DNA from: Crateriforma spongiae
GTDB taxonomy: Bacteria > Planctomycetota > Planctomycetia > Pirellulales > Pirellulaceae
Assembly: GCF_012290005.1 (NCBI RefSeq)
Contig: NZ_JAAXMS010000003.1
Span: forward strand, 62,001 to 126,000
Reading direction: 5' to 3'
DNA: 64,000 bases
The notes under the pieces were generated by a model. That model did not search any database and was not told the DNA's origin. It saw only the letters and a list, made by a program, of their open reading frames with translations. Numbering within the stretch: position 1 is the stretch's first letter; each line of letters opens with the position of its first letter. Made by a program: the position numbers and the translations under genes. Shown piece after piece: positions 1 to 64,000 of this stretch.

Positions 1-966
1 TAGTTGCGAATCTGGCTGCCGAATCCGGTTCGGGCTTGCGATTCGTATTTCTGTGCGACTTCGGCTTCGCGGCGTTCTTCTTCCAGTCGTGCCATCTTCG
101 CCCGCAGCATCTTCCAAGCGGTAGCCCGGTTTTGGTGTTGGCTGCGTTCATTCTGGCATTGCACGACGATGCCCGACGGTTCGTGCGTCAGACGCACGGC
201 GCTGTCGGTTTTGTTGACGTGCTGGCCACCGGCACCACCGGCCCGATAGGTGTCTTCGCGGACGTCCTTCTTTTCGATTTCGACTTCGATCGAATCGTCG
301 ATTTCCGGCGCGACACTGACCGCGGCAAAGCTGGTTTGGCGTTTCCCTTCGCTGTTGAAAGGGCTGATCCGGACCAACCGGTGCATGCCTTCTTCGCCCT
401 TGAGGTACCCATAGGCCATCGGCCCACGGATGGCGACCGAAGCATGGTTGATCCCCGCCTCTTCGTTCTCCTGACGGTCCAGCAATTCGATCTTGTATTC
501 CTGTCCGACCGCCCAGACGCTGTACATCCGCAGCAACATGTCGGCCCAGTCGTTCGCATCGGTGCCGCCGTCGCGGGCGTTGATGGTCAGGATCGCGCCG
601 GCCTGGTCATTGGGGCCGTTCAGCAGGGCCTTCAGTTCCAAGTCGTCCAGAACGTCTTCCAATCGGCTGATTTCTGATTCGACTTCCGCCGCGATCGATT
701 CGTCTTCTTCGGCCATTTCGAACAACGCATCCATGTCGTCGACGGACGTGGACAGCTCATCCATGGGGGTGACGATCGACTTCAATCCCTTTAACGTGGC
801 GATGGTCGTTTGCGCTTCTTCGTTGTTGTCCCAAAAATTGGGCTCGCCCATCTTGGTCTCGATGGCCTTGATTTCGGTTCGCTTGGCAGCGTGGTCAAAG
901 AGAGTCCTGCAGTTGTGTCAAACGCTCGCGGATCGCTTCGCTACGTTGAACCAGTTCGGCGTCCAT
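1..966 (-). CDS. prfB: Peptide chain release factor 2 (RF2), 3' end outside window, needs programmed +1 frameshift
   Basis: RF2 ends translation at UGA and UAA codons. The reading begins at the ATG at 966-964 (MDAELVQR) and meets an in-frame TGA at 897-895 after 23 codons. Shifting +1 at CTT-TGA-C (900-895) opens the rest of the protein without further stops: DHAAKRTEIKAIETKMGEPNFW and onward. The SPF tripeptide that reads the stop codon (in RISPFNSEG) and the catalytic GGQ (RAGGAGGQHVNKT, about 250-215) are both present, so this is RF2, not RF1. An AGGA lies four bases before CTT and may act as the internal Shine-Dalgarno stimulator. The gene runs off the left edge after about 320 codons, so only the C-terminal tail is missing. 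It is divergent from mnmA. Identification is firm; frameshift efficiency is inferred from the family. Confidence 0.95.
895..905 (-). promoter_or_regulatory. RF2 programmed +1 frameshift site CTT-TGA-C
   Basis: The minus strand reads CAG GAC TCT CTT TGA CCA. CTT TGA C is the slippery sequence known from bacterial prfB autoregulation: when RF2 is scarce the ribosome slips +1 instead of ending at UGA. The downstream frame continues as RF2, which rules out a chance stop. The AGGA stimulator is weaker than the E. coli one and sits four rather than three bases before CTT. Confidence 0.92.
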
Positions 967-1094
967 GACGTCAGTGACTCCCGGGGATTTGTTTTGGGAC
1001 GAAGTGAAGCGGCCACCCTTCCGGACGGTTACCGGCGATGCGATGGGCCGCATGGAACCAACACGTTTAGGACTATACAGCACACGGACACAAA

Positions 1095-2234
1095 ATGGCA
1101 CGAGTGGTTCTGGCAATGAGCGGTGGAGTCGATTCCAGCGTGGCGGCACACCTGCTGACCGATGCCGGCCATGACGTGATCGGCGTCTTCATGCGGCACG
1201 GCGAGGAATCCGCCCAGCAGTGCCGCGTCGATGATTCCGGCGGACCCGCCGCCGGGTTGCCCGTCGTCGCACCGATGGCCCACGGACGTGCCGACCACAA
1301 ACAGGGCTGTTGCAGTGCCACCGACGCGGCCGATGCCCGTCGCGTTGCGGCAAAGTTCAAGATCCCGTTTTATGCGTTGGATCTTCAGCAAGACTTTCGC
1401 CGGATCGTCGACTACTTCGTCGATGATTATCTCAACGGCCGGACGCCCAATCCGTGTGTGAAATGCAACCACTGGATCAAGTTCGGGCGGCTGTTCGATT
1501 ATGCCGCTGGTGTCGATGCCGATTATGTGGCCACCGGCCACTATGCACGAATGGTCCGTCAGGGTGGCAGCAACCGGTTGCACCGTGGACGCGATCAGAA
1601 CAAGGATCAATCGTACGCGTTGTTCGGGATCGGACGTGATCGGCTGTCACGGATGATGTTGCCAGTGGGGGATTTCACCAAGCCACAGATTCGCGAAATG
1701 GCCGAATCTTTGGGGCTGGGGGTCGCTGCCAAAAAGGACAGCCAAGAAATCTGTTTCGTCACCCAGGGGCACCACAGCGATTTCGTCAAAGCCCGCCGCC
1801 CGGAAATGGTGGGGGCAACCGCCGGTGATATCGTGACCACCGAAGGTGACGTCGTGGGTCAGCACGCCGGAATCGAAGCCTTCACCATCGGCCAGCGAAA
1901 GAAATTGGGCGTGGCAATGGGGGAACCTTACTTCGTCGTCCGCATCGACCCGGATACGAAGCAGGTGGTCATCGGCAAGAAACCGGAATTACAGCGTCCG
2001 CGTCTGAGCGCGGTCGATGGGAACTGGCTGGTCGACCGATCGGAATTGCCGCCCAAGGTCGGCGTTCAGATTCGGTACAACAGCACGGCCAAGCCGGCAA
2101 GCGTCCAATGGGCCAACGAAAACGGGACCGAGTTCGATGTCCAATTCGATGACCCGCAAGAAGCGATCGCACCGGGGCAAGCCGCAGTGGTCTACGACGG
2201 CGATCGTGTGTTGGGCGGTGGATGGATCCGGTAA
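1095..2234 (+). CDS. mnmA: tRNA-specific 2-thiouridylase MnmA
   Basis: MnmA adenylates and then thiolates U34 of the Lys, Glu and Gln tRNAs in the cytoplasm. The 379-residue product has the PP-loop SGGVDSS (9-15), the catalytic cysteine motif NPCVKCN (119-125, Cys124 at the E. coli Cys102 position), GHYARM (148-153), NKDQSYALFG and the second catalytic Cys220 in SQEICFV. Between the first strand and the usual CxATD segment (GCCSATD, 71-77) there is an insertion of roughly 25 residues rich in Cys, His and Gly (about 38-70), which is longer than in E. coli. The start is the first ATG followed directly by the conserved ARVVLAMSGG. It is transcribed away from prfB across a 128-base gap. Confidence 0.95.
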   Translation: MARVVLAMSGGVDSSVAAHLLTDAGHDVIGVFMRHGEESAQQCRVDDSGGPAAGLPVVAPMAHGRADHKQGCCSATDAADARRVAAKFKIPFYALDLQQDFRRIVDYFVDDYLNGRTPNPCVKCNHWIKFGRLFDYAAGVDADYVATGHYARMVRQGGSNRLHRGRDQNKDQSYALFGIGRDRLSRMMLPVGDFTKPQIREMAESLGLGVAAKKDSQEICFVTQGHHSDFVKARRPEMVGATAGDIVTTEGDVVGQHAGIEAFTIGQRKKLGVAMGEPYFVVRIDPDTKQVVIGKKPELQRPRLSAVDGNWLVDRSELPPKVGVQIRYNSTAKPASVQWANENGTEFDVQFDDPQEAIAPGQAAVVYDGDRVLGGGWIR

Positions 2235-2261
2235 GCGAATCGGATCGATTTGGGCGTCCGG

Positions 2262-2780
2262 TCAGGACGTCGATGCTTGGCCGGTCACGTGTTCGACCGG
2301 AATGCTGATGCCGCGAAGCACACCTTCGACGACCAATTTTCCGTCGACGGCGCCTTGGAATCGGGCCACGATCATGCGGCCACGGCGAACCTTTTCCAAG
2401 CAGACCATGATGATCAGCCGATCGCCGGGCGTGACGACGCCACGGAACCGGACTTCGTCCAAGCCGCCGAATCCGACCATGGCCGAACCCAACAGATCGT
2501 GTTTGGACGCGTGATAGCTGGACAATTGTGCGGCGGCTTCCAGCATGATCACGCCGGGCATCAACGGCATGCCGGGCATGTGGCCACGGACCCAAAATTC
2601 GTCCGCGGTGATCTCTTTCAGCGCGGCACTGACGTTACGGTCCAAATCCTCGTACAGGATCGCCGTTAGCTGTTCCATCTCGTGACGCTGTGGATTGACC
2701 GCCCGAATCGCTTCGATATCCGCGATCGGTTTGTCGGGATCCAACAGGTCCAAATCGATGATGAATTCGTCTTTTGCCAC
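2262..2780 (-). CDS. FabZ/FabA-like 3-hydroxyacyl-ACP dehydratase (hotdog fold)
   Basis: A 172-residue single hotdog domain. The motif GHMPGMPLMPGVIMLEAAAQ (about 67-86) matches the FabZ active-site helix, with the catalytic His and Glu both kept. FabZ removes water from 3-hydroxyacyl-ACP in fatty acid elongation. The N-terminal 50 residues are longer than in FabZ and include a short acidic stretch (DLLDPDKPIADIEAIR), a layout I associate with planctomycete FabZ-like paralogues. The start is a GTG with GGAAGA about seven bases upstream. It ends convergently 28 bases from mnmA. It could serve another acyl pathway, because no other fab gene is near; the fold call is firm and the exact substrate is inferred. 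Confidence 0.8.
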   Translation of the reverse strand: MAKDEFIIDLDLLDPDKPIADIEAIRAVNPQRHEMEQLTAILYEDLDRNVSAALKEITADEFWVRGHMPGMPLMPGVIMLEAAAQLSSYHASKHDLLGSAMVGFGGLDEVRFRGVVTPGDRLIIMVCLEKVRRGRMIVARFQGAVDGKLVVEGVLRGISIPVEHVTGQASTS

Positions 2781-2817
2781 GCCGCTATCTTCCCAGGCTT
2801 CGTCAAGTCGAACGCGA

Positions 2818-2916
2818 TCAGGTCTTGATCTTCTTACGCTTTGCCTTGCGGGCTTTGGCGCTAGCGGGACGTCGGCCGTGATTGGCTTTCTTCAGCTTGT
2901 GTTGCGGTTTTGCCAT
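2818..2916 (-). CDS. 32-residue highly basic protein, possibly a small ribosomal protein
   Basis: A very short gene starting at ATG 2916-2914 with GAGGG about ten bases upstream and ending in TGA at 2820-2818. About half of its 32 residues are Lys or Arg and it carries the motif ANHGRRP. From memory, a similar ANHGKRP-type segment occurs in the tiny actinobacterial large-subunit protein bL37, and short Lys/Arg tails of this kind are typical of ribosomal proteins. The link to the ribosome is therefore an inference from composition and a short motif. It lies directly upstream of the FabZ-like gene on the same strand (37-base gap) and may be co-transcribed with it. It is easy to miss because of its length. 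Confidence 0.55.
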   Translation of the reverse strand: MAKPQHKLKKANHGRRPASAKARKAKRKKIKT

Positions 2917-3031
2917 GAAAACGTGCCCTCGCGGGGCGGTCATCGTGGGGAATGAATGTGGAAGGTGATCGGGCAGGTTAGCAAATTCGCCTCTGCGGCG
3001 GTAGGCTTCGGCGGCCATAAACGCCAATGAA

Positions 3032-3053
3032 ACCCGCGGCTGCTTCCGCGGGA
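3032..3053 (-). terminator. Hairpin, possible terminator of the metallopeptidase gene
   Basis: CCCGCGG at 3033-3039 and CCGCGGG at 3046-3052 form a perfect 7-bp GC stem with a 6-base loop. On the minus strand it is followed by TTTCATT, a poor U-tract. It lies about 55 bases past the stop of the gene ending at 3107, so a termination role is plausible but not certain. Confidence 0.45.
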
Positions 3054-3106
3054 AGGCCGTCGCCCCGGTCGCCGGGTGACGCCGCCTTGCCTAGGAAAGC
3101 ATCGAC

Positions 3107-4396
3107 CTAGCGAAGGTAGCGGGCCGCGTCGGCGTCATACTGAACGGCCTCCGACGCGGGGGTGTGCCAAGCTTCCTGGTCGATATCGCCGGCCCGGAGT
3201 GCTCGGGCCTGGCCCTGAGCGGGCGCCGGGAAATCGCCGCGGGCGATTCGCTGTTCGGCTTGCGGGTGGGCGGTCGAATAGAACTGGTCGCCTCGAACCG
3301 ATGGCGGCGGTGCGATCGCCGACAGGGCCGTGCCCGACGGTGGCGTTTGAATGGGGGTGCTGGCGTGTCCGGACGATCGGCCAGGTTCGGCCGCCGCAGT
3401 TCGCGGCGATGCCGGACTGACGGATGCCGTGGATGCAGACGCCGTGGCTTCGGGGTTGTCGCGATTCCGCAAGTACCAACCGCTTCCGGTGGTCGCGCTG
3501 TCACCACCGGGTGCGGGCTCGGTCGCACCGGCCAAACGGACCGACGGCGGATCATTGGGGCGTGCGGTGGTCGTCGCGGCGGCCAGCGTGACTGGCGATG
3601 TGGCGGCGTCGGACTTCACATACGCGTCGACGTCACCGCTGCCGTCGGCGACCCAAGCCAACCAGTTTTCTTGTAATTCGCGGAGCGATTCGTAACCGTA
3701 GTGCTTGCGAACGTTCTGGGTCCACGACGGTTGTTTCATGTAGTCATCCAAAAAGCGGATGAACGTTCTGGCGTCTTTCTGGGCGATCAAGAAACGGCAA
3801 ACGGAATAGCCTTGGGCGTACATCGGCAGGATGTCGCTGGGGTATTCCTTCATCAAGAAAAGCTCGTTCATCTTGATGCCGCGCCGAGTGTGCAGGAACT
3901 CGCGCAATTTGATTTCGTGCTTACGTTTTTCGTCGGGATGTTCCACCGTCGTACAGATGCCTTCGTCGGCCCAACGCGGCAGCGGACGCCCGAAATGGGT
4001 TGCCAAGACGGTGTGCGTGATCTCGTGCGGCAGCACGCTGTCCAGGATCCGCTGAGGGGTGCCGACGACTTCCATCCGGAAATCGCGAACCGGTTGCGGG
4101 TTGTAGGTGGTCACGCCTTGAGCCGGATAATTTCCCGCGACGACGTTGATCGGGCACGGCGATGGCCAGTCCGGCAACACGCGACCCAGCCAGTGCATCG
4201 CCAAGTCTTGGCGGTACTTTTCGGCCGAACGGGCGACTTGTTGCGCCAATTGTGGCGTCGGCGCGTCGACCATGAAGTTGATCGTGCGTGCTTTGGCAGC
4301 GGTGGCGAACGATGTCGGCATCAACAGCCAAATCATCCACCCGAGTGCGAGGCAAACCGATCCGCCGGTGCGGCGTGAGCGAAAAACGGCATCCAT
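3107..4396 (-). CDS. Secreted gluzincin-type metallopeptidase-like protein
   Basis: The 429-residue product starts with a signal peptide (hydrophobic CLALGWMIWLLMPTSFATA, about 16-34). The central domain has HEITHTVLATHF followed by PRWADEG about 16 residues later, the HExxH...E arrangement (here HEITH) of peptidase MA-like gluzincins: two His zinc ligands, a catalytic Glu and a third Glu ligand. It also has the segment MYAQGYSVCRFLIAQK typical of that family. From about residue 255 the sequence becomes low-complexity, rich in Ser, Pro, Ala and Thr, without a recognisable domain. I chose ATG 4396, just before the signal peptide, over a TTG 42 bases further upstream. Substrate unknown; probably periplasmic or surface located. 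Confidence 0.7.
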   Translation of the reverse strand: MDAVFRSRRTGGSVCLALGWMIWLLMPTSFATAAKARTINFMVDAPTPQLAQQVARSAEKYRQDLAMHWLGRVLPDWPSPCPINVVAGNYPAQGVTTYNPQPVRDFRMEVVGTPQRILDSVLPHEITHTVLATHFGRPLPRWADEGICTTVEHPDEKRKHEIKLREFLHTRRGIKMNELFLMKEYPSDILPMYAQGYSVCRFLIAQKDARTFIRFLDDYMKQPSWTQNVRKHYGYESLRELQENWLAWVADGSGDVDAYVKSDAATSPVTLAAATTTARPNDPPSVRLAGATEPAPGGDSATTGSGWYLRNRDNPEATASASTASVSPASPRTAAAEPGRSSGHASTPIQTPPSGTALSAIAPPPSVRGDQFYSTAHPQAEQRIARGDFPAPAQGQARALRAGDIDQEAWHTPASEAVQYDADAARYLR

Positions 4397-4623
4397 GCCC
4401 AACGTTTCTCCGTCCTGGAGGTTGTGTTGTCCTGCCAACGAGGGCGGACCGACGTCTTGTCGGCTGATCCCGCCGGTGACTTGAGCCGCAGTCTAGGAGA
4501 AGCACGCGAAAAGTTGAAAGACGGATCTGCTGATTCAAAATCACGCGTTTCACGTCGGTGTTGGCACCGGAAACCCGCGAAATAGCGGATCCCTGTGACT
4601 GCGAAACTGAAAAACGAAATTCG

Positions 4624-5343
4624 TCAAAAAGAAGATTCTTGGCGCCCGTCGGTCGATGGTGCGCCGAAATAGCCGGCGACCTGAGGCGATCCCAGGTAAT
4701 GCCGCCCCCACAGCATCAATCCGATTTTGACGGTCGCCCACACCAACCAGAAAACCAGCCCGGCCCACATGAACGTGGTCGTCAGATTGGCGAATCCGGG
4801 CATCTGCTGGGATGATTCGCGAAAATACCGTTCCATGATCGGCATATTGGCCGCTTGTTGAAATCCGGCCAGGATCACGCGAATTACCTCCAGAACCGCG
4901 GCTGCCAGGAATGCTTTGCGCAGGCATCCGACCGACCAAAGCCGACGCATTGCGATGCCCGCGCCGCCGGCGACCAGGCTGACGGCAATCGTGATTCCAC
5001 CCAACAGCAGCAATACGTTGGGAATCATGAACCGACGGTTGGTTTCTTGCAGTTCCATCTGCATCCGGGCCTGGGCGGTGTCGCCGGAACTGGCCGCCAT
5101 TTCGGCGAACAGGTCGCCTAAGAACAAGCCGCCGATTCCCAGAATGCCCTGCAGAGTTCCGAACACGCCGAACAGCAAACACAACACCATGATGATGGTC
5201 AGGCCCAACGGCCGAATCGGCGGGCCGGTGTACGCCGGTGGCGGTGCGGCACCGACATTGCCGATCGGATCCCCGGCAACATTGGCGGTGAAGACATCGT
5301 CGGAAACGCCTTCGCCACGGTCGGACGGTTCTGGGCCTGGCAT
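4624..5343 (-). CDS. Small integral membrane protein, function unknown
   Basis: The 239-residue protein has a 45-residue Pro/Gly/Ala-rich N-terminus followed by about four predicted membrane segments (roughly 48-78, 108-135, 140-165 and 185-212). I recognise no enzymatic motif. The start is the ATG at 5343, with GGAG eight bases upstream; an adjacent GTG would add one residue. It lies 39 bases downstream of a similarly built gene on the same strand (5383-5997), and the two are probably co-transcribed. The shared layout of a Pro-rich cytoplasmic head plus tetraspan core suggests paralogy or a two-component membrane complex, but sequence identity between them is not obvious by eye. Confidence 0.6.
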   Translation of the reverse strand: MPGPEPSDRGEGVSDDVFTANVAGDPIGNVGAAPPPAYTGPPIRPLGLTIIMVLCLLFGVFGTLQGILGIGGLFLGDLFAEMAASSGDTAQARMQMELQETNRRFMIPNVLLLLGGITIAVSLVAGGAGIAMRRLWSVGCLRKAFLAAAVLEVIRVILAGFQQAANMPIMERYFRESSQQMPGFANLTTTFMWAGLVFWLVWATVKIGLMLWGRHYLGSPQVAGYFGAPSTDGRQESSF

Positions 5344-5382
5344 CACGTCGGCTCCGCATTGTGAAAGGAAAGAAACGAAAGG

Positions 5383-5997
5383 TCATTCGCCCGGAGTCGC
5401 CGAGACGTTGGGCGGGACTTGCCCGGTCGGTGTTGCACCGCGACTGAACGCCTGTTGAATCGCCTGGGGATGGTGGCCACGGCGGCGTAAGTCGAATGCC
5501 AGCACGACGCCACGATTGTTCAAGACGACCAGGGCATAAATGAACAGCAACAGGCTGGTCGGCAAACAGTAACACGTCAGCCCCGACAATAGGCCGAAAC
5601 TGACCGCCAGCAGGGCGCGACCACGGTGGCGAAATTGCACGGTCCATATGCCCGCGAAGATGTTCGCGATTCCGATCGCCAGGACGAAAAAGCTGACCGT
5701 CGCGATCAACGCGGTGGCGACCCAGGTGGCTTCCGGTGGAAGCGGCGGATTGCCGCCACCGCCGGGACGCGATTGGCTGATGGCCTCGGGCAGGATGAAG
5801 GCATAAACCCCCACGGCCGCAGACATCAGGACGTCCAGTCCGCCCTGGACCACCATCAAGATGCCCAGGATCGGCACCTGGTGAACGAAAGTCCCGCGGA
5901 CGTCCGGCGGCAAATGAATCGGACCGCCCACCGCCTGTTCCGGGATCTCGGCGGTCGGCGTGTAAGGATTGGCGTCGGGCCTTTTCGGTGGGTGCAT
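5383..5997 (-). CDS. Small integral membrane protein with NPYTP head, function unknown
   Basis: The 204-residue protein begins MHPPKRPDANPYTPT. A short N-terminal tail containing NPY and prolines before a membrane domain is a recurring layout in planctomycete proteins. About four hydrophobic segments follow (roughly 42-70, 88-112, 118-138 and 140-165), with a positively charged C-terminal tail (FDLRRRGHHPQA). The open frame extends upstream to 6150, but those residues resemble translated intergenic DNA, run into the lipoprotein terminator, and precede an ATG that fits the NPY-type start. Same strand as and just upstream of the gene at 4624-5343. No function can be assigned. Confidence 0.6.
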   Translation of the reverse strand: MHPPKRPDANPYTPTAEIPEQAVGGPIHLPPDVRGTFVHQVPILGILMVVQGGLDVLMSAAVGVYAFILPEAISQSRPGGGGNPPLPPEATWVATALIATVSFFVLAIGIANIFAGIWTVQFRHRGRALLAVSFGLLSGLTCYCLPTSLLLFIYALVVLNNRGVVLAFDLRRRGHHPQAIQQAFSRGATPTGQVPPNVSATPGE

Positions 5998-6099
5998 GGC
6001 TGGAATTCTAGCGACCTGAACCACTCGCGTTGCGCCGGCACCGGTCGGGACAAACGAGTCGGCCGTTTTGGCCAACCGCCGTTGTTTTGCCACCAAACG

Positions 6100-6133
6100 A
6101 AAAAAGACCTTGTCTGAGGTCTCAGACAAGGTC
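6100..6133 (-). terminator. Rho-independent terminator of the lipoprotein gene
   Basis: GACCTTGTCTGA (6106-6117) and TCAGACAAGGTC (6122-6133) form a perfect 12-bp stem with a 4-base loop. Read on the minus strand the hairpin is followed by TTTTTT (6105-6100). It lies 36 bases past the stop of the lipoprotein gene at 6169. This is one of the clearest intrinsic terminators in the window. Confidence 0.92.
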
Positions 6134-6168
6134 GCTGATGATTTTGACAAGGCCGGGCTTGGCGATGG

Positions 6169-6567
6169 CTACAGTTCGACAGGTTCGCCCGGCGGCAGAT
6201 CCAGTTCTTCGGGGATCGGTGTCACGTCAACCGGCGGCTGTGCGGGCCAGCTGAGTCCGTCGACCGTTTCGGGGATCGGCTGCAATGGCGGAGCCGACAT
6301 CGGGGGGATTTCGCCGGTGGAAATTTCAGGCATGGGCTGCGACAGCCCCTGCCCACCCATCAAAGATTCGTGCGGGACGTTTGGCGTCATGCTGGGAACC
6401 CCGCCGCGATGGACTTCGCAGTTGCAGGTTCCTTCGGAAACGACGACCGGACGCGAATAGAACGACGTTAGAAAACAGCCGGATTTGCAACCGGTCATGC
6501 CGGCCAACAAGATGCCGGCCGTGGCGATCGATAGGACAGGGCCCCGAGTCGTCAGTGACGTTCTCAT
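6169..6567 (-). CDS. Proline-rich predicted lipoprotein, function unknown
   Basis: The 132-residue precursor starts MRTSLTTRG and has a hydrophobic stretch ending in LLAGMTGC, an acceptable lipobox with Cys near residue 27. The mature part holds several more cysteines near the N-terminus (CKSGCFL, CNCEV) and then a Pro/Glu-rich tail with no recognised domain. The start at ATG 6567 is well supported by GGAGG eight bases upstream. A perfect terminator follows, so this is probably a single-gene transcript. Likely attached to the membrane by a lipid. Small Cys-rich planctomycete lipoproteins of this kind have no assigned role. Confidence 0.7.
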   Translation of the reverse strand: MRTSLTTRGPVLSIATAGILLAGMTGCKSGCFLTSFYSRPVVVSEGTCNCEVHRGGVPSMTPNVPHESLMGGQGLSQPMPEISTGEIPPMSAPPLQPIPETVDGLSWPAQPPVDVTPIPEELDLPPGEPVEL

Positions 6568-6791
6568 CGGGTATGCCTCCTGCAAGTGACATGCGGAAGC
6601 ATCCGTGCAAAGTGTTCGAAGGACAATCTCCGTTTTGTCCGGCGCGTGGCTTCATCGAACCACGTTCAGTGGTGGGTATCGGAACCAGAACGAGGCGACC
6701 CTCAGCGTCACCAAAAAGATTCACTGATTCGCCGGAAGCGGTGGTGTTACAAGCCGACTGGATGTCACATCCGGCACAGAAGCAACGATGG

Positions 6792-7751
6792 TTATCGCCA
6801 CCATGATCCGTCGGCGGTCACCGCCCGGCACGGGCAACGCATGGAATCCAACGCCGACGCGACTTCCCCGATGGCCCATTCGACGTCGGTGACTTCCAAT
6901 CGGTATTCCGGGTATCGCCAGCCCTTGGGCCAAATCTTGTGCGGGGCCGGCCAAGACGAATCTTCGGTGACGTGTTGGATTCGCGCGATCAGTCTTGGCA
7001 TGCGGGGATCGTCCCAATGGGTGCGGTCGGTGATGTCCAGCGAAGGCAACGAATCGCTGACCCAAGGACCTGCCGGCATAGCGGCGTCGGCAGTCGATAC
7101 GCCGTCTTGCACCGGAGATTCCGCGAAGCGAATCTGGCTGGGCGGAAGTGGCGCGTTGGCGATCGTTCCGGTGGTCATCACACGGTCGGACGATTGGAAC
7201 GTGGTCACCCCGTGGTCTTCGGTCAGACGCCGGCAAATCAACTTTCGCAGGTCTGCATCGCCGCCGACCAGGCATAACGACGGTTGTGCTTTGGCAACGT
7301 GCCGTGAAAGTTCACCGATCGTCCATCCGAATCGCGGATCGCGATAGTGATCGGCCACGTCGCAGGCGGGATGCAGCACGAACGTTCGTGCGGGGTAACG
7401 TGGATGGGGCACGACCAGATGACTGTCGCCGCCCACCAAATCGCCGTACAGCACGACGTCCAAATCGATCGATCGGGCGTCCCAACGCCTCAGTCGTTGA
7501 CGGCCCAGCCACTGTTCGACTTCTTGCAACAGCGACAAAATTTCGTGCGCCGACGATTCGGTATCAAACGCCGCCGCGGCGTTCAGGAAAGGTTCCTGGC
7601 CACCCGGGCCGCCGATCGGTGGCGTTTCATACAGGCGGCTGGCACGAAAATTCGACACCACCGATGACTTGGCAACGCGTTCGGCGGCGCGATGCAGTAA
7701 TTCGCTGCGTTGGCCCAGATTGCTGCCCAGGCTGATCAAGCACTGGGACAT
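6792..7751 (-). CDS. folK: HPPK (folate biosynthesis) with a long C-terminal extension
   Basis: 6-Hydroxymethyl-7,8-dihydropterin pyrophosphokinase transfers pyrophosphate from ATP to the pterin in folate synthesis. The first 150 residues match the family: CLISLGSNLG at the start, RLYETPPIGGPGGQEPFLNA, and the signature RRWDARSIDLDVVLYGD with HPRYPARTFVLHP. The product has 319 residues, about twice the usual length. The extra part (about 160-319) begins LVGGDADLRKLICRRL and ends in a tryptophan-rich stretch (WPAPHKIWPKGWRYPEYR). I do not recognise it, though it may bind a nucleotide or act in a related step. The start ATG (7751) lies inside the end of hisS, a 16-base overlap, so the two are probably translationally coupled. 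Confidence 0.88.
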   Translation of the reverse strand: MSQCLISLGSNLGQRSELLHRAAERVAKSSVVSNFRASRLYETPPIGGPGGQEPFLNAAAAFDTESSAHEILSLLQEVEQWLGRQRLRRWDARSIDLDVVLYGDLVGGDSHLVVPHPRYPARTFVLHPACDVADHYRDPRFGWTIGELSRHVAKAQPSLCLVGGDADLRKLICRRLTEDHGVTTFQSSDRVMTTGTIANAPLPPSQIRFAESPVQDGVSTADAAMPAGPWVSDSLPSLDITDRTHWDDPRMPRLIARIQHVTEDSSWPAPHKIWPKGWRYPEYRLEVTDVEWAIGEVASALDSMRCPCRAVTADGSWWR

Positions 7752-9094
7752 GACGCCGTGCCTTGAATCAATGCACCGATCGCCGCGACCAGCGGTTCGG
7801 CGGCGTCGTGCCGATAATCCACATCGACCGCGGATTTGTTTCGCAGGTCTTTCAACTGGACGCGTCCGTCCTGCCATTCGTTTTCACCAGCGATGATTGC
7901 GGCGATGAATCCTTGGGCATCGGCGTACTTCAGTTGCGCGCCCAGCTTTTTCGGTTCGTGATAGACTTCCACTCCGATCCCGGCGCGACGCAGTTGGTTG
8001 GCCAATTGCAGGTAGTCGTCGCGACGGTTGCGATCGAAATAAGCCACCATCACCGGCGCGGCTTTCTTGGCATCGGGCAACAGGTTCAACTGTTCCATGG
8101 CGGCCAACAGACGGTCCAAGCCCAGCGACGCGCCGATACCGGGGAGGTGTTGTTTGGTGAACAGGCCGGCCAGGTTGTCATAACGGCCGCCGCTGCAAAC
8201 GCTGCCGATTCCCGGCAAATCGTTCAGCGTCGTTTCAAAGATCACGCCGGTGTAATAGTCCAGGCCGCGAGCAATGGAGACATCGATGTGGATACGCTGG
8301 GGGGAAACGCCTGAAGCGACCGCGCCGCGAAAGATCTCGCGCAATCGTTCGATGCCTGCCGCCGCCGTTTCATCCCCGCCGGTGATCTCGGGCAAGGCGT
8401 CCAAGACGGCTTCGTTGTCACCGTCGGTCTGACAGTCGGCCAAACGCAGCACCGCATCGGCCTTGGATGCGTCGATCGAAGCGACCTTCATCATTTCGTC
8501 GGCAACTTTTCCTCGACCGATCTTGGCCAGTTTGTCTAGCGCCCGCAGGATCACGACGCTCTGATCGCTAAGTCCCAGATGATTCAACAGCCCGGTCAGG
8601 ATTTGGCGATTGTTGATGCTGATTGTGAAGGCGTCAAAACCCACCGCTTGCATCAGAGAATCGATCACCGCGACCGCTTCGATATCGGCCAGAACGCTTT
8701 CGGTTCCAATGGTGTCGAAATCACACTGGACGAATTCACGATAGCGACCCGCTTGCGGGTTTTCGCCTCGCCACACCGGTGCGATGTGATAACGCTTGAA
8801 TGGCGTGCCCAGGGTTCCAATGTGCTGGGCCGCAAACCGTGCCAGCGGGACGGTCAGATCAAAACGCATTCCGACGTCGCGTTTGCCGTTGTCTTGGAAG
8901 CGATAGATTTGTCGGTCGGTTTCGTCGCTGCCCTTGCCGGTCAAGATTTCCAAGTACTCCAGCGTCGGCGTGTCGATCGGCGCGAATCCGAAAGAACGAA
9001 AGACGCCGCGAGCGGTTTCCATTAAACGCTCGCGGGGAATCATCACCGCGGGCAAATAATCGCGGAAACCTTTCAGGGTACGTGGTTGGATCAT
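7736..9094 (-). CDS. hisS: Histidyl-tRNA synthetase
   Basis: Class II aminoacyl-tRNA synthetase charging tRNA-His, 452 residues. Motif 2 is visible as HIAPVWRGENPQAGRYREFVQCDFD, the His-A motif as VSIARGLDYYTGVIFE and motif 3 as GIGASLGLDRLLAAME. The N-terminus MIQPRTLKGFRDYLP and the segment DRQIYRFQDNGKRDVGMRFDLTVPLARF are conserved in this family. An anticodon-binding domain occupies about 340-445. It overlaps folK by 16 bases downstream. The YkgJ-type gene lies 63 bases upstream on the same strand and could share the transcript. Confidence 0.96.
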   Translation of the reverse strand: MIQPRTLKGFRDYLPAVMIPRERLMETARGVFRSFGFAPIDTPTLEYLEILTGKGSDETDRQIYRFQDNGKRDVGMRFDLTVPLARFAAQHIGTLGTPFKRYHIAPVWRGENPQAGRYREFVQCDFDTIGTESVLADIEAVAVIDSLMQAVGFDAFTISINNRQILTGLLNHLGLSDQSVVILRALDKLAKIGRGKVADEMMKVASIDASKADAVLRLADCQTDGDNEAVLDALPEITGGDETAAAGIERLREIFRGAVASGVSPQRIHIDVSIARGLDYYTGVIFETTLNDLPGIGSVCSGGRYDNLAGLFTKQHLPGIGASLGLDRLLAAMEQLNLLPDAKKAAPVMVAYFDRNRRDDYLQLANQLRRAGIGVEVYHEPKKLGAQLKYADAQGFIAAIIAGENEWQDGRVQLKDLRNKSAVDVDYRHDAAEPLVAAIGALIQGTASCPSA

Positions 9095-9157
9095 CGATGG
9101 TTGGGGGATTCAATTGTTTTGGGGGAAAGGGCGGTCGTCTGGCAATCGATCGGTATC

Positions 9158-9712
9158 TCAATGGGCCGCGGCGATCGGCAGGCCCGTCGGGCGGCGGCTA
9201 CGCAGGGCATGATGATCGGCCAACGTTGGATCGGGAAACTGTGGCCCGAACATCGCGTCGGCGTACTCGTCAATTTGCTCGGGCGATTCGAAGTACTTTT
9301 CGTAGCACCAGTCGTCTTCGAATTCGCATTCAGCGGTGGTGTAGTCGCGACAGATCTGTGGCCGTGTTTCGTAGATCCCGCAGCGATGGTCTTCCTGCAG
9401 GTGTTTGCAAGTCGTGTGGACCAGCAGGTACCAGGTATCCGAATCCACGAAGACCGACGCGCGATCATGCAGCAGGTACCACCGCATGAAATCAAAGTCG
9501 CGTCGTGACGCGGGTTCTTCGATCGGCAATGCAAAGTAGTGACAGCACTTGGCGGTACAGTGTTCACACAAATTAGCGTCGGCAGGATAGTCTTCACGCC
9601 GCCGCTTTTTGGGCGGGCGTGGTGCCAGCGTCGAAGCCTTGGCCGATTTCGATTCCGGCGCAGGGCCCGTTTTCTGAGGGCGGGGCGATTTGGATTTCTT
9701 TGATTTCGGCAA
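9158..9712 (-). CDS. YkgJ-type cysteine-cluster (metal-chelating) protein
   Basis: A cytoplasmic protein of the Fe/Zn-chelating YkgJ family. The cysteine pattern is CEHCTAKCC, then CKHL, then CGIYETRPQICRDYTTAEC, matching the eight-cysteine family motif. The first 50 residues are a Lys/Pro/Ser-rich basic tail. I chose a TTG start at 9712, giving 184 residues: it is followed at once by LPKSKKSK and preceded, eight bases away, by GGAGGT (9727-9721). The alternative ATG 48 bases upstream has no such site. The role of the family is not well defined; some members are thought to bind metal clusters. Confidence 0.85.
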   Translation of the reverse strand: MPKSKKSKSPRPQKTGPAPESKSAKASTLAPRPPKKRRREDYPADANLCEHCTAKCCHYFALPIEEPASRRDFDFMRWYLLHDRASVFVDSDTWYLLVHTTCKHLQEDHRCGIYETRPQICRDYTTAECEFEDDWCYEKYFESPEQIDEYADAMFGPQFPDPTLADHHALRSRRPTGLPIAAAH

Positions 9713-9890
9713 GGCAAAAGACCTCCGGCGGTCCCCGCGGATGCGGCCGGACCCGATCATGGTGTCGCGATTCGGGCCGGCGGGGAAAAGGAACCCGCGG
9801 TGAAAAAAATCCCGTCGTGACCTAAAATCAGCCGATTCGTCAGGAATCGACGGTTATCAGCACGCCACACACTATCAAAGTCATCCCACC

Positions 9891-10757
9891 ATGGAAGTCG
9901 TCATCACCGCTCTGGGCCCGGACAGCACCGGCCTGGCTGACCCGATCATTCACCATGTGACCGGACGGGGCGCCCGAATCAATGAGATTCAGATGTATGA
10001 CCATGACGAAGAACAGCTGTTCGCGATGCTGTGTCGGATCGATCTGGAATCGGCCGAATACGAGCCGATGATCGACGCGATGCGTCAAATCGGTGATCAC
10101 ACCAAGCTGTCGATCCGAGTCTGGAGCCCCGATCGAAACGTCGCCAAGCCACGGATTGCTCTGTGCGGCACCTTTGTCGAACACACCCCGCGGGCGGTCC
10201 TGGAAGCGGCACGCAGCGGTGAAATCAACGCGGACGTGACGGTCCTGATCAGCAATCGCAAAAAACTGGCTCCCCTGGCCGACCAGTTCGACATCCCGTT
10301 CGAAATGATCGGTGACAAGGCGGGGGCGGCCGATGACCGCGAAATGGTTCACGTGATGGATCGCTACGACGTCGACTACGTCGTGCTGGCCCGCTACATG
10401 CGGATCTTGCCTGCGGCGACGTGTTGGCAGTTTGCCGGCGGACGGATTTTGAATCTCCATCACGGACTCTTGCCAGGCTTTCCCGGTTTCCGGCCCTACC
10501 ACGACGCCTACAACGCTCGCATGCTGACCTTCGGGGCGACCTGTCACTTCATCATTCCCGAATTGGACGCGGGCAACCAAACGGTCAACCAGCGGACCTT
10601 CTCGGTCGCGCCGGGAACCCCACTGGATTCGGTCATCTCACGCGGTGAACGCGAAAACGAACCCGCCTGTCTGGTCGAAGGTGTCCGGCGAGTGGTCGAC
10701 CGCGAGGTGCAATTGCGTTTCCACCGTGTCGTAGCCCGGCGCGGCGGTCATCGCTAA
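9891..10757 (+). CDS. purU: Formyltetrahydrofolate deformylase
   Basis: PurU hydrolyses 10-formyl-THF to formate and THF, balancing one-carbon units. The 288-residue product begins with an ACT domain (about 1-80, MEVVITALGPDSTGLADPI), followed by a formyl transferase domain. The catalytic region reads NLHHGLLPGFPGFRPYHDAY with the key His pair; the downstream Asp is in IIPELDAGNQTVNQ. E. coli has SFLPAF and DEGPIIMQ at these places, so the first-loop Ser is replaced by Gly and the GPI segment by GNQT, which are mild departures. The next gene starts 10 bases downstream, suggesting one transcript with the SGNH protein. Confidence 0.88.
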   Translation: MEVVITALGPDSTGLADPIIHHVTGRGARINEIQMYDHDEEQLFAMLCRIDLESAEYEPMIDAMRQIGDHTKLSIRVWSPDRNVAKPRIALCGTFVEHTPRAVLEAARSGEINADVTVLISNRKKLAPLADQFDIPFEMIGDKAGAADDREMVHVMDRYDVDYVVLARYMRILPAATCWQFAGGRILNLHHGLLPGFPGFRPYHDAYNARMLTFGATCHFIIPELDAGNQTVNQRTFSVAPGTPLDSVISRGERENEPACLVEGVRRVVDREVQLRFHRVVARRGGHR

Positions 10758-10767
10758 AGCCACGCCG

Positions 10768-12204
10768 ATGTCGACGCAGCGGAAAATGTCACGGCGAAAA
10801 GTTTGGTGGTTCCGGTCACTGGCGATTTTGATCGGTCTGTTACCACTGGTTGCCGCGGAGATCGTGCTGCGAATTGTCGATGATTCGTCGGTCACTTGGG
10901 ACGATCCACTGGTCGATGTTTCCCGCCAACCGGCGTTGTTCATCCCCAATGAAGCGGGCAACCGGTTCATCGTCGATCCACAGCGTGGGAACTACTTTCG
11001 GCCCGCATCTTTCGCCACCGAAAAGGTCGCCGGGACCCGGCGCGTCTTTGTGTTGGGCGGGTCCACCGTTCAAGGCCGTCCCTACGCACACGAAACGGCG
11101 TTTTCCACCTGGCTTTCCCTATGGATGCAAGCTGCCGATCCGGATCATCCGCCGGAAGTCGTGAACGTCGGCGGAGTTTCGTATGCCAGTTATCGCGTGT
11201 CGCGATTGCTGGAAGAAGTCCTACAGCACCAGCCAGATTTGATCGTGCTGTACACCGGGCACAACGAGTTCCTGGAAGACCGCACTTACGCGGCGACACG
11301 TGCACGAGGTCGCTGGCAACGCTTGATGGATGGCATGGCCACCACATCGGCGACGGTACGTTTCGTCAAGAAGCGTCTGGGCGGCAACGCGAATCCACTG
11401 TCACCGACGCTTGCACCGGAGGTCGATGCCCGGTTGGATCATGTCGGCGGTTTGGATGCGTACCGTCGCGACCCTTCGTGGCGCCGCAGCGTCGAAACTG
11501 ACTTTGATGCCTCGATCAGGTCGATGGTCGAAAGGTGTCGCCGCGCAGCCGTTCCGATTCTGGTTTGTGTTCCCGCGTCGGACCGTGTCCGTACGCCGCC
11601 ATTCAAAACGGTTGCAGATCCAAGTTTGCCAGATCCACAACAGCAATGGATCGACCATGGGTGGCAAGAAGTTTTAACTGGCCAGGACGCATCGAAAAAA
11701 TCATCGGTTTGCAAACAAATTCTTCAAACCGATCCACTTCACGCGGGAGCCAATTACTACTTGGGGCGTCAACGTTGGGACGGCGGGATCCGTGATCAAA
11801 CCACGCGTACTTTCTTGACCGTCGCCCGCGACTGCGACGTGTGTCCGTTGCGTGCGACCAGTCCCATCGTCACCAGTGTGCGATCGATCACGGCCGAGGC
11901 CGATGCATCAGTGGATGTTTCCAAACTGTTTGATGAAGACAACGATTCGGTGGAAGACCCGGATTGGTTTGTGGACCATATCCACCCGTCAATCGCCGGA
12001 CACCAACGGATCGCCCAAGCCATCCTGCGGGCTTTGCAACGATCGGGTTGGATTCAGGTATCCGCTGACGCGGAAGCGAAATTTTCGCAACTTCGCGACC
12101 AACATCTCGCTTCGCTGGGCGAAGAATATTTTCTGCGGGGGCGGGCCCGTTTACGTGGTCTGCAACAATGGGCGTCCGGACGTGTCGGGCAATCTGATCA
12201 GTGA
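10768..12204 (+). CDS. Membrane-anchored SGNH/GDSL-type hydrolase
   Basis: The 478-residue product has a basic start, one membrane anchor (about 16-35, LAILIGLLPLVAAEIVL) and an external SGNH domain. Block I is VFVLGGSTVQG (nucleophile Ser), block III is YTGHNEFLED, and block V is DHIHPSIAGH with the catalytic Asp-x-x-His. This family removes acyl or acetyl groups from lipids or polysaccharides. Related planctomycete proteins often carry C-terminal TPR repeats; this one ends only about 65 residues after block V. It is ten bases downstream of purU and 62 bases upstream of an unknown membrane protein. The substrate cannot be read from the sequence. Confidence 0.78.
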   Translation: MSTQRKMSRRKVWWFRSLAILIGLLPLVAAEIVLRIVDDSSVTWDDPLVDVSRQPALFIPNEAGNRFIVDPQRGNYFRPASFATEKVAGTRRVFVLGGSTVQGRPYAHETAFSTWLSLWMQAADPDHPPEVVNVGGVSYASYRVSRLLEEVLQHQPDLIVLYTGHNEFLEDRTYAATRARGRWQRLMDGMATTSATVRFVKKRLGGNANPLSPTLAPEVDARLDHVGGLDAYRRDPSWRRSVETDFDASIRSMVERCRRAAVPILVCVPASDRVRTPPFKTVADPSLPDPQQQWIDHGWQEVLTGQDASKKSSVCKQILQTDPLHAGANYYLGRQRWDGGIRDQTTRTFLTVARDCDVCPLRATSPIVTSVRSITAEADASVDVSKLFDEDNDSVEDPDWFVDHIHPSIAGHQRIAQAILRALQRSGWIQVSADAEAKFSQLRDQHLASLGEEYFLRGRARLRGLQQWASGRVGQSDQ

Positions 12205-12266
12205 TTGATCGATGCACTGCGACGTTCCGGTTCGGCCGACTTTTTTCTTTTCGATCGAGTTTGTCT

Positions 12267-13529
12267 ATGAATCCCGTGCGGTTTTCCATGGTGGTCATCG
12301 TGGCCACGGTTTCGTTTTGGTTATCAGGGACTTGCACCGGAGCGGCGCAGTCGGCGAAGACGTCCGGTGCCGATGCGGTGACGATCGACAATGTCGGGCC
12401 TGCGCAAACGGAGACGGATGAAACGTCAACGGAGAAACTGACCGAAACCCTGGAAGGCGAATTCGATACCACGGACATCGCCGCGACGACGGCTTGGGCG
12501 GAATCGCTGCACTTGGCGGATTGGCTGGGCCCCCTGGCACCGGTCGCCTTGTCCCCGTTTTTCGGAATCGCATTGTTGTCCGGCTTGGCGTTGTACGGCC
12601 CCGATTGGATCACCGACAACGCGTTGCTTGGGGCCAGCGGGCCGCTACAGAATCCGACCCTGTTTTGGATCTTCGTCGGGTTGACGGTTTTGACCAGCCT
12701 GCCGCGACTGACCAAGGTCAGTAAGCCGATCGCCCAAGCGTTGGATCGACTAGAAACTTATGCGGTGATCGTGATCTTGTTGGTGATCAAAGTCGTCGCC
12801 GCGATTGAGTCGCCTGATCCGGAACCTCAAGTTACGATGGTCCAGTTTGGCGTGATCAGTTTCACCGCCGACACGCTGTTGGCCGTCGCCATGGTGATCA
12901 ATATTTTGATCATCAACAGCGTCAAATTCTTCTTTGAATTCTTGGTATGGCTGACGCCGGTTCCGTTTTTGGACGCCGTGTTCGAAGTCTGTAACAAAAC
13001 CATCTGTGCGGCTTTGATGGCGGTTTACGCTTACAGCCCCACGTTGGCCACCGTCATCAACTTGTGCGTGCTGGTGGTTGCCGCGTTGATCCTGCGATGG
13101 ATCAGCCGCCGCGTGACGTTTTATCGAACGATGGTTTTGGATCCGATTTTGGCCAAGCTTTGGACCGGATTTGGTTCACCCCGAAAGCCCGAACTGATCG
13201 TCTTTCCGCAAGACGACATCGGGCCGTTTCCTGCCAAAAGCCGACTGACGCTTTGCCGGGGTGCCGATGGAAAGGGCTGGCAACTGAAACAGGCTGGCTG
13301 GTGGACGTCCCCAACAGTGCATCCCATTCCCGAATCGGCCGCACCGACGTTGCACCACGGTTGGGTGATGCACACGATCCGGTTCGCCGATGGATCGGCA
13401 TGTTCGCTGGTCACCAGTCGCCGCTACGACGAGGCGATGGACCGGGTGGCCGAAACACTGTTGTTAAAACTGGCGACGGACCGACCCGAAACGGATCAGC
13501 CCACCGACCTGCGTCAGGAGTTCGCGTAG
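12267..13529 (+). CDS. Multi-pass membrane protein with signal peptide, function unknown
   Basis: The 420-residue protein has a signal peptide (MNPVRFSMVVIVATVSFWLS, cleavage probably near AAQSA), an acidic Thr-rich linker (30-75) and about five membrane segments (88-110, 130-147, 163-181, 195-226 and 262-279). A soluble C-terminal part of about 140 residues contains Trp and Gly residues typical of a small beta domain (GKGWQLKQAGWW). I chose ATG 12267 because the 66 bases upstream, though open, encode no conserved-looking residues and overlap the SGNH gene. No family recognised. The context suggests co-expression with the SGNH hydrolase. Confidence 0.6.
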   Translation: MNPVRFSMVVIVATVSFWLSGTCTGAAQSAKTSGADAVTIDNVGPAQTETDETSTEKLTETLEGEFDTTDIAATTAWAESLHLADWLGPLAPVALSPFFGIALLSGLALYGPDWITDNALLGASGPLQNPTLFWIFVGLTVLTSLPRLTKVSKPIAQALDRLETYAVIVILLVIKVVAAIESPDPEPQVTMVQFGVISFTADTLLAVAMVINILIINSVKFFFEFLVWLTPVPFLDAVFEVCNKTICAALMAVYAYSPTLATVINLCVLVVAALILRWISRRVTFYRTMVLDPILAKLWTGFGSPRKPELIVFPQDDIGPFPAKSRLTLCRGADGKGWQLKQAGWWTSPTVHPIPESAAPTLHHGWVMHTIRFADGSACSLVTSRRYDEAMDRVAETLLLKLATDRPETDQPTDLRQEFA

Positions 13530-13590
13530 GAGGTGGATGCCGGCCGGATGAAACCATCGTGTCCACCACCCTGGTTCGCGTTTGGGCGGA

Positions 13591-15027
13591 TCAGCGTTTC
13601 GGAGCGCGTCCGCGGATTTCCCAGTTCGGATTCGGCTGGTGTGAATCGTCCATCATCTTCGTCGCCTTGGCCACGATTTCCGGGTGGTCGGCGGCGATGT
13701 TGTTGGATTCCGAAATGTCTTGGTCCACGTCGTACAATTCGACCTTGCCGGTGAACATCGGTTGGCGGATGGCTTTGAACTGGTCAAAGCGGACGGCTTG
13801 GCGGCTGCCCTGTTCATAGAATTCCCAGTACAGAAATTCGTGCCGCCTTTGCCGGTCGGGTTGGCCCATCAGGGTCGGCGCGAAACTGATGCTGTCCAAG
13901 TCGCTGGGCGGTGTCGCGCCGGCCAACTCCGCCGCCGTCGCCATCCAGTCGCCGAAGTATGCGATGTGGTCGCTCGTGGATCCCTCGGCAACGGTGCCCG
14001 GCCACCAAGCGATTCCGGGAACTCGGATGCCGCCTTCGTATAAGGCTCGCTTGATCCCTTGCAGCGGGCCGTTGGGATCAAAGCGGTCCAAGTTGTGTCC
14101 GGCTTCGTCGTGGGGCCCGTTGTCGCTGCTGAAAAATACCAATGTATTTTCGGCGATCTCAAGCTTGCGTAATTGGTCCAAGATTCGTCCGACGTCGCCG
14201 TCCATGCGGGTAATCATCGCTGCTTGGCCCTTGTCTTGATCGGACCAATCGCGATCGGCATAGATCCCAAAGTCGGGCACTTCGGCGCCGTTGCCCATCA
14301 TCCGAGTCGCCTCGTTGTTGGCATGTGGGATCGTCAAAGCCAAGTACAAAAAGAACGGACCGTCGGTCGCTTGTTGCTGATTGATAAAGTCGGCGGCCTG
14401 TTCGACGAACAAGTCATGGCTGTAATCGATGCGTTTGGTTGCGTAGCCGCCGGTGAAGCCGCCGTAAGATTTGTCGTTGCGTTTGACTTTGTTACGAAGC
14501 TTCAGTTTTTGATCGCCCGACCACAAGAATTCCGGGTAGTAATTATGGGCGTGGACTTGGTTCAGGTATCCGAAGAATGAATCAAAGCCTTGCTGTAACG
14601 GAAAGCCTTCGTTGTCGACTTCGCCCAGTCCCCATTTGCCCACCAAACCGTTGGTGTAACCGGCGGTCTTCAAGACTTCTGCCACGGTGACGTCTTCATC
14701 ACGCAGCGCTTGAATCGACATGTCCGTGTTGGCATTACCGCGAACAAACGTGTGACCCATGTGTTGGCCGGTCATCAGCACACTGCGACTGGGGGCGCAA
14801 ACCGTGTTGCCCGCATAGAACTGTGTGAACCGCATGCCCTCGGCGGCCATTTGGTCCAAGCGGGGCGTCTGGATGACTTTTTGACCGTAGCAGCCCAGGT
14901 CACCGTAGCCCAGGTCGTCGGCCAGAATGAAAATCATGTTGGGCTTTTCCGCGCCGGCGGCGGTGCCGCCGATGACGGTCAACGCCATCACGGTGAAGAT
15001 CGAACAAACGATGCGATTTCGAATCAT
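13591..15027 (-). CDS. Secreted arylsulfatase (type I, formylglycine-dependent)
   Basis: The 478-residue sulfatase carries a signal peptide (MIRNRIVCSIFTVMALTVIG...AGA). The first metal-binding motif is FILADDLGYGDLGCYG (33-48) and the active-site motif is CAPSR (Cys77), whose Cys is oxidised to formylglycine by the FGE enzyme. Further family landmarks are GKWGLGE, FFLYLALTIPHANN and FFSSDNGPH. It removes sulfate esters, most likely from a polysaccharide. ATG 15027 was chosen because it directly precedes the signal peptide; the frame is open 81 bases further. It follows a family 2 glycoside hydrolase on the same strand (166-base gap), suggesting joint use on a sulfated glycan. Confidence 0.92.
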   Translation of the reverse strand: MIRNRIVCSIFTVMALTVIGGTAAGAEKPNMIFILADDLGYGDLGCYGQKVIQTPRLDQMAAEGMRFTQFYAGNTVCAPSRSVLMTGQHMGHTFVRGNANTDMSIQALRDEDVTVAEVLKTAGYTNGLVGKWGLGEVDNEGFPLQQGFDSFFGYLNQVHAHNYYPEFLWSGDQKLKLRNKVKRNDKSYGGFTGGYATKRIDYSHDLFVEQAADFINQQQATDGPFFLYLALTIPHANNEATRMMGNGAEVPDFGIYADRDWSDQDKGQAAMITRMDGDVGRILDQLRKLEIAENTLVFFSSDNGPHDEAGHNLDRFDPNGPLQGIKRALYEGGIRVPGIAWWPGTVAEGSTSDHIAYFGDWMATAAELAGATPPSDLDSISFAPTLMGQPDRQRRHEFLYWEFYEQGSRQAVRFDQFKAIRQPMFTGKVELYDVDQDISESNNIAADHPEIVAKATKMMDDSHQPNPNWEIRGRAPKR

Positions 15028-15193
15028 GAGATTTCGTTGCGGGTGAAGGAAAGGAGACGGCTGTAACAGGGGGCAGAGGCTTTGGATCAAAAGCGTTGCC
15101 AGATCCAAAGCCCCCGGTGCGATTGCGATACGAACGACACGCCCCCGGTGTGGTCAGCAAACCGATTGGGAACGTGCTTTTCGGGATCGTGAT

Positions 15194-17059
15194 TTAGAAG
15201 CCCGCGTCGCGGTGCATCTGGGCCAGCTCGTCGGCCGACAGTTTTTGGACTTCACGGTCGTAGGTCATCAAACCGTTGACTTCGCCTTCGACGTCGGTGG
15301 TTTGGGTATAGACGCCCGCGGCGATGCCCTGCGTTCGTAGTTCGGCCAATTGTTTTAGCGTCGTTTGATAACGCTCCTTGTACTCTTGCGGCGTCTTGGG
15401 CAGTCCGCCGTATCCCCAGTTGCGCATTTTGGGGTTCCACTGGTGGCCTTGGATCACCAAGCCATGCCCGCCGAATTCGCCCACGACTTTGACGTAGTCG
15501 GCAAAGCGGGCATCGTCCAGCGGGAAGTCCGGATGCGGGTAACTGTGGTGATCGGCGACGTCACCGACGGGGAAGAAGTTGCCACCGCTGGCAATGTTGA
15601 TCGGACGACGCACGTCCAAGTTTTCCATGAATCGGCCGACACCGATCGTGTCGTGCTGTCCCCATCGTTCGTTGAACGGGACCCACATGGCGACGCTGGG
15701 GCTGTTGCGCAGTTTTTCAACCATTGCTTTCAGTTCGGACCGAAACTGGTTGCGGCGTGCTTCATCCCAGGTTTCTTCCGGCGGCCACGTCGTGGCATCA
15801 GGGCCAGGTTTCATCCGTGTCCATTCGGGACGCCCGCCGGTGCTGGGCATGTCCTGCCAAACCAGCATGCCGACTTTGTCACAGTGGCTGTAAAACCGTC
15901 GCGGTTCGACCTTGATGTGTTTGCGGATCATGTTGAATCCGGCCTGCTTCAAGTAGTCGACGTCAAAGCACATCGCTTCGTCGCTGGGCGGTGTCAGCAA
16001 TCCGTCCGGCCACCAGCCTTGATCCAACGGTCCGTAGTGAAAGATCGGTTCGCCGTTGAGCGTCAGACGCAGATGTCCGTCTTCATCGCGCTGGATGCCG
16101 AATTCACGCATGGCGGCATACGATTCGACCTGATCGATCACGTTGCCACTGGCGTCAATCAATTGCAGCGTGATGTCGTATAGATGTGGCGAATCGGGAC
16201 TCCAGCGTTTTGCACCGGGCAGAGAGACACTGAGCGATGAATCGGCCGTTGCAATCGTTCGGCCGTTGTCGTGGACGCGGATGACCATTCGTTCGCCGTC
16301 GACTTTCGGACCGGCCAAGGTTGGCAGGACACGCAGGGTGTCTTCGTGCAATCGAGGTTTCATCTTCACGCCGGCGATGTGACGCTCGGGGACCTGTTCC
16401 AGCCACACGGTTTGCCAAATCCCTGAGACCCGCGTGTAGTAGATGCCTTTGGGATTCTTGGTTTGTTTGCCCAAGGTTTGATGTGGGGCGGTTTCATCGA
16501 TCACTTGAACCACGATTTCGTTTTCGCCCTCGTGGACCGCATCGGTGATGTCAAAGCGGAACGGATCACTGCTGCCGATATGTTGGCCGATCTTTTGGCC
16601 ATTGACGAAGACCGTTGTCTGATAGTCCACCGCTTCGAAATGCAAATGCGTCCGTTCGCCTTCGGCCGGCTGGTGCGTGAATGTCCGCTTGTACCAAAGC
16701 GTCTCGTTGGGCTGTAGCAATCGGCCGACACCACTGAGCGTCGACTCGATGCAGAACGGCACTAGAATTTTGCCGTCCGCCTGATCGGGGAAAGATCCGA
16801 GGTCGCGCCCGGTCACCGCGTAATCCCAATGCCCATTCAGGCATTGCCAAGCGTCTTCGCGACGAAACTGGGGGCGGGGGTATTCCGTCCAAGCGTTTTC
16901 GGCCGTGACGTTCTTTCCCCAGCGGGTCAACATCGTCGGCGTGGCCGGCTGGGCGGGCGTCAAATCTTGGGCCACGGCGGGCGGACCCAATACAGAGGCG
17001 ACGAGGCAGAGGATCGCCAGGGCAACGATCGCGTGATTCTTTATCGTGGGATGTTTCAT
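15194..17059 (-). CDS. Secreted glycoside hydrolase family 2 enzyme
   Basis: The 621-residue precursor has a signal peptide (HAIVALAILCLVASVLGPPAVAQ, about 8-31). The order is a sugar-binding jelly roll (about 60-225), an immunoglobulin-like domain (about 225-325) and a TIM barrel. The probable acid/base is Glu464 in WVPFNERWG and the nucleophile Glu528 in VVGEFGGHG, in line with GH2 beta-galactosidases, glucuronidases and related enzymes. The barrel starts with the family-like GFNMIRKHIKVEPRRFY. Exact sugar specificity cannot be told. ATG 17059 directly precedes the signal peptide. It stands upstream of a sulfatase on the same strand and is divergent from the U32 gene. Confidence 0.88.
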   Translation of the reverse strand: MKHPTIKNHAIVALAILCLVASVLGPPAVAQDLTPAQPATPTMLTRWGKNVTAENAWTEYPRPQFRREDAWQCLNGHWDYAVTGRDLGSFPDQADGKILVPFCIESTLSGVGRLLQPNETLWYKRTFTHQPAEGERTHLHFEAVDYQTTVFVNGQKIGQHIGSSDPFRFDITDAVHEGENEIVVQVIDETAPHQTLGKQTKNPKGIYYTRVSGIWQTVWLEQVPERHIAGVKMKPRLHEDTLRVLPTLAGPKVDGERMVIRVHDNGRTIATADSSLSVSLPGAKRWSPDSPHLYDITLQLIDASGNVIDQVESYAAMREFGIQRDEDGHLRLTLNGEPIFHYGPLDQGWWPDGLLTPPSDEAMCFDVDYLKQAGFNMIRKHIKVEPRRFYSHCDKVGMLVWQDMPSTGGRPEWTRMKPGPDATTWPPEETWDEARRNQFRSELKAMVEKLRNSPSVAMWVPFNERWGQHDTIGVGRFMENLDVRRPINIASGGNFFPVGDVADHHSYPHPDFPLDDARFADYVKVVGEFGGHGLVIQGHQWNPKMRNWGYGGLPKTPQEYKERYQTTLKQLAELRTQGIAAGVYTQTTDVEGEVNGLMTYDREVQKLSADELAQMHRDAGF

Positions 17060-17300
17060 GGGTGGGGTGGAAAAGGTGGGACGGGAAGGAAGGGGCGTAA
17101 GTTTCGATCTTTGGTCGATTCTTTTCCGAGGCGGCCAGTATCGCCCGCCAGCCCGCCGCTTTCCACAGTCTGCGTCGCCCGCGACCGCACTTGTCGCAGG
17201 ATCGGTGGTCGACCGGGGCCACCCCACCGCGATCCACTGGACACATCCGAAGCGGTGTTTTGCCTAGCGGGATCCGCTCGCCGCGGTCACAATCGGCGGG

Positions 17301-19853
17301 ATGAATCCAAGTGAAAAAAGTGCCGAACACCCGTCACGTCCGCGGCCTGAACTGCTTGCCCCCGCTGGCGACTGGGACTGCGTTCGTGCGGCGATTTGCA
17401 ATGGTGCCGACGCGGTCTATTTCGGGTTGGATTGTGGATTCAACGCTCGGTACCGGGCCAAGAATTTCGGCTTGGATGATTTGGACGAATTGATGCGGAC
17501 CCTGCGTTTGCATGGCGTTCGCGGCTACATGACGATGAACACGCTGGCGTTTCCCAGCGAGATGCCTGAATTGGTCCCGGTGATCCAACGGGTCGCCGCC
17601 GCGGGTGTTGATGCCGTGCTGGTCCAAGATTTTGGCGTCGCCAGGTTGGTTCACACGGTGTGTCCCGATTTGCCCATCCATGCGTCGACGCAGATGAGCT
17701 TGACTAGCGCGGAGACGATTCGTGTGGCGGCCGACCTGGGAATCGAACGCGTCGTGTTGGCTCGCGAATTGTCGATTGCCGAGATCCGCAAGATTCACGA
17801 CGCGACCGACTTGCCACTGGAAGCCTTCATCCACGGTGCACTATGCGTCGCCTATTCCGGGCAATGCCTGACCAGCGAATCGTTGGGCGGACGCAGTGCC
17901 AATCGCGGTCACTGTGCCCAAGCATGCCGACTGCCTTATGAATTGGTCTGTGACGGTGAAGATCGTGACCTGGGCGATGTCCGCTATCTGTTGAGCCCCC
18001 AGGACTTGGCTGGTTACGCTGCGATCCCCGACATGATCGACGCCGGCGTGATGTCACTGAAGATCGAGGGGCGTCTGAAAACGGCGGAATATGTCGCCAA
18101 CATCACCGGACATTATCGTCGTGCGATCGACCGAGCCGTCCAAGGTGAATCGACCGAGTTATCCGAGCAAGCCCGGCAAGAAATGGAACTGTCCTTTTCA
18201 CGTGGGTTCGCCCCTGGATGGCTGGAAGGCAACGATCACAAACGCTTGGTGCCCGGTTTGTATTCGGCAAAGCAAGGTTTGGCCGCCGGCGTGGTCGACG
18301 ACGTTCGGGGCGACCGCATCCGATTGAAACTCCGGTGCAACATCGCGCTTGGCGATGGTGTTTCGGTTCAGTCCAAATCCGATCAAGGCAAATTCCAGGG
18401 CAGCCGTGTCTATGCGATCGAGCAAGCCGGACAGTCGGTTCGGTCGGCCCATGCGGGGCAAGTCGTCTGGCTGGCATTCGGACACGGCGATTTGGATTTC
18501 GGCGCGATTGGCGCGGATGATCCGGTCTTCAAGAACGACGATCCGCAACTGAATCGGCGGCTACGACAAACGTACACGGGCAAACAAGACGACGCCGGTT
18601 TGTCGGTTGATCTTGCGGTGCACGCCGCCGGCGGCCAGCCACTGCGACTGGAAGCACGGATCGGGACCGCGATCAGCGAGATGGTCCGCTCCGAAAAGCC
18701 ACTGGAAAAAGCCAATAAACGGCCCGCCGATGCGGCCATGATTCGCGAAAAACTGGGGCAGTTAGGCGACACCGAATTTCAGCTGGGTGACGTTCGAATC
18801 GAAATCCAGGACCAGCCGATGGTGCCGGTCAGCGTCTTGAAATCGCTGCGTCGCGACTTGGTCGGCCGGTTGCGCGATCGCTTGACTTCGCCACCGGTCC
18901 GGCGGATTCAACCTGATGCGGGAATTGAACTGCTCAAGCCGTGGGGCCAACCGAGGGCGGCCCAAAATGCCGGCGTCGAACCGCCCTCTGGTGCCCCGTC
19001 CTTGGCCGTTTTATGCCGAACCATGGACCAAGTCCAAGCGGCCATGGATTCCGGCGTGTCGCTGGTCTACGCCGATTTTCACCAACCTCGCGATTACCGA
19101 CATGCCGTCGATGCGGGCCGGCAACGCGGTGTGACCGTCGGGCTGGCGACGGTGCGGATGCACAAGCCGGGGGAAAATGCTTTGCTGAATGCCGTTAGCA
19201 AGTATCAACCCGATTTGATTTTGGCAAGAAACTTGGCCGCGATCGAACATGCGGGGAAGGTCGGCATTGATTGCGTCGCCGATTTTTCGCTGAACATCAC
19301 CAACCATCGATCGGCCCAGTGGCTTTGCGAGCAGGGTGTGGGGCGATTGACCGCGTCGTATGACTTGAATCGTGACCAATTGAAAGACTTGGTCGACAGT
19401 GTGCCGGCGGACCGATTGGAAGTCGTCGTTCATCAACACATGCCGTTGTTCCACATGGAGCACTGTGTGTTTTGCAGCGTGCTTTCGCCGGGAACCAACA
19501 AGACCAATTGTGGTCGCCCCTGTGATCGACACGTCGTTCAACTGCGTGACCGGGTGGGCGCCTTGCATCCCCTGCAAGCCGACATCGCGTGCCGAAATAC
19601 GTTGTACAACGCTTCGCCGCAAAGCGGTGCCGAAGTGGTGGCGGACTTGATTCGCCGCGGCGTCGGTTGGTATCGGGTGGAACTGCTAAGCCAGGATGCC
19701 GAAGACACACGGCGAGTCATTCGGCTGTACCAGGACTTGTTGGCCGGTCGTGTCGATGGCGGCAACGTGTGGCGAACTTTGCAAGCGACCAATCGTGTCG
19801 GCGTCACGCGAGGAACGTTGGAACCGAAACGAAACCCGTTGGCGATTCTTTAG
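17301..19853 (+). CDS. U32-family protein (RlhA/TrhP-like RNA hydroxylation), long form
   Basis: The 850-residue product begins PELLAPAGDWDCVRAAICNGADAVYFG, the U32 hallmark. The cysteine motif HGALCVAYSGQCLTSE...GHCAQACRLPYE (about 173-212) matches the family's metal or cluster-binding site, and SLKIEGRLKTAEYVA follows. U32 proteins such as RlhA and TrhP install hydroxyl groups on 23S rRNA C2501 or tRNA U34; the older name peptidase U32 is misleading. The long C-terminal half (from about 380) includes a second Cys-rich segment (HMEHCVFCSVLSPGTNKTNCGRPC), as in long RlhA-like forms. Which RNA is modified is not determined. Its stop overlaps the stop of the phosphopantetheinyl transferase gene on the opposite strand. 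Confidence 0.85.
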   Translation: MNPSEKSAEHPSRPRPELLAPAGDWDCVRAAICNGADAVYFGLDCGFNARYRAKNFGLDDLDELMRTLRLHGVRGYMTMNTLAFPSEMPELVPVIQRVAAAGVDAVLVQDFGVARLVHTVCPDLPIHASTQMSLTSAETIRVAADLGIERVVLARELSIAEIRKIHDATDLPLEAFIHGALCVAYSGQCLTSESLGGRSANRGHCAQACRLPYELVCDGEDRDLGDVRYLLSPQDLAGYAAIPDMIDAGVMSLKIEGRLKTAEYVANITGHYRRAIDRAVQGESTELSEQARQEMELSFSRGFAPGWLEGNDHKRLVPGLYSAKQGLAAGVVDDVRGDRIRLKLRCNIALGDGVSVQSKSDQGKFQGSRVYAIEQAGQSVRSAHAGQVVWLAFGHGDLDFGAIGADDPVFKNDDPQLNRRLRQTYTGKQDDAGLSVDLAVHAAGGQPLRLEARIGTAISEMVRSEKPLEKANKRPADAAMIREKLGQLGDTEFQLGDVRIEIQDQPMVPVSVLKSLRRDLVGRLRDRLTSPPVRRIQPDAGIELLKPWGQPRAAQNAGVEPPSGAPSLAVLCRTMDQVQAAMDSGVSLVYADFHQPRDYRHAVDAGRQRGVTVGLATVRMHKPGENALLNAVSKYQPDLILARNLAAIEHAGKVGIDCVADFSLNITNHRSAQWLCEQGVGRLTASYDLNRDQLKDLVDSVPADRLEVVVHQHMPLFHMEHCVFCSVLSPGTNKTNCGRPCDRHVVQLRDRVGALHPLQADIACRNTLYNASPQSGAEVVADLIRRGVGWYRVELLSQDAEDTRRVIRLYQDLLAGRVDGGNVWRTLQATNRVGVTRGTLEPKRNPLAIL

Positions 19854-20629
19854 GGCAAGTCAGGATCGTCCGGGTCGATGCAAAGCGTTTCCAGCCTTTG
19901 CAACAGGTAGTTGCACCGGAGCGTGTCTGCGGTCGCGCCGATGGCGACCGACGCGATGTAGCCGGGGCGTGGGCTGAAGCAACGAAACGTCCAGTAGCGT
20001 CCTTGATCCAGTCCCGGTTGCAACACACGCAAGACCGGTTGGTCGTCGTCAATCTTTTCGAATGCGAAATGGCCCAGCGGCGTGTGCAGCCCCGTGCCGA
20101 TCGCTTTGATGAATGATTCCTTCAGCGTCCAGATTCGCAGGAATGTCTGTTGTCGCTGAACTCGATCGCGGCACCGCGACAAGTGTTCAATCTCGGGCTT
20201 GGAAAAATATCGCTCGGCCAGCTTCGCATCGGTCTTGCGGTCCAGCGGTTCGACATCCACGCCCAGCAAGATGTCGTCTGTGTTGGCAATGCCGCAGACG
20301 ACCAACCCGTCGGTGTGCGCGACGTTGAACGCCTGCTTGGCTTCATCGGGCCGTCGAACTTCCGGTTTGCCATGCGGCAGCCAGTGGAATTCAATCGCGT
20401 GTGGATCGACCCCGTCGCCGCCCAACAACCGGCGGCTCATCCCACGCCCGATGATGTGCTGGTGACGCGTGGTGGGACGACGGAATCGCTGAGCCGCCTG
20501 GACCTCGGCGACCGGCATCCAACGTTGGCACTGAGTTTCAATTCGGCCAGGCTGCTGGGCGGATGAAGGCGCATGCCAAAGCTGGATTTGGGCGGTTGTC
20601 GATGTGGCAGTGGCGATGGCGTCGGGCAC
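19850..20629 (-). CDS. 4'-phosphopantetheinyl transferase, Sfp type
   Basis: It transfers phosphopantetheine from CoA to a carrier protein. The 259-residue length and the motifs GVDVEPLDR (Mg-binding Asp and Glu) and WTLKESFIKAIGTGL (WxxKE(A/S)xxK) define the Sfp/EntD group rather than the short AcpS type. FNVAHTDGLVVCGI corresponds to the FNxSH CoA-binding region. It may load ACP in fatty acid synthesis or a polyketide/nonribosomal peptide carrier; no such synthase is in the window. It overlaps the U32 gene by four bases tail to tail. Confidence 0.9.
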   Translation of the reverse strand: MPDAIATATSTTAQIQLWHAPSSAQQPGRIETQCQRWMPVAEVQAAQRFRRPTTRHQHIIGRGMSRRLLGGDGVDPHAIEFHWLPHGKPEVRRPDEAKQAFNVAHTDGLVVCGIANTDDILLGVDVEPLDRKTDAKLAERYFSKPEIEHLSRCRDRVQRQQTFLRIWTLKESFIKAIGTGLHTPLGHFAFEKIDDDQPVLRVLQPGLDQGRYWTFRCFSPRPGYIASVAIGATADTLRCNYLLQRLETLCIDPDDPDLP

Positions 20630-20765
20630 GAAAACGATTCGGGATGGAAAGCGTGCAGTCGTGGATACGCCGATGATTCAGGTTGTGGCGATGAATCCGG
20701 CGAATTCTGGTCGCATCCAGTTTGACGTGCCAAAGCCGGTTGCAAAAGCGATGCTACGTTTGGGT

Positions 20766-21293
20766 ATGAACTTTCCCGCGATCCTATCGATGGCCGAATT
20801 GGACCGATCCAGCCTGTTGTTTCTGGGCGGAATGGTGATGCTGGGGTGGGTTTTGGCCCGCCGCACGATTCGGTCACGTCGGCGTTCGGTCCGCCAACAG
20901 CGTGAAATGGACCACGCCACCGCCAAAATTCGGGGCGACCATTCCACCGCGGTCCCGCTGTGCGACGCGCCCGTCGAAACCCAACGCTGGCAGGTCGCCA
21001 TGTTCGATTTGCAGCGGGAATTGAAAGGCGATTTAGATACGCGGATCGCCATCGTCCAGACGCTGTTGCGTCAGGTCGACGAACGAATCGCAACCCTGCA
21101 GAGTCTGTCGCCAAGCGACCAAACCACCCTGGCGACGCCGCCCGGAGGCGGCAACGGGACCCAGCAGAGCGGGGCTCATCAGAACGGGGCCCAGCACTCG
21201 GTATCCGTTCCGTCTGTGTCGTCCCAGGATACGGACGCGTCTCGGGGGACACCGTCCGCTGCTTCTGTTGCACATTTGCCGGAAACGGACTGA
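20766..21293 (+). CDS. Single-pass membrane protein with basic and coiled-coil segments, unknown
   Basis: The 175-residue protein has one membrane segment (about 16-31, LLFLGGMVMLGWVLA) directly followed by a very basic stretch (RRTIRSRRRSVRQQR). A possible coiled coil follows (about 75-120, MFDLQRELKGDLDTRIAIVQTLLRQVDERIATLQSL), then a Gly/Ser/Gln-rich tail. The orientation is probably N-out with the coiled coil in the cytoplasm. The frame is open back to 20604, overlapping the phosphopantetheinyl transferase start; I prefer ATG 20766, but ATG 20790 is also possible. No family recognised. Confidence 0.5.
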   Translation: MNFPAILSMAELDRSSLLFLGGMVMLGWVLARRTIRSRRRSVRQQREMDHATAKIRGDHSTAVPLCDAPVETQRWQVAMFDLQRELKGDLDTRIAIVQTLLRQVDERIATLQSLSPSDQTTLATPPGGGNGTQQSGAHQNGAQHSVSVPSVSSQDTDASRGTPSAASVAHLPETD

Positions 21294-21804
21294 TACGCCC
21301 ACGCAGGGAAAACGGCAGTCTGTCGCCGGCAAAAGGGTGTCGGCCGGCGTTCGCCTTGGATCGACGTCCGGGCGGCATGACTGAAATTCTGCGGGGCGTT
21401 CCTGGCCTTTGTTGCTGCCTTAAGGGGGCTGTCGGCTCTTCCTGGTGTGATTGCAGCGATCGTCGGATGTGATTTGGGTTAAATCACCGTCGGTCGGGTG
21501 TTGCGACGGGAGGCACGTCGTCTAATCTGAAACTGAAAGAAGAACAGCCACGAATTGGAACTGTGGGAATCACAGGGAGGTGGTTGGTTGCATGGACGTC
21601 CGGCCGCACTTTGCGTGTCCCGGTCGGCTGCAAGCGACGCGATTGAACGCGTCGTCATCTTTTCTGATGTTCTTCCTCGGATCACGCCACGGGGATCCAA
21701 CGCACCGGCTTGTCCGACCAAGATCGAATTCGAACGAGTACATCTTGGCAAGTCGATGCGTTCACCCACCGCATCCGTTCGCTTTTGACATTGAGCAATT
21801 TGGT
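21294..21804. other. 511-base gap without a supported gene
   Basis: Short open frames exist on both strands, including one in frame with the gene at 21805, but none has a convincing start or protein-like composition. No tRNA-like fold, terminator with U-tract or repeat was seen. It presumably holds the promoter of the gene at 21805. Confidence 0.5.
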
Positions 21805-23094
21805 ATGACGCACGCGAAACGAACCCGCCTGATGGATCGATTCGGCTTCGGCCCCGTTGTCGTTGCCCTGGGAATGACCGTGATGTGTGGAGGCCTGACG
21901 GTTTCGGCACAGGAAACATTGCGTCAGAAGACGCTGGTCGCCAACGTGGTCGTGCAAGACGAGCCGATGCGATTGCCCAAGGACAACACAGTTGCCTTCA
22001 CGTCGCGTGCCCCGCGGATCCAACTGGATGTTCAATACCTCGCGGACATCGGTTCGCCAAGTGAGACACAGCTGACCGTCGTTACCCCCAACGGGTCCAC
22101 CCAAGACTTGACGCCGGACGGCAACGGAAATTTTGTGCTGTCCAATCCCGTCAGCGGTCTGTACGCCGTCGTCGCCAAAACCGCGACGGCGATCGCCTCC
22201 ATCCCGTTCTACGCCAAGCAAGTCGGCAATCTGGACGGGATCAGCAGCGCGGACAATACGGTCACCGTACCAGTGATTCCTGATGGGCGTGCGGTAAACG
22301 ATCGCTTGGTCGAACAATACGTTTCGTACACCGAACCGAAATCGGTCGACCCGATTCGTTACGACTATGACGAATCCGATGACCACGGATACCAAGTCCG
22401 ACTGTCGGAGAACGGCCGTTTGCCGGGACAGATCATCATTCCTTCGGATCGCCCGAACACCCGCGGTTTGTTGGCTGAAAACAACGTGTTCTTGATCCGC
22501 AATGGCGTGCGTCTGCAAAGCGTGGTTTCCGATGCTCGCGGTCAGTTCGCACTGGCCGGTTTATCACCTGGTGTTTACGGTATCGTTGCTGCCGGGCCGG
22601 CCGGATACACGTCGTTCAGTTTCGAAGCATTGCCCACCGATTCCTTCGCCAGCGACGGCACGATCGACTCCATGCAAGACGCCGGTTTTGTCGCCGCCAA
22701 CGCAGCAGCCGAACCCGCGTCGGTCTTGCCAGTCGTCATGGTGCCCCCGGAATTGGTGCCCTCCGTGGTCGAAGCCCAGCGACGTGATGATTTGCTGGGT
22801 GCCGACGGCGTTTTTCCCGCCGAAGGTGTCGGGACGCCTGTTGCCGGTAGCGGTGCGGCGCCCGCGGGCGGCGGATTCGGCCCCGGTGGCAGCTATGGTG
22901 GCGGCTACGGCGGCGGTGGTGGCGGCGGCTTTGGTGACCTGAGCGGTCTGCTGGGGCTGGCCGGATTGGCCATCTTGGCTGATAGCGACATCTTCGACAG
23001 CAACGACAACGACTTTAATCAGGGACAGCCGATTCAGCCCGTCCCACCGCCGATCAGTCCCGCGGTTCCTTTCACCATCCAAAGCGCCTTTTAG
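21805..23094 (+). CDS. Exported protein with carboxypeptidase-regulatory-like fold and Gly-rich tail
   Basis: The 429-residue protein has a signal peptide ending near LTVSAQE (about 31-36). The middle part contains a segment like the beta-sandwich of carboxypeptidase-regulatory or SdrD B-type domains: NNVFLIRNGVRLQSVVSDARGQFALAGLSPGVYGIVAAG, where a variable is followed by (G/S)xF.l.gl.pG.Y. Another similar unit seems to lie before it (about 35-130). The C-terminus has a strongly Gly-rich run (about 350-378, with GGGYGGGGGGG) and then a Leu/Ala-rich segment. It is probably a cell-surface or periplasmic structural protein. ATG 21805 is chosen because the signal peptide starts there. It precedes the kinase gene by 137 bases. 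Confidence 0.65.
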   Translation: MTHAKRTRLMDRFGFGPVVVALGMTVMCGGLTVSAQETLRQKTLVANVVVQDEPMRLPKDNTVAFTSRAPRIQLDVQYLADIGSPSETQLTVVTPNGSTQDLTPDGNGNFVLSNPVSGLYAVVAKTATAIASIPFYAKQVGNLDGISSADNTVTVPVIPDGRAVNDRLVEQYVSYTEPKSVDPIRYDYDESDDHGYQVRLSENGRLPGQIIIPSDRPNTRGLLAENNVFLIRNGVRLQSVVSDARGQFALAGLSPGVYGIVAAGPAGYTSFSFEALPTDSFASDGTIDSMQDAGFVAANAAAEPASVLPVVMVPPELVPSVVEAQRRDDLLGADGVFPAEGVGTPVAGSGAAPAGGGFGPGGSYGGGYGGGGGGGFGDLSGLLGLAGLAILADSDIFDSNDNDFNQGQPIQPVPPPISPAVPFTIQSAF

Positions 23095-23231
23095 TCGCGG
23101 CGCTTCTCACGCTTTGCCGGTGTGCGGCGACGTCGCCGGCAGCATCTGGTGGGGGCCGGCTGCCGCAAAAGAATGGACTTTTGAATCCCAGTTTTTGGGG
23201 GCAGCTGATATGCTTGAACGAGTGAATCCTT

Positions 23232-26200
23232 TTGCACTCTCAAGCAGTCCGCCAGGCCGTGTCCAACAACGATCGAGACGACAGCAGCGACCGTCGGTCG
23301 GATTCCGCGTCGTCCGATGAATCGGTTGTCGGGCGTCCCATCGATTCGGATCGATCGGGGCAGTGGGAATCCCACGACGATCACGATCACGATTCGGAGG
23401 ACGCGGCGTCGCTGGACACGATCGACGCACAGACATCGGATTCCATGCTGGATTCCGGTTCAGCATCTGGATCGGAGATCTTGAAGCCGTCCGGCGCTGT
23501 CGCTGACGAAACTCCATCGCCCGACGATCTGCCCACGATTGCACCGCCGCCGGACCAGGTCCCGAACGATTCGTCCGAGGACGGATTATGGGCGACCGAA
23601 TTGTCCGAAGCGGATCTTCCTATCGGCGATACGGATCGCGGATCTTCCGGCACAGCGCCGACGATCGATATTCCTGCGGAATTCACGGCATCGATGGCCG
23701 ATGGGTTTGAAAGTTCCAGCGTGGGCCATCGGACGCTTCCCAAATCCATCGGCAAATTTCATGTCGTTCGCGAACTCGGACGCGGCGCATTTGGCGTTGT
23801 CTATTTAGCGCGTGATGAGGCGCTGGACCGAAAGGTCGCCATCAAGCTTTCGTTGGTCGAAGACGTCGCCTATCAAAAGCGATTGTTGGTCGAAGCGTCG
23901 AATGTGGCCAAGGTCGAAGGCGATCATATCGTCCCGGTGTTGCATGTGGACCGGACTGAGTTCGGTGCGGTGTACATCGTTCAAAAGTACATCGACGGTT
24001 GCACTTTGGGCGACTGGGTGCGACGACATGATCGACCGTCGCCCGGCCAAGTGATGATCTTGATGTATCACCTGGGCTTGGGGCTGATGACGGCGCATCG
24101 CCAAGACATGCTTCACCGGGATCTGAAACCCGACAACATCTTGTTGGACGTGAATGGAGTTCCCTGGATCGTTGATTTCGGTTTGGCGATCAGCGAACAG
24201 GAACAGGTGGGGCGACGCCGCGAACTGGCCGGGACCCCGCCCTATATGTCGCCCGAACAAATCCGCGGTCGTGTGGATTTCATGGATGCACGTTCCGACA
24301 TCTGGGCATTGGGCGTGATCTATTACGAGTTGCTGTCCGGCGGGTTGCCGTTTGCGGGCCGAACACGCGATCAGTTGGCGGACCAAATTTGCCAGCGCGA
24401 TCCCAAGCCGCTTCATCAACGGGATCCTGATCGATTGACCGAGGATATGGACGCACTGTTTCGGCGGTGCTGCGCCAAGGAACCGTCGCAGCGGTTTGCA
24501 TCGGTCGATGAATTGTCCAGTGCGCTTCTGGATTTGATCCGGCAACATGCCAAGCCCGAGGATTTCGAAAGGCCCTTGGGCTTGGATTCGGTTCGCGCAA
24601 CGGTGACGCCGTTTGATCGTGGATCCCCTTCGGCTCGTACGGGGCTTTCCACGTTGCGTGACAGTCTGGTGTCGCAGCGCGGCGTCATGACCGATCAACG
24701 CACTTTGGTCGGCGGGACGTTGGAACGTGCGCCGGATCGGAAACGAAGGCTGACGGGAATCGCCGCAGTGTCGGTGGGCATTGCGACGCTGATCATCGCC
24801 GCGATCTTTCATCAGCCGATTCTGGCGCTGCTGCGGTCGCCGGAGCCATCGACGCTGGTTCCCGATTCAGGACCGTCTACGGCCGTTGCCGGCGGCTTTG
24901 CCAGTGATCGCGTGGACTTGGACATCGGTGATCCCGTGCCGTTGCCGGAGGACGCGTCTGATCCGCCGGTGGATTCGCTGTTGGTTCCCCATGATGCGGA
25001 TGCTGGTCCCCGACGCGTGGCCGTCGACGGTCTAGCCAACCACCGACGGATTCAAGAAGCGATCGATGCCGCTGCGGACGGTGAAACGATTCAAATCGCC
25101 GCGGGCTATTATCGTGAATCGCTGCGCTTGCAACGTTCGATTCGATTGGAAGCGGCACCCGATGCGCAAAGCCGACCGGTGGTCATCGGTGACGGTGCGT
25201 CGCCGGTCATCGTCGATGGTCAGGCAACGGTGACGTTGACCGGATTGGAAATCGCAGCCAGAGACTTGTACGAAAACGCATCGGGCATCCCATTACCATC
25301 ACGCTTCAACACGATCGAAGTGCTGCAGGGAACCCTGGGCCTGAAGGACTGCGACATCAGCAAAGCCAGCTTTGGGGACGATGACAATTACAACAGTGTC
25401 AAAGTCCACCCGGCCGCTTCGCTGGCATTGCTAGCGTGTCGCTTTGGGTCGTCGCCAGGTTTTTCCGTCAGCGCAAAAGACGCGTCCTCGGTTCAGATCA
25501 GCGACTGTGCTTTCACCGCCAGCGGTGTCCAGTTGGTCGCCAGTCCCGCCGTCGTCAGCGGGTGCCGATTCACCGGAGACATCGGTATCCAGGTCCATGA
25601 GCCGACCGATCGTCCGGTTCGGCTCGATGCTTGCCGGTTCAACGCGGCGCGTCAGTTTGCGGTGAATGTCACCGCCGGAGGACGCTTGGCGATGTCGGGC
25701 AATTCTTTTGAAGACTGTTCCCGCGGTGTTTGGATGGTCCGGCATGATCGTGATTCGCTGATTGGGGACCCAGACGACGACGTCATGATGCTGCCACCGG
25801 TTGTTCAAATCACCGGTGATGTGTTCACGCGGTGCGACACGGCGATCGACATGTCCGGTGGTCAGCTGAAAGTCGCCGGCGACAGCCAGATCAAAGGCGG
25901 CGGGACCGCTGTGTTGATTCAGGCGGGCAACGTAGGGATGGACAGTGTCCAGATCCGAGAGAGCCAACTGGCCGGGATTCACATCGCCAAAGACGCGGGG
26001 CAAATCGAACTACGCAATGTCGAAGTCGATGCGGGGCGTGACACCGGGATTTGGATTGAAGCTTGCGAGTCCTGCAAGATTCTGGACAGTCGATTGACCA
26101 ATTGCATTGCGGCGGGGCTGACCCTGACCGGTGGGCGTGTGGAGTTGGACGGATTGACCGTGATCAATTCCGCAGTCGGCGTCCAGGCGTTGCAAACCGC

Positions 26201-26486
26201 TGCGGTGGACAAAGCGGTACGAATGGAAATTAGCGATTGCGACCACGGAATGATGTTCCAACCCGATGCCGAACATGCCATCCAGTTGGCGATCCGCGAT
26301 AGCGTTTTCGATCGTTGTGGGACCGTGGCGATCTACGCCAGTCGTGACGTTACCCTGACGGTCGCAGACACCGAATTTCGATCCATTCCGGGCCCACGTC
26401 AGTTCTATGCAATCAATGGGGCCCAAATCAACGACGCCGAAGTCATCAAAGCCCGACGTAACGAAACCCCGATCGACCAACCGTGA
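23232..26486 (+). CDS. Membrane Ser/Thr protein kinase with external beta-helix domain
   Basis: The 1084-residue protein has four parts. Residues 1-170 are acidic, rich in Asp, Ser and Glu, and probably disordered. Residues 175-440 form a Hanks-type kinase with GRGAFGVVY (glycine loop 183-191), VAIK (Lys205), HRDLKPDN (295-302), DFG (315-317), GTPPYMSPEQ and SDIWALGVIYYELL, so all catalytic residues are present. A membrane segment follows at about 508-531, preceded by KRR. Residues 595-1075 are rich in repeated 22-27-residue units, as in right-handed parallel beta-helices of the pectate-lyase fold (for example GRLAMSGNSFEDCSRGVW, ILDSRLTNCIAAGLTL). It may sense or bind an external polysaccharide or surface. 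The start is uncertain: TTG 23232, GTG 23259 or ATG 23445; conserved sequence begins only near 170. Confidence 0.85.
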   Translation: MHSQAVRQAVSNNDRDDSSDRRSDSASSDESVVGRPIDSDRSGQWESHDDHDHDSEDAASLDTIDAQTSDSMLDSGSASGSEILKPSGAVADETPSPDDLPTIAPPPDQVPNDSSEDGLWATELSEADLPIGDTDRGSSGTAPTIDIPAEFTASMADGFESSSVGHRTLPKSIGKFHVVRELGRGAFGVVYLARDEALDRKVAIKLSLVEDVAYQKRLLVEASNVAKVEGDHIVPVLHVDRTEFGAVYIVQKYIDGCTLGDWVRRHDRPSPGQVMILMYHLGLGLMTAHRQDMLHRDLKPDNILLDVNGVPWIVDFGLAISEQEQVGRRRELAGTPPYMSPEQIRGRVDFMDARSDIWALGVIYYELLSGGLPFAGRTRDQLADQICQRDPKPLHQRDPDRLTEDMDALFRRCCAKEPSQRFASVDELSSALLDLIRQHAKPEDFERPLGLDSVRATVTPFDRGSPSARTGLSTLRDSLVSQRGVMTDQRTLVGGTLERAPDRKRRLTGIAAVSVGIATLIIAAIFHQPILALLRSPEPSTLVPDSGPSTAVAGGFASDRVDLDIGDPVPLPEDASDPPVDSLLVPHDADAGPRRVAVDGLANHRRIQEAIDAAADGETIQIAAGYYRESLRLQRSIRLEAAPDAQSRPVVIGDGASPVIVDGQATVTLTGLEIAARDLYENASGIPLPSRFNTIEVLQGTLGLKDCDISKASFGDDDNYNSVKVHPAASLALLACRFGSSPGFSVSAKDASSVQISDCAFTASGVQLVASPAVVSGCRFTGDIGIQVHEPTDRPVRLDACRFNAARQFAVNVTAGGRLAMSGNSFEDCSRGVWMVRHDRDSLIGDPDDDVMMLPPVVQITGDVFTRCDTAIDMSGGQLKVAGDSQIKGGGTAVLIQAGNVGMDSVQIRESQLAGIHIAKDAGQIELRNVEVDAGRDTGIWIEACESCKILDSRLTNCIAAGLTLTGGRVELDGLTVINSAVGVQALQTAAVDKAVRMEISDCDHGMMFQPDAEHAIQLAIRDSVFDRCGTVAIYASRDVTLTVADTEFRSIPGPRQFYAINGAQINDAEVIKARRNETPIDQP

Positions 26487-26507
26487 CGATTCCCCATCAT
26501 CGTCACG
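26482..26507. terminator. Hairpin between convergent genes
   Basis: CGTGACGAT (26482-26490) and ATCGTCACG (26499-26507) form a perfect 9-bp stem with an 8-base loop. The left arm contains the kinase stop codon. No clear U-tract follows on either strand, so termination of both convergent genes is a suggestion only. Confidence 0.45.
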
Positions 26508-26525
26508 TCTACCGATCGATAGGTC

Positions 26526-27260
26526 TTAGGATCGACGACGACGGCGTCGTGCTCGCCATGCACTGACACTTGCCAATCCACCCAACAGTGCGATCGACCC
26601 GGGTTCTGGAACCGCACTGGCTGAGACGTAGCGAATGGAATCAATTCCAAAGTACCCGGAAGCACCGGTCGCAACAGGCGTCAGGATTTCAATCGACTCG
26701 AACACGGTATCTGAGTCTGTCACTCCGAAGAAATACTTAAATCCGTTTCCCGATCCTGTCGGATTCACCTGCTCGTTGGAAAATGCCCCATCAGTGAAGT
26801 TAAAGGTCTCGCCATTCACTCGGACTTGTACGTCGTCCGGGAACAAAAGCATCTCTGGTGAAAGGAACTGTAGGCTGAATGCCGAAAAACCGCCTGGTCG
26901 TGATATTGCGAAGCTGACTCCTTCGCCGATCAATTCTTCGGTGTCGTTACCTAGGTAGCCAGGTGCCGTTACCGGATCGTATCCAAACTGACTGGTGGGG
27001 CTATAGACAACACGCAACTCGTCCGCTGCGAGTCCCATCTGATAGGTGAACTGAAGGCCGTCAAATATTTCACCATCGCTGATCGTTTCGTCGGCCAAAA
27101 CAGAATCAAAATCAACGACACTGACGGTGGATCCCGCCACTTCCGTATTGAACGCACCCTCGTCCAAAAAACGGGTGGGCACAGCGTCTGCTGTTTGGCA
27201 AAACGTCAGCGAAACGACAAGCAAGCCTAGGACAGCGCGCAGCAAGGTTTGAATTCGCAT
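26526..27260 (-). CDS. PEP-CTERM-sorted secreted protein
   Basis: The 244-residue precursor has a signal peptide (MRIQTLLRAVLGLLVVSLTF...DAV) and ends with the PEP-CTERM signal VPEPGSIALLGGLASVSAW followed by RARRRRRRS. These signals are cleaved by an exosortase that sends proteins to the outer surface, usually with exopolysaccharide. The mature part is Asp/Glu/Phe/Gly-rich with a beta-rich look and two short segments like a lectin-type domain (FDGLQFTYQMG, GGFSAFSLQFLSPE). ATG 27260 is chosen over a TTG nine bases upstream. No exosortase gene is in the window. Confidence 0.8.
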   Translation of the reverse strand: MRIQTLLRAVLGLLVVSLTFCQTADAVPTRFLDEGAFNTEVAGSTVSVVDFDSVLADETISDGEIFDGLQFTYQMGLAADELRVVYSPTSQFGYDPVTAPGYLGNDTEELIGEGVSFAISRPGGFSAFSLQFLSPEMLLFPDDVQVRVNGETFNFTDGAFSNEQVNPTGSGNGFKYFFGVTDSDTVFESIEILTPVATGASGYFGIDSIRYVSASAVPEPGSIALLGGLASVSAWRARRRRRRS

Positions 27261-27456
27261 GAGAATCAAGAAGAGGAGAAGCTGTGGGGAAAGGAGATCG
27301 TCGACAGGTGAACTGAAGACGACCCTTCAATTTAGTCCAAACCCATGGGGCTGCCATGAGTTTTCGTCTGCCCTTCTGCCGGGTGGTGTTTGGCTTCTCG
27401 GCCGGGGCGGTTGGAATTCGGCAAGCGTCCTGGCCAGTGACTGATGCCGGTCACGG

Positions 27457-28290
27457 TTACGGAACGGCGGGGGCGGACGGCGGTGCTGTGGGCGACTCGA
27501 CGACCACCGGTTCCGACAGAACGCCTGCTGGCAACCACTCGACCTCTTGAGGTGTCAAAACGACCGACCCGGCGTCCTCCTCATCGCGCGGGCCCTCGTT
27601 TGAAGCCGACAACGAGTTCCAGCCATCGGAATCGTTCGGGTTTCCGCGATCCAGCAACGGATTGAAGTCCAAGGCCAGTTGATCGTGGACCCACCGAAGC
27701 CAATCGGGGCGGTATTCGATCATGGCAAGTTGTTGCAGTTGGGCGTGAACCAGTTCACCGCGGTCACCCATTCGAACCTTGCTGCGGACCAGATTTCCCA
27801 GGTACTTCGGCTCGTCTGGCGACAGTTGTGCCGCTGCGGCGTAGAACTCGATGGCTTCCCCCGCGCGCCCGCCGGCCTCCAACGCCATGCCCAGGTTGTT
27901 CAGCGGGGTGGGATCTTCCGGGCGCAACATCACCGCCGTGTCAAACGCGGATGCGGCCCTGGCCAATCGGTGTTGTTCAAAATAGACCAGCCCCAAATTG
28001 TTGTGCGCCCTGCCGTGGGTCGGGTCCAATTCAACCGCATGGATGAAGTCCCGCTCGGCCAAATCCAATTTGCCATGGCGGTAGTGTTTCACACCGGATT
28101 TGAACGCCGCATGTGCTTTGGTATTGGTCACCGGTGAAGCGTCGGCCGAAACGACATCAAAAGAGTTTTCCGGTCGCAGCCAACTACATCCGCCGCAGGC
28201 CAGCGTCACGATCACCCACAGGAACCACCGGGAAACCCAACGGGATGCTGCCTCAAGCGTGCCGACTTGCCGTCGATGACTTTCCGCCAC
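27457..28290 (-). CDS. TPR lipoprotein downstream of the type II secretion operon
   Basis: The 277-residue product has a hydrophobic segment ending in TLACGGC (lipobox, Cys near residue 35). Three TPR units follow (about 55-155), with typical spacing: AAFKSGVKHYRHGKLDLAERD, AHNNLGLVYFEQHRLARAASA and PLNNLGMALEAGGRAGEAIEF. The last 60 residues are acidic and rich in Ser and Pro. It is on the same strand as the GspM-like gene and lies 142 bases downstream of it. By analogy to PilF/pilotin-type TPR lipoproteins it may help assemble the secretin or pseudopilus. The start is uncertain; GTG 28290 is used, while ATG 28371 would add 27 residues. Confidence 0.65.
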   Translation of the reverse strand: MAESHRRQVGTLEAASRWVSRWFLWVIVTLACGGCSWLRPENSFDVVSADASPVTNTKAHAAFKSGVKHYRHGKLDLAERDFIHAVELDPTHGRAHNNLGLVYFEQHRLARAASAFDTAVMLRPEDPTPLNNLGMALEAGGRAGEAIEFYAAAAQLSPDEPKYLGNLVRSKVRMGDRGELVHAQLQQLAMIEYRPDWLRWVHDQLALDFNPLLDRGNPNDSDGWNSLSASNEGPRDEEDAGSVVLTPQEVEWLPAGVLSEPVVVESPTAPPSAPAVP

Positions 28291-28432
28291 CGGAACGTCG
28301 TCACCGCCCTCGCCGCCGACGTCGTTCACGCCAATCCATCGATCATCGTTGGTGGCGGTGTACCAGCACATCGGTGGACGAATCGGTCCAGGCTATCGGT
28401 CTCGCGGAAGCACCCGGAATGGGTGGACAACA

Positions 28433-28975
28433 TCACGAGTCGCTTATGGGAGAAAAGATCAATTGGGTCAAGGTCAGCTGGGCGTCCCAGACCTCCTGGT
28501 TTCTCTGGTTTGCGGTGGCGGGGGTCAGATTTAACTGGGGTACCGCCATTCCCTGTTCCGGATCGGGCAAAGCCAGCGCGAAAACCGCCAGCTGCCGCAA
28601 CGTCACACCACGCAGTTCAATCAGCGTGGTTCGAGTCGCGTAGTCCGACCGCGGCACACGACTGGGAGCCTGCGGTTCGACGGACATCAGTTGTGTCGGA
28701 GCCGTGGAAGACTGTTCCAGCGCGGCTTCAATTCGAACGGCCAGGTGGCTGGGAGATTCCGCCTGCAGTGCCGCAACCTTCGGCCGCCGCGAGGCGGCTC
28801 GAATGTCGCCCGCCCACTTGGAAACGTCGGCTGCATCACTTCGCAACTGCGTCAGTTCCGCCTTGGTGCTTCGATACCGGACAACGCCCAAAACGATCGC
28901 AATGAATGTCAATCCACAGACCATGACCCAAACGATCGTTAGGACGTTTTGCGCGGGTTCCTTTGACTGACTCAT
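28433..28975 (-). CDS. GspM-like type II secretion protein
   Basis: The 180-residue product has a short N-tail, one membrane anchor (about 10-32, VLTIVWVMVCGLTFIAIVLG), a helical linker and a small C-terminal alpha/beta domain (about 95-170). This is the layout of GspM/PilO-like inner-membrane proteins. Its ATG overlaps the stop of the upstream GspL-like gene as ATGA (28975-28972), which indicates translational coupling. Sequence-level recognition is weak; the position in the locus and the topology support the call. Confidence 0.6.
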   Translation of the reverse strand: MSQSKEPAQNVLTIVWVMVCGLTFIAIVLGVVRYRSTKAELTQLRSDAADVSKWAGDIRAASRRPKVAALQAESPSHLAVRIEAALEQSSTAPTQLMSVEPQAPSRVPRSDYATRTTLIELRGVTLRQLAVFALALPDPEQGMAVPQLNLTPATANQRNQEVWDAQLTLTQLIFSPISDS

Positions 28976-30306
28976 GGTGCAAAGCTGCCTTCGAACCGAG
29001 TCCGGACTTGTTGCCGCGTGATCCGTGCGCTTGATGGTGGCTGGATCTGAAAACCCTCGCTCGCCCAAGCGTCGGCAATCACGGTGGCATCGGCATAGTC
29101 GTCCAATCGCAAGTCGGCGACGAATTCAGATTCACGGATGCGGAGCGATTCGATGGCAAAGGAAAAACCATCGGGCATCGATTCCAATAGACGCATCAGG
29201 ATTGGCAAGGCGCTGGTCGGGATTTCCACCTGTGACACGTCTGCCCGCTGGCCCAGAGCACGACGCTGTTCGCTACGCATCCGTTTGACAAGGGCCTCTG
29301 GAACTTTCTGCCCGGGAAAGGTCCGCTTGAACTCCTGTCGCATTGCTTGATAGGCCGCGTCCGATTGCTGTTGAAGTTGCGAAGTCTTGAACCAAACCGA
29401 GGCGGCGATCAACGCCAAGGCAATGGATGTCGATAACGCAAAACAACGCAAAGGAAAACGCACATTGCGCAGCCGATCGTGACGGGCCAAGACGCCCCTG
29501 CGTAAATCAAACCAGGGGCGATGCGACCGCGATTGAAGCATCGCATCACGCAAGGCTCCAGATTCATCGAATGGCAACTGAGTCGCACCGGCAATAGCCG
29601 GCAACGACGCTGTGTCTTCCGGTGCACGAAGTTGGACCACGGGCAACGTAGAATCATCCTCCGCTAGAGTGTCGGGGAGCGATTCAATCCTTGGGTGGTC
29701 GCCGGACGGCAGTAGACGCCACTGAACCGGGCGTCCCGATTTCAGTGTGAACAATTCCCCCGTCAGACCGCCAGATAGTGACGGCGACGGCATGATCAGA
29801 TGACACGACTTGGGAACGGGGCAACACGCGATGATCTGTTGCAACACCAGCATGGAATCGGAGGTGACGGTGATGACCCGGATTCCGTTTTGTTCCAGCA
29901 GATCCACCAACGGTTCAGCCCGCGACGTATCGATCGCGACCAGCGTCCGATGTGTTGCCGTCGTGTATTGCGCGACTTCGATCTGTTCGGCATCGATCGG
30001 CAAGATGTCTTCACAAGAAAACTTCAGCTGTTCATAGGATGAACCTGCGTCGGTGGCTAGCATGTCCGCCGTCAGCATGTAACAGTCCATCGATCCGATC
30101 GTCACCGCGGCAGACTCCGATCGACCCTCGGTCCGCTGGGCAATCCATTGGCGAATCGTTTGGCCATCTTGATTGCGCAGTTCATCCGGCCACGGCGCAT
30201 CGGTGATTGCCGTCGCGAGATCGTTTTCTTCCGCGGCGAACCAACGCGTTGAACCCTCTTGGGTGACCACTTCAAGGGCCTGGTCCAGTAATCGAACAAG
30301 CATCAT
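28972..30306 (-). CDS. GspL-like type II secretion protein (PilM/PilN-like)
   Basis: The 444-residue product has a cytoplasmic actin-like part (about 1-265, with AAVTIGSMDCYMLTADML, TLVAIDTSRAEPLVDLL and HLIMPSPSLSGGLTGELF), one membrane segment (about 300-316, LSTSIALALIAASVWF) and a periplasmic ferredoxin-like domain. This is the expected layout of GspL, which links the GspE ATPase to the pseudopilus. The gene starts at ATG 30306, after a TTG fifteen bases upstream in the same frame. Downstream it overlaps the GspM-like gene by ATGA. Confidence 0.6.
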   Translation of the reverse strand: MMLVRLLDQALEVVTQEGSTRWFAAEENDLATAITDAPWPDELRNQDGQTIRQWIAQRTEGRSESAAVTIGSMDCYMLTADMLATDAGSSYEQLKFSCEDILPIDAEQIEVAQYTTATHRTLVAIDTSRAEPLVDLLEQNGIRVITVTSDSMLVLQQIIACCPVPKSCHLIMPSPSLSGGLTGELFTLKSGRPVQWRLLPSGDHPRIESLPDTLAEDDSTLPVVQLRAPEDTASLPAIAGATQLPFDESGALRDAMLQSRSHRPWFDLRRGVLARHDRLRNVRFPLRCFALSTSIALALIAASVWFKTSQLQQQSDAAYQAMRQEFKRTFPGQKVPEALVKRMRSEQRRALGQRADVSQVEIPTSALPILMRLLESMPDGFSFAIESLRIRESEFVADLRLDDYADATVIADAWASEGFQIQPPSSARITRQQVRTRFEGSFAP

Positions 30307-30339
30307 CTGTCTGCGATCCAAGATGTTTTGATCCGACGA

Positions 30340-31080
30340 TTATTGACCATTCAGCCAGTCCAGTTCGTCTTCCAATGACATGTCGTTCAAATCGCCCGGT
30401 TGAATCGGATCGTCGAGCGGTGGTGATACAGGTGCGGTGTTTGGCGAATCCGATGTGGCGTTGGAATTGCGAAGCGGCTTTGGTGGCGACGTTGGGGACG
30501 CGAGTGGTGATGACTTCGGTGGGATCTGAACCGGTGAACCAACGGGGGTTTCAATCCATTGGTCTTGGGATTGCATTTGAACCCTGCGCGAATCGATGGA
30601 ACGAACGACCATGGCCGGGGTTACAGATGGGATCGTCTCGCCGGTGCGCAGGAACAATAGCCCATCCTTTTCCGACATGAAGATGGCAACATCGTGTCCG
30701 CTTTCGACGGCAGTGCCCAACAGACGCAGCCCCAAGATGCGAGGTGCAGGCCGTACGATTTGTGCCGCGGGAGGTGTCGCAGGACGTTTCGGGGCCGGGT
30801 CTTGTGGTTTCGGTGCGGTCACCGTTTCGTAAGGTTTTCCTTGAAACCGGCGACTCCACAGCGTCTGGAAAGGTTCCAAGTCGATCGGCGGCGTCTGGAT
30901 CTGCGTTCGTATTTCCTGTCTCAGTTGTCGCGATTGGGTACCACTGGCCATCGCTTGGACGTCCGATCGCGACCACGCGACTGCGATGATCGAAATCGCA
31001 ACCCAAAACGCGGTTCCCATCCAAAGCCATCGTTTCGTCCGGTCATCGGTGGTCGACATTTTCGCAGAACCAATCGGCAT
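30340..31080 (-). CDS. GspC-like inner-membrane type II secretion protein
   Basis: The 246-residue product has a short cytoplasmic tail, one membrane segment (about 20-37, WMGTAFWVAISIIAVAW), a Pro-rich linker and a domain resembling the GspC homology region (about 112-175, PRILGLRLLGTAVESGHDVAIFMSEKDGLLFLRTGETI with its V.GtA.......AIi...g. pattern). The C-terminus is a Ser/Pro-rich tail ending in an acidic stretch, not a PDZ domain. GspC couples the secretin GspD to the inner platform. It sits after the GspK-like gene, not before gspD as in the common order, so the role rests on topology and the HR-like domain. ATG 31080 starts 8 bases beyond the GspK-like stop. Confidence 0.6.
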   Translation of the reverse strand: MPIGSAKMSTTDDRTKRWLWMGTAFWVAISIIAVAWSRSDVQAMASGTQSRQLRQEIRTQIQTPPIDLEPFQTLWSRRFQGKPYETVTAPKPQDPAPKRPATPPAAQIVRPAPRILGLRLLGTAVESGHDVAIFMSEKDGLLFLRTGETIPSVTPAMVVRSIDSRRVQMQSQDQWIETPVGSPVQIPPKSSPLASPTSPPKPLRNSNATSDSPNTAPVSPPLDDPIQPGDLNDMSLEDELDWLNGQ

Positions 31081-31087
31081 CACGAGT

Positions 31088-32083
31088 TTATGGATAAACG
31101 AATCGTCGCGTTTGGTAGATGCCCGCATCATCGATCCGGCGAACGGCCAGTGATTGGCGACGACGTGATGGCCCGCTGGCTTCGATCCAAAGTGAAGTCG
31201 CTTGGCTGGCGTCGGCTAGACGTTGCCGAAGCGTCTGCCGATGTTGCTGATTTGTAATGGTTTGATTCAACACCAGTTCGACTTGGCGAAGGGAGGTGTC
31301 GGAAATCCGCTCCGCCAGACGTCTTGCCAGTCCATCTTGCACCACATCGCGGCACACGGCAACGATGGCTGCTTCATTCGCCGACCAGACGTTCAGGCGA
31401 CCGCTGCCGAAGATCGTCAAGTTTCGGCTCAGTTCCGCCAAGACACGTAGACTGCCCTGCTGTTGAACGATCTGCGATTGATCAAAGACTTGCCCCCATG
31501 ATCGGAATGCCGGGGGCATGTTGGCAAAGTCCACGGTGGGGACGGTCGGGCTGTTGTCGCCAAAGCCGTTGATGCGTGACTCTTCGCGTTGCGAATCCTT
31601 CGCAGTGCGATCGGCCAGGCTTCGACGTTCGGGGGTTAAGGTCAGCCATCGGTATTGCATCGGCTGAACCATGTCTTGAACCAGGCGTTGGCATGCACGT
31701 TCGCCGGCAAAATCGTAAACCGCGTTCAGGTTGGCTTTCGCGTCCTCGTCGGATAGCAATAGATCAAACCTTTGGCCGCCCAGAACGATTCGGTCGGCCA
31801 CGATGGCATGTTGTGATTTGTCAGCAAACATGGGGCCTGCGTCGACGTCGTCACGTGCGATGTTCGTGGCGAACAATCCTGCGGAGGCGGGTAGGATGGC
31901 CTTTTCTAAGCTTTGTTGCCCCCAGGATTGTTGGACATCCTCGTTCAGACGAATGGTCATGCGTTGGAACATTGCCGTCTGATTGGCCGTCTGTACCAGT
32001 ATCACGCTGCTGGTGATCAACGCGACCAGCACGATCAACAGGACAAAGGCAGGGCGGCGATCGCGACTTTGGTGTGACTTCAT
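31088..32083 (-). CDS. GspK-like minor pseudopilin
   Basis: The 331-residue product starts with a basic tail and the hydrophobic stretch RPAFVLLIVLVALITSSVILVQ, a type IV pilin-like N-terminus. The residue before the cleavage site is Ala rather than Gly and Glu at +5 is absent; GspK proteins usually lack this Glu. The segment DLLLSDEDAKANLNAV resembles the (D/E)...(F/A)NLN feature of GspK. The long globular part (about 50-331) supports GspK over the smaller pseudopilins. ATG 32083 is preceded by GAGGG 11 bases upstream; an ATG 18 bases further upstream is also possible and would overlap gspJ-like by 14 bases. Confidence 0.65.
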   Translation of the reverse strand: MKSHQSRDRRPAFVLLIVLVALITSSVILVQTANQTAMFQRMTIRLNEDVQQSWGQQSLEKAILPASAGLFATNIARDDVDAGPMFADKSQHAIVADRIVLGGQRFDLLLSDEDAKANLNAVYDFAGERACQRLVQDMVQPMQYRWLTLTPERRSLADRTAKDSQREESRINGFGDNSPTVPTVDFANMPPAFRSWGQVFDQSQIVQQQGSLRVLAELSRNLTIFGSGRLNVWSANEAAIVAVCRDVVQDGLARRLAERISDTSLRQVELVLNQTITNQQHRQTLRQRLADASQATSLWIEASGPSRRRQSLAVRRIDDAGIYQTRRFVYP

Positions 32084-32087
32084 TGGA

Positions 32088-32708
32088 CTAAAGACCCTCA
32101 TGGTGTCGTATCACCAATGCGATCTGTTCCATTCCCCGTGAATCGGTCAAGCGAATTCGAATCACCGGTGGCATAACATCAGATCGCAGGTCGTCTTGCC
32201 ACAGATCATGCGTTACGTCCAGTCGGCCGACGTCGTCGGAAATCGGCTCGACTTGATAGTTCACCATTCGACCGGTCAACGGGTCGGTTTGCCACTGATG
32301 CCTCAGCAGCCATCGATTGAAGCGATCGTTGGTACGTGTATTTTGTCCTTGTGAAATGGGGACGACCTGATAGCGGACCGTGGCCGATCGACCCGTGGGC
32401 GTTCCAATGGATGTGTCACGGTGGATCAGTCCTGACAGCTGGATACCGTCATTCCACCACTGGATACGATCAGCGTGGATAAAGTCACGCCGCATTTGAT
32501 CGCCAATCAGCCGTGGGTTGATCGATGTTCGAAGGTCGTCGCGGATGTCATTGGAGGCGGTGATGATCTGGCGGCCGGCAACCAAAACGCACCCCGATGC
32601 GATCACCGATAGCACCACAGCCACGATCAGTTCCATCAAGGTGAATCCGGGATGGACCTTGCCCATCGCCAAGGTAGGACGCCGCGGTCGAACGTTCGAC
32701 TGATTCAT
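32088..32708 (-). CDS. GspJ-like minor pseudopilin
   Basis: The 206-residue pre-pseudopilin has the leader MNQSNVRPRRPTLAMGKVHPG ahead of FTLMELIVAVVLSVI, so cleavage after Gly and Glu at +5 (here E) fit prepilin peptidase processing. The C-terminal part is rich in beta-strand-like stretches and contains ADRIQWWNDG, ATVRYQVVPI and IRIRLTDSRG, in keeping with GspJ-type minor pseudopilins. Its start overlaps the preceding gene by ATGA (32708-32705). The assignment to J rather than I or H is by size and order. Confidence 0.65.
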   Translation of the reverse strand: MNQSNVRPRRPTLAMGKVHPGFTLMELIVAVVLSVIASGCVLVAGRQIITASNDIRDDLRTSINPRLIGDQMRRDFIHADRIQWWNDGIQLSGLIHRDTSIGTPTGRSATVRYQVVPISQGQNTRTNDRFNRWLLRHQWQTDPLTGRMVNYQVEPISDDVGRLDVTHDLWQDDLRSDVMPPVIRIRLTDSRGMEQIALVIRHHEGL

Positions 32709-33133
32709 GGCTGGTACGTCCTCGGCGCGGTGCGGCGATTGTCTCGGCGAACGTATTCGATCGATGTCAACGGTTTGTAGGTTCCATTGGTGCGAAACTG
32801 GACAATCTCCAAACGCATCACGTCGCACCAGACACCACAAATTGGGCGGCGATCCAATTGACGTGTCTGGTATCGCATTGTGTCGTGTCCCATTATCGGG
32901 CCGGCGACCACACCAGGTAAGCCTGTCGGCAAGTCGACCCATTGTGACATGAGTTGGTCGGCGATCTTGATTGCTTCTTTGCGGTCTCGGACCTCGGTGG
33001 CGGCAACACGGAATCGGCTGATGGCCAGCAGCACGGAAACGATGATGGTGGAAAACAACGTGATCCCGACGACGACCTCGATCAGCGTGAAGCCTTGCAA
33101 AAGGCGGCGAGGTTTTGATGTCGCAAACGTCAT
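32705..33133 (-). CDS. GspI-like minor pseudopilin
   Basis: The 142-residue pre-pseudopilin begins MTFATSKPRRLLQG with the cleavage site G/FTLIEVVVGITLF. This is the canonical processing signal with Glu at +5. The remaining globular part (about 90 residues) contains RLEIVQFRTNG and SIEYVRRDN. Both ends overlap neighbours by ATGA, so it is translated as part of the pseudopilin group. GspI identity is by order (H, I, J, K); all pseudopilins of this type share only the N-terminus. Confidence 0.65.
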   Translation of the reverse strand: MTFATSKPRRLLQGFTLIEVVVGITLFSTIIVSVLLAISRFRVAATEVRDRKEAIKIADQLMSQWVDLPTGLPGVVAGPIMGHDTMRYQTRQLDRRPICGVWCDVMRLEIVQFRTNGTYKPLTSIEYVRRDNRRTAPRTYQP

Positions 33134-33663
33134 CGTTGAAATCGCTCCGTCGGCACCGCATCCAAGGTGTGACCAGATCGCAAGGTCGAAAGTACGGCTT
33201 CCAATTGGGATTGTGATCGCAGGTGACGAACCTGGCCGCTTAACCCCATGACCAGAACCCATTCGGTTACATCACCGCACCGAAGTTCCATCAGATGCGT
33301 GCGGCTTTGGCCGTTGGCGAAGTACGGCACGCGGTTGTCGCTGGGACGCATTTCCGCTGCTTCCAATACTTGCCAACGCTCCAATTGCAGGCCCGGCGGA
33401 ATGGTAAGATGTCGGTCGGCTGCGATGAACGTCAGGTCGCGATTAGAACCCACGATTATTCCGCCTGAACGATTCTGTTTCGCGGCTTCATGGCGTTCGA
33501 TCTGTTCGGTCAGCAGAAAACTTTCAATCCATCGCTCGGTAGTGGCTTTGCGAATCAGCCCGCGCGTTGAACCGATGGCGATCCCCGCGACCAGGCCTAC
33601 CAAGATCAGGACGACGACCAATTCGATCAGGGTGAACCCACGGTGGTCTTTCAAGATTTTCAT
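33130..33663 (-). CDS. GspH-like minor pseudopilin
   Basis: The 177-residue pre-pseudopilin has the leader MKILKDHRG and the cleavage site G/FTLIELVVVLILVGLVAG. The mature part resembles GspH (RCGDVTEWVLVMGLSGQVRHL near the C-terminus is a beta-rich end). I chose ATG 33663 because it gives a typical short basic leader; ATG 33684 would add seven residues and overlap gspG. The stop overlaps the next gene start by ATGA. Confidence 0.65.
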   Translation of the reverse strand: MKILKDHRGFTLIELVVVLILVGLVAGIAIGSTRGLIRKATTERWIESFLLTEQIERHEAAKQNRSGGIIVGSNRDLTFIAADRHLTIPPGLQLERWQVLEAAEMRPSDNRVPYFANGQSRTHLMELRCGDVTEWVLVMGLSGQVRHLRSQSQLEAVLSTLRSGHTLDAVPTERFQR

Positions 33664-33673
33664 TCGAGGCAAT

Positions 33674-34108
33674 TCAAGACACATCAAGGTTATCGCTGCT
33701 GATGTCTTGGTCGCCGCCGTCGCCGCCTTCACGTCCGTCACCGCCCAATGACAAGATTTCAAAAGGGGATTCGTCGGCCGGGCTGATGTATTCGTAATCG
33801 CGTCCCCAAGGATCCTGGGGGATCGTTTTCAAGAAGCCGTCTGGGAAACTGTCCGTTCCCAGCGACAGAATCTCAATTCCTTCTTCGCTTGTCGGATATC
33901 GTCCCTGGTCGGCGTAAAACGTCTCCAGTGCGCTTACGATCGTGGCGATTTCGGCTTTCGCAGCGTTTTGCTTGCTGGCGATCAAATAGCTGCGGGTTTG
34001 GATTGCGACCAAGCTGCTAAGCAATCCGATGATGACCATCACGACGATCAATTCGACCAAGGAAAAACCGGTCTTTGTACGTAGGCGATGGTGATGAAGT
34101 GACGACAT
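33674..34108 (-). CDS. gspG: Major pseudopilin GspG
   Basis: The 144-residue product starts MSSLHHHRLRTKTG followed by FSLVELIVVMVIIGLLSSLVA, the prepilin cleavage site with Glu at +5. The segment ETFYADQGRYPTSEEGIEIL...GFLKTIPQDPWGRDYEY is diagnostic for GspG: the calcium-site loop and the PWGxxY motif. The C-terminus is Gly/Asp-rich (GGDGREGGDGGDQD). GspG polymerises into the pseudopilus that drives secretion. Gene length and motifs agree well with the family. Confidence 0.92.
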   Translation of the reverse strand: MSSLHHHRLRTKTGFSLVELIVVMVIIGLLSSLVAIQTRSYLIASKQNAAKAEIATIVSALETFYADQGRYPTSEEGIEILSLGTDSFPDGFLKTIPQDPWGRDYEYISPADESPFEILSLGGDGREGGDGGDQDISSDNLDVS

Positions 34109-34196
34109 GACGGGGGATGCGATTCAGATTTTAGAAAAGGAAAGTCAGGTCAGGTTTGGCGTGCGTGCTCGTTTGACCGATGGCGAAGTATGGATT

Positions 34197-35402
34197 TCAG
34201 GTGACCTGTCCAGCCTGCAAGATGGGTAGCATCGTGGCGACTAAAAGAAACCCGACCAGAACAGCCATGAACAAAATCAGCGCGGGTTCCAACATGGTGG
34301 TCAGGCGAGACGTGGCGCGTTGCACCTGTTGATTATAGTCGTCCGCTAAACGGATCAGCATCTGATCCAGTTCACCGCTTTCCTGGCCGACCGCGAAGAC
34401 GCGGATCGCCAAGGGAGGAAACAAGCCTTGATCCTGTAGGGCGGTGGCAACGTTTCCACCGGCCGACAGATCGTCGACGCATTTTGCCAGTGTTCGACGC
34501 AGCGATGTGTTTCGGGTGGATCGTGAAGCCAGTTGCATGCTTTCACGCAGCGGGATGCCGCTGCGCAGCAGCATTCCCAACACCATGGCGATTCTTGCGA
34601 CGTTTTGTTTGATCAGAATCGGACCGATCACCGGCAGTTTCAAGACCTTGCGATCTATCCAGGTTTTGCCCCGTTCGGTCGATACCATCCAAACGCCGAT
34701 CACCAACAACGCACCTGAGACGACCAGCAGCATGAGGCCATTGTTTACAAGAAACGTGCTAATGGATTGAGCGATTCGAGTGGGCCAAGGAATCTGCGTC
34801 AGCGTTTCTTGCAAGTTTTCAAGAAGTGGTGGCAGCACCCAAGTCATCAAGAAGATCATCGCCGCGACCCCGAAGGTCAACAAAAACATCGGGTACATCA
34901 AAGCGGTCGCAACCTTGTCACCGAACTCGGCCATGCGTTGCTTCAGCTGCGCAAGTTCGTCAAGCACGGCGTCCAAGTTTCCCGCGTTTTCGCCCACCTC
35001 GGCAAGACGCACGGATGCGGCGTCAAAGACATGGGGCTGCATGGCCATCGATTCCGCCAACGAACGGCCGGCCGTCACGTCATCGTGTATCCGGCGAAGA
35101 GCGATCCGAAGGCCACCACGATACTGGTCGGCCAAGGTGTCCACCGCTTCGTCGACGCCCATGCCGGTTCTTAACAGCATGGACAGTTCGTGGGCAGCCA
35201 CCGCCCATTGGGCCCGTGCACGATGTTGTCGGAGGTATTGCAGCCATGACCGCTGGGCAGATTCGTCAATCGGCCGGATGGCTGTGACGGTAACGCCTTG
35301 TTGTCGAAGCGAATCACGTCCGGCCCGCGCCGATTCCGCGTGAATGCTGCCGCGCAATCGTTTGCCGTCGGTCCCCGTGCCTTGATAACCGAACACGGGC
35401 AT
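34197..35402 (-). CDS. gspF: Type II secretion inner-membrane protein GspF
   Basis: The 401-residue product has two GspF/PilC domains and three membrane segments (about 165-195, 215-240 and 375-395). Family landmarks are MPVFGYQGTGTDGKRLRGSIHAESARAGRDSLRQQGV at the N-terminus, LLRTGMGVDEAVDTLA in domain 1 and LLRSGIPLRESMQLASRSTRN in domain 2, ending in the TMLEPALILFMAVLVGFLLVAT segment. It anchors the pseudopilus assembly platform. Its ATG shares one base with the gspE stop (TAATG), so the two are translationally coupled. Confidence 0.93.
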   Translation of the reverse strand: MPVFGYQGTGTDGKRLRGSIHAESARAGRDSLRQQGVTVTAIRPIDESAQRSWLQYLRQHRARAQWAVAAHELSMLLRTGMGVDEAVDTLADQYRGGLRIALRRIHDDVTAGRSLAESMAMQPHVFDAASVRLAEVGENAGNLDAVLDELAQLKQRMAEFGDKVATALMYPMFLLTFGVAAMIFLMTWVLPPLLENLQETLTQIPWPTRIAQSISTFLVNNGLMLLVVSGALLVIGVWMVSTERGKTWIDRKVLKLPVIGPILIKQNVARIAMVLGMLLRSGIPLRESMQLASRSTRNTSLRRTLAKCVDDLSAGGNVATALQDQGLFPPLAIRVFAVGQESGELDQMLIRLADDYNQQVQRATSRLTTMLEPALILFMAVLVGFLLVATMLPILQAGQVT

Positions 35403-36973
35403 TACGTCACCACATTCCCATCGGCATTCGGTTGATTGACAACCGTCACGCGGGCAACTTCCTGGGCCGTGGTCAAGCCTTGAGCGATTTTGTGTTGTCC
35501 GTCATCGCTAAGCAGTTGCATTCCTGCCGCCTGTGCGGAATCGCGGATCGTGCGGGCGCCGCTGCGTTCTTGGATGTGCCGTCGAATGGTTTCATCGACG
35601 ACCAACAGTTCGAAAATGCCGATTCGACCGCTGTATCCAGTCTGGCGACATTGGGGACAGCCAGCTGCCGTGGCCCGTTCTGGTTCATCACCCGGCATCG
35701 TCGTGCCCACGGGTGTTTTACATTGGGGGCACAATGTGCGAACCAAACGTTGCGCCAGTGATCCGACAAGGGAACTGGCCAACAAGTAAGGTTGGACGCC
35801 AAGATCCAGCATCCGGGTGATCGCGCTGGCCGCATCGTTGGTGTGCAGCGTGCTGAAAACCAAATGGCCTGTCAGCGATGCCTGGATAGCCATGGTCGCG
35901 GTTTCCTGGTCGCGAATTTCTCCTACCATGATCACGTCGGGATCCTGACGCAGCAGACTTCGCAGTCCCGAGGCGAACGTCATCCCCTTCTTTTCATTGA
36001 TCTGTGTTTGGCTGATTCCGGGAAGTTGATATTCGATCGGATCTTCGAGTGTCAGAATGTTGGTTTCCGATGAATTTAGCGTTTGAAGCGCGCCATACAG
36101 GGTCGTGCTCTTGCCGCTTCCCGTTGGTCCGGTCACCAGGATCAATCCATGATCCACGGAGATAAGTTGTTGCCATTGCTGCAGCATAGCCGGTGGCATG
36201 CCAAGTTCACCCAGCGTGTAACGACGCACGCTTTTGTCCAGCAGTCGAATGACAATGCGTTCGCTGTGGCTGGTCGGCAGTGATGCGATTCGCAAGTCGA
36301 CATTGCGATCACCAAGGGTTACCGTTGCGCGTCCATCTTGAGGCAGTCGTTTTTCTGCGATGTTCATCCGACCCAGGACTTTGATCCGGCTGATCACTTC
36401 TTCCTGGATTGATTTTGGCACTTCCACCACATCGAACATCACGCCGTCGATGCGTTGTCGAATTTGTAGGCGGTCGTCCCGGGGCTGGACGTGCAGATCC
36501 GACGCGCCCGCGACGACGGCATCGAACAGCAATTGATTGACCAACTGGATAACCGGAGGCCGACGGTCGCTGTCCAACAAGTCTTCGGGGCGGATGCTGG
36601 TGCCGATGGTCGGTTCGCCGACGCGTTGGGTATCGATTGAATGCAGCAAGTGCCGGGCGTCGCGATCGCGTTGCGCGTACACTTGATCGATCTTGGCCGT
36701 GACAACTCCAGCGTCGCAACGAATCGGTTGCACCGGAGTTCGCAGACGACGAGCAACGATGTCGCACTGCGGCAAGGATCGTTGGTCGCCGATCGCCAAT
36801 AGCAATCCGGTAGATGTCTCTGCCGAACCCGACGTGGTGGGGCGAATGCCAATGATCTTGTGACGTCGGGCGTGTTGGATCGGAATGCGATCCAAGAATA
36901 CCGGGTCGCCGTCGAAACGATCGAGCGAATCTTCGAAGCTCAGTTGGTCGAAAGGCAACACCGACAAAAACAC
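35402..36973 (-). CDS. gspE: Type II secretion ATPase GspE
   Basis: The 523-residue hexameric ATPase powers pseudopilus assembly at the inner membrane. Walker A is GPTGSGKST (282-290), the Asp box is LTLEDPIEYQ (308-317), Walker B is VIMVGEIRDQETA (347-359) and the His box follows at GHLVFSTLHTND. A zinc-binding tetracysteine lies at CPQC (415-418) and CPQC (439-442). The start is GTG 36973; the two nearby ATG codons are in another frame and open a mini-ORF that ends after 18 codons, so the true start is not certain. The first 130 residues are poorly conserved. Confidence 0.92.
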   Translation of the reverse strand: MFLSVLPFDQLSFEDSLDRFDGDPVFLDRIPIQHARRHKIIGIRPTTSGSAETSTGLLLAIGDQRSLPQCDIVARRLRTPVQPIRCDAGVVTAKIDQVYAQRDRDARHLLHSIDTQRVGEPTIGTSIRPEDLLDSDRRPPVIQLVNQLLFDAVVAGASDLHVQPRDDRLQIRQRIDGVMFDVVEVPKSIQEEVISRIKVLGRMNIAEKRLPQDGRATVTLGDRNVDLRIASLPTSHSERIVIRLLDKSVRRYTLGELGMPPAMLQQWQQLISVDHGLILVTGPTGSGKSTTLYGALQTLNSSETNILTLEDPIEYQLPGISQTQINEKKGMTFASGLRSLLRQDPDVIMVGEIRDQETATMAIQASLTGHLVFSTLHTNDAASAITRMLDLGVQPYLLASSLVGSLAQRLVRTLCPQCKTPVGTTMPGDEPERATAAGCPQCRQTGYSGRIGIFELLVVDETIRRHIQERSGARTIRDSAQAAGMQLLSDDGQHKIAQGLTTAQEVARVTVVNQPNADGNVVT

Positions 36974-37028
36974 CGGTTCATGAATCGTTGGGTCATTGCG
37001 GCCGGAAGCGATGGATAAAGTCCGCCGT

Positions 37029-39566
37029 TTATGGAATCAGTTCAGGCCGGCTGGATGGATAGTCACCGGGCAAACACTGTTCGCTGAGTTCATTTTGCGA
37101 CAGATACTTCAGGTCCGCAAACCGCGAATCTCGCAACACGATGGGGCGAATGAATAGAAAGAAGGACGTGGTCGAATATCCGTCGTCGGTTCGACTGGTC
37201 AATTCCCGGATAACCGGAATCTTTTCGGCCCATGGAATCCCGGCAAAGTTGTGGTCTTCGCTGGTTCGTTTCAGTCCCCCCACCACCACGGTTTTGCCGC
37301 TGGGGATGGTGACGATACTTCCGACGCGATCGATCTGGCGTGGGGGGGGAAGCCCGTCGGCCCCCTGTCCGGAAAAGGTGCTGAATTCGACATCGAATTC
37401 AAGCTGCAAATGATCGTCTTCGTTGATGTGCGGTGTGACGGTGATGATCGTCCCGGCGGTCTGGTCGCCTCCCAAGCTGGTCGTCGCAACCGTGTCCGAT
37501 GCGTTGACACTGGCAAAGGGGACGCTGACCACGCTTTCCAGCGTACCGGTGCTGTTGTCATTGACCAGAATTTTGGGGGCCGCCAAGACGCGTGATCGTT
37601 CGTGCTGCGCAAGTGCACGCACAACGACATCGGCGACCTCGGGGTCGATCAACGTTCCATTGAATCCCAGCCCCGGAATGATACGCAGGGCTCCGGTGTC
37701 CGGATTGACTTCGCTAAGGCCAAAAGAGCTGAACTTGAACAAACGCTTGATCCCTTCGCGGTCTCCGACGGACACTTCCACCCCCAAGGTGTAGTCATCT
37801 GACGTGCTGACAGCGATGACTTTCGCTTCGATCAAAACCTGGGGACGTCGTTGGTCCAACGATTCGATCAGCTTGGCGTACATCGGTTGGACGCCGGCCG
37901 GCGCGAAGACGATCAGGCTGTTGGTTGATACATCGGCCGATACTCTGGCGCCACCCGGCAGCGTGGCCACGCCGCCGCCGGCCAAATAGCCGCCAGCGGC
38001 TTCGACGCCCGACGCGAATCCGCGCGCCAAACCGTTGGCCTGCGGACCTGCGGCAAGCGTCGGTTGTGCCAACGGATTGTTGGTGGTGGGGGATTCTTGG
38101 TCGAACCGAGACCCACTGGCCGGCGGCAGCGGCAGCGAAGTCATCGGGACGGTCTGTCCCGTTGCAGTCGCAAGGGGCGAAACCAAATTCGGTCCGGCCA
38201 ATCCCATTGGCGTCAGGGCGTTCAACGCGGTCGGTGCAATTCCGCCAAACGGCCCAAAGCCGGAAGCGGTTGCATAGGGTCCCGCACCGACCGCCTCTTG
38301 CAACGCCAACAGGGAGTAAAGGACATCGATCGCGCTTGCGTTCTTCAGCTTGTAAAATTGAATCGGGCTGCCATCGCTTTCGACCGCTTGGTCCAACTGT
38401 TCGATCAAATCGGCAATTTGGCGATGGACATCACTGCTGGCTCGCACGATCAGCAGATTGCCTTCTTCATCCACCGTTGATTGATAGGCCGATTCGCTAT
38501 CGTTCGGCGGTTCGATGAAGCCACCAATCAGTTTGTCGATTCGCTGCGCCGAAGTATTGCGGATTCGATAGACCGATGTTGTCACTCCCAAGGCGACGTC
38601 CAGACGCTTCAACAGCGATTCGGCCTTCTGAACCACGGCGGTGGAGCCCGCGACGATGATGCGATTGCCCAGCGGCTGTGGGATGATTTGGATCTGTCGC
38701 GTATCAATGTCGTTGTCGCCCGACGTCTTCAGCAATCCGATGACCTGTTCGCTCAATCGATCCGATGATTGATGTTTGGCTTCGTATAACAGGAATCCGG
38801 CCGAACCCGCCGGCTTGTCGATCAGGGTGATCAGATCTGACAAGGTTTCGATGGCCGCGGCATAGTCGGTCACGATCAGCGTGTTTGAACCCGGAACGGC
38901 CGAAAGGTTGGCCGACGTGCCGCTGAGAAAGGGTTGCAGAACCTGAGTGACCGATTCGGCGCTCAGGTTTTCAAGCACGAACACTTGGGTGATCGGAGTG
39001 GCCGGATTGGTTGGCGACACGACCCGTGGTGATGCATCGGTCGGGGCCGACTGCATGGGGGGATTGATCGAAATGGGATCGGTGATCGAAGTGGCTGGAC
39101 CTCGGATCCCCGGTTGAACTTGCGAAACCGACGTCATCTGGTCGGCGGGAATGATACGCTTCCATCCGGTTCTTGGGTCTTCAATCAGGACCAATTGTTC
39201 GGTCCGCAATACATTGCCCAGCAGAATCGGCAGTGAACTGACCGGCAAAGTGCCGGGGGATCGCACCGTCACCTTTCGGGCCGCGATGGCATCGTCGTAT
39301 TCGATACGCAAGTTCAGGCGACCGGCGATGTAACCGATCAACGCGTCAAGCGGGACAGTACCGTCCAGGTTCAATTCAACATCGGGGCCGGGGGTGTCCA
39401 CGACCACGGGCCGCGGCAGTTCCTGTTCCTGGCCCAGCAATGTCGAACCACAGAAACCGATCCAAAGCAGGATCGTTGCGGCCACAAGAACCAGCGCCGG
39501 CTTTCGTCGGTGCGCCCCGTGAAAACCGTCAGCGACTTGTCGTTGGGTTGTGGCTGGGAAGGTCAC
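37029..39566 (-). CDS. gspD: Type II secretion secretin GspD
   Basis: The 845-residue outer-membrane channel has a basic N-terminus and hydrophobic stretch (about 22-45). N-domains follow (first about 60-135, then repeated STN/N-type units around 190-255, 265-330 and 360-430), then a long Gly/Pro/Ser-rich stretch (about 440-560) and the secretin domain (about 570-800). Signatures are VPGSNTLIVTDYAAAIETL, RVLAAPKILVNDNSTGTL and RVGSIVTIPSGKTVVVGGLKR. I see no lipobox. It starts with GTG at 39566 and gspE follows 55 bases later. It is the first gene of the T2SS block. Confidence 0.93.
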   Translation of the reverse strand: MTFPATTQRQVADGFHGAHRRKPALVLVAATILLWIGFCGSTLLGQEQELPRPVVVDTPGPDVELNLDGTVPLDALIGYIAGRLNLRIEYDDAIAARKVTVRSPGTLPVSSLPILLGNVLRTEQLVLIEDPRTGWKRIIPADQMTSVSQVQPGIRGPATSITDPISINPPMQSAPTDASPRVVSPTNPATPITQVFVLENLSAESVTQVLQPFLSGTSANLSAVPGSNTLIVTDYAAAIETLSDLITLIDKPAGSAGFLLYEAKHQSSDRLSEQVIGLLKTSGDNDIDTRQIQIIPQPLGNRIIVAGSTAVVQKAESLLKRLDVALGVTTSVYRIRNTSAQRIDKLIGGFIEPPNDSESAYQSTVDEEGNLLIVRASSDVHRQIADLIEQLDQAVESDGSPIQFYKLKNASAIDVLYSLLALQEAVGAGPYATASGFGPFGGIAPTALNALTPMGLAGPNLVSPLATATGQTVPMTSLPLPPASGSRFDQESPTTNNPLAQPTLAAGPQANGLARGFASGVEAAGGYLAGGGVATLPGGARVSADVSTNSLIVFAPAGVQPMYAKLIESLDQRRPQVLIEAKVIAVSTSDDYTLGVEVSVGDREGIKRLFKFSSFGLSEVNPDTGALRIIPGLGFNGTLIDPEVADVVVRALAQHERSRVLAAPKILVNDNSTGTLESVVSVPFASVNASDTVATTSLGGDQTAGTIITVTPHINEDDHLQLEFDVEFSTFSGQGADGLPPPRQIDRVGSIVTIPSGKTVVVGGLKRTSEDHNFAGIPWAEKIPVIRELTSRTDDGYSTTSFFLFIRPIVLRDSRFADLKYLSQNELSEQCLPGDYPSSRPELIP

Positions 39567-39703
39567 AAACGGACGCCGCGATCGGAGGTGGGGATGTCAA
39601 CGTATGAATGTCCACTACCAAGTCGGGGCTGGTGGCGTCAACGTGTGGTTTTCCGCCGCCGTCAAGACCAGCTCGTCAGGCCCAGCACGACAAGCCCCAG
39701 ACG

Positions 39704-41176
39704 TCAGGCCAAGAACCCGATCGGAGCCGATGATCCGCCGCTGGCGTAGAAATTTCGGATGTTGGGCAGGACGTCTTGAAGCGTTTGGTTATTAGGGATG
39801 CCGAACCACATTGCCAGTTCCGCGTTGTACTCATCCACCGATGTCGTCGGAATCAAACGCCCGCGACCGACATCCAAGTCATTGTTCAGCGCCAGCGATT
39901 CGGGATAGTCACCGTAGGTATTGCCGCCCCGGACCGCACCCCCGATCACGAAATGGTTGCCGCCCCACGCGTGATCACTGCCGTTGCCGTTGGAGGACAG
40001 CGTTCGGGCAAAGTCTGATGCGGTGAAAGTGGTCACGCAATCAGCGACCCCCAATTCTTCGGTTGCTCGATAGAACGCATGCAACGCTTGGCTGACTTGC
40101 GGCAGCATGGCGGCTTGATTGTCTATCACTTCGTCGTGGTGATCCCAGCCACCAGCGGACACAAAAAAGATCTGCCTTCCTTGCCCCAGCGTCTGCCGAC
40201 CGGCGATGGTCTTCGCCACCATCTCCAAGTTTTCGGCAAGACGATTTTCGGCGGGAAAGGTCGTGTTCAAGGTAACGTCGGTTGCCGAATTGAATGCATC
40301 GGCGGCGTCGATACTGACACGCTTCGTTTTTGCCAAAGTTCGCTGCAGCAGATCGCTGTAGATTTGCCCAAGTTCGCTGTCGGCCGTGGACGGATACATG
40401 TGATCGATGACACGCCGGTAGACGCGATCGCGTGCGTTGTTGTTCCCATACCCGTACAACGGTGTGGCACCATTGGTGTTGACCACGTAGGGAACGATTT
40501 GTCCGCCGGTTTGAAACACGTTCAGCGAACCCAACGCGATGTTCATCGCGATGTTGGGATTGTCATTGGTGGTGGCGTTCAAAATGTCCGCCATGCGTCC
40601 ACCCCATCCGGTGACTTGTGAACGTGATTGGGGAACGGACGTTTGCCAATGCTTGATCAGGTCGCTGTGAGAAAACAAACCCAACGGCAATTTGACGGTC
40701 GAATAGTTGGACTTGTCGGTGGGGAACACCAAGCTGCCGACGTTGGCGACCACGGCCGCATTGCCCTCGTTGTACAGCGTCTGCATTTCCGGCATTCCGG
40801 GGTGAATGCCCAGTGTGCGTCCGCCGGGTGACGACGAATCCATGGGGATCGAAAGCAGGTCTTCCCGCGGCAATGCGAGGTTGGTGCGGATACCGGCATA
40901 GGCGTCGTATTCGCTTTGCACGTGCGGTGTGATCATGTTGTAGCTGTCGACACCACCCAACAAAAACACACACACCAAGGCTTTGTAATCGGACCCGCCG
41001 GTCGTATCCGCCGCGACCGACTGTGTCAGCTGCAGATTCAGGATCTGGGACAGGATTGCCGTTGATGAGAGTGACGCACAACCGCCCGACCATTTCAAAA
41101 AATTGCGGCGTGACAATGGATCCAGCTGAGGAGAATTCATACCGGACAAGGTGGCTTCGCGGCTTTGGCGTTTCAT
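39704..41176 (-). CDS. DUF1501 protein with Tat signal
   Basis: The 490-residue protein has a twin-arginine signal, SRRNFLKWSGG (about 23-33), and the DUF1501 body: LVCVFLLGGVDSYNMITPH, SLVFPTDKSNY, FFVSAGGWDHHDE and VTTFTASDFARTLSSNGNGSDHAWGGNHFVIG. Related proteins resemble alkaline-phosphatase-like sulfatases in fold and occur with DUF1800 partners across planctomycetes; the activity is not known to me. It lies 74 bases downstream of the DUF1800 gene on the same strand and 138 bases upstream of gspD. ATG 41176 was chosen; 41140 is also possible. Confidence 0.85.
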   Translation of the reverse strand: MKRQSREATLSGMNSPQLDPLSRRNFLKWSGGCASLSSTAILSQILNLQLTQSVAADTTGGSDYKALVCVFLLGGVDSYNMITPHVQSEYDAYAGIRTNLALPREDLLSIPMDSSSPGGRTLGIHPGMPEMQTLYNEGNAAVVANVGSLVFPTDKSNYSTVKLPLGLFSHSDLIKHWQTSVPQSRSQVTGWGGRMADILNATTNDNPNIAMNIALGSLNVFQTGGQIVPYVVNTNGATPLYGYGNNNARDRVYRRVIDHMYPSTADSELGQIYSDLLQRTLAKTKRVSIDAADAFNSATDVTLNTTFPAENRLAENLEMVAKTIAGRQTLGQGRQIFFVSAGGWDHHDEVIDNQAAMLPQVSQALHAFYRATEELGVADCVTTFTASDFARTLSSNGNGSDHAWGGNHFVIGGAVRGGNTYGDYPESLALNNDLDVGRGRLIPTTSVDEYNAELAMWFGIPNNQTLQDVLPNIRNFYASGGSSAPIGFLA

Positions 41177-41249
41177 GGCGGGCAAACTGAAAAGAAGAAG
41201 ACGAGAAGAACGGCAAGGGCGGTAAGCCGCGTGGTTTGACGGGGATGAC

Positions 41250-43049
41250 TTATTCGACAATCATTCCCGCGGGTGACATCAGCACGGACAGAATGGCACC
41301 TCGTGTCCGCTGTTGCACGTTGGTTTCCTGTTGCAACGCGTCGACGAGGGCTTCGCGGAATTCGTTGGTCATCGTTCCCGCGCACAGCGTCATGTCCAAG
41401 TGTTTGGCCAAGGCCATCGGGTCTTCACCCAGTGTTTCTTCCACCGAAAAATCCATCGGCAAATCGACATCATGACGTCCCGCTTTTTGGTTGTTCACGG
41501 CGGTGTAGTCGGCATTGGCATCAGCAATGTCGCCTCGAATGCGGTTGGCCATTCGGTTGGCGACGACGGCATCGAACAGTTGAAATTCCGGAGCGTAGAT
41601 GCTGCCGTTGGGGATTCGCGATGATGCCTGGTAGGCGGTGATCGGGCCGGCCGGTTGGAAATCGGGCAGGTAAAAGTTGAACACACTGGGCGATCGATAA
41701 GGGGCTTGGACCCAGTTGTAATTCAACGCGGGCAAGCGATACCAACCGTCGGGTTCTGGGGAACTGAATCGACGCAGAAAGCCCGCGTACATCACCACCG
41801 GTTCGGCCAACCGACTACGTTCGGTCCCGGTCGGTCGAACGATGATTCGGACGGGACGACGGCTGCGCGATACACGAATCGAATTCCAACACTCGCGGTC
41901 CAGCAGGATGGCTTTGATGACCGCCTTCATGTCGCCTTTGACGCCCTGGCCGTTGTCATTGAAGACCGCCGCGACCCGACCCAAGTAGGCGCGTGAGGGA
42001 TTGGAACGAACTAATCGTTGGATCAACAAGCGGCTGATGAAAGGTGCGACATTCGGATGGGCATACAGATTGTCCAGTCCCGCATTGATGTCCGCGATGC
42101 CATTGGGATTGGCGGGCAATGTGACGCCGTTTAGAAGCGTCTTGGGGTCTTGGTCGTGCGAATCGTTGAACATCATCATCGGGTTGTGCAGGTCGCGCCG
42201 CCCGTTGTTGATGGTCCTGCTGCCCGCGAACGTCAGTCCCGTAAACAAACGCGCAAACGCTTTGATGGTTTCGTTGTCGTAGGTCGGGATATCGTTGCCT
42301 TCGGCGTCGACTTTCAATTGGCCGTCGGAATCCATTTCGTACAGGCCGATTGAAAACAGTTGCATGATTTCGCGGGCGTAGTTTTCATCCGGAAAAACCC
42401 CTTTCGACGGGTCGCCCTTCTTGTTCCGCAGGTGACTCAGGTACGTGCCCATGACGGGGCTGAAGGTCACGTCCCCCAGCACTTCGCGATACGTGTCGTC
42501 GCTGTTTTCCAACAGCATGTCGTAGTAATTCGACAGTCCCAACCAGTCGGCATTCTGGTTGTTATCCAACCCGCGGTTATTGAATCCGGCGCCCTGGTTG
42601 CTGATCACACAGATTTGAATCAACGCCCAGGCGATTCGCTGCTTCAACTGATCCGGGGCGGTGATCGCGATGTGCCACCATGCGTGGTCGCGATAGCGGG
42701 TGATGTTCACCCCGTCTTCGTTCTCCGCCCAGCCGTCGGCCGCCATCATCGCTCGGGCGGTGGCGACGTGAGACGTGGGTTCCAGCGCGAACTGTTGGTC
42801 AATCCATTCTTCCGCGGCGGCGGTGACGCCGATCTGGCGCATCCGCATTGTCATCGCGTCGATCTCGTCCTGGGTGGGACCGAACGTGGCACGTTGCAGA
42901 AACTGAGTCGCCCGCACACGGACCATCACATCGATCATCTCGTTGCGACTGAAGACTTCGAAATCGCCGCCGCGGGCAGAGGTGCCGTGGAAGCAAGACA
43001 TGACGGCGGCCAACAAAATGGCACACCGAACGCCGAGTCGCATCGCCAT
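41250..43049 (-). CDS. DUF1800 secreted protein, partner of DUF1501
   Basis: The 599-residue product has a signal peptide (MAMRLGVRCAILLAAVMSCFHGTSA). It then shows the DUF1800 pattern: LQRATFGPTQDEIDAM, GWAENEDG, RYRDHAWWHIAITAPDQLKQRIAWALIQICVIS, YYDMLLENSDDTYREVLGDVTFSPVMGTYLSHLRNKKG, PDENYAREIMQLFSIGLYEMDSDG, and IPTYDNETIKAFARLFTG. The pair DUF1800-DUF1501 is a recurrent tandem in Planctomycetes. ATG 43049 has GGAGAG directly upstream. The frame is open 171 bases further, but that part does not look like protein. Confidence 0.85.
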   Translation of the reverse strand: MAMRLGVRCAILLAAVMSCFHGTSARGGDFEVFSRNEMIDVMVRVRATQFLQRATFGPTQDEIDAMTMRMRQIGVTAAAEEWIDQQFALEPTSHVATARAMMAADGWAENEDGVNITRYRDHAWWHIAITAPDQLKQRIAWALIQICVISNQGAGFNNRGLDNNQNADWLGLSNYYDMLLENSDDTYREVLGDVTFSPVMGTYLSHLRNKKGDPSKGVFPDENYAREIMQLFSIGLYEMDSDGQLKVDAEGNDIPTYDNETIKAFARLFTGLTFAGSRTINNGRRDLHNPMMMFNDSHDQDPKTLLNGVTLPANPNGIADINAGLDNLYAHPNVAPFISRLLIQRLVRSNPSRAYLGRVAAVFNDNGQGVKGDMKAVIKAILLDRECWNSIRVSRSRRPVRIIVRPTGTERSRLAEPVVMYAGFLRRFSSPEPDGWYRLPALNYNWVQAPYRSPSVFNFYLPDFQPAGPITAYQASSRIPNGSIYAPEFQLFDAVVANRMANRIRGDIADANADYTAVNNQKAGRHDVDLPMDFSVEETLGEDPMALAKHLDMTLCAGTMTNEFREALVDALQQETNVQQRTRGAILSVLMSPAGMIVE

Positions 43050-43243
43050 GCGTCTCTCCGGTAAAGCAGACAAGGAGTAGATCAGTGGAAAAGTGGACTG
43101 CCCGTCGTCCAGAGCCCATTGCCCCGCATCTAGCGGAGCTGCGCCGAAGTGAAAACAGCGGCGGCATGCCAAAAGTACCCAGCTAATAAGGTTGGTGAGT
43201 CGGCCCTTGGGCGGTTTCACCGTAGCTGTGGGCTATTTTGTCG

Positions 43244-44950
43244 TCAAATCAGGGTTTCGATTTGAATCCCACGCCGGATTTCGTCGGCGAGAAAGAAAGA
43301 CCCACAGACGACCACCACGCCATCGGGGCCCGTGGCGCGACAGGCCATCGCAACCGCGTCTTGGGACGATTCACTGGATTGAACGTCGCGGAACGATCGC
43401 GGGGGGACCGCGTCGGCCAATCGATCCAGCGGCAGGTACCGCGGATTGTCTTGAAATCGTGTCAGCACCAGTCGATCGGTCAGCCGGCTGAGCACGCGAA
43501 GCATTGATCCCGCATCTTTGTCCCGGCTGGTTCCGAAGACGATGACCATGCGGCGTCGATCGGGGGCCGAAGGGCCAAAGCGGTTTTCAAGCGTCGTCGC
43601 CAAGGCGGTGATCGAGTCCTCGTTGTGCGCGGTATCGATGATCAACATCGGTCCGTCGGGCAAACGAAAACGCTCGATTCGTCCAGGCAGATTGATCGAA
43701 TGCCAGGCGCGGACACATCGTTGAATGTCCAGGCTGGGTAGCTGAAATCCGGCTGGTTCATCGTCCGGGAGCAGTTGAGCATCGGCCAAGATTTGCAGCG
43801 ATTTCGCAGCCAACGCGGCGTTGCCGGCTTGATGCATCCCTTCGACGCCCAAGTGGAATTGCAGCTTGGCGGGCGGCGGCATGTGCGGGGATGGCGGCGG
43901 ACAAGCGTCGTCGTTTCGGGTGGGGGCCGGCAGATCGAACAATTCGACGTCGCTGCCCCATGCCCTGGTGGGCCGACAGCGGAAATCAAAGTCTTCGCCC
44001 AGGGTCAGCAACCGTGTGCCGACTTCACCGGCGATCCGGCGGATGACCGGTTCGGGATCATCGTCTGCCTGGATGTCGCAGGCCACGTTGTTCTTTGGAG
44101 GTGTGGTTTGGCCACAGGCGGTGCCGGTCCGGGAGGGATCCACGGTTCGGCACCGGACACCGCTGATCACCGGAACACCCGGTTTGATGATGCCCGCTTT
44201 TTCCGCGGCGATGGCGGCTTTGGTGTGCCCCAGGACGTTCTGGTGGTCCAGGCCGATGCTGGTGATGACCGATAGGCTGGATTGGATCACGTTGGTGCTA
44301 TCCAGGCGTCCGCCCAGCCCGACTTCGATCACTTGGGCCTGGCAGCCCCGCTGGCGAAAGTGCAGCAGGGCCAATGCGGTGGTCAGTTCGAAGAACGTCG
44401 GTTGGCCGACCTCTTGATCCGCCATTTGTCGGCAAATCGGGATGGACTGTTCGATCAGATCGTCCAACTGGTCCGGCCGGCAAGGTTTCCCATCGATGCG
44501 GAAACGTTCTTCCAAATGGTGCAAGTGCGGGGACGTGTACAGCCCGGTGCGTACCCCGGCGGCGGAAAGACCGGCGGCAATCATCATTGCCACGGATCCT
44601 TTTCCTTTGGTGCCCGCGATGTGAATCGTCGGGATCGGAGCCGGTTTGGGGGCCGATTTTTGATGCAGTAAGTCGCCCAAATCCAAACGCCGCAGCAGGT
44701 CACGCATCCGTTGCAGACGAAACTGGAAATCTTGCGTCCTCGCCGAAGGACGTTCGAAATTGATCAGACCCATCAGAAAGTCGACGGCGGGGCGTTTCGA
44801 CGACGGTCCGGGGGAAGCCGCCAAAACGGACGCGGAGGGGCCCGTCGCCGCTGTTGTACGCGACGATTCTGACGGGACATCAGATGAGCAAGCGGCATCT
44901 TGTGGGCCGACTGCGTCACGCGGGCGAGCGGGGGGGACTGATTCTTCCAC
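43244..44950 (-). CDS. folC: Folylpolyglutamate / dihydrofolate synthase
   Basis: FolC ligates glutamate to (dihydro)folate with ATP. Family motifs are IHIAGTKGKGSVAMM (P-loop), YTSPHLHHLEERFRIDG, TFFELTTALALLHF, VIEVGLGGRLDSTNVI, SIGLDHQNVLG, and IIDTAHNEDSITAL. The conserved N-terminal segment begins at AVDFLMGLINFER, about 11 residues before a possible ATG (44773), so that ATG is too short. Upstream candidates are TTG 44824, GTG 44950 and TTG 45118; I use GTG 44950 with low confidence (568 residues, longer than the usual 430). It is divergent from the ABC operon. folK lies 36 kb away, so folate genes are not clustered. Confidence 0.88.
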   Translation of the reverse strand: MEESVPPARPRDAVGPQDAACSSDVPSESSRTTAATGPSASVLAASPGPSSKRPAVDFLMGLINFERPSARTQDFQFRLQRMRDLLRRLDLGDLLHQKSAPKPAPIPTIHIAGTKGKGSVAMMIAAGLSAAGVRTGLYTSPHLHHLEERFRIDGKPCRPDQLDDLIEQSIPICRQMADQEVGQPTFFELTTALALLHFRQRGCQAQVIEVGLGGRLDSTNVIQSSLSVITSIGLDHQNVLGHTKAAIAAEKAGIIKPGVPVISGVRCRTVDPSRTGTACGQTTPPKNNVACDIQADDDPEPVIRRIAGEVGTRLLTLGEDFDFRCRPTRAWGSDVELFDLPAPTRNDDACPPPSPHMPPPAKLQFHLGVEGMHQAGNAALAAKSLQILADAQLLPDDEPAGFQLPSLDIQRCVRAWHSINLPGRIERFRLPDGPMLIIDTAHNEDSITALATTLENRFGPSAPDRRRMVIVFGTSRDKDAGSMLRVLSRLTDRLVLTRFQDNPRYLPLDRLADAVPPRSFRDVQSSESSQDAVAMACRATGPDGVVVVCGSFFLADEIRRGIQIETLI

Positions 44951-45298
44951 GTCGCGGCAACGAGAGAGAAATACGGAGAAGACGGGTTGGGTCGAGTGCT
45001 TTTGACGTCGGGACCGGCCTGTGGCGTAAACGCACCGTTCTGAGCGGACACGCGTTTCATCACACAGAGACGGACGACCGAATGTCCAAGTTGACCGGTT
45101 CAGCGGCCTCAATGGCAAGCCCCAATGTCGGGCCGATCATGGCCGAACCGTCATGTCCACTACCACGGCCAGGGCGAATCCGAATTTTCTGGCCGGCGAA
45201 CCCCGGTAGCCTCGATTGCGTACGCAGGCTCGGAGTCTATTCTAGGCCCGCGATTAATTGCATTTTTCTTCGTGATCTTCTTGTCGGAATCGTTTCCC
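44951..45298. other. Divergent promoter region folC / ABC operon
   Basis: This region separates folC (minus) and the ABC operon (plus). Frames are open into it on both strands, but no start with a convincing ribosome site or conserved sequence was seen apart from the GTG at 45299. It probably contains both promoters. Confidence 0.4.
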
Positions 45299-46351
45299 GT
45301 GGCAAATGACGCAGCGGCAGTCGCCGAATCTCAACCGGACTCCCACACCGATCCCACTTCGGCTCCGGCAGGGGCCCCGGATTCGGGGGTGGTGATCGAG
45401 ACTCGAAACCTCAGCAAGGTGTACCGCGATTTCTGGGGGCGTCGCAAAGTCAACGCGCTGAAATCGCTGGATATCGAGGTCCGCCCTGGCGAGATCTTCG
45501 GTCTGCTTGGACCCAACGGAAGCGGCAAGTCGACCACGATCAAGCTGATCCTGGGCCTGTTGTTCCCCAGCAGCGGTCGGGTGTTGGTGTTTGACAAGGA
45601 TGCGTCGGAGACCCAGAAGAACGAACGCATCGGGTACCTGCCCGAAGAATCGTACCTGTACAAATTCTTGACCGCCGAAGAGACGCTGGATTTTTACGGG
45701 CGGCTGTTCAACATGTCGGCGGCCGACCGGAAGCGACGCGTCGCCGAGTTGATCCAGATGGTCGGTCTGCACGGGGCCAAGCACCGCCAGTTGCGGGAAT
45801 ACAGTAAAGGGATGACCCGACGTGTGGGTCTGGCCCAAGCACTGATCAATGATCCCGATCTGATCCTGTTGGACGAACCGACGACGGGTCTGGACCCGAT
45901 CGGGACTCGAGAAATGAAGGATCTGATTCTTAGCCTGCGGGACCAGGGCAAGACAGTTCTATTGTGCAGCCACCAGTTGGCGGACGTCCAAGACGTTTGC
46001 GACCGCGTGGCCATCCTGCACCAGGGCGAACTGAAAGAACTGGGGCGTGTCACGGATCTGTTGAAGGTCCAGGACGTCACCGAAGTCCACGCCAGCGGTC
46101 TGTCCGATCAAGCCAAACAAGAAATCGCCGAAGTCATCCAACGTCATGGCGGCGAGGTGAAGTCGATCGATAATCCGACCGCGACGATGGAAGACCTGTT
46201 CTTGAACATCGTTCGCGAAAGTGAGGCTCGACCCGGGGCACGCCGCGTGTCCGCCCCGGCGACTGGTGAGAACCAGGCGGCGGGCGAAGGAGCCGATGCC
46301 GGCTCGCGTCGTGATGACGGTGCGTCCGCTGATGATCAGGCGGAGGGCTAA
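45299..46351 (+). CDS. ABC transporter ATP-binding protein
   Basis: The 350-residue protein has a 30-residue Ala/Pro/Asp-rich N-tail, then an ABC domain: Walker [10 protein letters not shown] (about 71-79), signature [15 protein letters not shown], Walker [14 protein letters not shown] and the switch His in [16 protein letters not shown]. The pattern fits ABC-2 type exporters (with a C-terminal degradation-like segment, [13 protein letters not shown]). A long Gly/Ala/Asp/Glu-rich tail follows. The start is GTG 45299, since the frame has no ATG until far inside. It precedes the permease by two bases. Confidence 0.88.
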
Positions 46352-46353
46352 GA

Positions 46354-48240
46354 ATGAATCTGCAGCCAGAAGATTTTTGGTCCTTCTATGAATGGCTGAT
46401 CCGCCCGGACGCGTTTTTGGAAAGCGCCTTGTTGCAAGGTGCGGTTCTGATCGTCTTGGCGATCGTCGTGGGGTTGTTGGTCGGATACATCATCAGCGCC
46501 GCACGCTATGGGCCATCCGAAGGTTTCTATGCCGTCGCGCGTGGCGTGCGTGACCTGGTGCGGTTTGATCTGCCCGGTACGTCACCGCGTCGTGTCATCG
46601 CGTTGGCGCGTTTGGCGTTCAAGGAAGCCATTCGACGCAAAGTTTTGTTTGTGATCGGGCTGTTTGTCGTCGGTCTGTTGTTGGCCGGCTGGTTCTTGGA
46701 CCCCAACAGCAGTGATCCCGCCCGGCTGTACATCAGCTTTGTTTTGACCGGTACGAATTACCTGGTGTTGGCATTGGCGTTGTTCATCAGCGCCTTCAGT
46801 TTGCCATCGGATATCGAAAGCCGCCGGATCTACACGATCGTCACCAAACCCGTTCGGGCGACGGAGATCGTGCTGGGACGGATGCTGGGTTTCATCGGCG
46901 TGGGCACGATGATTTTGGTTCCAATGGGCCTGGTCAGTTACGTGTTTGTGAAGCGTGGTTTGCGGCACACTCACCTGGAAGTCGCCGATGTGCGTCAGAT
47001 CGGTGACCAGTTCGAAGGTGAAACCGACTTTGTGCGATCCCACAAACACAGCTTTACGTTGGACGCCGATGGTCGTGGTTTGACCGATGTGGTGCGTGGG
47101 CACCGTCACGTGGTGACTCGGGACGAAGACGGCCAGTTCGTGATCGGTCCGCCGACCGGTGATTTGCGGGCTCGCATTCCCCACTATGGCGAAGTCGTCT
47201 TCTTTGACCGTCGTGGTGAAGAAAAGGAAATCGGTCTGAACGTCGGCGACGAATCGTTGCCCGGTGGCTACGGCAGCAGCGGTATCAGTCGCGTGATCGG
47301 GATGTCCCAAGGCCCCAAGAAACTGGAACACGGTTACATCGAAGGCGGAACGTTGTGCGCCGCCGTTTTCACGTTTGATGATGTCACGCCGGAACGTTTC
47401 CCCGACGGTATCCCGTTGGATCTAACCATCCGCGCCTTCCGGACACACAAAGGGGACATTGAATCGACCCTGCGGGCGTCATTGTCGCTGAAGCATCCGA
47501 CCAAAGAGATCGAAACCAATCCGATCGTTTTCGAAGTCAACGAGTACGAAGTTGACGAGCGTTTGATGCCGTTGACGATGGAAGGCAGCGACGGCGATGA
47601 GACTCGCGAACTGAGCCTTTTCGACGATCTCGTCGACGACGAAGGCCGTATCAAGGTTGTCATTCGCTGTGTCGACCGTGGCCAATACCTGGGCGTGACC
47701 AAGAGCAGTGTCTATCTGCGTCCTGGCGAAAGTTCATTCGAATGGAACATGGCCAAGGCTTACATTTCCATCTGGTTGCAGATGACGATGGTCATCGCAT
47801 TCGGTGTGATGTTCAGCACGTTCCTTAGCGGACCGGTCGCCATGATCGCGACCGCGGTTTGTGTTCTGTTGGGCTTTTCGGCCGAACAGATTTATGACAC
47901 GCGGCATTACATCGATTCGGGAGTCAACCGTGGCGGCGGTCCGATCGAAGCGATGGTTCGGATGCTGCGTCAGGATTCGGTGACCACCGAATTGGACGTC
48001 GATGTGTTGGCCAACAAGGTGATCAAGACGGCTGACGCGGCAATCGTTTACTCGCTGGACGCGATCGCAACGGCGCTGCCCAACCTGCCCAAGATGGTCA
48101 GTACGGCGGAATACGCGGCATCGGGCTTCGACATCTTCAATGCTTTGCTGGCGCGGCATGCCGCGGCGACTTTTGGTTACTGCCTGCTAGCGTTTCTTGT
48201 CAGTTACTTCTTTTTGAAATCGCGTGAGATCGCGGCATGA
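46354..48240 (+). CDS. ABC-2-type transporter permease with large extracytoplasmic insert
   Basis: The 628-residue protein has a first membrane segment (about 27-50), a cytoplasmic loop, then three segments (about 92-115, 128-150 and 175-200), a soluble insert of about 265 residues (200-465) and at least two more segments (475-505 and 605-625). The insert looks beta-rich and contains DPNSSDPARLY and several Glu/Asp clusters. ABC-2 permeases normally have six segments and small loops; an insert of this size is unusual. GGAGGG lies six bases before the ATG. The stop overlaps the next start by ATGA (48237-48240). Confidence 0.8.
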   Translation: MNLQPEDFWSFYEWLIRPDAFLESALLQGAVLIVLAIVVGLLVGYIISAARYGPSEGFYAVARGVRDLVRFDLPGTSPRRVIALARLAFKEAIRRKVLFVIGLFVVGLLLAGWFLDPNSSDPARLYISFVLTGTNYLVLALALFISAFSLPSDIESRRIYTIVTKPVRATEIVLGRMLGFIGVGTMILVPMGLVSYVFVKRGLRHTHLEVADVRQIGDQFEGETDFVRSHKHSFTLDADGRGLTDVVRGHRHVVTRDEDGQFVIGPPTGDLRARIPHYGEVVFFDRRGEEKEIGLNVGDESLPGGYGSSGISRVIGMSQGPKKLEHGYIEGGTLCAAVFTFDDVTPERFPDGIPLDLTIRAFRTHKGDIESTLRASLSLKHPTKEIETNPIVFEVNEYEVDERLMPLTMEGSDGDETRELSLFDDLVDDEGRIKVVIRCVDRGQYLGVTKSSVYLRPGESSFEWNMAKAYISIWLQMTMVIAFGVMFSTFLSGPVAMIATAVCVLLGFSAEQIYDTRHYIDSGVNRGGGPIEAMVRMLRQDSVTTELDVDVLANKVIKTADAAIVYSLDAIATALPNLPKMVSTAEYAASGFDIFNALLARHAAATFGYCLLAFLVSYFFLKSREIAA

Positions 48241-50153
48241 ATTTGAAATCGGCATTCGGACGCAAAATTCTGTATCTGGGCGTCTTGGTCGTCATGTTGG
48301 TGCCGCTGTTCCTGTTGGGACAGCCGGCGACCGGCAAAGGCGACCGAGCGGGCCAATTGGCGGAAATGCGCGAGCGGTTCAACATCGCCGAAAGCGATCT
48401 TGGTGAAATCAGTCCCGCCAGTGAAACGATGAAGCTGGCTTCGCTGGGGATGCGCGGCGTTGCATCGACGTTGCTGTGGAACAAGGCACATGACTTCAGC
48501 GTTCGCCACGAATGGGACCGCCTGAAAGCGACGTTGAACAACATCGCGCTTCTGCAGCCACACTTCGACCGTGTCTGGGAATTCCAAGCATGGAACCTGG
48601 CCTACAACGTTTCCAGCGAATTCGATGATTACCGCCAGCGTTACAACATGGTTGGCGAAGGCACCGATTACCTGACCCGCGGCGTCAAACAGAATCGTCA
48701 CGCATCGCGTTTGGTCTGGTACACCGGTTGGTTCTATGGCCAGAAGCTGGGCATGAGCGACGAACGGAAGCAATTCCGCGAATTGTTTGCCGACGACGAA
48801 GTCTGGCACGAAGAACTGCTGGGCGAAGGCATTGCCGTCGATAGTCCCGAAGCCCGCGGGCCGATGGGAAAACCAGACAACTGGTTGGTCGGTCGGCTGT
48901 GGTTGAATCGTGGTTATGACCTGGTGGATTCCGGCGTCAAAATCCGCCGCCAAACGCCGATTAACTTCTACGAAACCGGTCCCAAGTGGCGGTTCAAGCA
49001 CGCTGAGGCCATCGAGAAAGAAGGTGTGCTGGATGAACGAGCCCAGAACGCATGGGAACTTGCATCGGAGGACTGGGGTGTCTTGGGTAACCGCAGCATT
49101 CCGGTCACCGCGCCTTTCACGATCAAGCTGGATCGCATCGATGAACTGAAGCGTCAACGCGACGAAAAGGATGAACAGTTCATCGAATTGGTCGGCGACA
49201 CCACACAGACGGTTCGCGATGAACTGATATCGAAACTTTCGGAAACCGAACGTGAGTTGTTGAATCGACCGCTGAGCGAAATGACCGGCGACGAATTCAA
49301 TCTTCGTCGCGGGGCCGAATTCAAGACCAAGCCGGCGCGGGCCGATGTCGCGCGGCGCACCGATCCGGATGTCCGATTGCGGGCGATCCGTCTGGCCGGC
49401 GAAATTGATGACCTGGAAGCACGGATCAACAAGACCGAAGGCTATCGGAAGCAGATCAATTACCAGTACTGGAAAACACTGGCCATCGCCGAGCAGGAAG
49501 AACGAACCGTGCGTGCACGGCGGTTGGTTTACGAAGCGGAAAAAGCCAACGCGGACGCCGAACTGGACAAAGCGATCGAACTGTACGAAGAATCGTTCGC
49601 AATTTGGGCCGACATCTTCGACGACTATCCGATTCTGATCATCGACGATACCGCCGAAGATTTGCGTGATTCGATTCGCCGCTATGCGATCGCCATTGAC
49701 AGCCAGGAATTCGACGAGGATTTCCCGTTGAAGACCTTCGTCGAAATGATGGACGAAGACGGCTACATGGATCCGGACTTGTATGAGAAGGTCCGTGAGA
49801 CTCAGGCGGCCAAATTGGAAGAACGCCAGAAGGAAAAGGAAGCCGAAGAGAAGCGGTTGGCTGAAGAAGCCGCCAAGTTGGAAGCCGCTGAGAAGGCCAA
49901 GCAGCAGGAAGAAGCCGAATCCGAAGAGTCCGATTCTGGATCAGAAAGCGAATCGCCCGGTTCCGAACAGATGAACCAGGACGAAGCGTCTGAGGAGCCA
50001 GAGTCGGAGGCAGCTGAATCGGACGAACCAGAATCGTCGGTGGAGGAAACGGATGAAACTGGCGAATCGTCGGATTCCGCCGACGCCGAGACTGCCCCGG
50101 AAGACTCGTCCACGGCCGATGAATCCGATGCCGCGGACGAATCGTCGAATTGA
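48237..50153 (+). CDS. Large membrane-anchored protein with acidic tail, third gene of the ABC operon
   Basis: The 638-residue protein starts with one membrane segment (about 10-28, ILYLGVLVVMLVPLFLLGQP) and a long soluble part of helical, partly TPR-like character (SEFDDYRQRYNMVGEGTDYLTRGVKQNRHASRLVWYTGWFYGQKLGM; KANADAELDKAIELYEESFAIWADIFDDYP). The end (about 520-638) is a Lys/Glu coiled coil followed by an extremely acidic Ser/Glu/Asp tail. I recognise no named family. Its start is coupled to the permease (ATGA), so it presumably works with that transporter, for example as a periplasmic adaptor. Confidence 0.7.
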   Translation: MNLKSAFGRKILYLGVLVVMLVPLFLLGQPATGKGDRAGQLAEMRERFNIAESDLGEISPASETMKLASLGMRGVASTLLWNKAHDFSVRHEWDRLKATLNNIALLQPHFDRVWEFQAWNLAYNVSSEFDDYRQRYNMVGEGTDYLTRGVKQNRHASRLVWYTGWFYGQKLGMSDERKQFRELFADDEVWHEELLGEGIAVDSPEARGPMGKPDNWLVGRLWLNRGYDLVDSGVKIRRQTPINFYETGPKWRFKHAEAIEKEGVLDERAQNAWELASEDWGVLGNRSIPVTAPFTIKLDRIDELKRQRDEKDEQFIELVGDTTQTVRDELISKLSETERELLNRPLSEMTGDEFNLRRGAEFKTKPARADVARRTDPDVRLRAIRLAGEIDDLEARINKTEGYRKQINYQYWKTLAIAEQEERTVRARRLVYEAEKANADAELDKAIELYEESFAIWADIFDDYPILIIDDTAEDLRDSIRRYAIAIDSQEFDEDFPLKTFVEMMDEDGYMDPDLYEKVRETQAAKLEERQKEKEAEEKRLAEEAAKLEAAEKAKQQEEAESEESDSGSESESPGSEQMNQDEASEEPESEAAESDEPESSVEETDETGESSDSADAETAPEDSSTADESDAADESSN

Positions 50154-50189
50154 TTTCTGGGGCTTCGGCAGCTCACATCGTTCAGCGGC

Positions 50190-51512
50190 CTAAGCGGATG
50201 TTTGGTCCAGTGAATTTGTGGCCTGTCGCACGTCACGGCGTTGCCATAGCGATGCGGCGACGCCCATCACCGACATGACCGCAATTCCGGCAAACACCAT
50301 TCGGTGACCTGTGATCCCCGGATATTGGTCGATGACCCATCCGGTCACGGGGCCGAAAAAGATGTCCGGCAGGAATCCGACCAGCGACACCAGGCCCGCC
50401 GCGGTGCCGACCAAGGTCGGTGGAATTCTTAAATCATCAAAGACGGCAAAGTAGACGCCGCGCAGTCCATAGATCGCGGCCGCGGTGCAGCCCAGCAAGG
50501 TCAACAAGACTGGGGTGGCCGAAAGGGTGACCGCGACCGGTCCGTTTGTCGGTCGATGATCGATGGCCAGCCAACCATTGCCCATCGCGACAACGGCGAA
50601 CAGCACCGCAAGCCATCCCATGCGTCCGGCGCGATCCGCCACCAGCCCGGCCGACAACGCGGCGATCGGTCGGGCCCAAAATGCCAGCGTTGTGACCCAT
50701 GCGGCGCGCGACGAGGATGCGTCGTAGGCGTCGACCACGTAGATGCCATAGTTATCAATGCTCTTGTAGCCACAGTAGGCGCACAGCACGATCCAGCCTT
50801 GCAGCCAGACGGATCGCCGACGCAGAACCCGACCGATTGCCTGGACGTTGATGCTGTGGCCGGGGGTGGCTGCGTTCTGTCCAAGGTTCGTCGTTTCGCA
50901 GCGTTCAGTGTTCGGCTGGTTCAGTCCGAGCCAAACCAATGCACCGGAGGCGGCGACCGACAGGATTGCCAACAGCAGGATTGCTTCAAACGCGTCGGCT
51001 TCGCCACCGTCGGCGACCAGGCTAGCGAAGACGAAACTGAGCAGACTGGCAAGCAGTGCTGCAAAGAGGCCCCGTCCGGCGTCCAGGATTCCGAACGCCC
51101 TGCCCTGGGTTTGTGTTCGTGCCAGGTCATGGGTGGCCCGAATCATTGGAGCCCAGAACAGCAAAATGGTGGTGATGCCAAATGCGGCATACGTCCAAAG
51201 CAAACGCGTGGCGCTGGGCTGTCCCCACAACGCCAATCCGCAAGCAGCGGTTGAAAGCAGTGCCAACATCATCATGACGCGAGGGCCAAATCGATCGGCC
51301 AGCGGACCGCCGGCAAAATAGGCCACCGCGGCCACGATCCCGTAAGCGGAAAACGCCAAGCCCAATTCGGTATTGGAAATGCCCCACTGCGCCAGCATCA
51401 CCGGCCGAAACAAACGAGGCAGCACGAACGGCAGCACAAAGATGGCTTCGCCGGCGATCACCACGGACCACAGACGCCACAGGGGCGAACCGGCGATTGA
51501 TTTGAAAGACAA
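50190..51512 (-). CDS. MFS transporter
   Basis: The 440-residue protein has the twelve hydrophobic segments of the major facilitator superfamily. Loop 2-3 is GGPLADRFGPRVMMML, the family motif A (GxLaDrxGxkxxl), and a related loop in the C-half is AGLVADRAGRMGW. The shape is like sugar-phosphate or hexuronate-type transporters (LPRLFRPVMLAQWGISNTELG). The start is a TTG at 51512, since the next ATG lies inside the first helices. Substrate unknown. It converges with the ABC operon and follows lpdA by 53 bases on the same strand. Confidence 0.85.
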   Translation of the reverse strand: MSFKSIAGSPLWRLWSVVIAGEAIFVLPFVLPRLFRPVMLAQWGISNTELGLAFSAYGIVAAVAYFAGGPLADRFGPRVMMMLALLSTAACGLALWGQPSATRLLWTYAAFGITTILLFWAPMIRATHDLARTQTQGRAFGILDAGRGLFAALLASLLSFVFASLVADGGEADAFEAILLLAILSVAASGALVWLGLNQPNTERCETTNLGQNAATPGHSINVQAIGRVLRRRSVWLQGWIVLCAYCGYKSIDNYGIYVVDAYDASSSRAAWVTTLAFWARPIAALSAGLVADRAGRMGWLAVLFAVVAMGNGWLAIDHRPTNGPVAVTLSATPVLLTLLGCTAAAIYGLRGVYFAVFDDLRIPPTLVGTAAGLVSLVGFLPDIFFGPVTGWVIDQYPGITGHRMVFAGIAVMSVMGVAASLWQRRDVRQATNSLDQTSA

Positions 51513-51565
51513 ACCGTCGTTGCTTGATCGTGACTGGGAACGACTGCGTCGATCAAGCTGGCCGA

Positions 51566-53014
51566 TCAGCCAGCCGATGCGGACGAAGGACGCCGTTTCG
51601 GCTTATAGATTTCCGTCGCGGTTCCGAAGTGGATCTCACCCGCGTTCATCAACGTTTCCGACAGCGTCGGGTGGGGGTGAATCGCATCGGTGATGTCGTG
51701 GACTTCGCAACCCATTTCGATTGCCAGCACGGCTTCGGCGATCAGTTCGCCGGCACCAGTGCCGACGATGCCGCAACCGATCACGCGGTGCGTTTCCGGG
51801 TCGATGATCCACTTGGTCAAACCGTCGGTGGTCCCCAGGGCCTGGGCACGACCGCTGGCCGCCCAGGGATAGACTTCCACATCCACCTTTCGGCCCTGCG
51901 CCTTGGCTTCTTCGACGGTGATTCCCGCCCATGCAATTTCCGGGTCGGTGAAGACCACCGCGGGGATCGCGAACTTGTCAAACGCGACGTTCTTGCCGGC
52001 CAAAACTTCCGCGGCGACACGGCCTTCGTGGGTCGCCTTGTGAGCCAGCATCGGATCCCCGGCGACATCGCCGATGGCCAGGATCGACGGGTCGGCCGTT
52101 CGTTGTGAACGATCGCAAACGACAAAGCCGCGTTCATTGACTTCAACCTTGGTGTTTTCCAGCCCCAGGCCTTGGGTGACCGGTCGACGACCGATACTGA
52201 CCAAGACGCGGTCAAAGCGTTCATTGCCGAAATGCTTTGGCCCTTCGAACGTCACTTCGATTTTGTCATCGACTTCGGCCATCGATCCGACTTTGGTGTG
52301 CAGCAGCACGCGGCCTTCACACATCGTGTCGATCTGTTTGACCAGCGGTTTCACCAGGTCTTGGTCGGCACCGGCCAACAGTCGTTCGGCCAATTCGACG
52401 ACGGTGACTTTGCTGCCCAAGTGAGCGTAAACGGTGGCCATTTCCAGACCGATGTAGCCACCGCCGACGATCAGCAGGGTTTCCGGAACGTCTTTCAGTT
52501 CCAACGCGCCGGTGCTGTCCATCACGCGGTCGCTGCCGATGTTGAACGCGCCGGGCATGGCCGGCACACTGCCGGTGGCCAGGATGCAGTGGTCAAAGGT
52601 CAGTTGGCCGCCTTCGGGGATCGATTCGTCGTCCCCTTCCAGCTTCATCGTGTTGGAATCGATGAACGATCCACGAGCGCGGATAACCGTCACGTTACGA
52701 CGCTTGGCCAAGCCACCCAAGCCGGACGTCAGCGTGTCGATCACTTTGTCTTTGCGTCCACGCACGACGTCGATGTCGATCTTCGGTTTTTCGTCATAGA
52801 CGACCCCCCAGTCTTCGCGCAGTTCGTCGACTTCTTTGATGACTTTCGCGACGTGCAGCAGAGCTTTGCTGGGGATACAGCCACGCAGCAGGCAGGTGCC
52901 ACCCAGGCGTGGTTCGGCTTCGACGATGGTGACGTCCAAACCTTCGTCGGCTGCCAAAAACGCGGCCGCGTATCCGCCGGGGCCACCACCGAGAACGACA
53001 ACAGGAGCGTGCAT
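51566..53014 (-). CDS. lpdA: Dihydrolipoyl dehydrogenase (E3)
   Basis: E3 reoxidises dihydrolipoamide of 2-oxoacid dehydrogenase complexes with NAD+. The 482-residue product has the FAD motif VVLGGGPGGYAAAF, the redox disulfide GGTCLLRGCIPSK (Cys41 and Cys46), the NAD motif LLIVGGGYIGLEMA, the second FAD motif ILAIGDVAG and the C-terminal HPHPTLSE with the active-site His and Glu. No E1 or E2 gene is near, so it is a stand-alone E3, shared by several complexes or the glycine cleavage system. Confidence 0.95.
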   Translation of the reverse strand: MHAPVVVLGGGPGGYAAAFLAADEGLDVTIVEAEPRLGGTCLLRGCIPSKALLHVAKVIKEVDELREDWGVVYDEKPKIDIDVVRGRKDKVIDTLTSGLGGLAKRRNVTVIRARGSFIDSNTMKLEGDDESIPEGGQLTFDHCILATGSVPAMPGAFNIGSDRVMDSTGALELKDVPETLLIVGGGYIGLEMATVYAHLGSKVTVVELAERLLAGADQDLVKPLVKQIDTMCEGRVLLHTKVGSMAEVDDKIEVTFEGPKHFGNERFDRVLVSIGRRPVTQGLGLENTKVEVNERGFVVCDRSQRTADPSILAIGDVAGDPMLAHKATHEGRVAAEVLAGKNVAFDKFAIPAVVFTDPEIAWAGITVEEAKAQGRKVDVEVYPWAASGRAQALGTTDGLTKWIIDPETHRVIGCGIVGTGAGELIAEAVLAIEMGCEVHDITDAIHPHPTLSETLMNAGEIHFGTATEIYKPKRRPSSASAG

Positions 53015-53164
53015 GAGTTTGTTTGTGTTTCAGCGAAGTAAAAAATCAGGGAAGCGGTCAAAACGGTCGGCCGACCGAACTGGCATGGATGTGTGTCATC
53101 GGTGGCAAACCGAGGGGCCGAAACCGGAAGTCCCGAAGGAGGCCGGACGGCAATCATCAGCCAA

Positions 53165-53220
53165 CAAAAAAGGTACCTTCGAATCCGGCCCGCTGGGACC
53201 ACCACCCGAAGATACCTTGG
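53165..53220 (-). terminator. Rho-independent terminator downstream of rpsD
   Basis: On the minus strand AAGGTATCTTCG (53218-53207) pairs with CGAAGGTACCTT (53181-53170), eleven Watson-Crick pairs and one G-U pair, with an inner stem GGTCC/GGGCC in the loop. The hairpin is followed by TTTTTTGTT. It lies about 50 bases past the rpsD stop and before lpdA, so rpsD is probably transcribed separately. Confidence 0.88.
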
Positions 53221-53265
53221 CGTTTGTTTTCTGTCCCTATTCGGGAATCGCGAACGAATCCGAAA

Positions 53266-53874
53266 CTAGCGAGACAGGAATTCGACCACGCTGTTCGCGT
53301 CCACCGGCAGGCTGATGTCGCTGGCGCCGGGCAGACCCAAAATGGTCGCGGTCAGGTTTTCGCTATCGAAGGTCACCCAGTCCAACGCGTCGGGGGACGC
53401 ATTGGCGATGACGCCACGATACAGGTTCTTCAAGTTTTCACGGTTGCGGACTTCGACGATGTCACCGGGGCGAAGCATGTATCCGGGCTTGGTGACTTTG
53501 ACACCGTTGACACGGAAATGGCCGTGGGTGATGCCTTGGCGTGCTTGCGGACGAGTCTTGGTGAATCCGACGCGTCGAACCACGTTGTCCAACCGACGTT
53601 CGCACATCAACAACAACAGTTCGCCCGTGTTGCCGACCTTGCGGCTGACATTTTCGAAATAGCGTCGCAGCTGACGTTCGCCCAAGCCGTAATAGTGCTT
53701 GATCTTTTGCTTTTCCATCAATGCCGCACCGTAGTTACTGGGGCGGCGGCCGCGGACGTGCATTCCCGGGGGCGAATCACGACGGTCCAACGCACGTGCG
53801 GCGCCGGCGGTTTCGTAAATCAGGGTGCCCAGGCGTCGGTTCACGCGGGCTTTGGGTCCGGTATAGCGTGCCAT
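53266..53874 (-). CDS. rpsD: 30S ribosomal protein S4 (uS4)
   Basis: The 202-residue product begins ARYTGPKARVNRRLG and has the S4 core: KQKIKHYYGLGERQLRRYFENV and, in the S4 RNA-binding domain, ERRLDNVVRRVGFTKTRPQARQGITHGHFRVNGVKV. It has the short, zinc-free N-terminus. uS4 binds 16S rRNA early in 30S assembly and often represses its own mRNA. The gene is alone here, not in the alpha operon with rpoA. ATG 53874 was chosen at the conserved ARYTGP start; the frame is open 39 bases upstream. Confidence 0.96.
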   Translation of the reverse strand: MARYTGPKARVNRRLGTLIYETAGAARALDRRDSPPGMHVRGRRPSNYGAALMEKQKIKHYYGLGERQLRRYFENVSRKVGNTGELLLLMCERRLDNVVRRVGFTKTRPQARQGITHGHFRVNGVKVTKPGYMLRPGDIVEVRNRENLKNLYRGVIANASPDALDWVTFDSENLTATILGLPGASDISLPVDANSVVEFLSR

Positions 53875-54352
53875 GTGTTCGGAAACTCTCTTTTCGGCAT
53901 CCTGGGATGCCACGGGTGGAACAGCCAGGGTGTGGGGACGATGCCCTTCACACCACGCGATCCGCGTTTCGTTGACTTCGGTCTTCCGTCACTTGGTCCC
54001 AATGGATTGACGCTGGGACGCACCGCGGGGCCCGAGGAGGGGCCGAACCGTCGGCAAAAATGAAGCGGAATGAAAAAGCGTTCGCGCTGCGATGTTGGGA
54101 AACAGTGCACGCGGCAGCGGTCGCTGGGCGTCGCCCAGGGCTGCAGCTTGCAACCAGGAAGTGTGGCAATTCGTCCGCGTTTTGGCAAGGCCAAGCGATC
54201 ACCGTGGACGGGATTGGTCGTGATGTCCCGGGGCCAGACAGCCCGGCGGAGATGCGCGGCGGAATCGTTATGGCGATGGTGATGTTCTTTCCGGGGGGAT
54301 CGTGGTGGAACATGACCGGGTAGGCTTGCCGATCCCGCAACCCTTTATCAAC
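53875..54352. other. 478-base gap with rpsD leader, no supported gene
   Basis: Besides the leader hairpin near 53900 I see no coding sequence that looks real. Open frames cross it on both strands but with composition typical of antisense or non-coding DNA in this genome. It should hold promoters for rpsD (minus) and for the gene at 54353 (plus). Confidence 0.45.
53896..53911 (-). promoter_or_regulatory. Hairpin in the rpsD leader
   Basis: GGCATCC (53896-53902) and GGATGCC (53905-53911) can form a tight stem in the minus-strand leader, 21 bases upstream of the rpsD ATG. It has no U-tract. It might be part of S4 autoregulation, but this is only a guess from position. Confidence 0.3.
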
Positions 54353-55219
54353 ATGAAGGCACGAATTTTCACCTCAGGACCGGTTACAGGTGGCATGGCA
54401 CAGCATCAAGACACGAGCGATGCGAAAATATCAGTCGAGACGGCTGATTCGTCCTCCACGACCAGCCCTTGGAATGGCGGCTGGGACAGTGGGGCCACGG
54501 GATTTGCGGCGGAGCCGGCGGCTTCGCTGTGGCAGGAAAATAACGGCAATTTCCTGGTGATGTTCGCTGTCGGTATCTTCGTTCTCGGATCCGGAGTGCT
54601 GGCTTGTCGCCAACTGCGTTTTGTCCCGCCCCGTTTTCCCGACGGACGAGCGATCCAGCCACCGGAAGATTCACTGATCCCGATTCCTGAGACCGGCGCC
54701 GAATCGGTCGATGACTTGGGCACCACCGGCGACGAAGCCGATGCGGACTACGATGGGCTTGTCGGGGCGATCCAGCCGGTGATCCAAACGTCGCTCCAGA
54801 AACCAGTGTCCGCCGCAGTGTCCAAGGCGAAGTCGACCAACGTGTCATCGGGGGCTCCGTCCTACCGGATCATTGCTCGCGGAGCGGCGGCGGATCGCGG
54901 CAACATGATGCTGGCCGTCTACGATTCTCCCGATGGTTTCAATGATCCGGCATCCGCGATCCATCGTGACAGCGTGGGGGTCCGAGATGGCGGCGCGACG
55001 TTTCAGTTGCCGGCGGCCAAGCTTCCCCGCCGTTTCGCGGTGGCCGTTTACCATGACGAAAACGCCGACAGCCGTTTGAATCGAAATCTGTGGGGCATTC
55101 CGACCGAACGCTATGGGTTTTCCAATGACGCCCGTTCGCTGACCGGGCCTCCATCGTTTGACCAAGCGGTCGTGCAGAAGTCGGATCATTCCGACCGGTT
55201 GGTGATAGCGGTTCGCTGA
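54353..55219 (+). CDS. Membrane-anchored DUF2141-like protein
   Basis: The 288-residue protein has a Ser/Thr-rich N-terminal region, one membrane segment (about 65-85, FLVMFAVGIFVLGSGVLAC) and a C-terminal beta domain (about 185-285) with AVAVYHDENADSRLNRNLWGIPTERYGFSNDAR, which matches the DUF2141 pattern (a.hDeN.Ng.lD.n..G.P.E.ygFSn). DUF2141 proteins are small secreted beta-sandwich proteins of unknown role. The start could be ATG 54353 or 54395; an earlier one at 54302 is less likely. It converges with proB. Confidence 0.65.
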   Translation: MKARIFTSGPVTGGMAQHQDTSDAKISVETADSSSTTSPWNGGWDSGATGFAAEPAASLWQENNGNFLVMFAVGIFVLGSGVLACRQLRFVPPRFPDGRAIQPPEDSLIPIPETGAESVDDLGTTGDEADADYDGLVGAIQPVIQTSLQKPVSAAVSKAKSTNVSSGAPSYRIIARGAAADRGNMMLAVYDSPDGFNDPASAIHRDSVGVRDGGATFQLPAAKLPRRFAVAVYHDENADSRLNRNLWGIPTERYGFSNDARSLTGPPSFDQAVVQKSDHSDRLVIAVR

Positions 55220-55241
55220 GCGGTCGCTTGATTGCGTCGCA

Positions 55242-56462
55242 TCAATCTTCGACAACATCGACGACCAAGTTGTCGCGATGGATCACGCATTCGTAGGGGC
55301 GGTGGCCCAACAGATCGCCGATCTGGTCGCTGTTGTGACCCTTGATCTTGGTGATCTCGCTGCTGCGGTAATTGCTCAGCCCACGTCCGACCGTTCGACC
55401 GTCGGGGCCCACGACTCGCACAACGCTGCCGCGTGGGAAATTGCCTTTGACCGCGGTGATGCCGATCGCCAACAGGCTGCTGCCGCGTTCGGACAATGCG
55501 CGGGCGGCTCCTGCATCGATGCTGATTTCACCGATCACGCTGGCCGCGACACCGATCCAGCGACGCCGGCCTCGAATCGTTTTCTCCTTGGGCATGAACA
55601 GTGTGCCCACCGGATTACCCGCCATGATCTGATCCAACACGTCGTCTTGCCGACCGGGGCCGATGATGGTCGGGTGGCCGTGGGAAACGGCGATCTGCGC
55701 GGCTTTCAGTTTGGAACGCATGCCGCCTTTGCTGACGGTGTTGGTGTTGTCCGATGCCAAGCCCAATACATCGTCATCCAGGCGACGAATCAGGCCGATC
55801 GGGTTGCTGTCGGGTTCATCGGGGTGTCCGTCATACAGCCCTTCGATGTCCGACAGGATGATCAGCAGTGCGGATTCCAACAGGCCCGCGACGTGGGCGG
55901 CCAAGCGATCGTTGTCGCCAAAGGTCGTTCGCAGTTCGGCAACGGCGACCGAATCGTTTTCATTGACAATCGCGATCGCCCCAAGATCGTGAATGCCAAG
56001 CAGCGCATTGCGTACATGCAGGTAACCGCTGCGGCGACGCAGATCGTTCCGGGTCAACAGAACCTGTGCCGCGTGGCGTCCGTGGTTGGCGAATGACTGT
56101 TCGTAAGCGCGGATCAAATCGGTCTGGCCGATCGCGGCGACGGCCTGCAATGGCCCCAAAGATTTGGGTCGGCCGGGAAGTTTTAGCTTGGCGACACCGG
56201 CACCGACGGCCCCACTGCTGACCATGATCGTGTGCCGCCCCGAATCGGCGATGCGGCACAGTTGGGACGAAAGCCGCTGGACACGCTGGATGTCCAACGT
56301 GCCGTCGGGTCGGGTCAGCACGCGGGTGCCGACTTTGACGACGACCGCCTCGGCGTTTTCAACGACCGCCTGTCGCAAAAGTTGTTCGGTCCCCGGGATT
56401 TCGCGGACGGCGAAATCGGGCGTATCAGCGTTCGACGACGATTCTTGGCTAGGCTTGTCCAT
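55242..56462 (-). CDS. proB: Glutamate 5-kinase with PUA domain
   Basis: ProB phosphorylates glutamate in the first step of proline synthesis. The 406-residue product has the amino-acid kinase domain: VVVKVGTRVLTRPDG, IMVSSGAVGAGVAKL, QAVAAIGQTDLI, IAIVNENDSVAVAEL, FGDNDRLAAHVAGL, LIILSDIEGLYDG and SKGGMRSKLKAAQIAVSHGHPTIIG. A PUA domain follows (about 278-360), as in long bacterial ProB. The start is ATG 56462 (a GTG nine bases upstream is possible). It stands alone, without proA. Confidence 0.95.
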   Translation of the reverse strand: MDKPSQESSSNADTPDFAVREIPGTEQLLRQAVVENAEAVVVKVGTRVLTRPDGTLDIQRVQRLSSQLCRIADSGRHTIMVSSGAVGAGVAKLKLPGRPKSLGPLQAVAAIGQTDLIRAYEQSFANHGRHAAQVLLTRNDLRRRSGYLHVRNALLGIHDLGAIAIVNENDSVAVAELRTTFGDNDRLAAHVAGLLESALLIILSDIEGLYDGHPDEPDSNPIGLIRRLDDDVLGLASDNTNTVSKGGMRSKLKAAQIAVSHGHPTIIGPGRQDDVLDQIMAGNPVGTLFMPKEKTIRGRRRWIGVAASVIGEISIDAGAARALSERGSSLLAIGITAVKGNFPRGSVVRVVGPDGRTVGRGLSNYRSSEITKIKGHNSDQIGDLLGHRPYECVIHRDNLVVDVVED

Positions 56463-56715
56463 GGATTCCACTATTTTCCACGCGGCCGCGTTGTCGGCTA
56501 GGGCGCTGCCAAAGCGGTGGTAGTGCGTGATTGCCGGTCGATCGGCATTCCGGCGGGTGGTGCCGGGTCGCCGTTTTTCGTTTCTTGCGGAGGGTCGATC
56601 GACCGTTAAGATTGATTGAGTACCGGGCCGGTCTGGTGCCGGGCGAAGAATGTCCGAGAATGACCACCGGCGACGACAAATTCTTGGCCCCCATTACGGC
56701 AACCCCCCGATCTTC

Positions 56716-58326
56716 ATGGCCGAACTGAATCACGAGTGCGGTGTCGCGGCGATCTACCATCTGTCCGGCCGTGGTCGCAGCCCGATGTGCACCGAGCACG
56801 GCCCGCGACAAATTTCCCGCGTGCTGCCCCGAATGTTGTTGGACATTCAAAACCGTGGGCAACTGGCCGCCGGAATGGCCACCTATGATCCGGACCGACC
56901 TTCCCTGTTGCAGATCCGCAAAGACGTGGGGACGGTGACCGAGGTGTTCCGGCTGAACCATCGGGAAAAGACCGAAGCGTTGATGAAGCAGCTGGCCGGT
57001 CGGGCCGCGATCGGTCACACGCGGTACGCGACGTGTGGGCAAGATGATCGCGAATACGCCCAGCCGTTCGAACGCGTCCACATCCACAAGCGAAAGTGGT
57101 TTTCGTTCTGTTTCAACGGCCAACTGTCCAACTATGGCCTGTTGAAGGAACGTTTGCTGGCCAACGGCGATCACCATCTGAGGTTGGACACCGACACCGA
57201 AATCATCATGCATGAATTCGGCCGGATCCTGTCTCGCAGCACCGGTCCGGTTGATTGGGTCAGTGTTTTGCGCGAGGCCTGTGGTGGGTTCGACGGTGCG
57301 TACAGTCTGGCGATCCTGACCGCCGAAGGCGAAATGATCGTCGCCCGCGATCCGCTGGGCATCAAGCCGATGTGTTATGTGCACGAAGGTCCGTTGGTGG
57401 CCGCGGCCAGCGAAAGCGTCGCTTTGTTAAACCTGGGATTCGAAAACGATCAGATCAAATCCCTGCCGCCCGGACACGCCATCCTGGTCGATCCGGAACA
57501 GGGCGTGCGAATCGAATCGTTCATGCCGTCAGAAAAGACCGCGCACTGTTTCTTTGAATGGATTTATTTCGCCAACGTTGCCAGCACCCTGGATGACCGC
57601 AGTGTCTATCTAAGCCGGACCAGCTTGGGCAAAGAACTGGCGATGGCCGAGCGAGAATTCAATAAAGTCGATCTGAATCCCGAAGACACGATCATTGTTC
57701 CGGTTCCCGACACCAGTAAAGCCGCCGCCGATTCGATGGCTTTCGAGTTGTCGATCCCGTCTCGCGAAGGTCTGATCCGAAACCGTTATGCCGGTCGCAC
57801 TTTTATCGAGGGCGGTAATCGCAAGGCCAAGGCGGCCACCAAATACACTCCGCTGCGTGAAGTCCTGCAGGACAAACGTGTGATCCTTGTGGAAGATTCG
57901 ATCGTCCGCAGCACGACCATGAACGTCCTGTTGGATCGTATCCGTGATGTCGGTGGGGCTCGTGAAATTCACGTCCGTGTCGCCTGTCCGCCGATCATCG
58001 CACCGTGCTTTTACGGCATCGATATGTCGACGGTCGATCAGCTGATTGCGCCGAAATATTTCGAAGCCGGTGAAGATCTCAGCGATGACGCGCAGCAGCG
58101 TTTGGCCGACGATCTGGGGGCGGACACGTTGCGATACCTGCCCGTCGAAGCGATCAGTCGTGCGATCGGCATGCGAAGCGATCAGTTGTGCCGCGCCTGT
58201 GTCACCGGCCAGTATCCGACACCGTGTGGCCAGCATCTGTATCAGATCGCTCTGGACAACCGCGGGGCTTCGGTCGATCAGCAACGGACGTACGAGCAGT
58301 TGGCTGCGGCAATCGAAGCGGGGTGA
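56716..58326 (+). CDS. purF: Amidophosphoribosyltransferase
   Basis: PurF commits PRPP to purine synthesis, transferring the glutamine amide. The N-terminal glutaminase begins MAELNHECGVAAIYH, with the nucleophilic Cys at residue 8 after a short propeptide. Further glutaminase motifs are IGHTRYATCG and FCFNGQLSNYG, with GGFDGAYSLAIL and ARDPLGIKPM. The PRTase part has the PRPP loop VILVEDSIVRSTTM, preceded by the flexible region NRYAGRTFIE. The open frame extends upstream to ATG 56650 (22 more residues); I prefer 56716 because HECGV starts close to the N-terminus in the family. It converges with rplL. Confidence 0.94.
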   Translation: MAELNHECGVAAIYHLSGRGRSPMCTEHGPRQISRVLPRMLLDIQNRGQLAAGMATYDPDRPSLLQIRKDVGTVTEVFRLNHREKTEALMKQLAGRAAIGHTRYATCGQDDREYAQPFERVHIHKRKWFSFCFNGQLSNYGLLKERLLANGDHHLRLDTDTEIIMHEFGRILSRSTGPVDWVSVLREACGGFDGAYSLAILTAEGEMIVARDPLGIKPMCYVHEGPLVAAASESVALLNLGFENDQIKSLPPGHAILVDPEQGVRIESFMPSEKTAHCFFEWIYFANVASTLDDRSVYLSRTSLGKELAMAEREFNKVDLNPEDTIIVPVPDTSKAAADSMAFELSIPSREGLIRNRYAGRTFIEGGNRKAKAATKYTPLREVLQDKRVILVEDSIVRSTTMNVLLDRIRDVGGAREIHVRVACPPIIAPCFYGIDMSTVDQLIAPKYFEAGEDLSDDAQQRLADDLGADTLRYLPVEAISRAIGMRSDQLCRACVTGQYPTPCGQHLYQIALDNRGASVDQQRTYEQLAAAIEAG

Positions 58327-58419
58327 TCCGTTTCCGTCTCGCGTCGTTTTTGCCTTTCGCCTGCAGTGTGGCTTTGCCCGTCGCCGCGGGTGTTCCCGGT
58401 GCCTGCTGGTTGCTCAGTT

Positions 58420-58445
58420 GGCCGGTTTTTGCGGCCCATGATTTT
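58420..58445 (+). terminator. Possible terminator of purF
   Basis: GGCCG (58420-58424) and CGGCC (58432-58436) form a short stem with loop GTTTTTG, followed by CATGATTTTTAG. The stem is short and the T-tract is not immediate, so the call is weak. It lies about 95 bases past the purF stop. Confidence 0.35.
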
Positions 58446-58534
58446 TAGGGGGCACGCTGGTGCGCCGCGGCAGCAGTCGTTTGCTGCCCGTATGACACTG
58501 ATTCGGCGGCCTATCGTCACTGGCTAGCGCAATG

Positions 58535-58580
58535 AAAAAGACCCCAACCGGTGTTGCAAAACAACGGTCAGGGTCTTCGT
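58535..58580 (-). terminator. Rho-independent terminator downstream of rplL
   Basis: On the minus strand AAGACCC (58577-58571) pairs with GGGTCTT (58545-58539), with an inner stem CGTTG/CAAC in the loop, and the hairpin is followed by TTTC. It lies about 110 bases past the rplL stop. It closes the ribosomal cluster and separates it from convergent purF. Confidence 0.8.
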
Positions 58581-58688
58581 TGGATTTGGCTGCGGATCGG
58601 ATGATCCGGCAACTGCCAGGTTTGTCGCCCGCACGACATTCGGATCGAACGCGATCGCGGGCGATTGAGGGAAGCCGCGTCGGGACGC

Positions 58689-59111
58689 TTACTTCAGCTC
58701 GACGCTACCGCCAGCTTCTTCGACTTCGGTCTTGACCTTCTCGGCATCTTCCTTGGAAACGCCTTCCTTCAAGGTGGCGGGAACGCCTTCGACCATCTTC
58801 TTGGCTTCCATCAGCGAAGCGCCGGTGATGTTCTTGACGACCTTGACGACGTTCAGCTTCTTATCGCCGAAGCTGGTCAGGACGACGTCGAACTCGGTCT
58901 TCTCGGCTTCGGCTGCGCCGCCGCCATCAGCACCGGCTCCGCCACCGGCCATGACGACCGCTCCGCCACCGGCGGCCGGCTCGATACCGTGAACGTCCTT
59001 CAGGTAATCGCTCAGCTCTTTGGCTTGCTTCAGGGTCATTTCGGCGATCTTGTCGCCCATTTCTTTGGTTTCGGCGCTGTATTCGGCGACCGCGGTTGCT
59101 TCTTCAGACAT
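58689..59111 (-). CDS. rplL: 50S ribosomal protein L7/L12 (bL12)
   Basis: The 140-residue protein forms the ribosome stalk that recruits translation factors. The N-terminal dimer helix ([22 protein letters not shown]), an Ala/Gly-rich hinge (about 46-68, unusually Gly-rich: [19 protein letters not shown]) and the conserved C-terminal domain ([71 protein letters not shown], about 69-140) are all present. It is about 15-20 residues longer than in E. coli, mainly in the N-tail and hinge. It is the last gene of the cluster. Confidence 0.97.
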
Positions 59112-59154
59112 CTTCGGACCTCAAAAAACGATAGTGGGTTGCAGGAAGGAAAGG

Positions 59155-59203
59155 AAAAAAGGCGACGACGGTGCGTCACCGCGGCCGGGGACTACTCGTC
59201 GCC
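59155..59203 (-). terminator. Intrinsic terminator (attenuator) between rplJ and rplL
   Basis: On the minus strand GGCGACGA (59203-59196) pairs perfectly with TCGTCGCC (59168-59161), and the stem is followed directly by TTTTTT (59160-59155). The left arm lies in the last codons of rplJ (stop at 59194-59192). The 27-base loop holds a smaller stem GGTG/CACC. The structure would stop or reduce transcription into rplL unless a second promoter exists in the 80-base gap. Confidence 0.8.
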
Positions 59204-59716
59204 CTCGCCCTTTTGCTTGATTTGGCTGTTCAGCGTCTTTCCGGGGCCAAGCAGTGCACCATTGAGGGTTGCACCTGGTCCCAGGATTTGACCGACCAGC
59301 ATGGAGATTTGTTCTTCGCGGCTGGGCCACTTACTGACGGCTTTCAAACCATCGGCATCCAGACGTTCGCCGTCCATCACGCCGCCATCGGCGCTGAACT
59401 CGGCAAACTTGTCTTCGTCCTTGTCCAGCCGGACAACTTCCTTGACCAACGAGACGAAGTCGGAGGCTCCCCAGCACACAGCGATTTGACCGCCGGCACC
59501 CTCGAAGGCCGGAGCCAACGAAGATCCTTCGGTCGCACGTCGTGCCAGCGAGTTCTTGACGACCATCAGGTTGATTTCCTTCGCGGCCAATTCGCTGCGA
59601 AGTTCATTCGTCTTGTTGACGTCCATCCCGACGTAGCTGACTACGACGGCATCGGCGACGCCTTCCAAGCGGTTCTTGATATCTCGAGTGACGAGATCTT
59701 TGACGTATTTGCTCAT
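59192..59716 (-). CDS. rplJ: 50S ribosomal protein L10 (uL10)
   Basis: The 174-residue stalk base protein holds the L12 dimers. The N-terminus MSKYVKDLVTRDIKNRL and the core ADAVVVSYVGMDVNKTNELRSELAAKEINLMVVKNSLARRATEGS and AVCWGASDFVSLVKEVVRL match L10. The C-terminal helix that binds L12 is the segment SREEQISMLVGQILGPGATLNGALLGPGKTLNSQIKQKGE. The final codons also form one arm of the following terminator. It lies 38 bases downstream of rplA. Confidence 0.95.
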   Translation of the reverse strand: MSKYVKDLVTRDIKNRLEGVADAVVVSYVGMDVNKTNELRSELAAKEINLMVVKNSLARRATEGSSLAPAFEGAGGQIAVCWGASDFVSLVKEVVRLDKDEDKFAEFSADGGVMDGERLDADGLKAVSKWPSREEQISMLVGQILGPGATLNGALLGPGKTLNSQIKQKGEGDE

Positions 59717-59754
59717 AGGATTCTCAGGCCACCTTTTCTGGGGCCGCCTTTCAG

Positions 59755-60432
59755 TTACAAGGCGACTTTCACGCTGGGACTCATCGTGCCGCAGATCGCA
59801 ATGCCCTTGACGTAGGTGCCTTTGACGGACTGTGGCTTCATACCGGTGACAAAATCAATAAACGCCGAAACGTTGTCGGCGATCTTCGGAGCTTCGAAGC
59901 TCAGCTTGCCCACCATCGCGTGGACGTTGCCGCCTTTATCGTTTCGGAATTCGACCTTACCGGCTTTGTATTCCGAGACGACTTTGCCGACGTCCGGGGT
60001 GACCGTGCCGGCACGGGGGCTGGGCATCAAGCCACGCGGACCCAAGACACGACCGAGCGGGCCGACCAGGCCCATCATGTCGGGGGCGGCGATGCAGACG
60101 TCGAAGTCGGTCCAGCCGTCTTTGATTTTTTTCGCCAAATCGTCCTGGCCGACTTCATCGGCACCGGCTTCTTCGGCCGCTTTGGCCGCGTCGCCCTTGG
60201 CGAACACGACAACACGCTGCGTCTTGCCGATCCCGTGCGGCAACACCAGGCTGCCACGGATGATCTGGTCGGCTTGGTTGGGATCGATGCCCAGACGCAT
60301 GTGAATTTCGACCGTTTGGTCGAACTTGGTCGAATCGTACTTCTTCAGCACTTCGACCGCTTCGCCCAGCGGCAACGGGCTGGACGGCTGCTTTTCGAGC
60401 GCAGCGCGATAACGCTTGGATTTTTTACCCAT
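59755..60432 (-). CDS. rplA: 50S ribosomal protein L1 (uL1)
   Basis: The 225-residue protein builds the L1 stalk near the E site. It begins [14 protein letters not shown], followed by the L1 landmarks [44 protein letters not shown] and [29 protein letters not shown], and ends in [22 protein letters not shown]. It is usually preceded by rplK, but here the upstream gene is a pterin dehydratase on the other strand. The start is ATG 60432; a start 15 bases upstream (MSRDP) is less typical. Confidence 0.96.
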
Positions 60433-60804
60433 AGGGTCACGACTCATCGGTTGTGTCGGGTGGTTTGGCGAAGCTCACCTGTCCCGTCGGGCCGACGTCA
60501 CCGTCTGTGGGGCGATGCCGAGTTTTACGGTCATCGCGTGGACGGGACGCCACCGTCGGCGGCAAGATTCTCCCACTTCACCGTTGCCCACTTTCGCACG
60601 CGTCTCCGAACCAGATTTTGCCGTTCCGGTTGGACATCGCGTCGGCCGTGATGGCGACGGGTCGGGCGGACGCCCGAAGGACCAAGGATCGTGTCGAAAG
60701 ATTCACGTGACGTCAACGCCAGTTGAAGGATTTGTGTAAGAATTTGGCACGTCACGGCGTTCGGATTGCTTGCCCCGGGGGCTGAGGGCTGAAAAGATGA
60801 CCCC
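60433..60804. other. 372-base gap, leader and promoters of rplA and the dehydratase
   Basis: No rplK or other gene is present. Open frames cross parts of the gap without convincing starts. It probably contains the divergent promoters, and perhaps the L1 leader site, although I could not identify the L1-binding fold by eye. Confidence 0.5.
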
Positions 60805-61197
60805 ATGCCAGATGACGATCGCCCCCAACCGAACTTGGAATCTGTCCTGCAGAAGCACTGTCGGCCGTGCGAAGGCGGTGTGCCCACGCTGACCGGTGAC
60901 AAATTGGACGCTTTGATGCCGACGATTTCCCGGTGGTCGGTGTCGGACGACGGTCGTTGGATAGGCCGCAAATTCAATTTCCGTAATTTCGTCGAAGCCG
61001 TGGGCTTGCTGAACGAAATCGCCGCCCTGGCCGAACGGGAACAACACCACCCGGACTTGCACCTGACCGGCTATCGGCACTTGACGGTCGATCTGACCAC
61101 CCACGCGATCGGCGGACTGAGTGAAAACGACGTCATCTTGGCAGCGAAAATTGACCAGTTGGCGGATTCGCCCGGCCAGGGTTCAAGCGACCGATGA
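60805..61197 (+). CDS. 4a-hydroxytetrahydrobiopterin dehydratase (pterin carbinolamine dehydratase)
   Basis: The 130-residue enzyme dehydrates 4a-hydroxy-tetrahydropterin. The family core is complete: WSVSDDGRWIGRKFNFRNFVEAVGLLNEIAALAEREQHHPDLHLTGYRHLTVDLTTHAIGGLSENDVILAAKID, with the active-site motif EQHHPDLHLTGY (about 91-102). It overlaps the following gene by four bases (ATGA), suggesting coupling. No phenylalanine hydroxylase is near, so the link with phhA is not seen here. Confidence 0.9.
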   Translation: MPDDDRPQPNLESVLQKHCRPCEGGVPTLTGDKLDALMPTISRWSVSDDGRWIGRKFNFRNFVEAVGLLNEIAALAEREQHHPDLHLTGYRHLTVDLTTHAIGGLSENDVILAAKIDQLADSPGQGSSDR

Positions 61198-61571
61198 AGG
61201 ATTTACCACCGATCCCGCGGGCTCGGGCTTTGGCGCTGTTGATGGAATGCGAGGGGGACTACTTGTGGAGCCCCGAACTGTGCCGCGAAAAACGGGTCCC
61301 CGAATCGTGGATCGACGCACTTTTGGACGTCCACGAGTCAGGTTTTGTCCACGACGGCCAGACGATTTACGTCGACGCCTCGCTGGGCGAATCGTCCGCC
61401 GGTCCAGGCCGACAACGCATCACCAACCAGTACGCCGGGGTGTCGGACGTCAAGTTGGCCATCGCCATCGCCAGACAGTTTGGCTTGGACGTGGACCGCT
61501 ACCAGGCGACGTCAATGACCCGCCGCCGCGTCGTTCACCAGATCCAGCAAGCGATCGAAGAAGGCGAATAG
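61194..61571 (+). CDS. Hypothetical protein, coupled to the pterin dehydratase
   Basis: The 125-residue soluble protein begins MKDLPPIPRARALALLMECEGDYLWSPELCREKRVPESW, with Trp- and Cys-containing motifs but no family I recognise. It is overlapped by four bases with the dehydratase gene, so it is likely expressed with it. The middle segment (GQTIYVDASLGESSAGPGRQRITNQYAGVSDVKLAIAIARQFGLDV) looks well ordered, which favours a real protein. Confidence 0.65.
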   Translation: MKDLPPIPRARALALLMECEGDYLWSPELCREKRVPESWIDALLDVHESGFVHDGQTIYVDASLGESSAGPGRQRITNQYAGVSDVKLAIAIARQFGLDVDRYQATSMTRRRVVHQIQQAIEEGE

Positions 61572-61632
61572 GTCGCGGTCCCGCGCGTGAACGCGCCGGT
61601 GCGGTTGCCCTGTCAGATGTTACGGTGCCCAA

Positions 61633-61702
61633 GGGGGAACCGTGGATCGCCGGCTTTGGCGTGCGGCAAGCCGCACGCCAAGAAGCAAGGTTCACTTCCC
61701 CC
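61633..61702. repeat. Large imperfect palindrome between convergent genes
   Basis: TTGGCGTGCGGC (61656-61667) and GCCGCACGCCAA (61670-61681) form a perfect 12-base inverted repeat with two bases between. A further outer pair, GGGGGAA (61633-61639) with TTCCCCC (61696-61702), extends it. No U-tract follows on either strand. It lies in the gap between the hypothetical gene and metK and may act as a bidirectional terminator or belong to a genomic repeat family. Confidence 0.6.
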
Positions 61703-61737
61703 GTTCATGTCGCGATGGACATCCCGGGGCGGCTGGC

Positions 61738-62979
61738 TCAGGCGGATGCGACGGCGGCGCCCATCGACTTGGCGGCTTCGGCCAAGGCGTCGGCTTTGTC
61801 CGTCTTTTCCCAGCTGAATTCGCCGTTGGGGCCGGGTTCGCGACCGAAGTGACCGTGCGCCGCGGTGGCGCTCATGACCGGTCGCGTCAGGCCCAATTCT
61901 TTGATCAGACCGCGCGGCGTCAGGCTGAAGTGGTCGCGGACCAGTTGGACCAGCGACGATTCGTCGATCTTGCCGGTGCCGAACGTGTTGACATTCACGC
62001 TGACCGGTTCGGCCACGCCGATCGCATAGGCCAATTGAACTTCGACTTCGTCGGCCAAGCCGGCGGCGACCAAGTTCTTGGCGACGTAGCGGGCCATGTA
62101 GGCGGCACTGCGGTCGACCTTTGACGGGTCCTTGCCGCTGAACGCACCGCCACCGTGACGGCCGCGGCCGCCGTAGGTGTCGACGATGATTTTGCGGCCG
62201 GTCAGACCGGTGTCGCCGTGCGGTCCACCGATGACGAACTTCCCGGTCGGGTTGATGTGATAGGTGATGTCACCCTTGACGTATTCGGGCGGCAAAACCG
62301 GCTTGATCGCCTTTTCGATGATCTGTTGCTTGGCTTCGTCGGTGATCGAGTTGCCGTCGGGCGTCAGGATCGATTCGTCATGCTGGGTGCTGACGACGAC
62401 GGTGTGCACGCGGATCGGCTTGTTGTCGGCGCCGTATTCCACGGTGACTTGGCTTTTGCTGTCCGGTCGCAACCAGGGCAATTCGCCCGATTCACGCAAT
62501 TGTGCCAGGCGTTCGACGATCCGGTGGCTCAGGTGGATCGGCAGCGGCATCAGCACGTCGGTTTCGTTACAGGCGTAACCGAACATCAGGCCTTGGTCGC
62601 CGGCACCTTGTTCGCCTTCGACGTCGCTGGCCTTGTCGACACCTTGGGCGATGTCGGCCGATTGTTCGTGGATCGCGTTGAAGACCCCGCAGGCGTCGTA
62701 GCTGAAGCCGACGTCACTGTGGATGTAGCCGATCTTCTTGATGGTGTCGCGAACGACTTTTTGGACGTCGACGTAATGCGATGTGCGGACTTCACCGGCA
62801 ACGACGACTTGGCCGGTGGTCACCAGGGTTTCCACCGCAACGCGGGCGTCGCCCGGATTGGGGTCGTTCGCCAGAATGTCGTCGACGATGGCATCGGAAA
62901 TCTGGTCAGACACCTTGTCAGGGTGGCCCATGCTGACCGATTCGCTGGTGAACAGATAAGTGTTGGATTCGTTAGTCAA
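61738..62979 (-). CDS. metK: S-adenosylmethionine synthetase
   Basis: MetK makes S-adenosylmethionine from methionine and ATP, cytoplasmic tetramer. The 413-residue product shows [26 protein letters not shown] (ATP and methionine site), [19 protein letters not shown] (flexible loop and hexapeptide GAGDQG), [47 protein letters not shown] and [12 protein letters not shown]. The start is a TTG at 62979 with GGAG about eight bases upstream, in the [15 protein letters not shown] context. It is not preceded by a SAM riboswitch that I could recognise in 62980-63250. Confidence 0.97.
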
Positions 62980-63263
62980 AACGTGTCTCCGAGGTTGGGG
63001 ACGCGCACAGTCGTTGGGGCTCCGTTGGCAATAGAAGCAGGGAAACCGGAACGCGTCGGGTCAGAAATGATTCGGCGGGCAGACGTCGCGGACTCACGGG
63101 CCAGTTCCGACACGCCGCTACATTAACCCGTCGTCCTAAAATTGAGAAGAACTGAGCCGCCGTGGCGGGCCAGATTCACGTTCGGCCGATAACGTTTACA
63201 ACAAATGTGTGGGCACCCACCACTTCTCGTGCCTTCCCCCTTGGTCGCACCCCGCTATTGCTC

Positions 63264-64000
63264 GTGCCGTTGAACCTGTCCAAGCCGAAAGCCGCACCGA
63301 CCACCCCGCCGACGGCGGCAGGGATCGATGTCGCCCAGCCGCAGCATGGGGTGACCCCGGCGCTGGCCGCTTCGCTGGCCCTGCACTTCTTTTTGATGGT
63401 GGCGATCGGATTCGCCTTGGTGCGGCGCAGTAAGGGCACCGGCGGTCCGCCGGATCGGGAAATCGGCATCGCGGTGGTCCAGCGGATGCCCGACCGGGAT
63501 CGCTACACCGACGCCGCCGAATTGCAGACCGAACCCACCCCCGACGCCAGCACCGATGCGTCATCCAGCAGCTCCGCCGCCCCTCCCGCCGAATTTGCTC
63601 CGCCCATTGACATGGCGGGCGTGCTGAAACAGTTGACCGAAGACGCGCGGCCGGTCACGGGAACCGGGCTGGCCGGTGAAAGCAACGTGGACGGCGACGA
63701 CCTGGCCGGCGACAACGGCAAGGGGCGGCCGCAAAACCTGACCAAGAAAAAAGCGTCTCTGTTTGGCGTCAGCGGTTTCGGGTCACGGTTTGTCTATGTG
63801 ATGGATCGCAGCGACAGCATGAACGGTCACGGCGGACGACCACTGAAAGCCGCCAAGTCGGAACTGCTGCGCAGTCTGGGGACGCTGTCAGAATTGCAGC
63901 AGTTTCAAATCGTTTTTTACAACGACAAACCCACCGCCTTTCAGTCCGGCGGTTCCGTCCAATTGATCCAAGGCCAGTCCAACTTGGTCGATGCGGCCAA
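63264..64000 (+). CDS. Von Willebrand A-domain membrane protein, 3' end outside window
   Basis: About 245 codons are visible. The N-terminus is Pro/Ala-rich, followed by one membrane segment (about 33-53, ALAASLALHFFLMVAIGFALV), a long disordered Ser/Ala/Pro/Asp stretch (about 60-165) and a VWA domain beginning FGVSGFGSRFVYVMDRSDSMNG. The MIDAS metal motif DxSxS is DRSDS (181-185). Similar proteins with one anchor and a VWA domain are common in planctomycetes; they may bind partners or be adhesion related. Start candidates in the frame are GTG 63207, TTG 63258, GTG 63264 and TTG 63270. It has no stop in the window. Confidence 0.75.
   Translation, partial: MPLNLSKPKAAPTTPPTAAGIDVAQPQHGVTPALAASLALHFFLMVAIGFALVRRSKGTGGPPDREIGIAVVQRMPDRDRYTDAAELQTEPTPDASTDASSSSSAAPPAEFAPPIDMAGVLKQLTEDARPVTGTGLAGESNVDGDDLAGDNGKGRPQNLTKKKASLFGVSGFGSRFVYVMDRSDSMNGHGGRPLKAAKSELLRSLGTLSELQQFQIVFYNDKPTAFQSGGSVQLIQGQSNLVDAA

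Follow-up and report, generated by a model that had tools for sequence, protein, structure and literature searches.

A planctomycete operon of type II secretion type and its candidate TPR pilotin

Described systems and the Crateriforma operon

In E. coli K-12 the gsp genes follow the order C-D-E-F-G-H-I-J-K-L-M-O and include their own peptidase, and in the Xps-type type II secretion system (T2SS) the order runs from E to N, then D. Outside Proteobacteria the T2SS is poorly charted. The accessible text of PMC4793230 predicts very few such systems there and names Planctomycetes for T1SS only, and the word Planctomycetes is absent from the main text of PMC6668835. Planctomycete T2SS genes, GspDEFGIK, are named for anammox MAGs, but the part of that report at hand gives neither an operon nor its arrangement and mentions no C, L, M or TPR gene (PMC9530715). 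A parallel for secretin installation is the Tad pilus: according to excerpts of PMC10499894, RcpA binds the TPR lipoprotein TadD through its four C-terminal residues. By the same excerpts, secretins still formed when the PilQ tail had been truncated. The literature searched, partial and with few subscription journals, holds no description of the operon presented here or of a T2SS with a TPR pilotin.

The window, a stretch of 64,000 nucleotides from Crateriforma spongiae, carries on its minus strand (27457-39566) twelve open reading frames in the order D-E-F-G-H-I-J-K-C-L-M plus a TPR lipoprotein gene, as an earlier note on this DNA had described. As in E. coli K-12, C to M are all present in one compact operon; unlike there, the C gene stands between K and L and its product lacks a PDZ domain, O is missing, and a TPR lipoprotein gene stands at the operon end. 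In contrast to the Xps type, D is the first gene, and C and the TPR gene are included. The junction sequences agree with the overlaps previously reported, TAATG at E-F and ATGA at H-I, I-J and L-M; the J-K junction is not an ATGA overlap, because J stops with TAG at 32090-32088.

Pfam and NCBIfam scans identify D, E, F and G clearly. The secretin gene gspD (37029-39566) encodes four Secretin_N stretches and a Secretin domain (Pfam), and TIGR02517 tops the secretin models at 246 bits, yet under its cut-off. The ATPase gene gspE (35402-36973) matches PF00437 (1.8e-135) and TIGR02533, the platform protein gene gspF (34197-35402) matches TIGR02120 (310.7 bits), and the major pseudopilin gene gspG (33674-34108) matches TIGR01710 at 118 bits, above the cut-off of 88.85; it is the only one to clear the threshold of a gsp-named NCBIfam model, and D, E, F, H and I stay below theirs. 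Of the minor pseudopilins, gspH (33130-33663, its start set at the ATG preceding the prepilin motif; TIGR01708, 1.5e-8) and gspI (32705-33133; TIGR01707, 4.5e-7) are recognised through these sub-cut-off models. Motif and place alone identify gspJ (32088-32708): the TIGR02532 prepilin motif scores 18.7 bits (cut-off 16.3), Pfam N_methyl reaches 18.6, below its cut-off of 21.2, and the NCBIfam scan found no gsp-named model near cut-off; in related loci the gene was recovered by position and profile. A profile (alignment A2) against GspK 3ci0 identifies gspK (31088-32101; E 5.3e-4), the start of which may be the ATG at 32101 or at 32083. GspE would power a GspF-based build-up of the G-H-I-J-K pseudopilus, which would stand on an inner-membrane base of C, L and M and push periplasmic proteins out via the GspD channel.

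The genes of this putative base were traced by model searches, C by profile, L at the edge of its family cut-off and M by predicted fold. The window GspC (30340-31131, with 31131 or 31059 as start) has no Pfam match, PDZ included, and Pfam T2SSC is matched in six of 12 GspC members, the window protein not among them. A 12-sequence profile (A1) matches solved GspC structures (2lnv, 6hcg, 7oio, 3oss; best E 3.9e-6) and reveals the HR domain, so the proposal of a C-like protein unrelated to GspC was rejected. Its Pro/Ser/acidic tail, which the earlier note had described in place of PDZ, is confirmed and ends in SLEDELDWLNGQ. In the accessible parts of the two surveys GspC is mandatory in the T2SS model (PMC6668835) and forbidden in the models for Tad and T4P (PMC4793230). 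GspL (28972-30321) matches TIGR01709 (8.7e-18) at 64.6 bits, 0.4 short of the cut-off of 65, and GspL_C in Pfam (0.0058). For GspM (28433-28975) a profile against PDB sequences gave no match; its AlphaFold2 model (pLDDT 91.8) combines likeness to PilO (Z 12.1) and PulM (Z 9.1), nearer to PilO. On sequence evidence C, K and L are assigned as T2SS parts, and GspM is one by its predicted fold.

Lineage distribution and further genes in the genome

The operon order is a lineage trait of a planctomycete clade, since it is whole in 26 of 80 loci (window included; L088 is counted as full order, its TPR frame cut by the contig end at 39 bits) and C is followed by L, not D, in 49 of the 52 loci with both. 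The arrangement had been called altered; C does lie between K and L, but for this clade that is the usual order and no oddity. The Brocadiaceae locus L158, unlike the window, has a C-first order. In a smaller set, order and TPR lipoprotein are kept together in 12 of 15 loci (window included). Several contigs are common to both sets, and as the locus-labelling HMMs were built from the same 15 loci, a match of the shared-contig rows is built in. The denominators include loci with short flanks, and two loci, L136 (Binatia) and L145 (Mariprofundus), bear record titles of other phyla and may be mis-binned. Alignments hold rows with clean starts only (of the 15 loci, 12 in A1, 11 in A2, 12 in A3, 11 in A4 and 15 in A5 and A6), and A8 holds 33 rows from the M list.

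At E<=1e-3, GspL was found in four of the 118 genomes scanned from the class, its own included, and in none of the 14 same-family genomes listed in that set. Of the three others, one is a weak match, at 4.8e-4 and within a 1638-codon frame. At 1e-8, a fuller scan of 241 family genomes recovered GspL in 45; the T2SS is therefore patchy within the family, and on this count the recent arrival of a family-foreign system was rejected.

The reported lack of a prepilin peptidase holds for the 12 operon genes (Pfam) but not for the genome, where PF01478 lies above cut-off on a 436-residue protein (C4) and on a CpaA-like one (C3). Read by eye, the former carries what we take to be both prepilin peptidase aspartate motifs, and a peptidase encoded elsewhere would process the pseudopilins. 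A full canonical T2SS in the same genome, which the earlier note had set against its own reading, is present in part: C1 carries a T2SS-like operon, E-F-G-H-I-J-K-L-M-D, resembling the Xps order, and a general rather than GspC-directed scan of its ten proteins named no GspC.

The TPR lipoprotein and the GspD tail

The last gene of the operon (27457-28371) encodes a lipoprotein that matches a TPR model in the profile scan; its start is uncertain, and the mature protein begins at the Cys at 28188. This lipobox Cys is invariant in all 38 aligned sequences (47 found; A7 omits L095, L098, L100, L109, L133, L141, L148, L149 and L151). The best NCBIfam model for the window protein is TIGR02521, that of PilF/PilW, pilotin of PilQ in the type IVa pilus, at 56.2 bits and thus short of the equivalog cut-off of 154. 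All 15 members match it, but all 15 also match seven other TPR-type NCBIfam models, and TPR proteins match each other widely. Among the best 50 structure matches listed only generic TPR proteins appear, PilF and TadD not being in those 50, and Pfam scans of the 12 operon genes gave no match to any known T2SS pilotin family.

The lipoprotein is found at above 100 bits in 47 of the 80 loci, where its gene adjoins M in 35, D in 12 and neither in three; in L105, L106 and L109 it adjoins both. The gap between TPR gene and D is about 13 bases or less in five loci (L104, L105, L106, L109 and L160), and in seven loci where the two are divergent it spans 70 to 2436 bases, with one or two genes intervening in five of the seven. 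GspD itself ends in a conserved tail of 35 residues (37032-37136) and fixed length, a putative pilotin-binding segment in which F816, L819, S823, P837, S839 and P841 are invariant (15/15). By pattern match this tail has 35-38 residues in 41 of the 47 TPR-bearing loci; of the rest, five Rhodopirellula-type loci have the motif plus extra residues and L123 yielded no match. Where no TPR label exceeds 100 bits (33 loci), a tail of 35-36 residues is found in 14 and not in 19. It was not seen in the eight loci L157-L159 and L161-L165, which have no labelled TPR gene and in several cases short flanks. Tail and TPR protein share ancestry, and their co-occurrence is therefore not independent.

The claim that the operon lacks an assembly gene for its secretin is probably wrong, given a lipoprotein present in 47 of 80 loci, fitted best in the window by the PilW model (below cut-off), lying next to gspD in several rearranged loci and accompanied by a GspD tail of fixed length. 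From these sequence features it is the best candidate for the secretin-assembly factor and probably the pilotin of GspD. Anchored in the outer membrane, such a dedicated pilotin would grip the C-terminal residues of GspD in its TPR groove, bring the secretin to the outer membrane and drive its assembly into a ring; the parallel would be with TadD and RcpA, not with GspS or AspS. The Tad system likewise pairs a TPR lipoprotein with a secretin ending in a short tail; that pairing is described for a pilus system in the available text (PMC10499894), whereas the T2SS version is our proposal.

The DUF1501-DUF1800 neighbours and alternative readings

Upstream of gspD and on the same minus strand lie genes for a DUF1501 protein (39704-41260; PF07394, 4.7e-34) with a twin-arginine-like signal (TAT_signal 9e-4, 19.5 bits, below the cut-off of 22.7) and a DUF1800 protein (41250-43220; PF08811, 2.2e-71) with a Sec-like signal peptide by eye, the sole DUF1800 match in its genome. 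The start of the former is uncertain, TTG at 41260 being listed and an ATG lying before the signal near 41140. Both genes may be part of the T2SS operon; the next gene upstream (43244-45118) was ruled out as a member by its Mur ligase domains. DUF1800 is equally placed in L087, L088, L089 and L078. Of the 45 family genomes with GspL, 35 have the window type of DUF1800, against three of the 196 without, and the pair is therefore proposed as clients, although the remaining ten T2SS-bearing genomes lack this type. Having entered the periplasm by two routes, Tat-like and Sec-like, the two proteins would then be exported by the T2SS. In available excerpts of PMC5122149, bacterial chitin synthase genes are linked with DUF1501-DUF1800. 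Three relatives carry a short acidic peptide resembling the one at the end of the window GspC, and these three loci and the window's all have DUF1800-DUF1501 directly before gspD. In this subclade the acidic tail of GspC, with its SLEDELDWLNG-like peptide at the end or within, where other GspC have PDZ, would, together with the machine, serve the pair.

The twelve genes very probably encode a T2SS-type machine, which would secrete proteins. That they build instead a surface filament, as a T4P-like pilus machine, is improbable: the fold of M is closest to PilO, the L profile fits PilM above GspL among solved structures, and in a tree the window GspE stands apart from the one E. coli GspE included (K-12), which joins the genome's other ATPases on a long branch, a placement subject to a warning of long-branch joining; but the HR domain of GspC, GspK and a GspG above cut-off are T2SS marks, the operon has a single ATPase gene, and D, E and F, all below equivalog cut-offs, fit T2SS models better than their T4P counterparts (246 against 120 bits for PilQ, 576 against 475 for PilB, 311 against 231 for PilC). 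Within a T2SS, the TPR lipoprotein might be an accessory scaffold or cargo adaptor, the secretin self-assembling or using another lipoprotein, as the generality of TPR folds, the generic structure matches listed, the seven further TPR-type models and the position next to gspM in 35 of 47 loci would allow. We think this unlikely in the face of the invariant lipobox Cys, PilW as top model for the window protein, adjacency to gspD in rearranged loci and a GspD tail of fixed length.

The client reading of DUF1501 and DUF1800, as clients or partners of the T2SS, has in our judgement an even chance, and only slightly less weight falls on their being chance neighbours or co-inherited in one subclade with no functional tie. 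Many family genomes have a DUF1800 of some type (138 of 241; 42 of 45 with GspL, 96 of 196 without), linkage of the pair to the T2SS is seen in four of 80 loci, and DUF1800 and T2SS lie within 15 kb in five of the 35 genomes with both, one more at 32 kb, many assemblies being fragmented. Against mere co-inheritance, the distant relative L078 has the pair at an equal position, the window type tracks the T2SS when genera are counted (8 of 12 with GspL, 2 of 56 without; the Fisher tests consider phylogeny to genus level only), and in genomes lacking it no such clear trend is seen for other DUF1800 types (p 0.21). From the earlier interpretation the T2SS-type operon, with C between K and L, and the C protein without PDZ remain; the oddity of order does not, and the missing assembly gene probably does not. 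A planctomycete-lineage T2SS with a TPR pilotin and DUF1501/DUF1800 clients is, taken whole, a reasonably likely account; more tentative is a planctomycete T2SS class with a Tad-like TPR pilotin, in one subclade of which machine and GspC acidic tail are given over to the DUF1501-DUF1800 pair.

If correct, a whole T2SS equipped with a TPR lipoprotein would unite the T2SS and Tad modes of secretin installation, and the DUF1501-DUF1800 pair, for which no function is known, would gain a first and testable one, as T2SS clients in secreted or cell-surface work.

Identity of the operon

The run gspD, E, F, G, H, I, J, K, C, L and M, followed by a TPR lipoprotein gene, was read from the ORFs at 39566 to 27457 on the minus strand and is a T2SS-type operon. 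D, E, F and G are plainly identified by Pfam and NCBIfam, and the NCBIfam T2SS models score above their T4P counterparts for D (246 vs 120 bits), E (576 vs 475) and F (311 vs 231). Among gsp-named NCBIfam models only the cut-off of GspG is passed; GspL lies 0.4 bits under its own. TIGR02532, the general prepilin motif, is also above cut-off in G, H and J. Profiles from related loci match GspC structures in the case of C (E 3.9e-6) and GspK 3ci0 in that of K (E 5.3e-4), and the L profile is nearer to PilM (0.0018) than to GspL (0.049) among solved structures. The M profile found no match by sequence in the PDB; the predicted structure of M (pLDDT 91.8) can be superposed on PilO over 92 residues (Z 12.1, rmsd 2.1) and on PulM over 78 residues (Z 9.1, rmsd 2.3).

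The gene overlaps claimed in an earlier note are present in the DNA at the junctions read, and its description of a C protein lacking PDZ holds, with no PDZ match in any of 12 aligned GspC proteins. The window GspC has an extra tail ending in SLEDELDWLNGQ. Similar peptides are terminal in the L087 and L089 proteins and internal in that of L088, three of the gspD-type loci compared (L numbers), and all three have DUF1800-DUF1501 before gspD. Prepilin peptidase genes lie on two contigs of the genome. The one at C4:88 kb encodes a protein of 436 residues in which the aspartate motifs were seen by eye, and the one at C3:138 kb adjoins a set resembling Tad.

The TPR lipoprotein and the GspD tail

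The last gene (27457-28371, minus strand) encodes a lipoprotein that is probably a pilotin, by analogy with the Tad system, in which, according to a passage in PMC10499894, TadD, itself a TPR lipoprotein, binds the secretin at its final four residues. Window-type loci also pair a TPR lipoprotein with a secretin ending in a conserved tail, and we infer the function from this tail, the TadD precedent, and the lipobox, gene placement and PilW match given below. The tail has invariant F, L, S, P, S and P in 15/15 loci. Within a larger set of 80 loci (79 named and the window) the lipoprotein scores above 100 bits in 47, of which 41 have a GspD tail of 35 to 38 residues; one tail is unreadable, and five Rhodopirellula-type loci carry extra residues beyond it. 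Eight loci (L157-L159, L161-L165), several with short flanks, lack both the tail and the TPR label. Shared history makes this joint presence weaker than it appears.

Invariant residues in 38 aligned sequences of the 47 include the lipobox Cys and, farther along, an Arg and two Trp. The gene adjoins M in 35 of the 47 loci and D in 12 (three in both counts), and neither in three; it abuts D within ~13 bases in L104, L105, L106, L109 and L160, and in seven Phycisphaerae-type loci is divergent from D across a gap of 70 to 2436 bases, which in five holds one or two other genes. PilW pilotin is the best NCBIfam model for the window protein (56.2 bits vs a cut-off of 154), and is matched by 15/15 TPR members, as are seven other TPR-type models. 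The predicted structure has nine helices and four to five TPRs, and a search with it returned generic TPR proteins only, among the matches listed.

Flanking genes and candidate clients

DUF1501 (39704-41260) and DUF1800 (41250-43220) precede gspD, likewise on the minus strand, with 137 bases separating the pair from the start listed for gspD, and are proposed as possible clients of the T2SS-type machine. DUF1800 has a Sec-like signal (by eye) and DUF1501 a Tat match slightly under cut-off, and the same pair has the same position in L078, a distant relative. GspL is matched at 1e-8 in 45 of 241 genomes of the family Pirellulaceae, one of them of the same genus and 91% identical. DUF1800, present in one copy in the window's own genome, occurs as any type in 138/241 (42/45 with GspL, 96/196 without), and as the window type, defined by E<=1e-40, in 38 (35/45 with GspL, 3/196 without); by genus the latter figures become 8/12 vs 2/56 (Fisher 2.7e-6, ancestry above genus uncorrected). 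A search without a positive control gave no GspD match in the three genomes that have the window type but no GspL. Window-type DUF1800 and GspL are at most 15 kb apart by coordinates in 5/35 genomes (the window's own, G000, and G491, G589, G550 and G469), and 32 kb apart in genome G651.

In relatives, giant proteins with RHS/YD repeats adjoin the T2SS (L028:12860-19138, L131:22-7284, L150:829-7383, L154:4537-9846 and other loci) and may be its cargo. Pfam RHS matches 4/7 giants tested, and a YD-type motif occurs at least four times in one ORF in 18/102 loci (some contigs twice), exceeding shuffles in the nine tested. The L154 giant has Tox-URI2 at its end, and that of L028 a phospholipase A2-like end stretch slightly under cut-off. 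In the window's own genome the RHS matches listed (G000:C7:125728-128784) all fall in one open frame of 10757 codons, away from the T2SS.

Other neighbours were also seen. In the Phycisphaeraceae-type L072:1-7367 and L077:1-7132, gspD is directly preceded by genes that by eye are ExbB/ExbD/TonB-like, together with one for a TPR protein of ~510 residues; L074 has a TPR protein of 509 residues. Proteins of ~270-300 residues that have a hydrophobic stretch at the N-terminus, their likeness judged by eye, occur near gspD in L108, L111, L115, L128, L131, L136, L139, L140 and L144, with a Pfam match above cut-off in none of three tested, and a DUF1573-like protein is near gspD in some loci of this group. 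In the window a PEP-CTERM protein (26526-27269; 19.8 bits vs a cut-off of 20.7) comes after the TPR gene, and beyond it, on the opposite strand, lies a Ser/Thr kinase that also has a beta-helix part (23232-26486).

Gene order and the second operon

The genome has 8 secretin and 14 T2SSE matches, and a second, T2SS-like operon (L032, G000:C1:388000-407999) with the Xps-like order E-F-G-H-I-J-K-L-M-D. Its E (632.4 vs a cut-off of 630.25) and G (126.8 vs 88.85) pass the T2SS models, D (338, cut-off 351), K and M fall under theirs, and a model scan of the ten proteins gave none the name GspC. A 1742-residue, weakly GspD-like ORF precedes it. Its K is matched in 80/118 genomes of the class Planctomycetia at E<=1e-3 vs 4/118 for GspL of the window operon, so that of the two systems the second is the more widespread in the class. 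In a GspE tree made by a quick method the window clade (61 rows, SH-aLRT 98) stands apart from E. coli GspE, which groups on a long branch with the genome's other ATPases; the tree therefore does not show descent of the window operon from the proteobacterial T2SS.

D to K, C, L, M and TPR form one run in 12/15 loci of the first comparison, the window counted and L072 included with an overlong M frame that spans L; L028 and L076 have C-L-M-TPR-D-E or the end of that run, and L069 is without G, with ~2 kb separating E from F. The full run is found in 26 of the 80 loci. Where both C and D are present (n=52), C immediately precedes L in 49 and D in two, and has another place in one. The two are L158 (Brocadiaceae MAG), with no TPR label within ~10 kb on each side of D, and L159 (Planctomycetes SM23_32), too short to judge TPR presence; the C-first order thus also occurs in the phylum. 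This D type appears in records titled Rhodopirellula, Stieleria, Rubripirellula, Roseiconus (D, E and F seen) and Phycisphaeraceae, among others. The gene order is a lineage trait, and the operon is ordinary within its own lineage and unusual against the textbook order.
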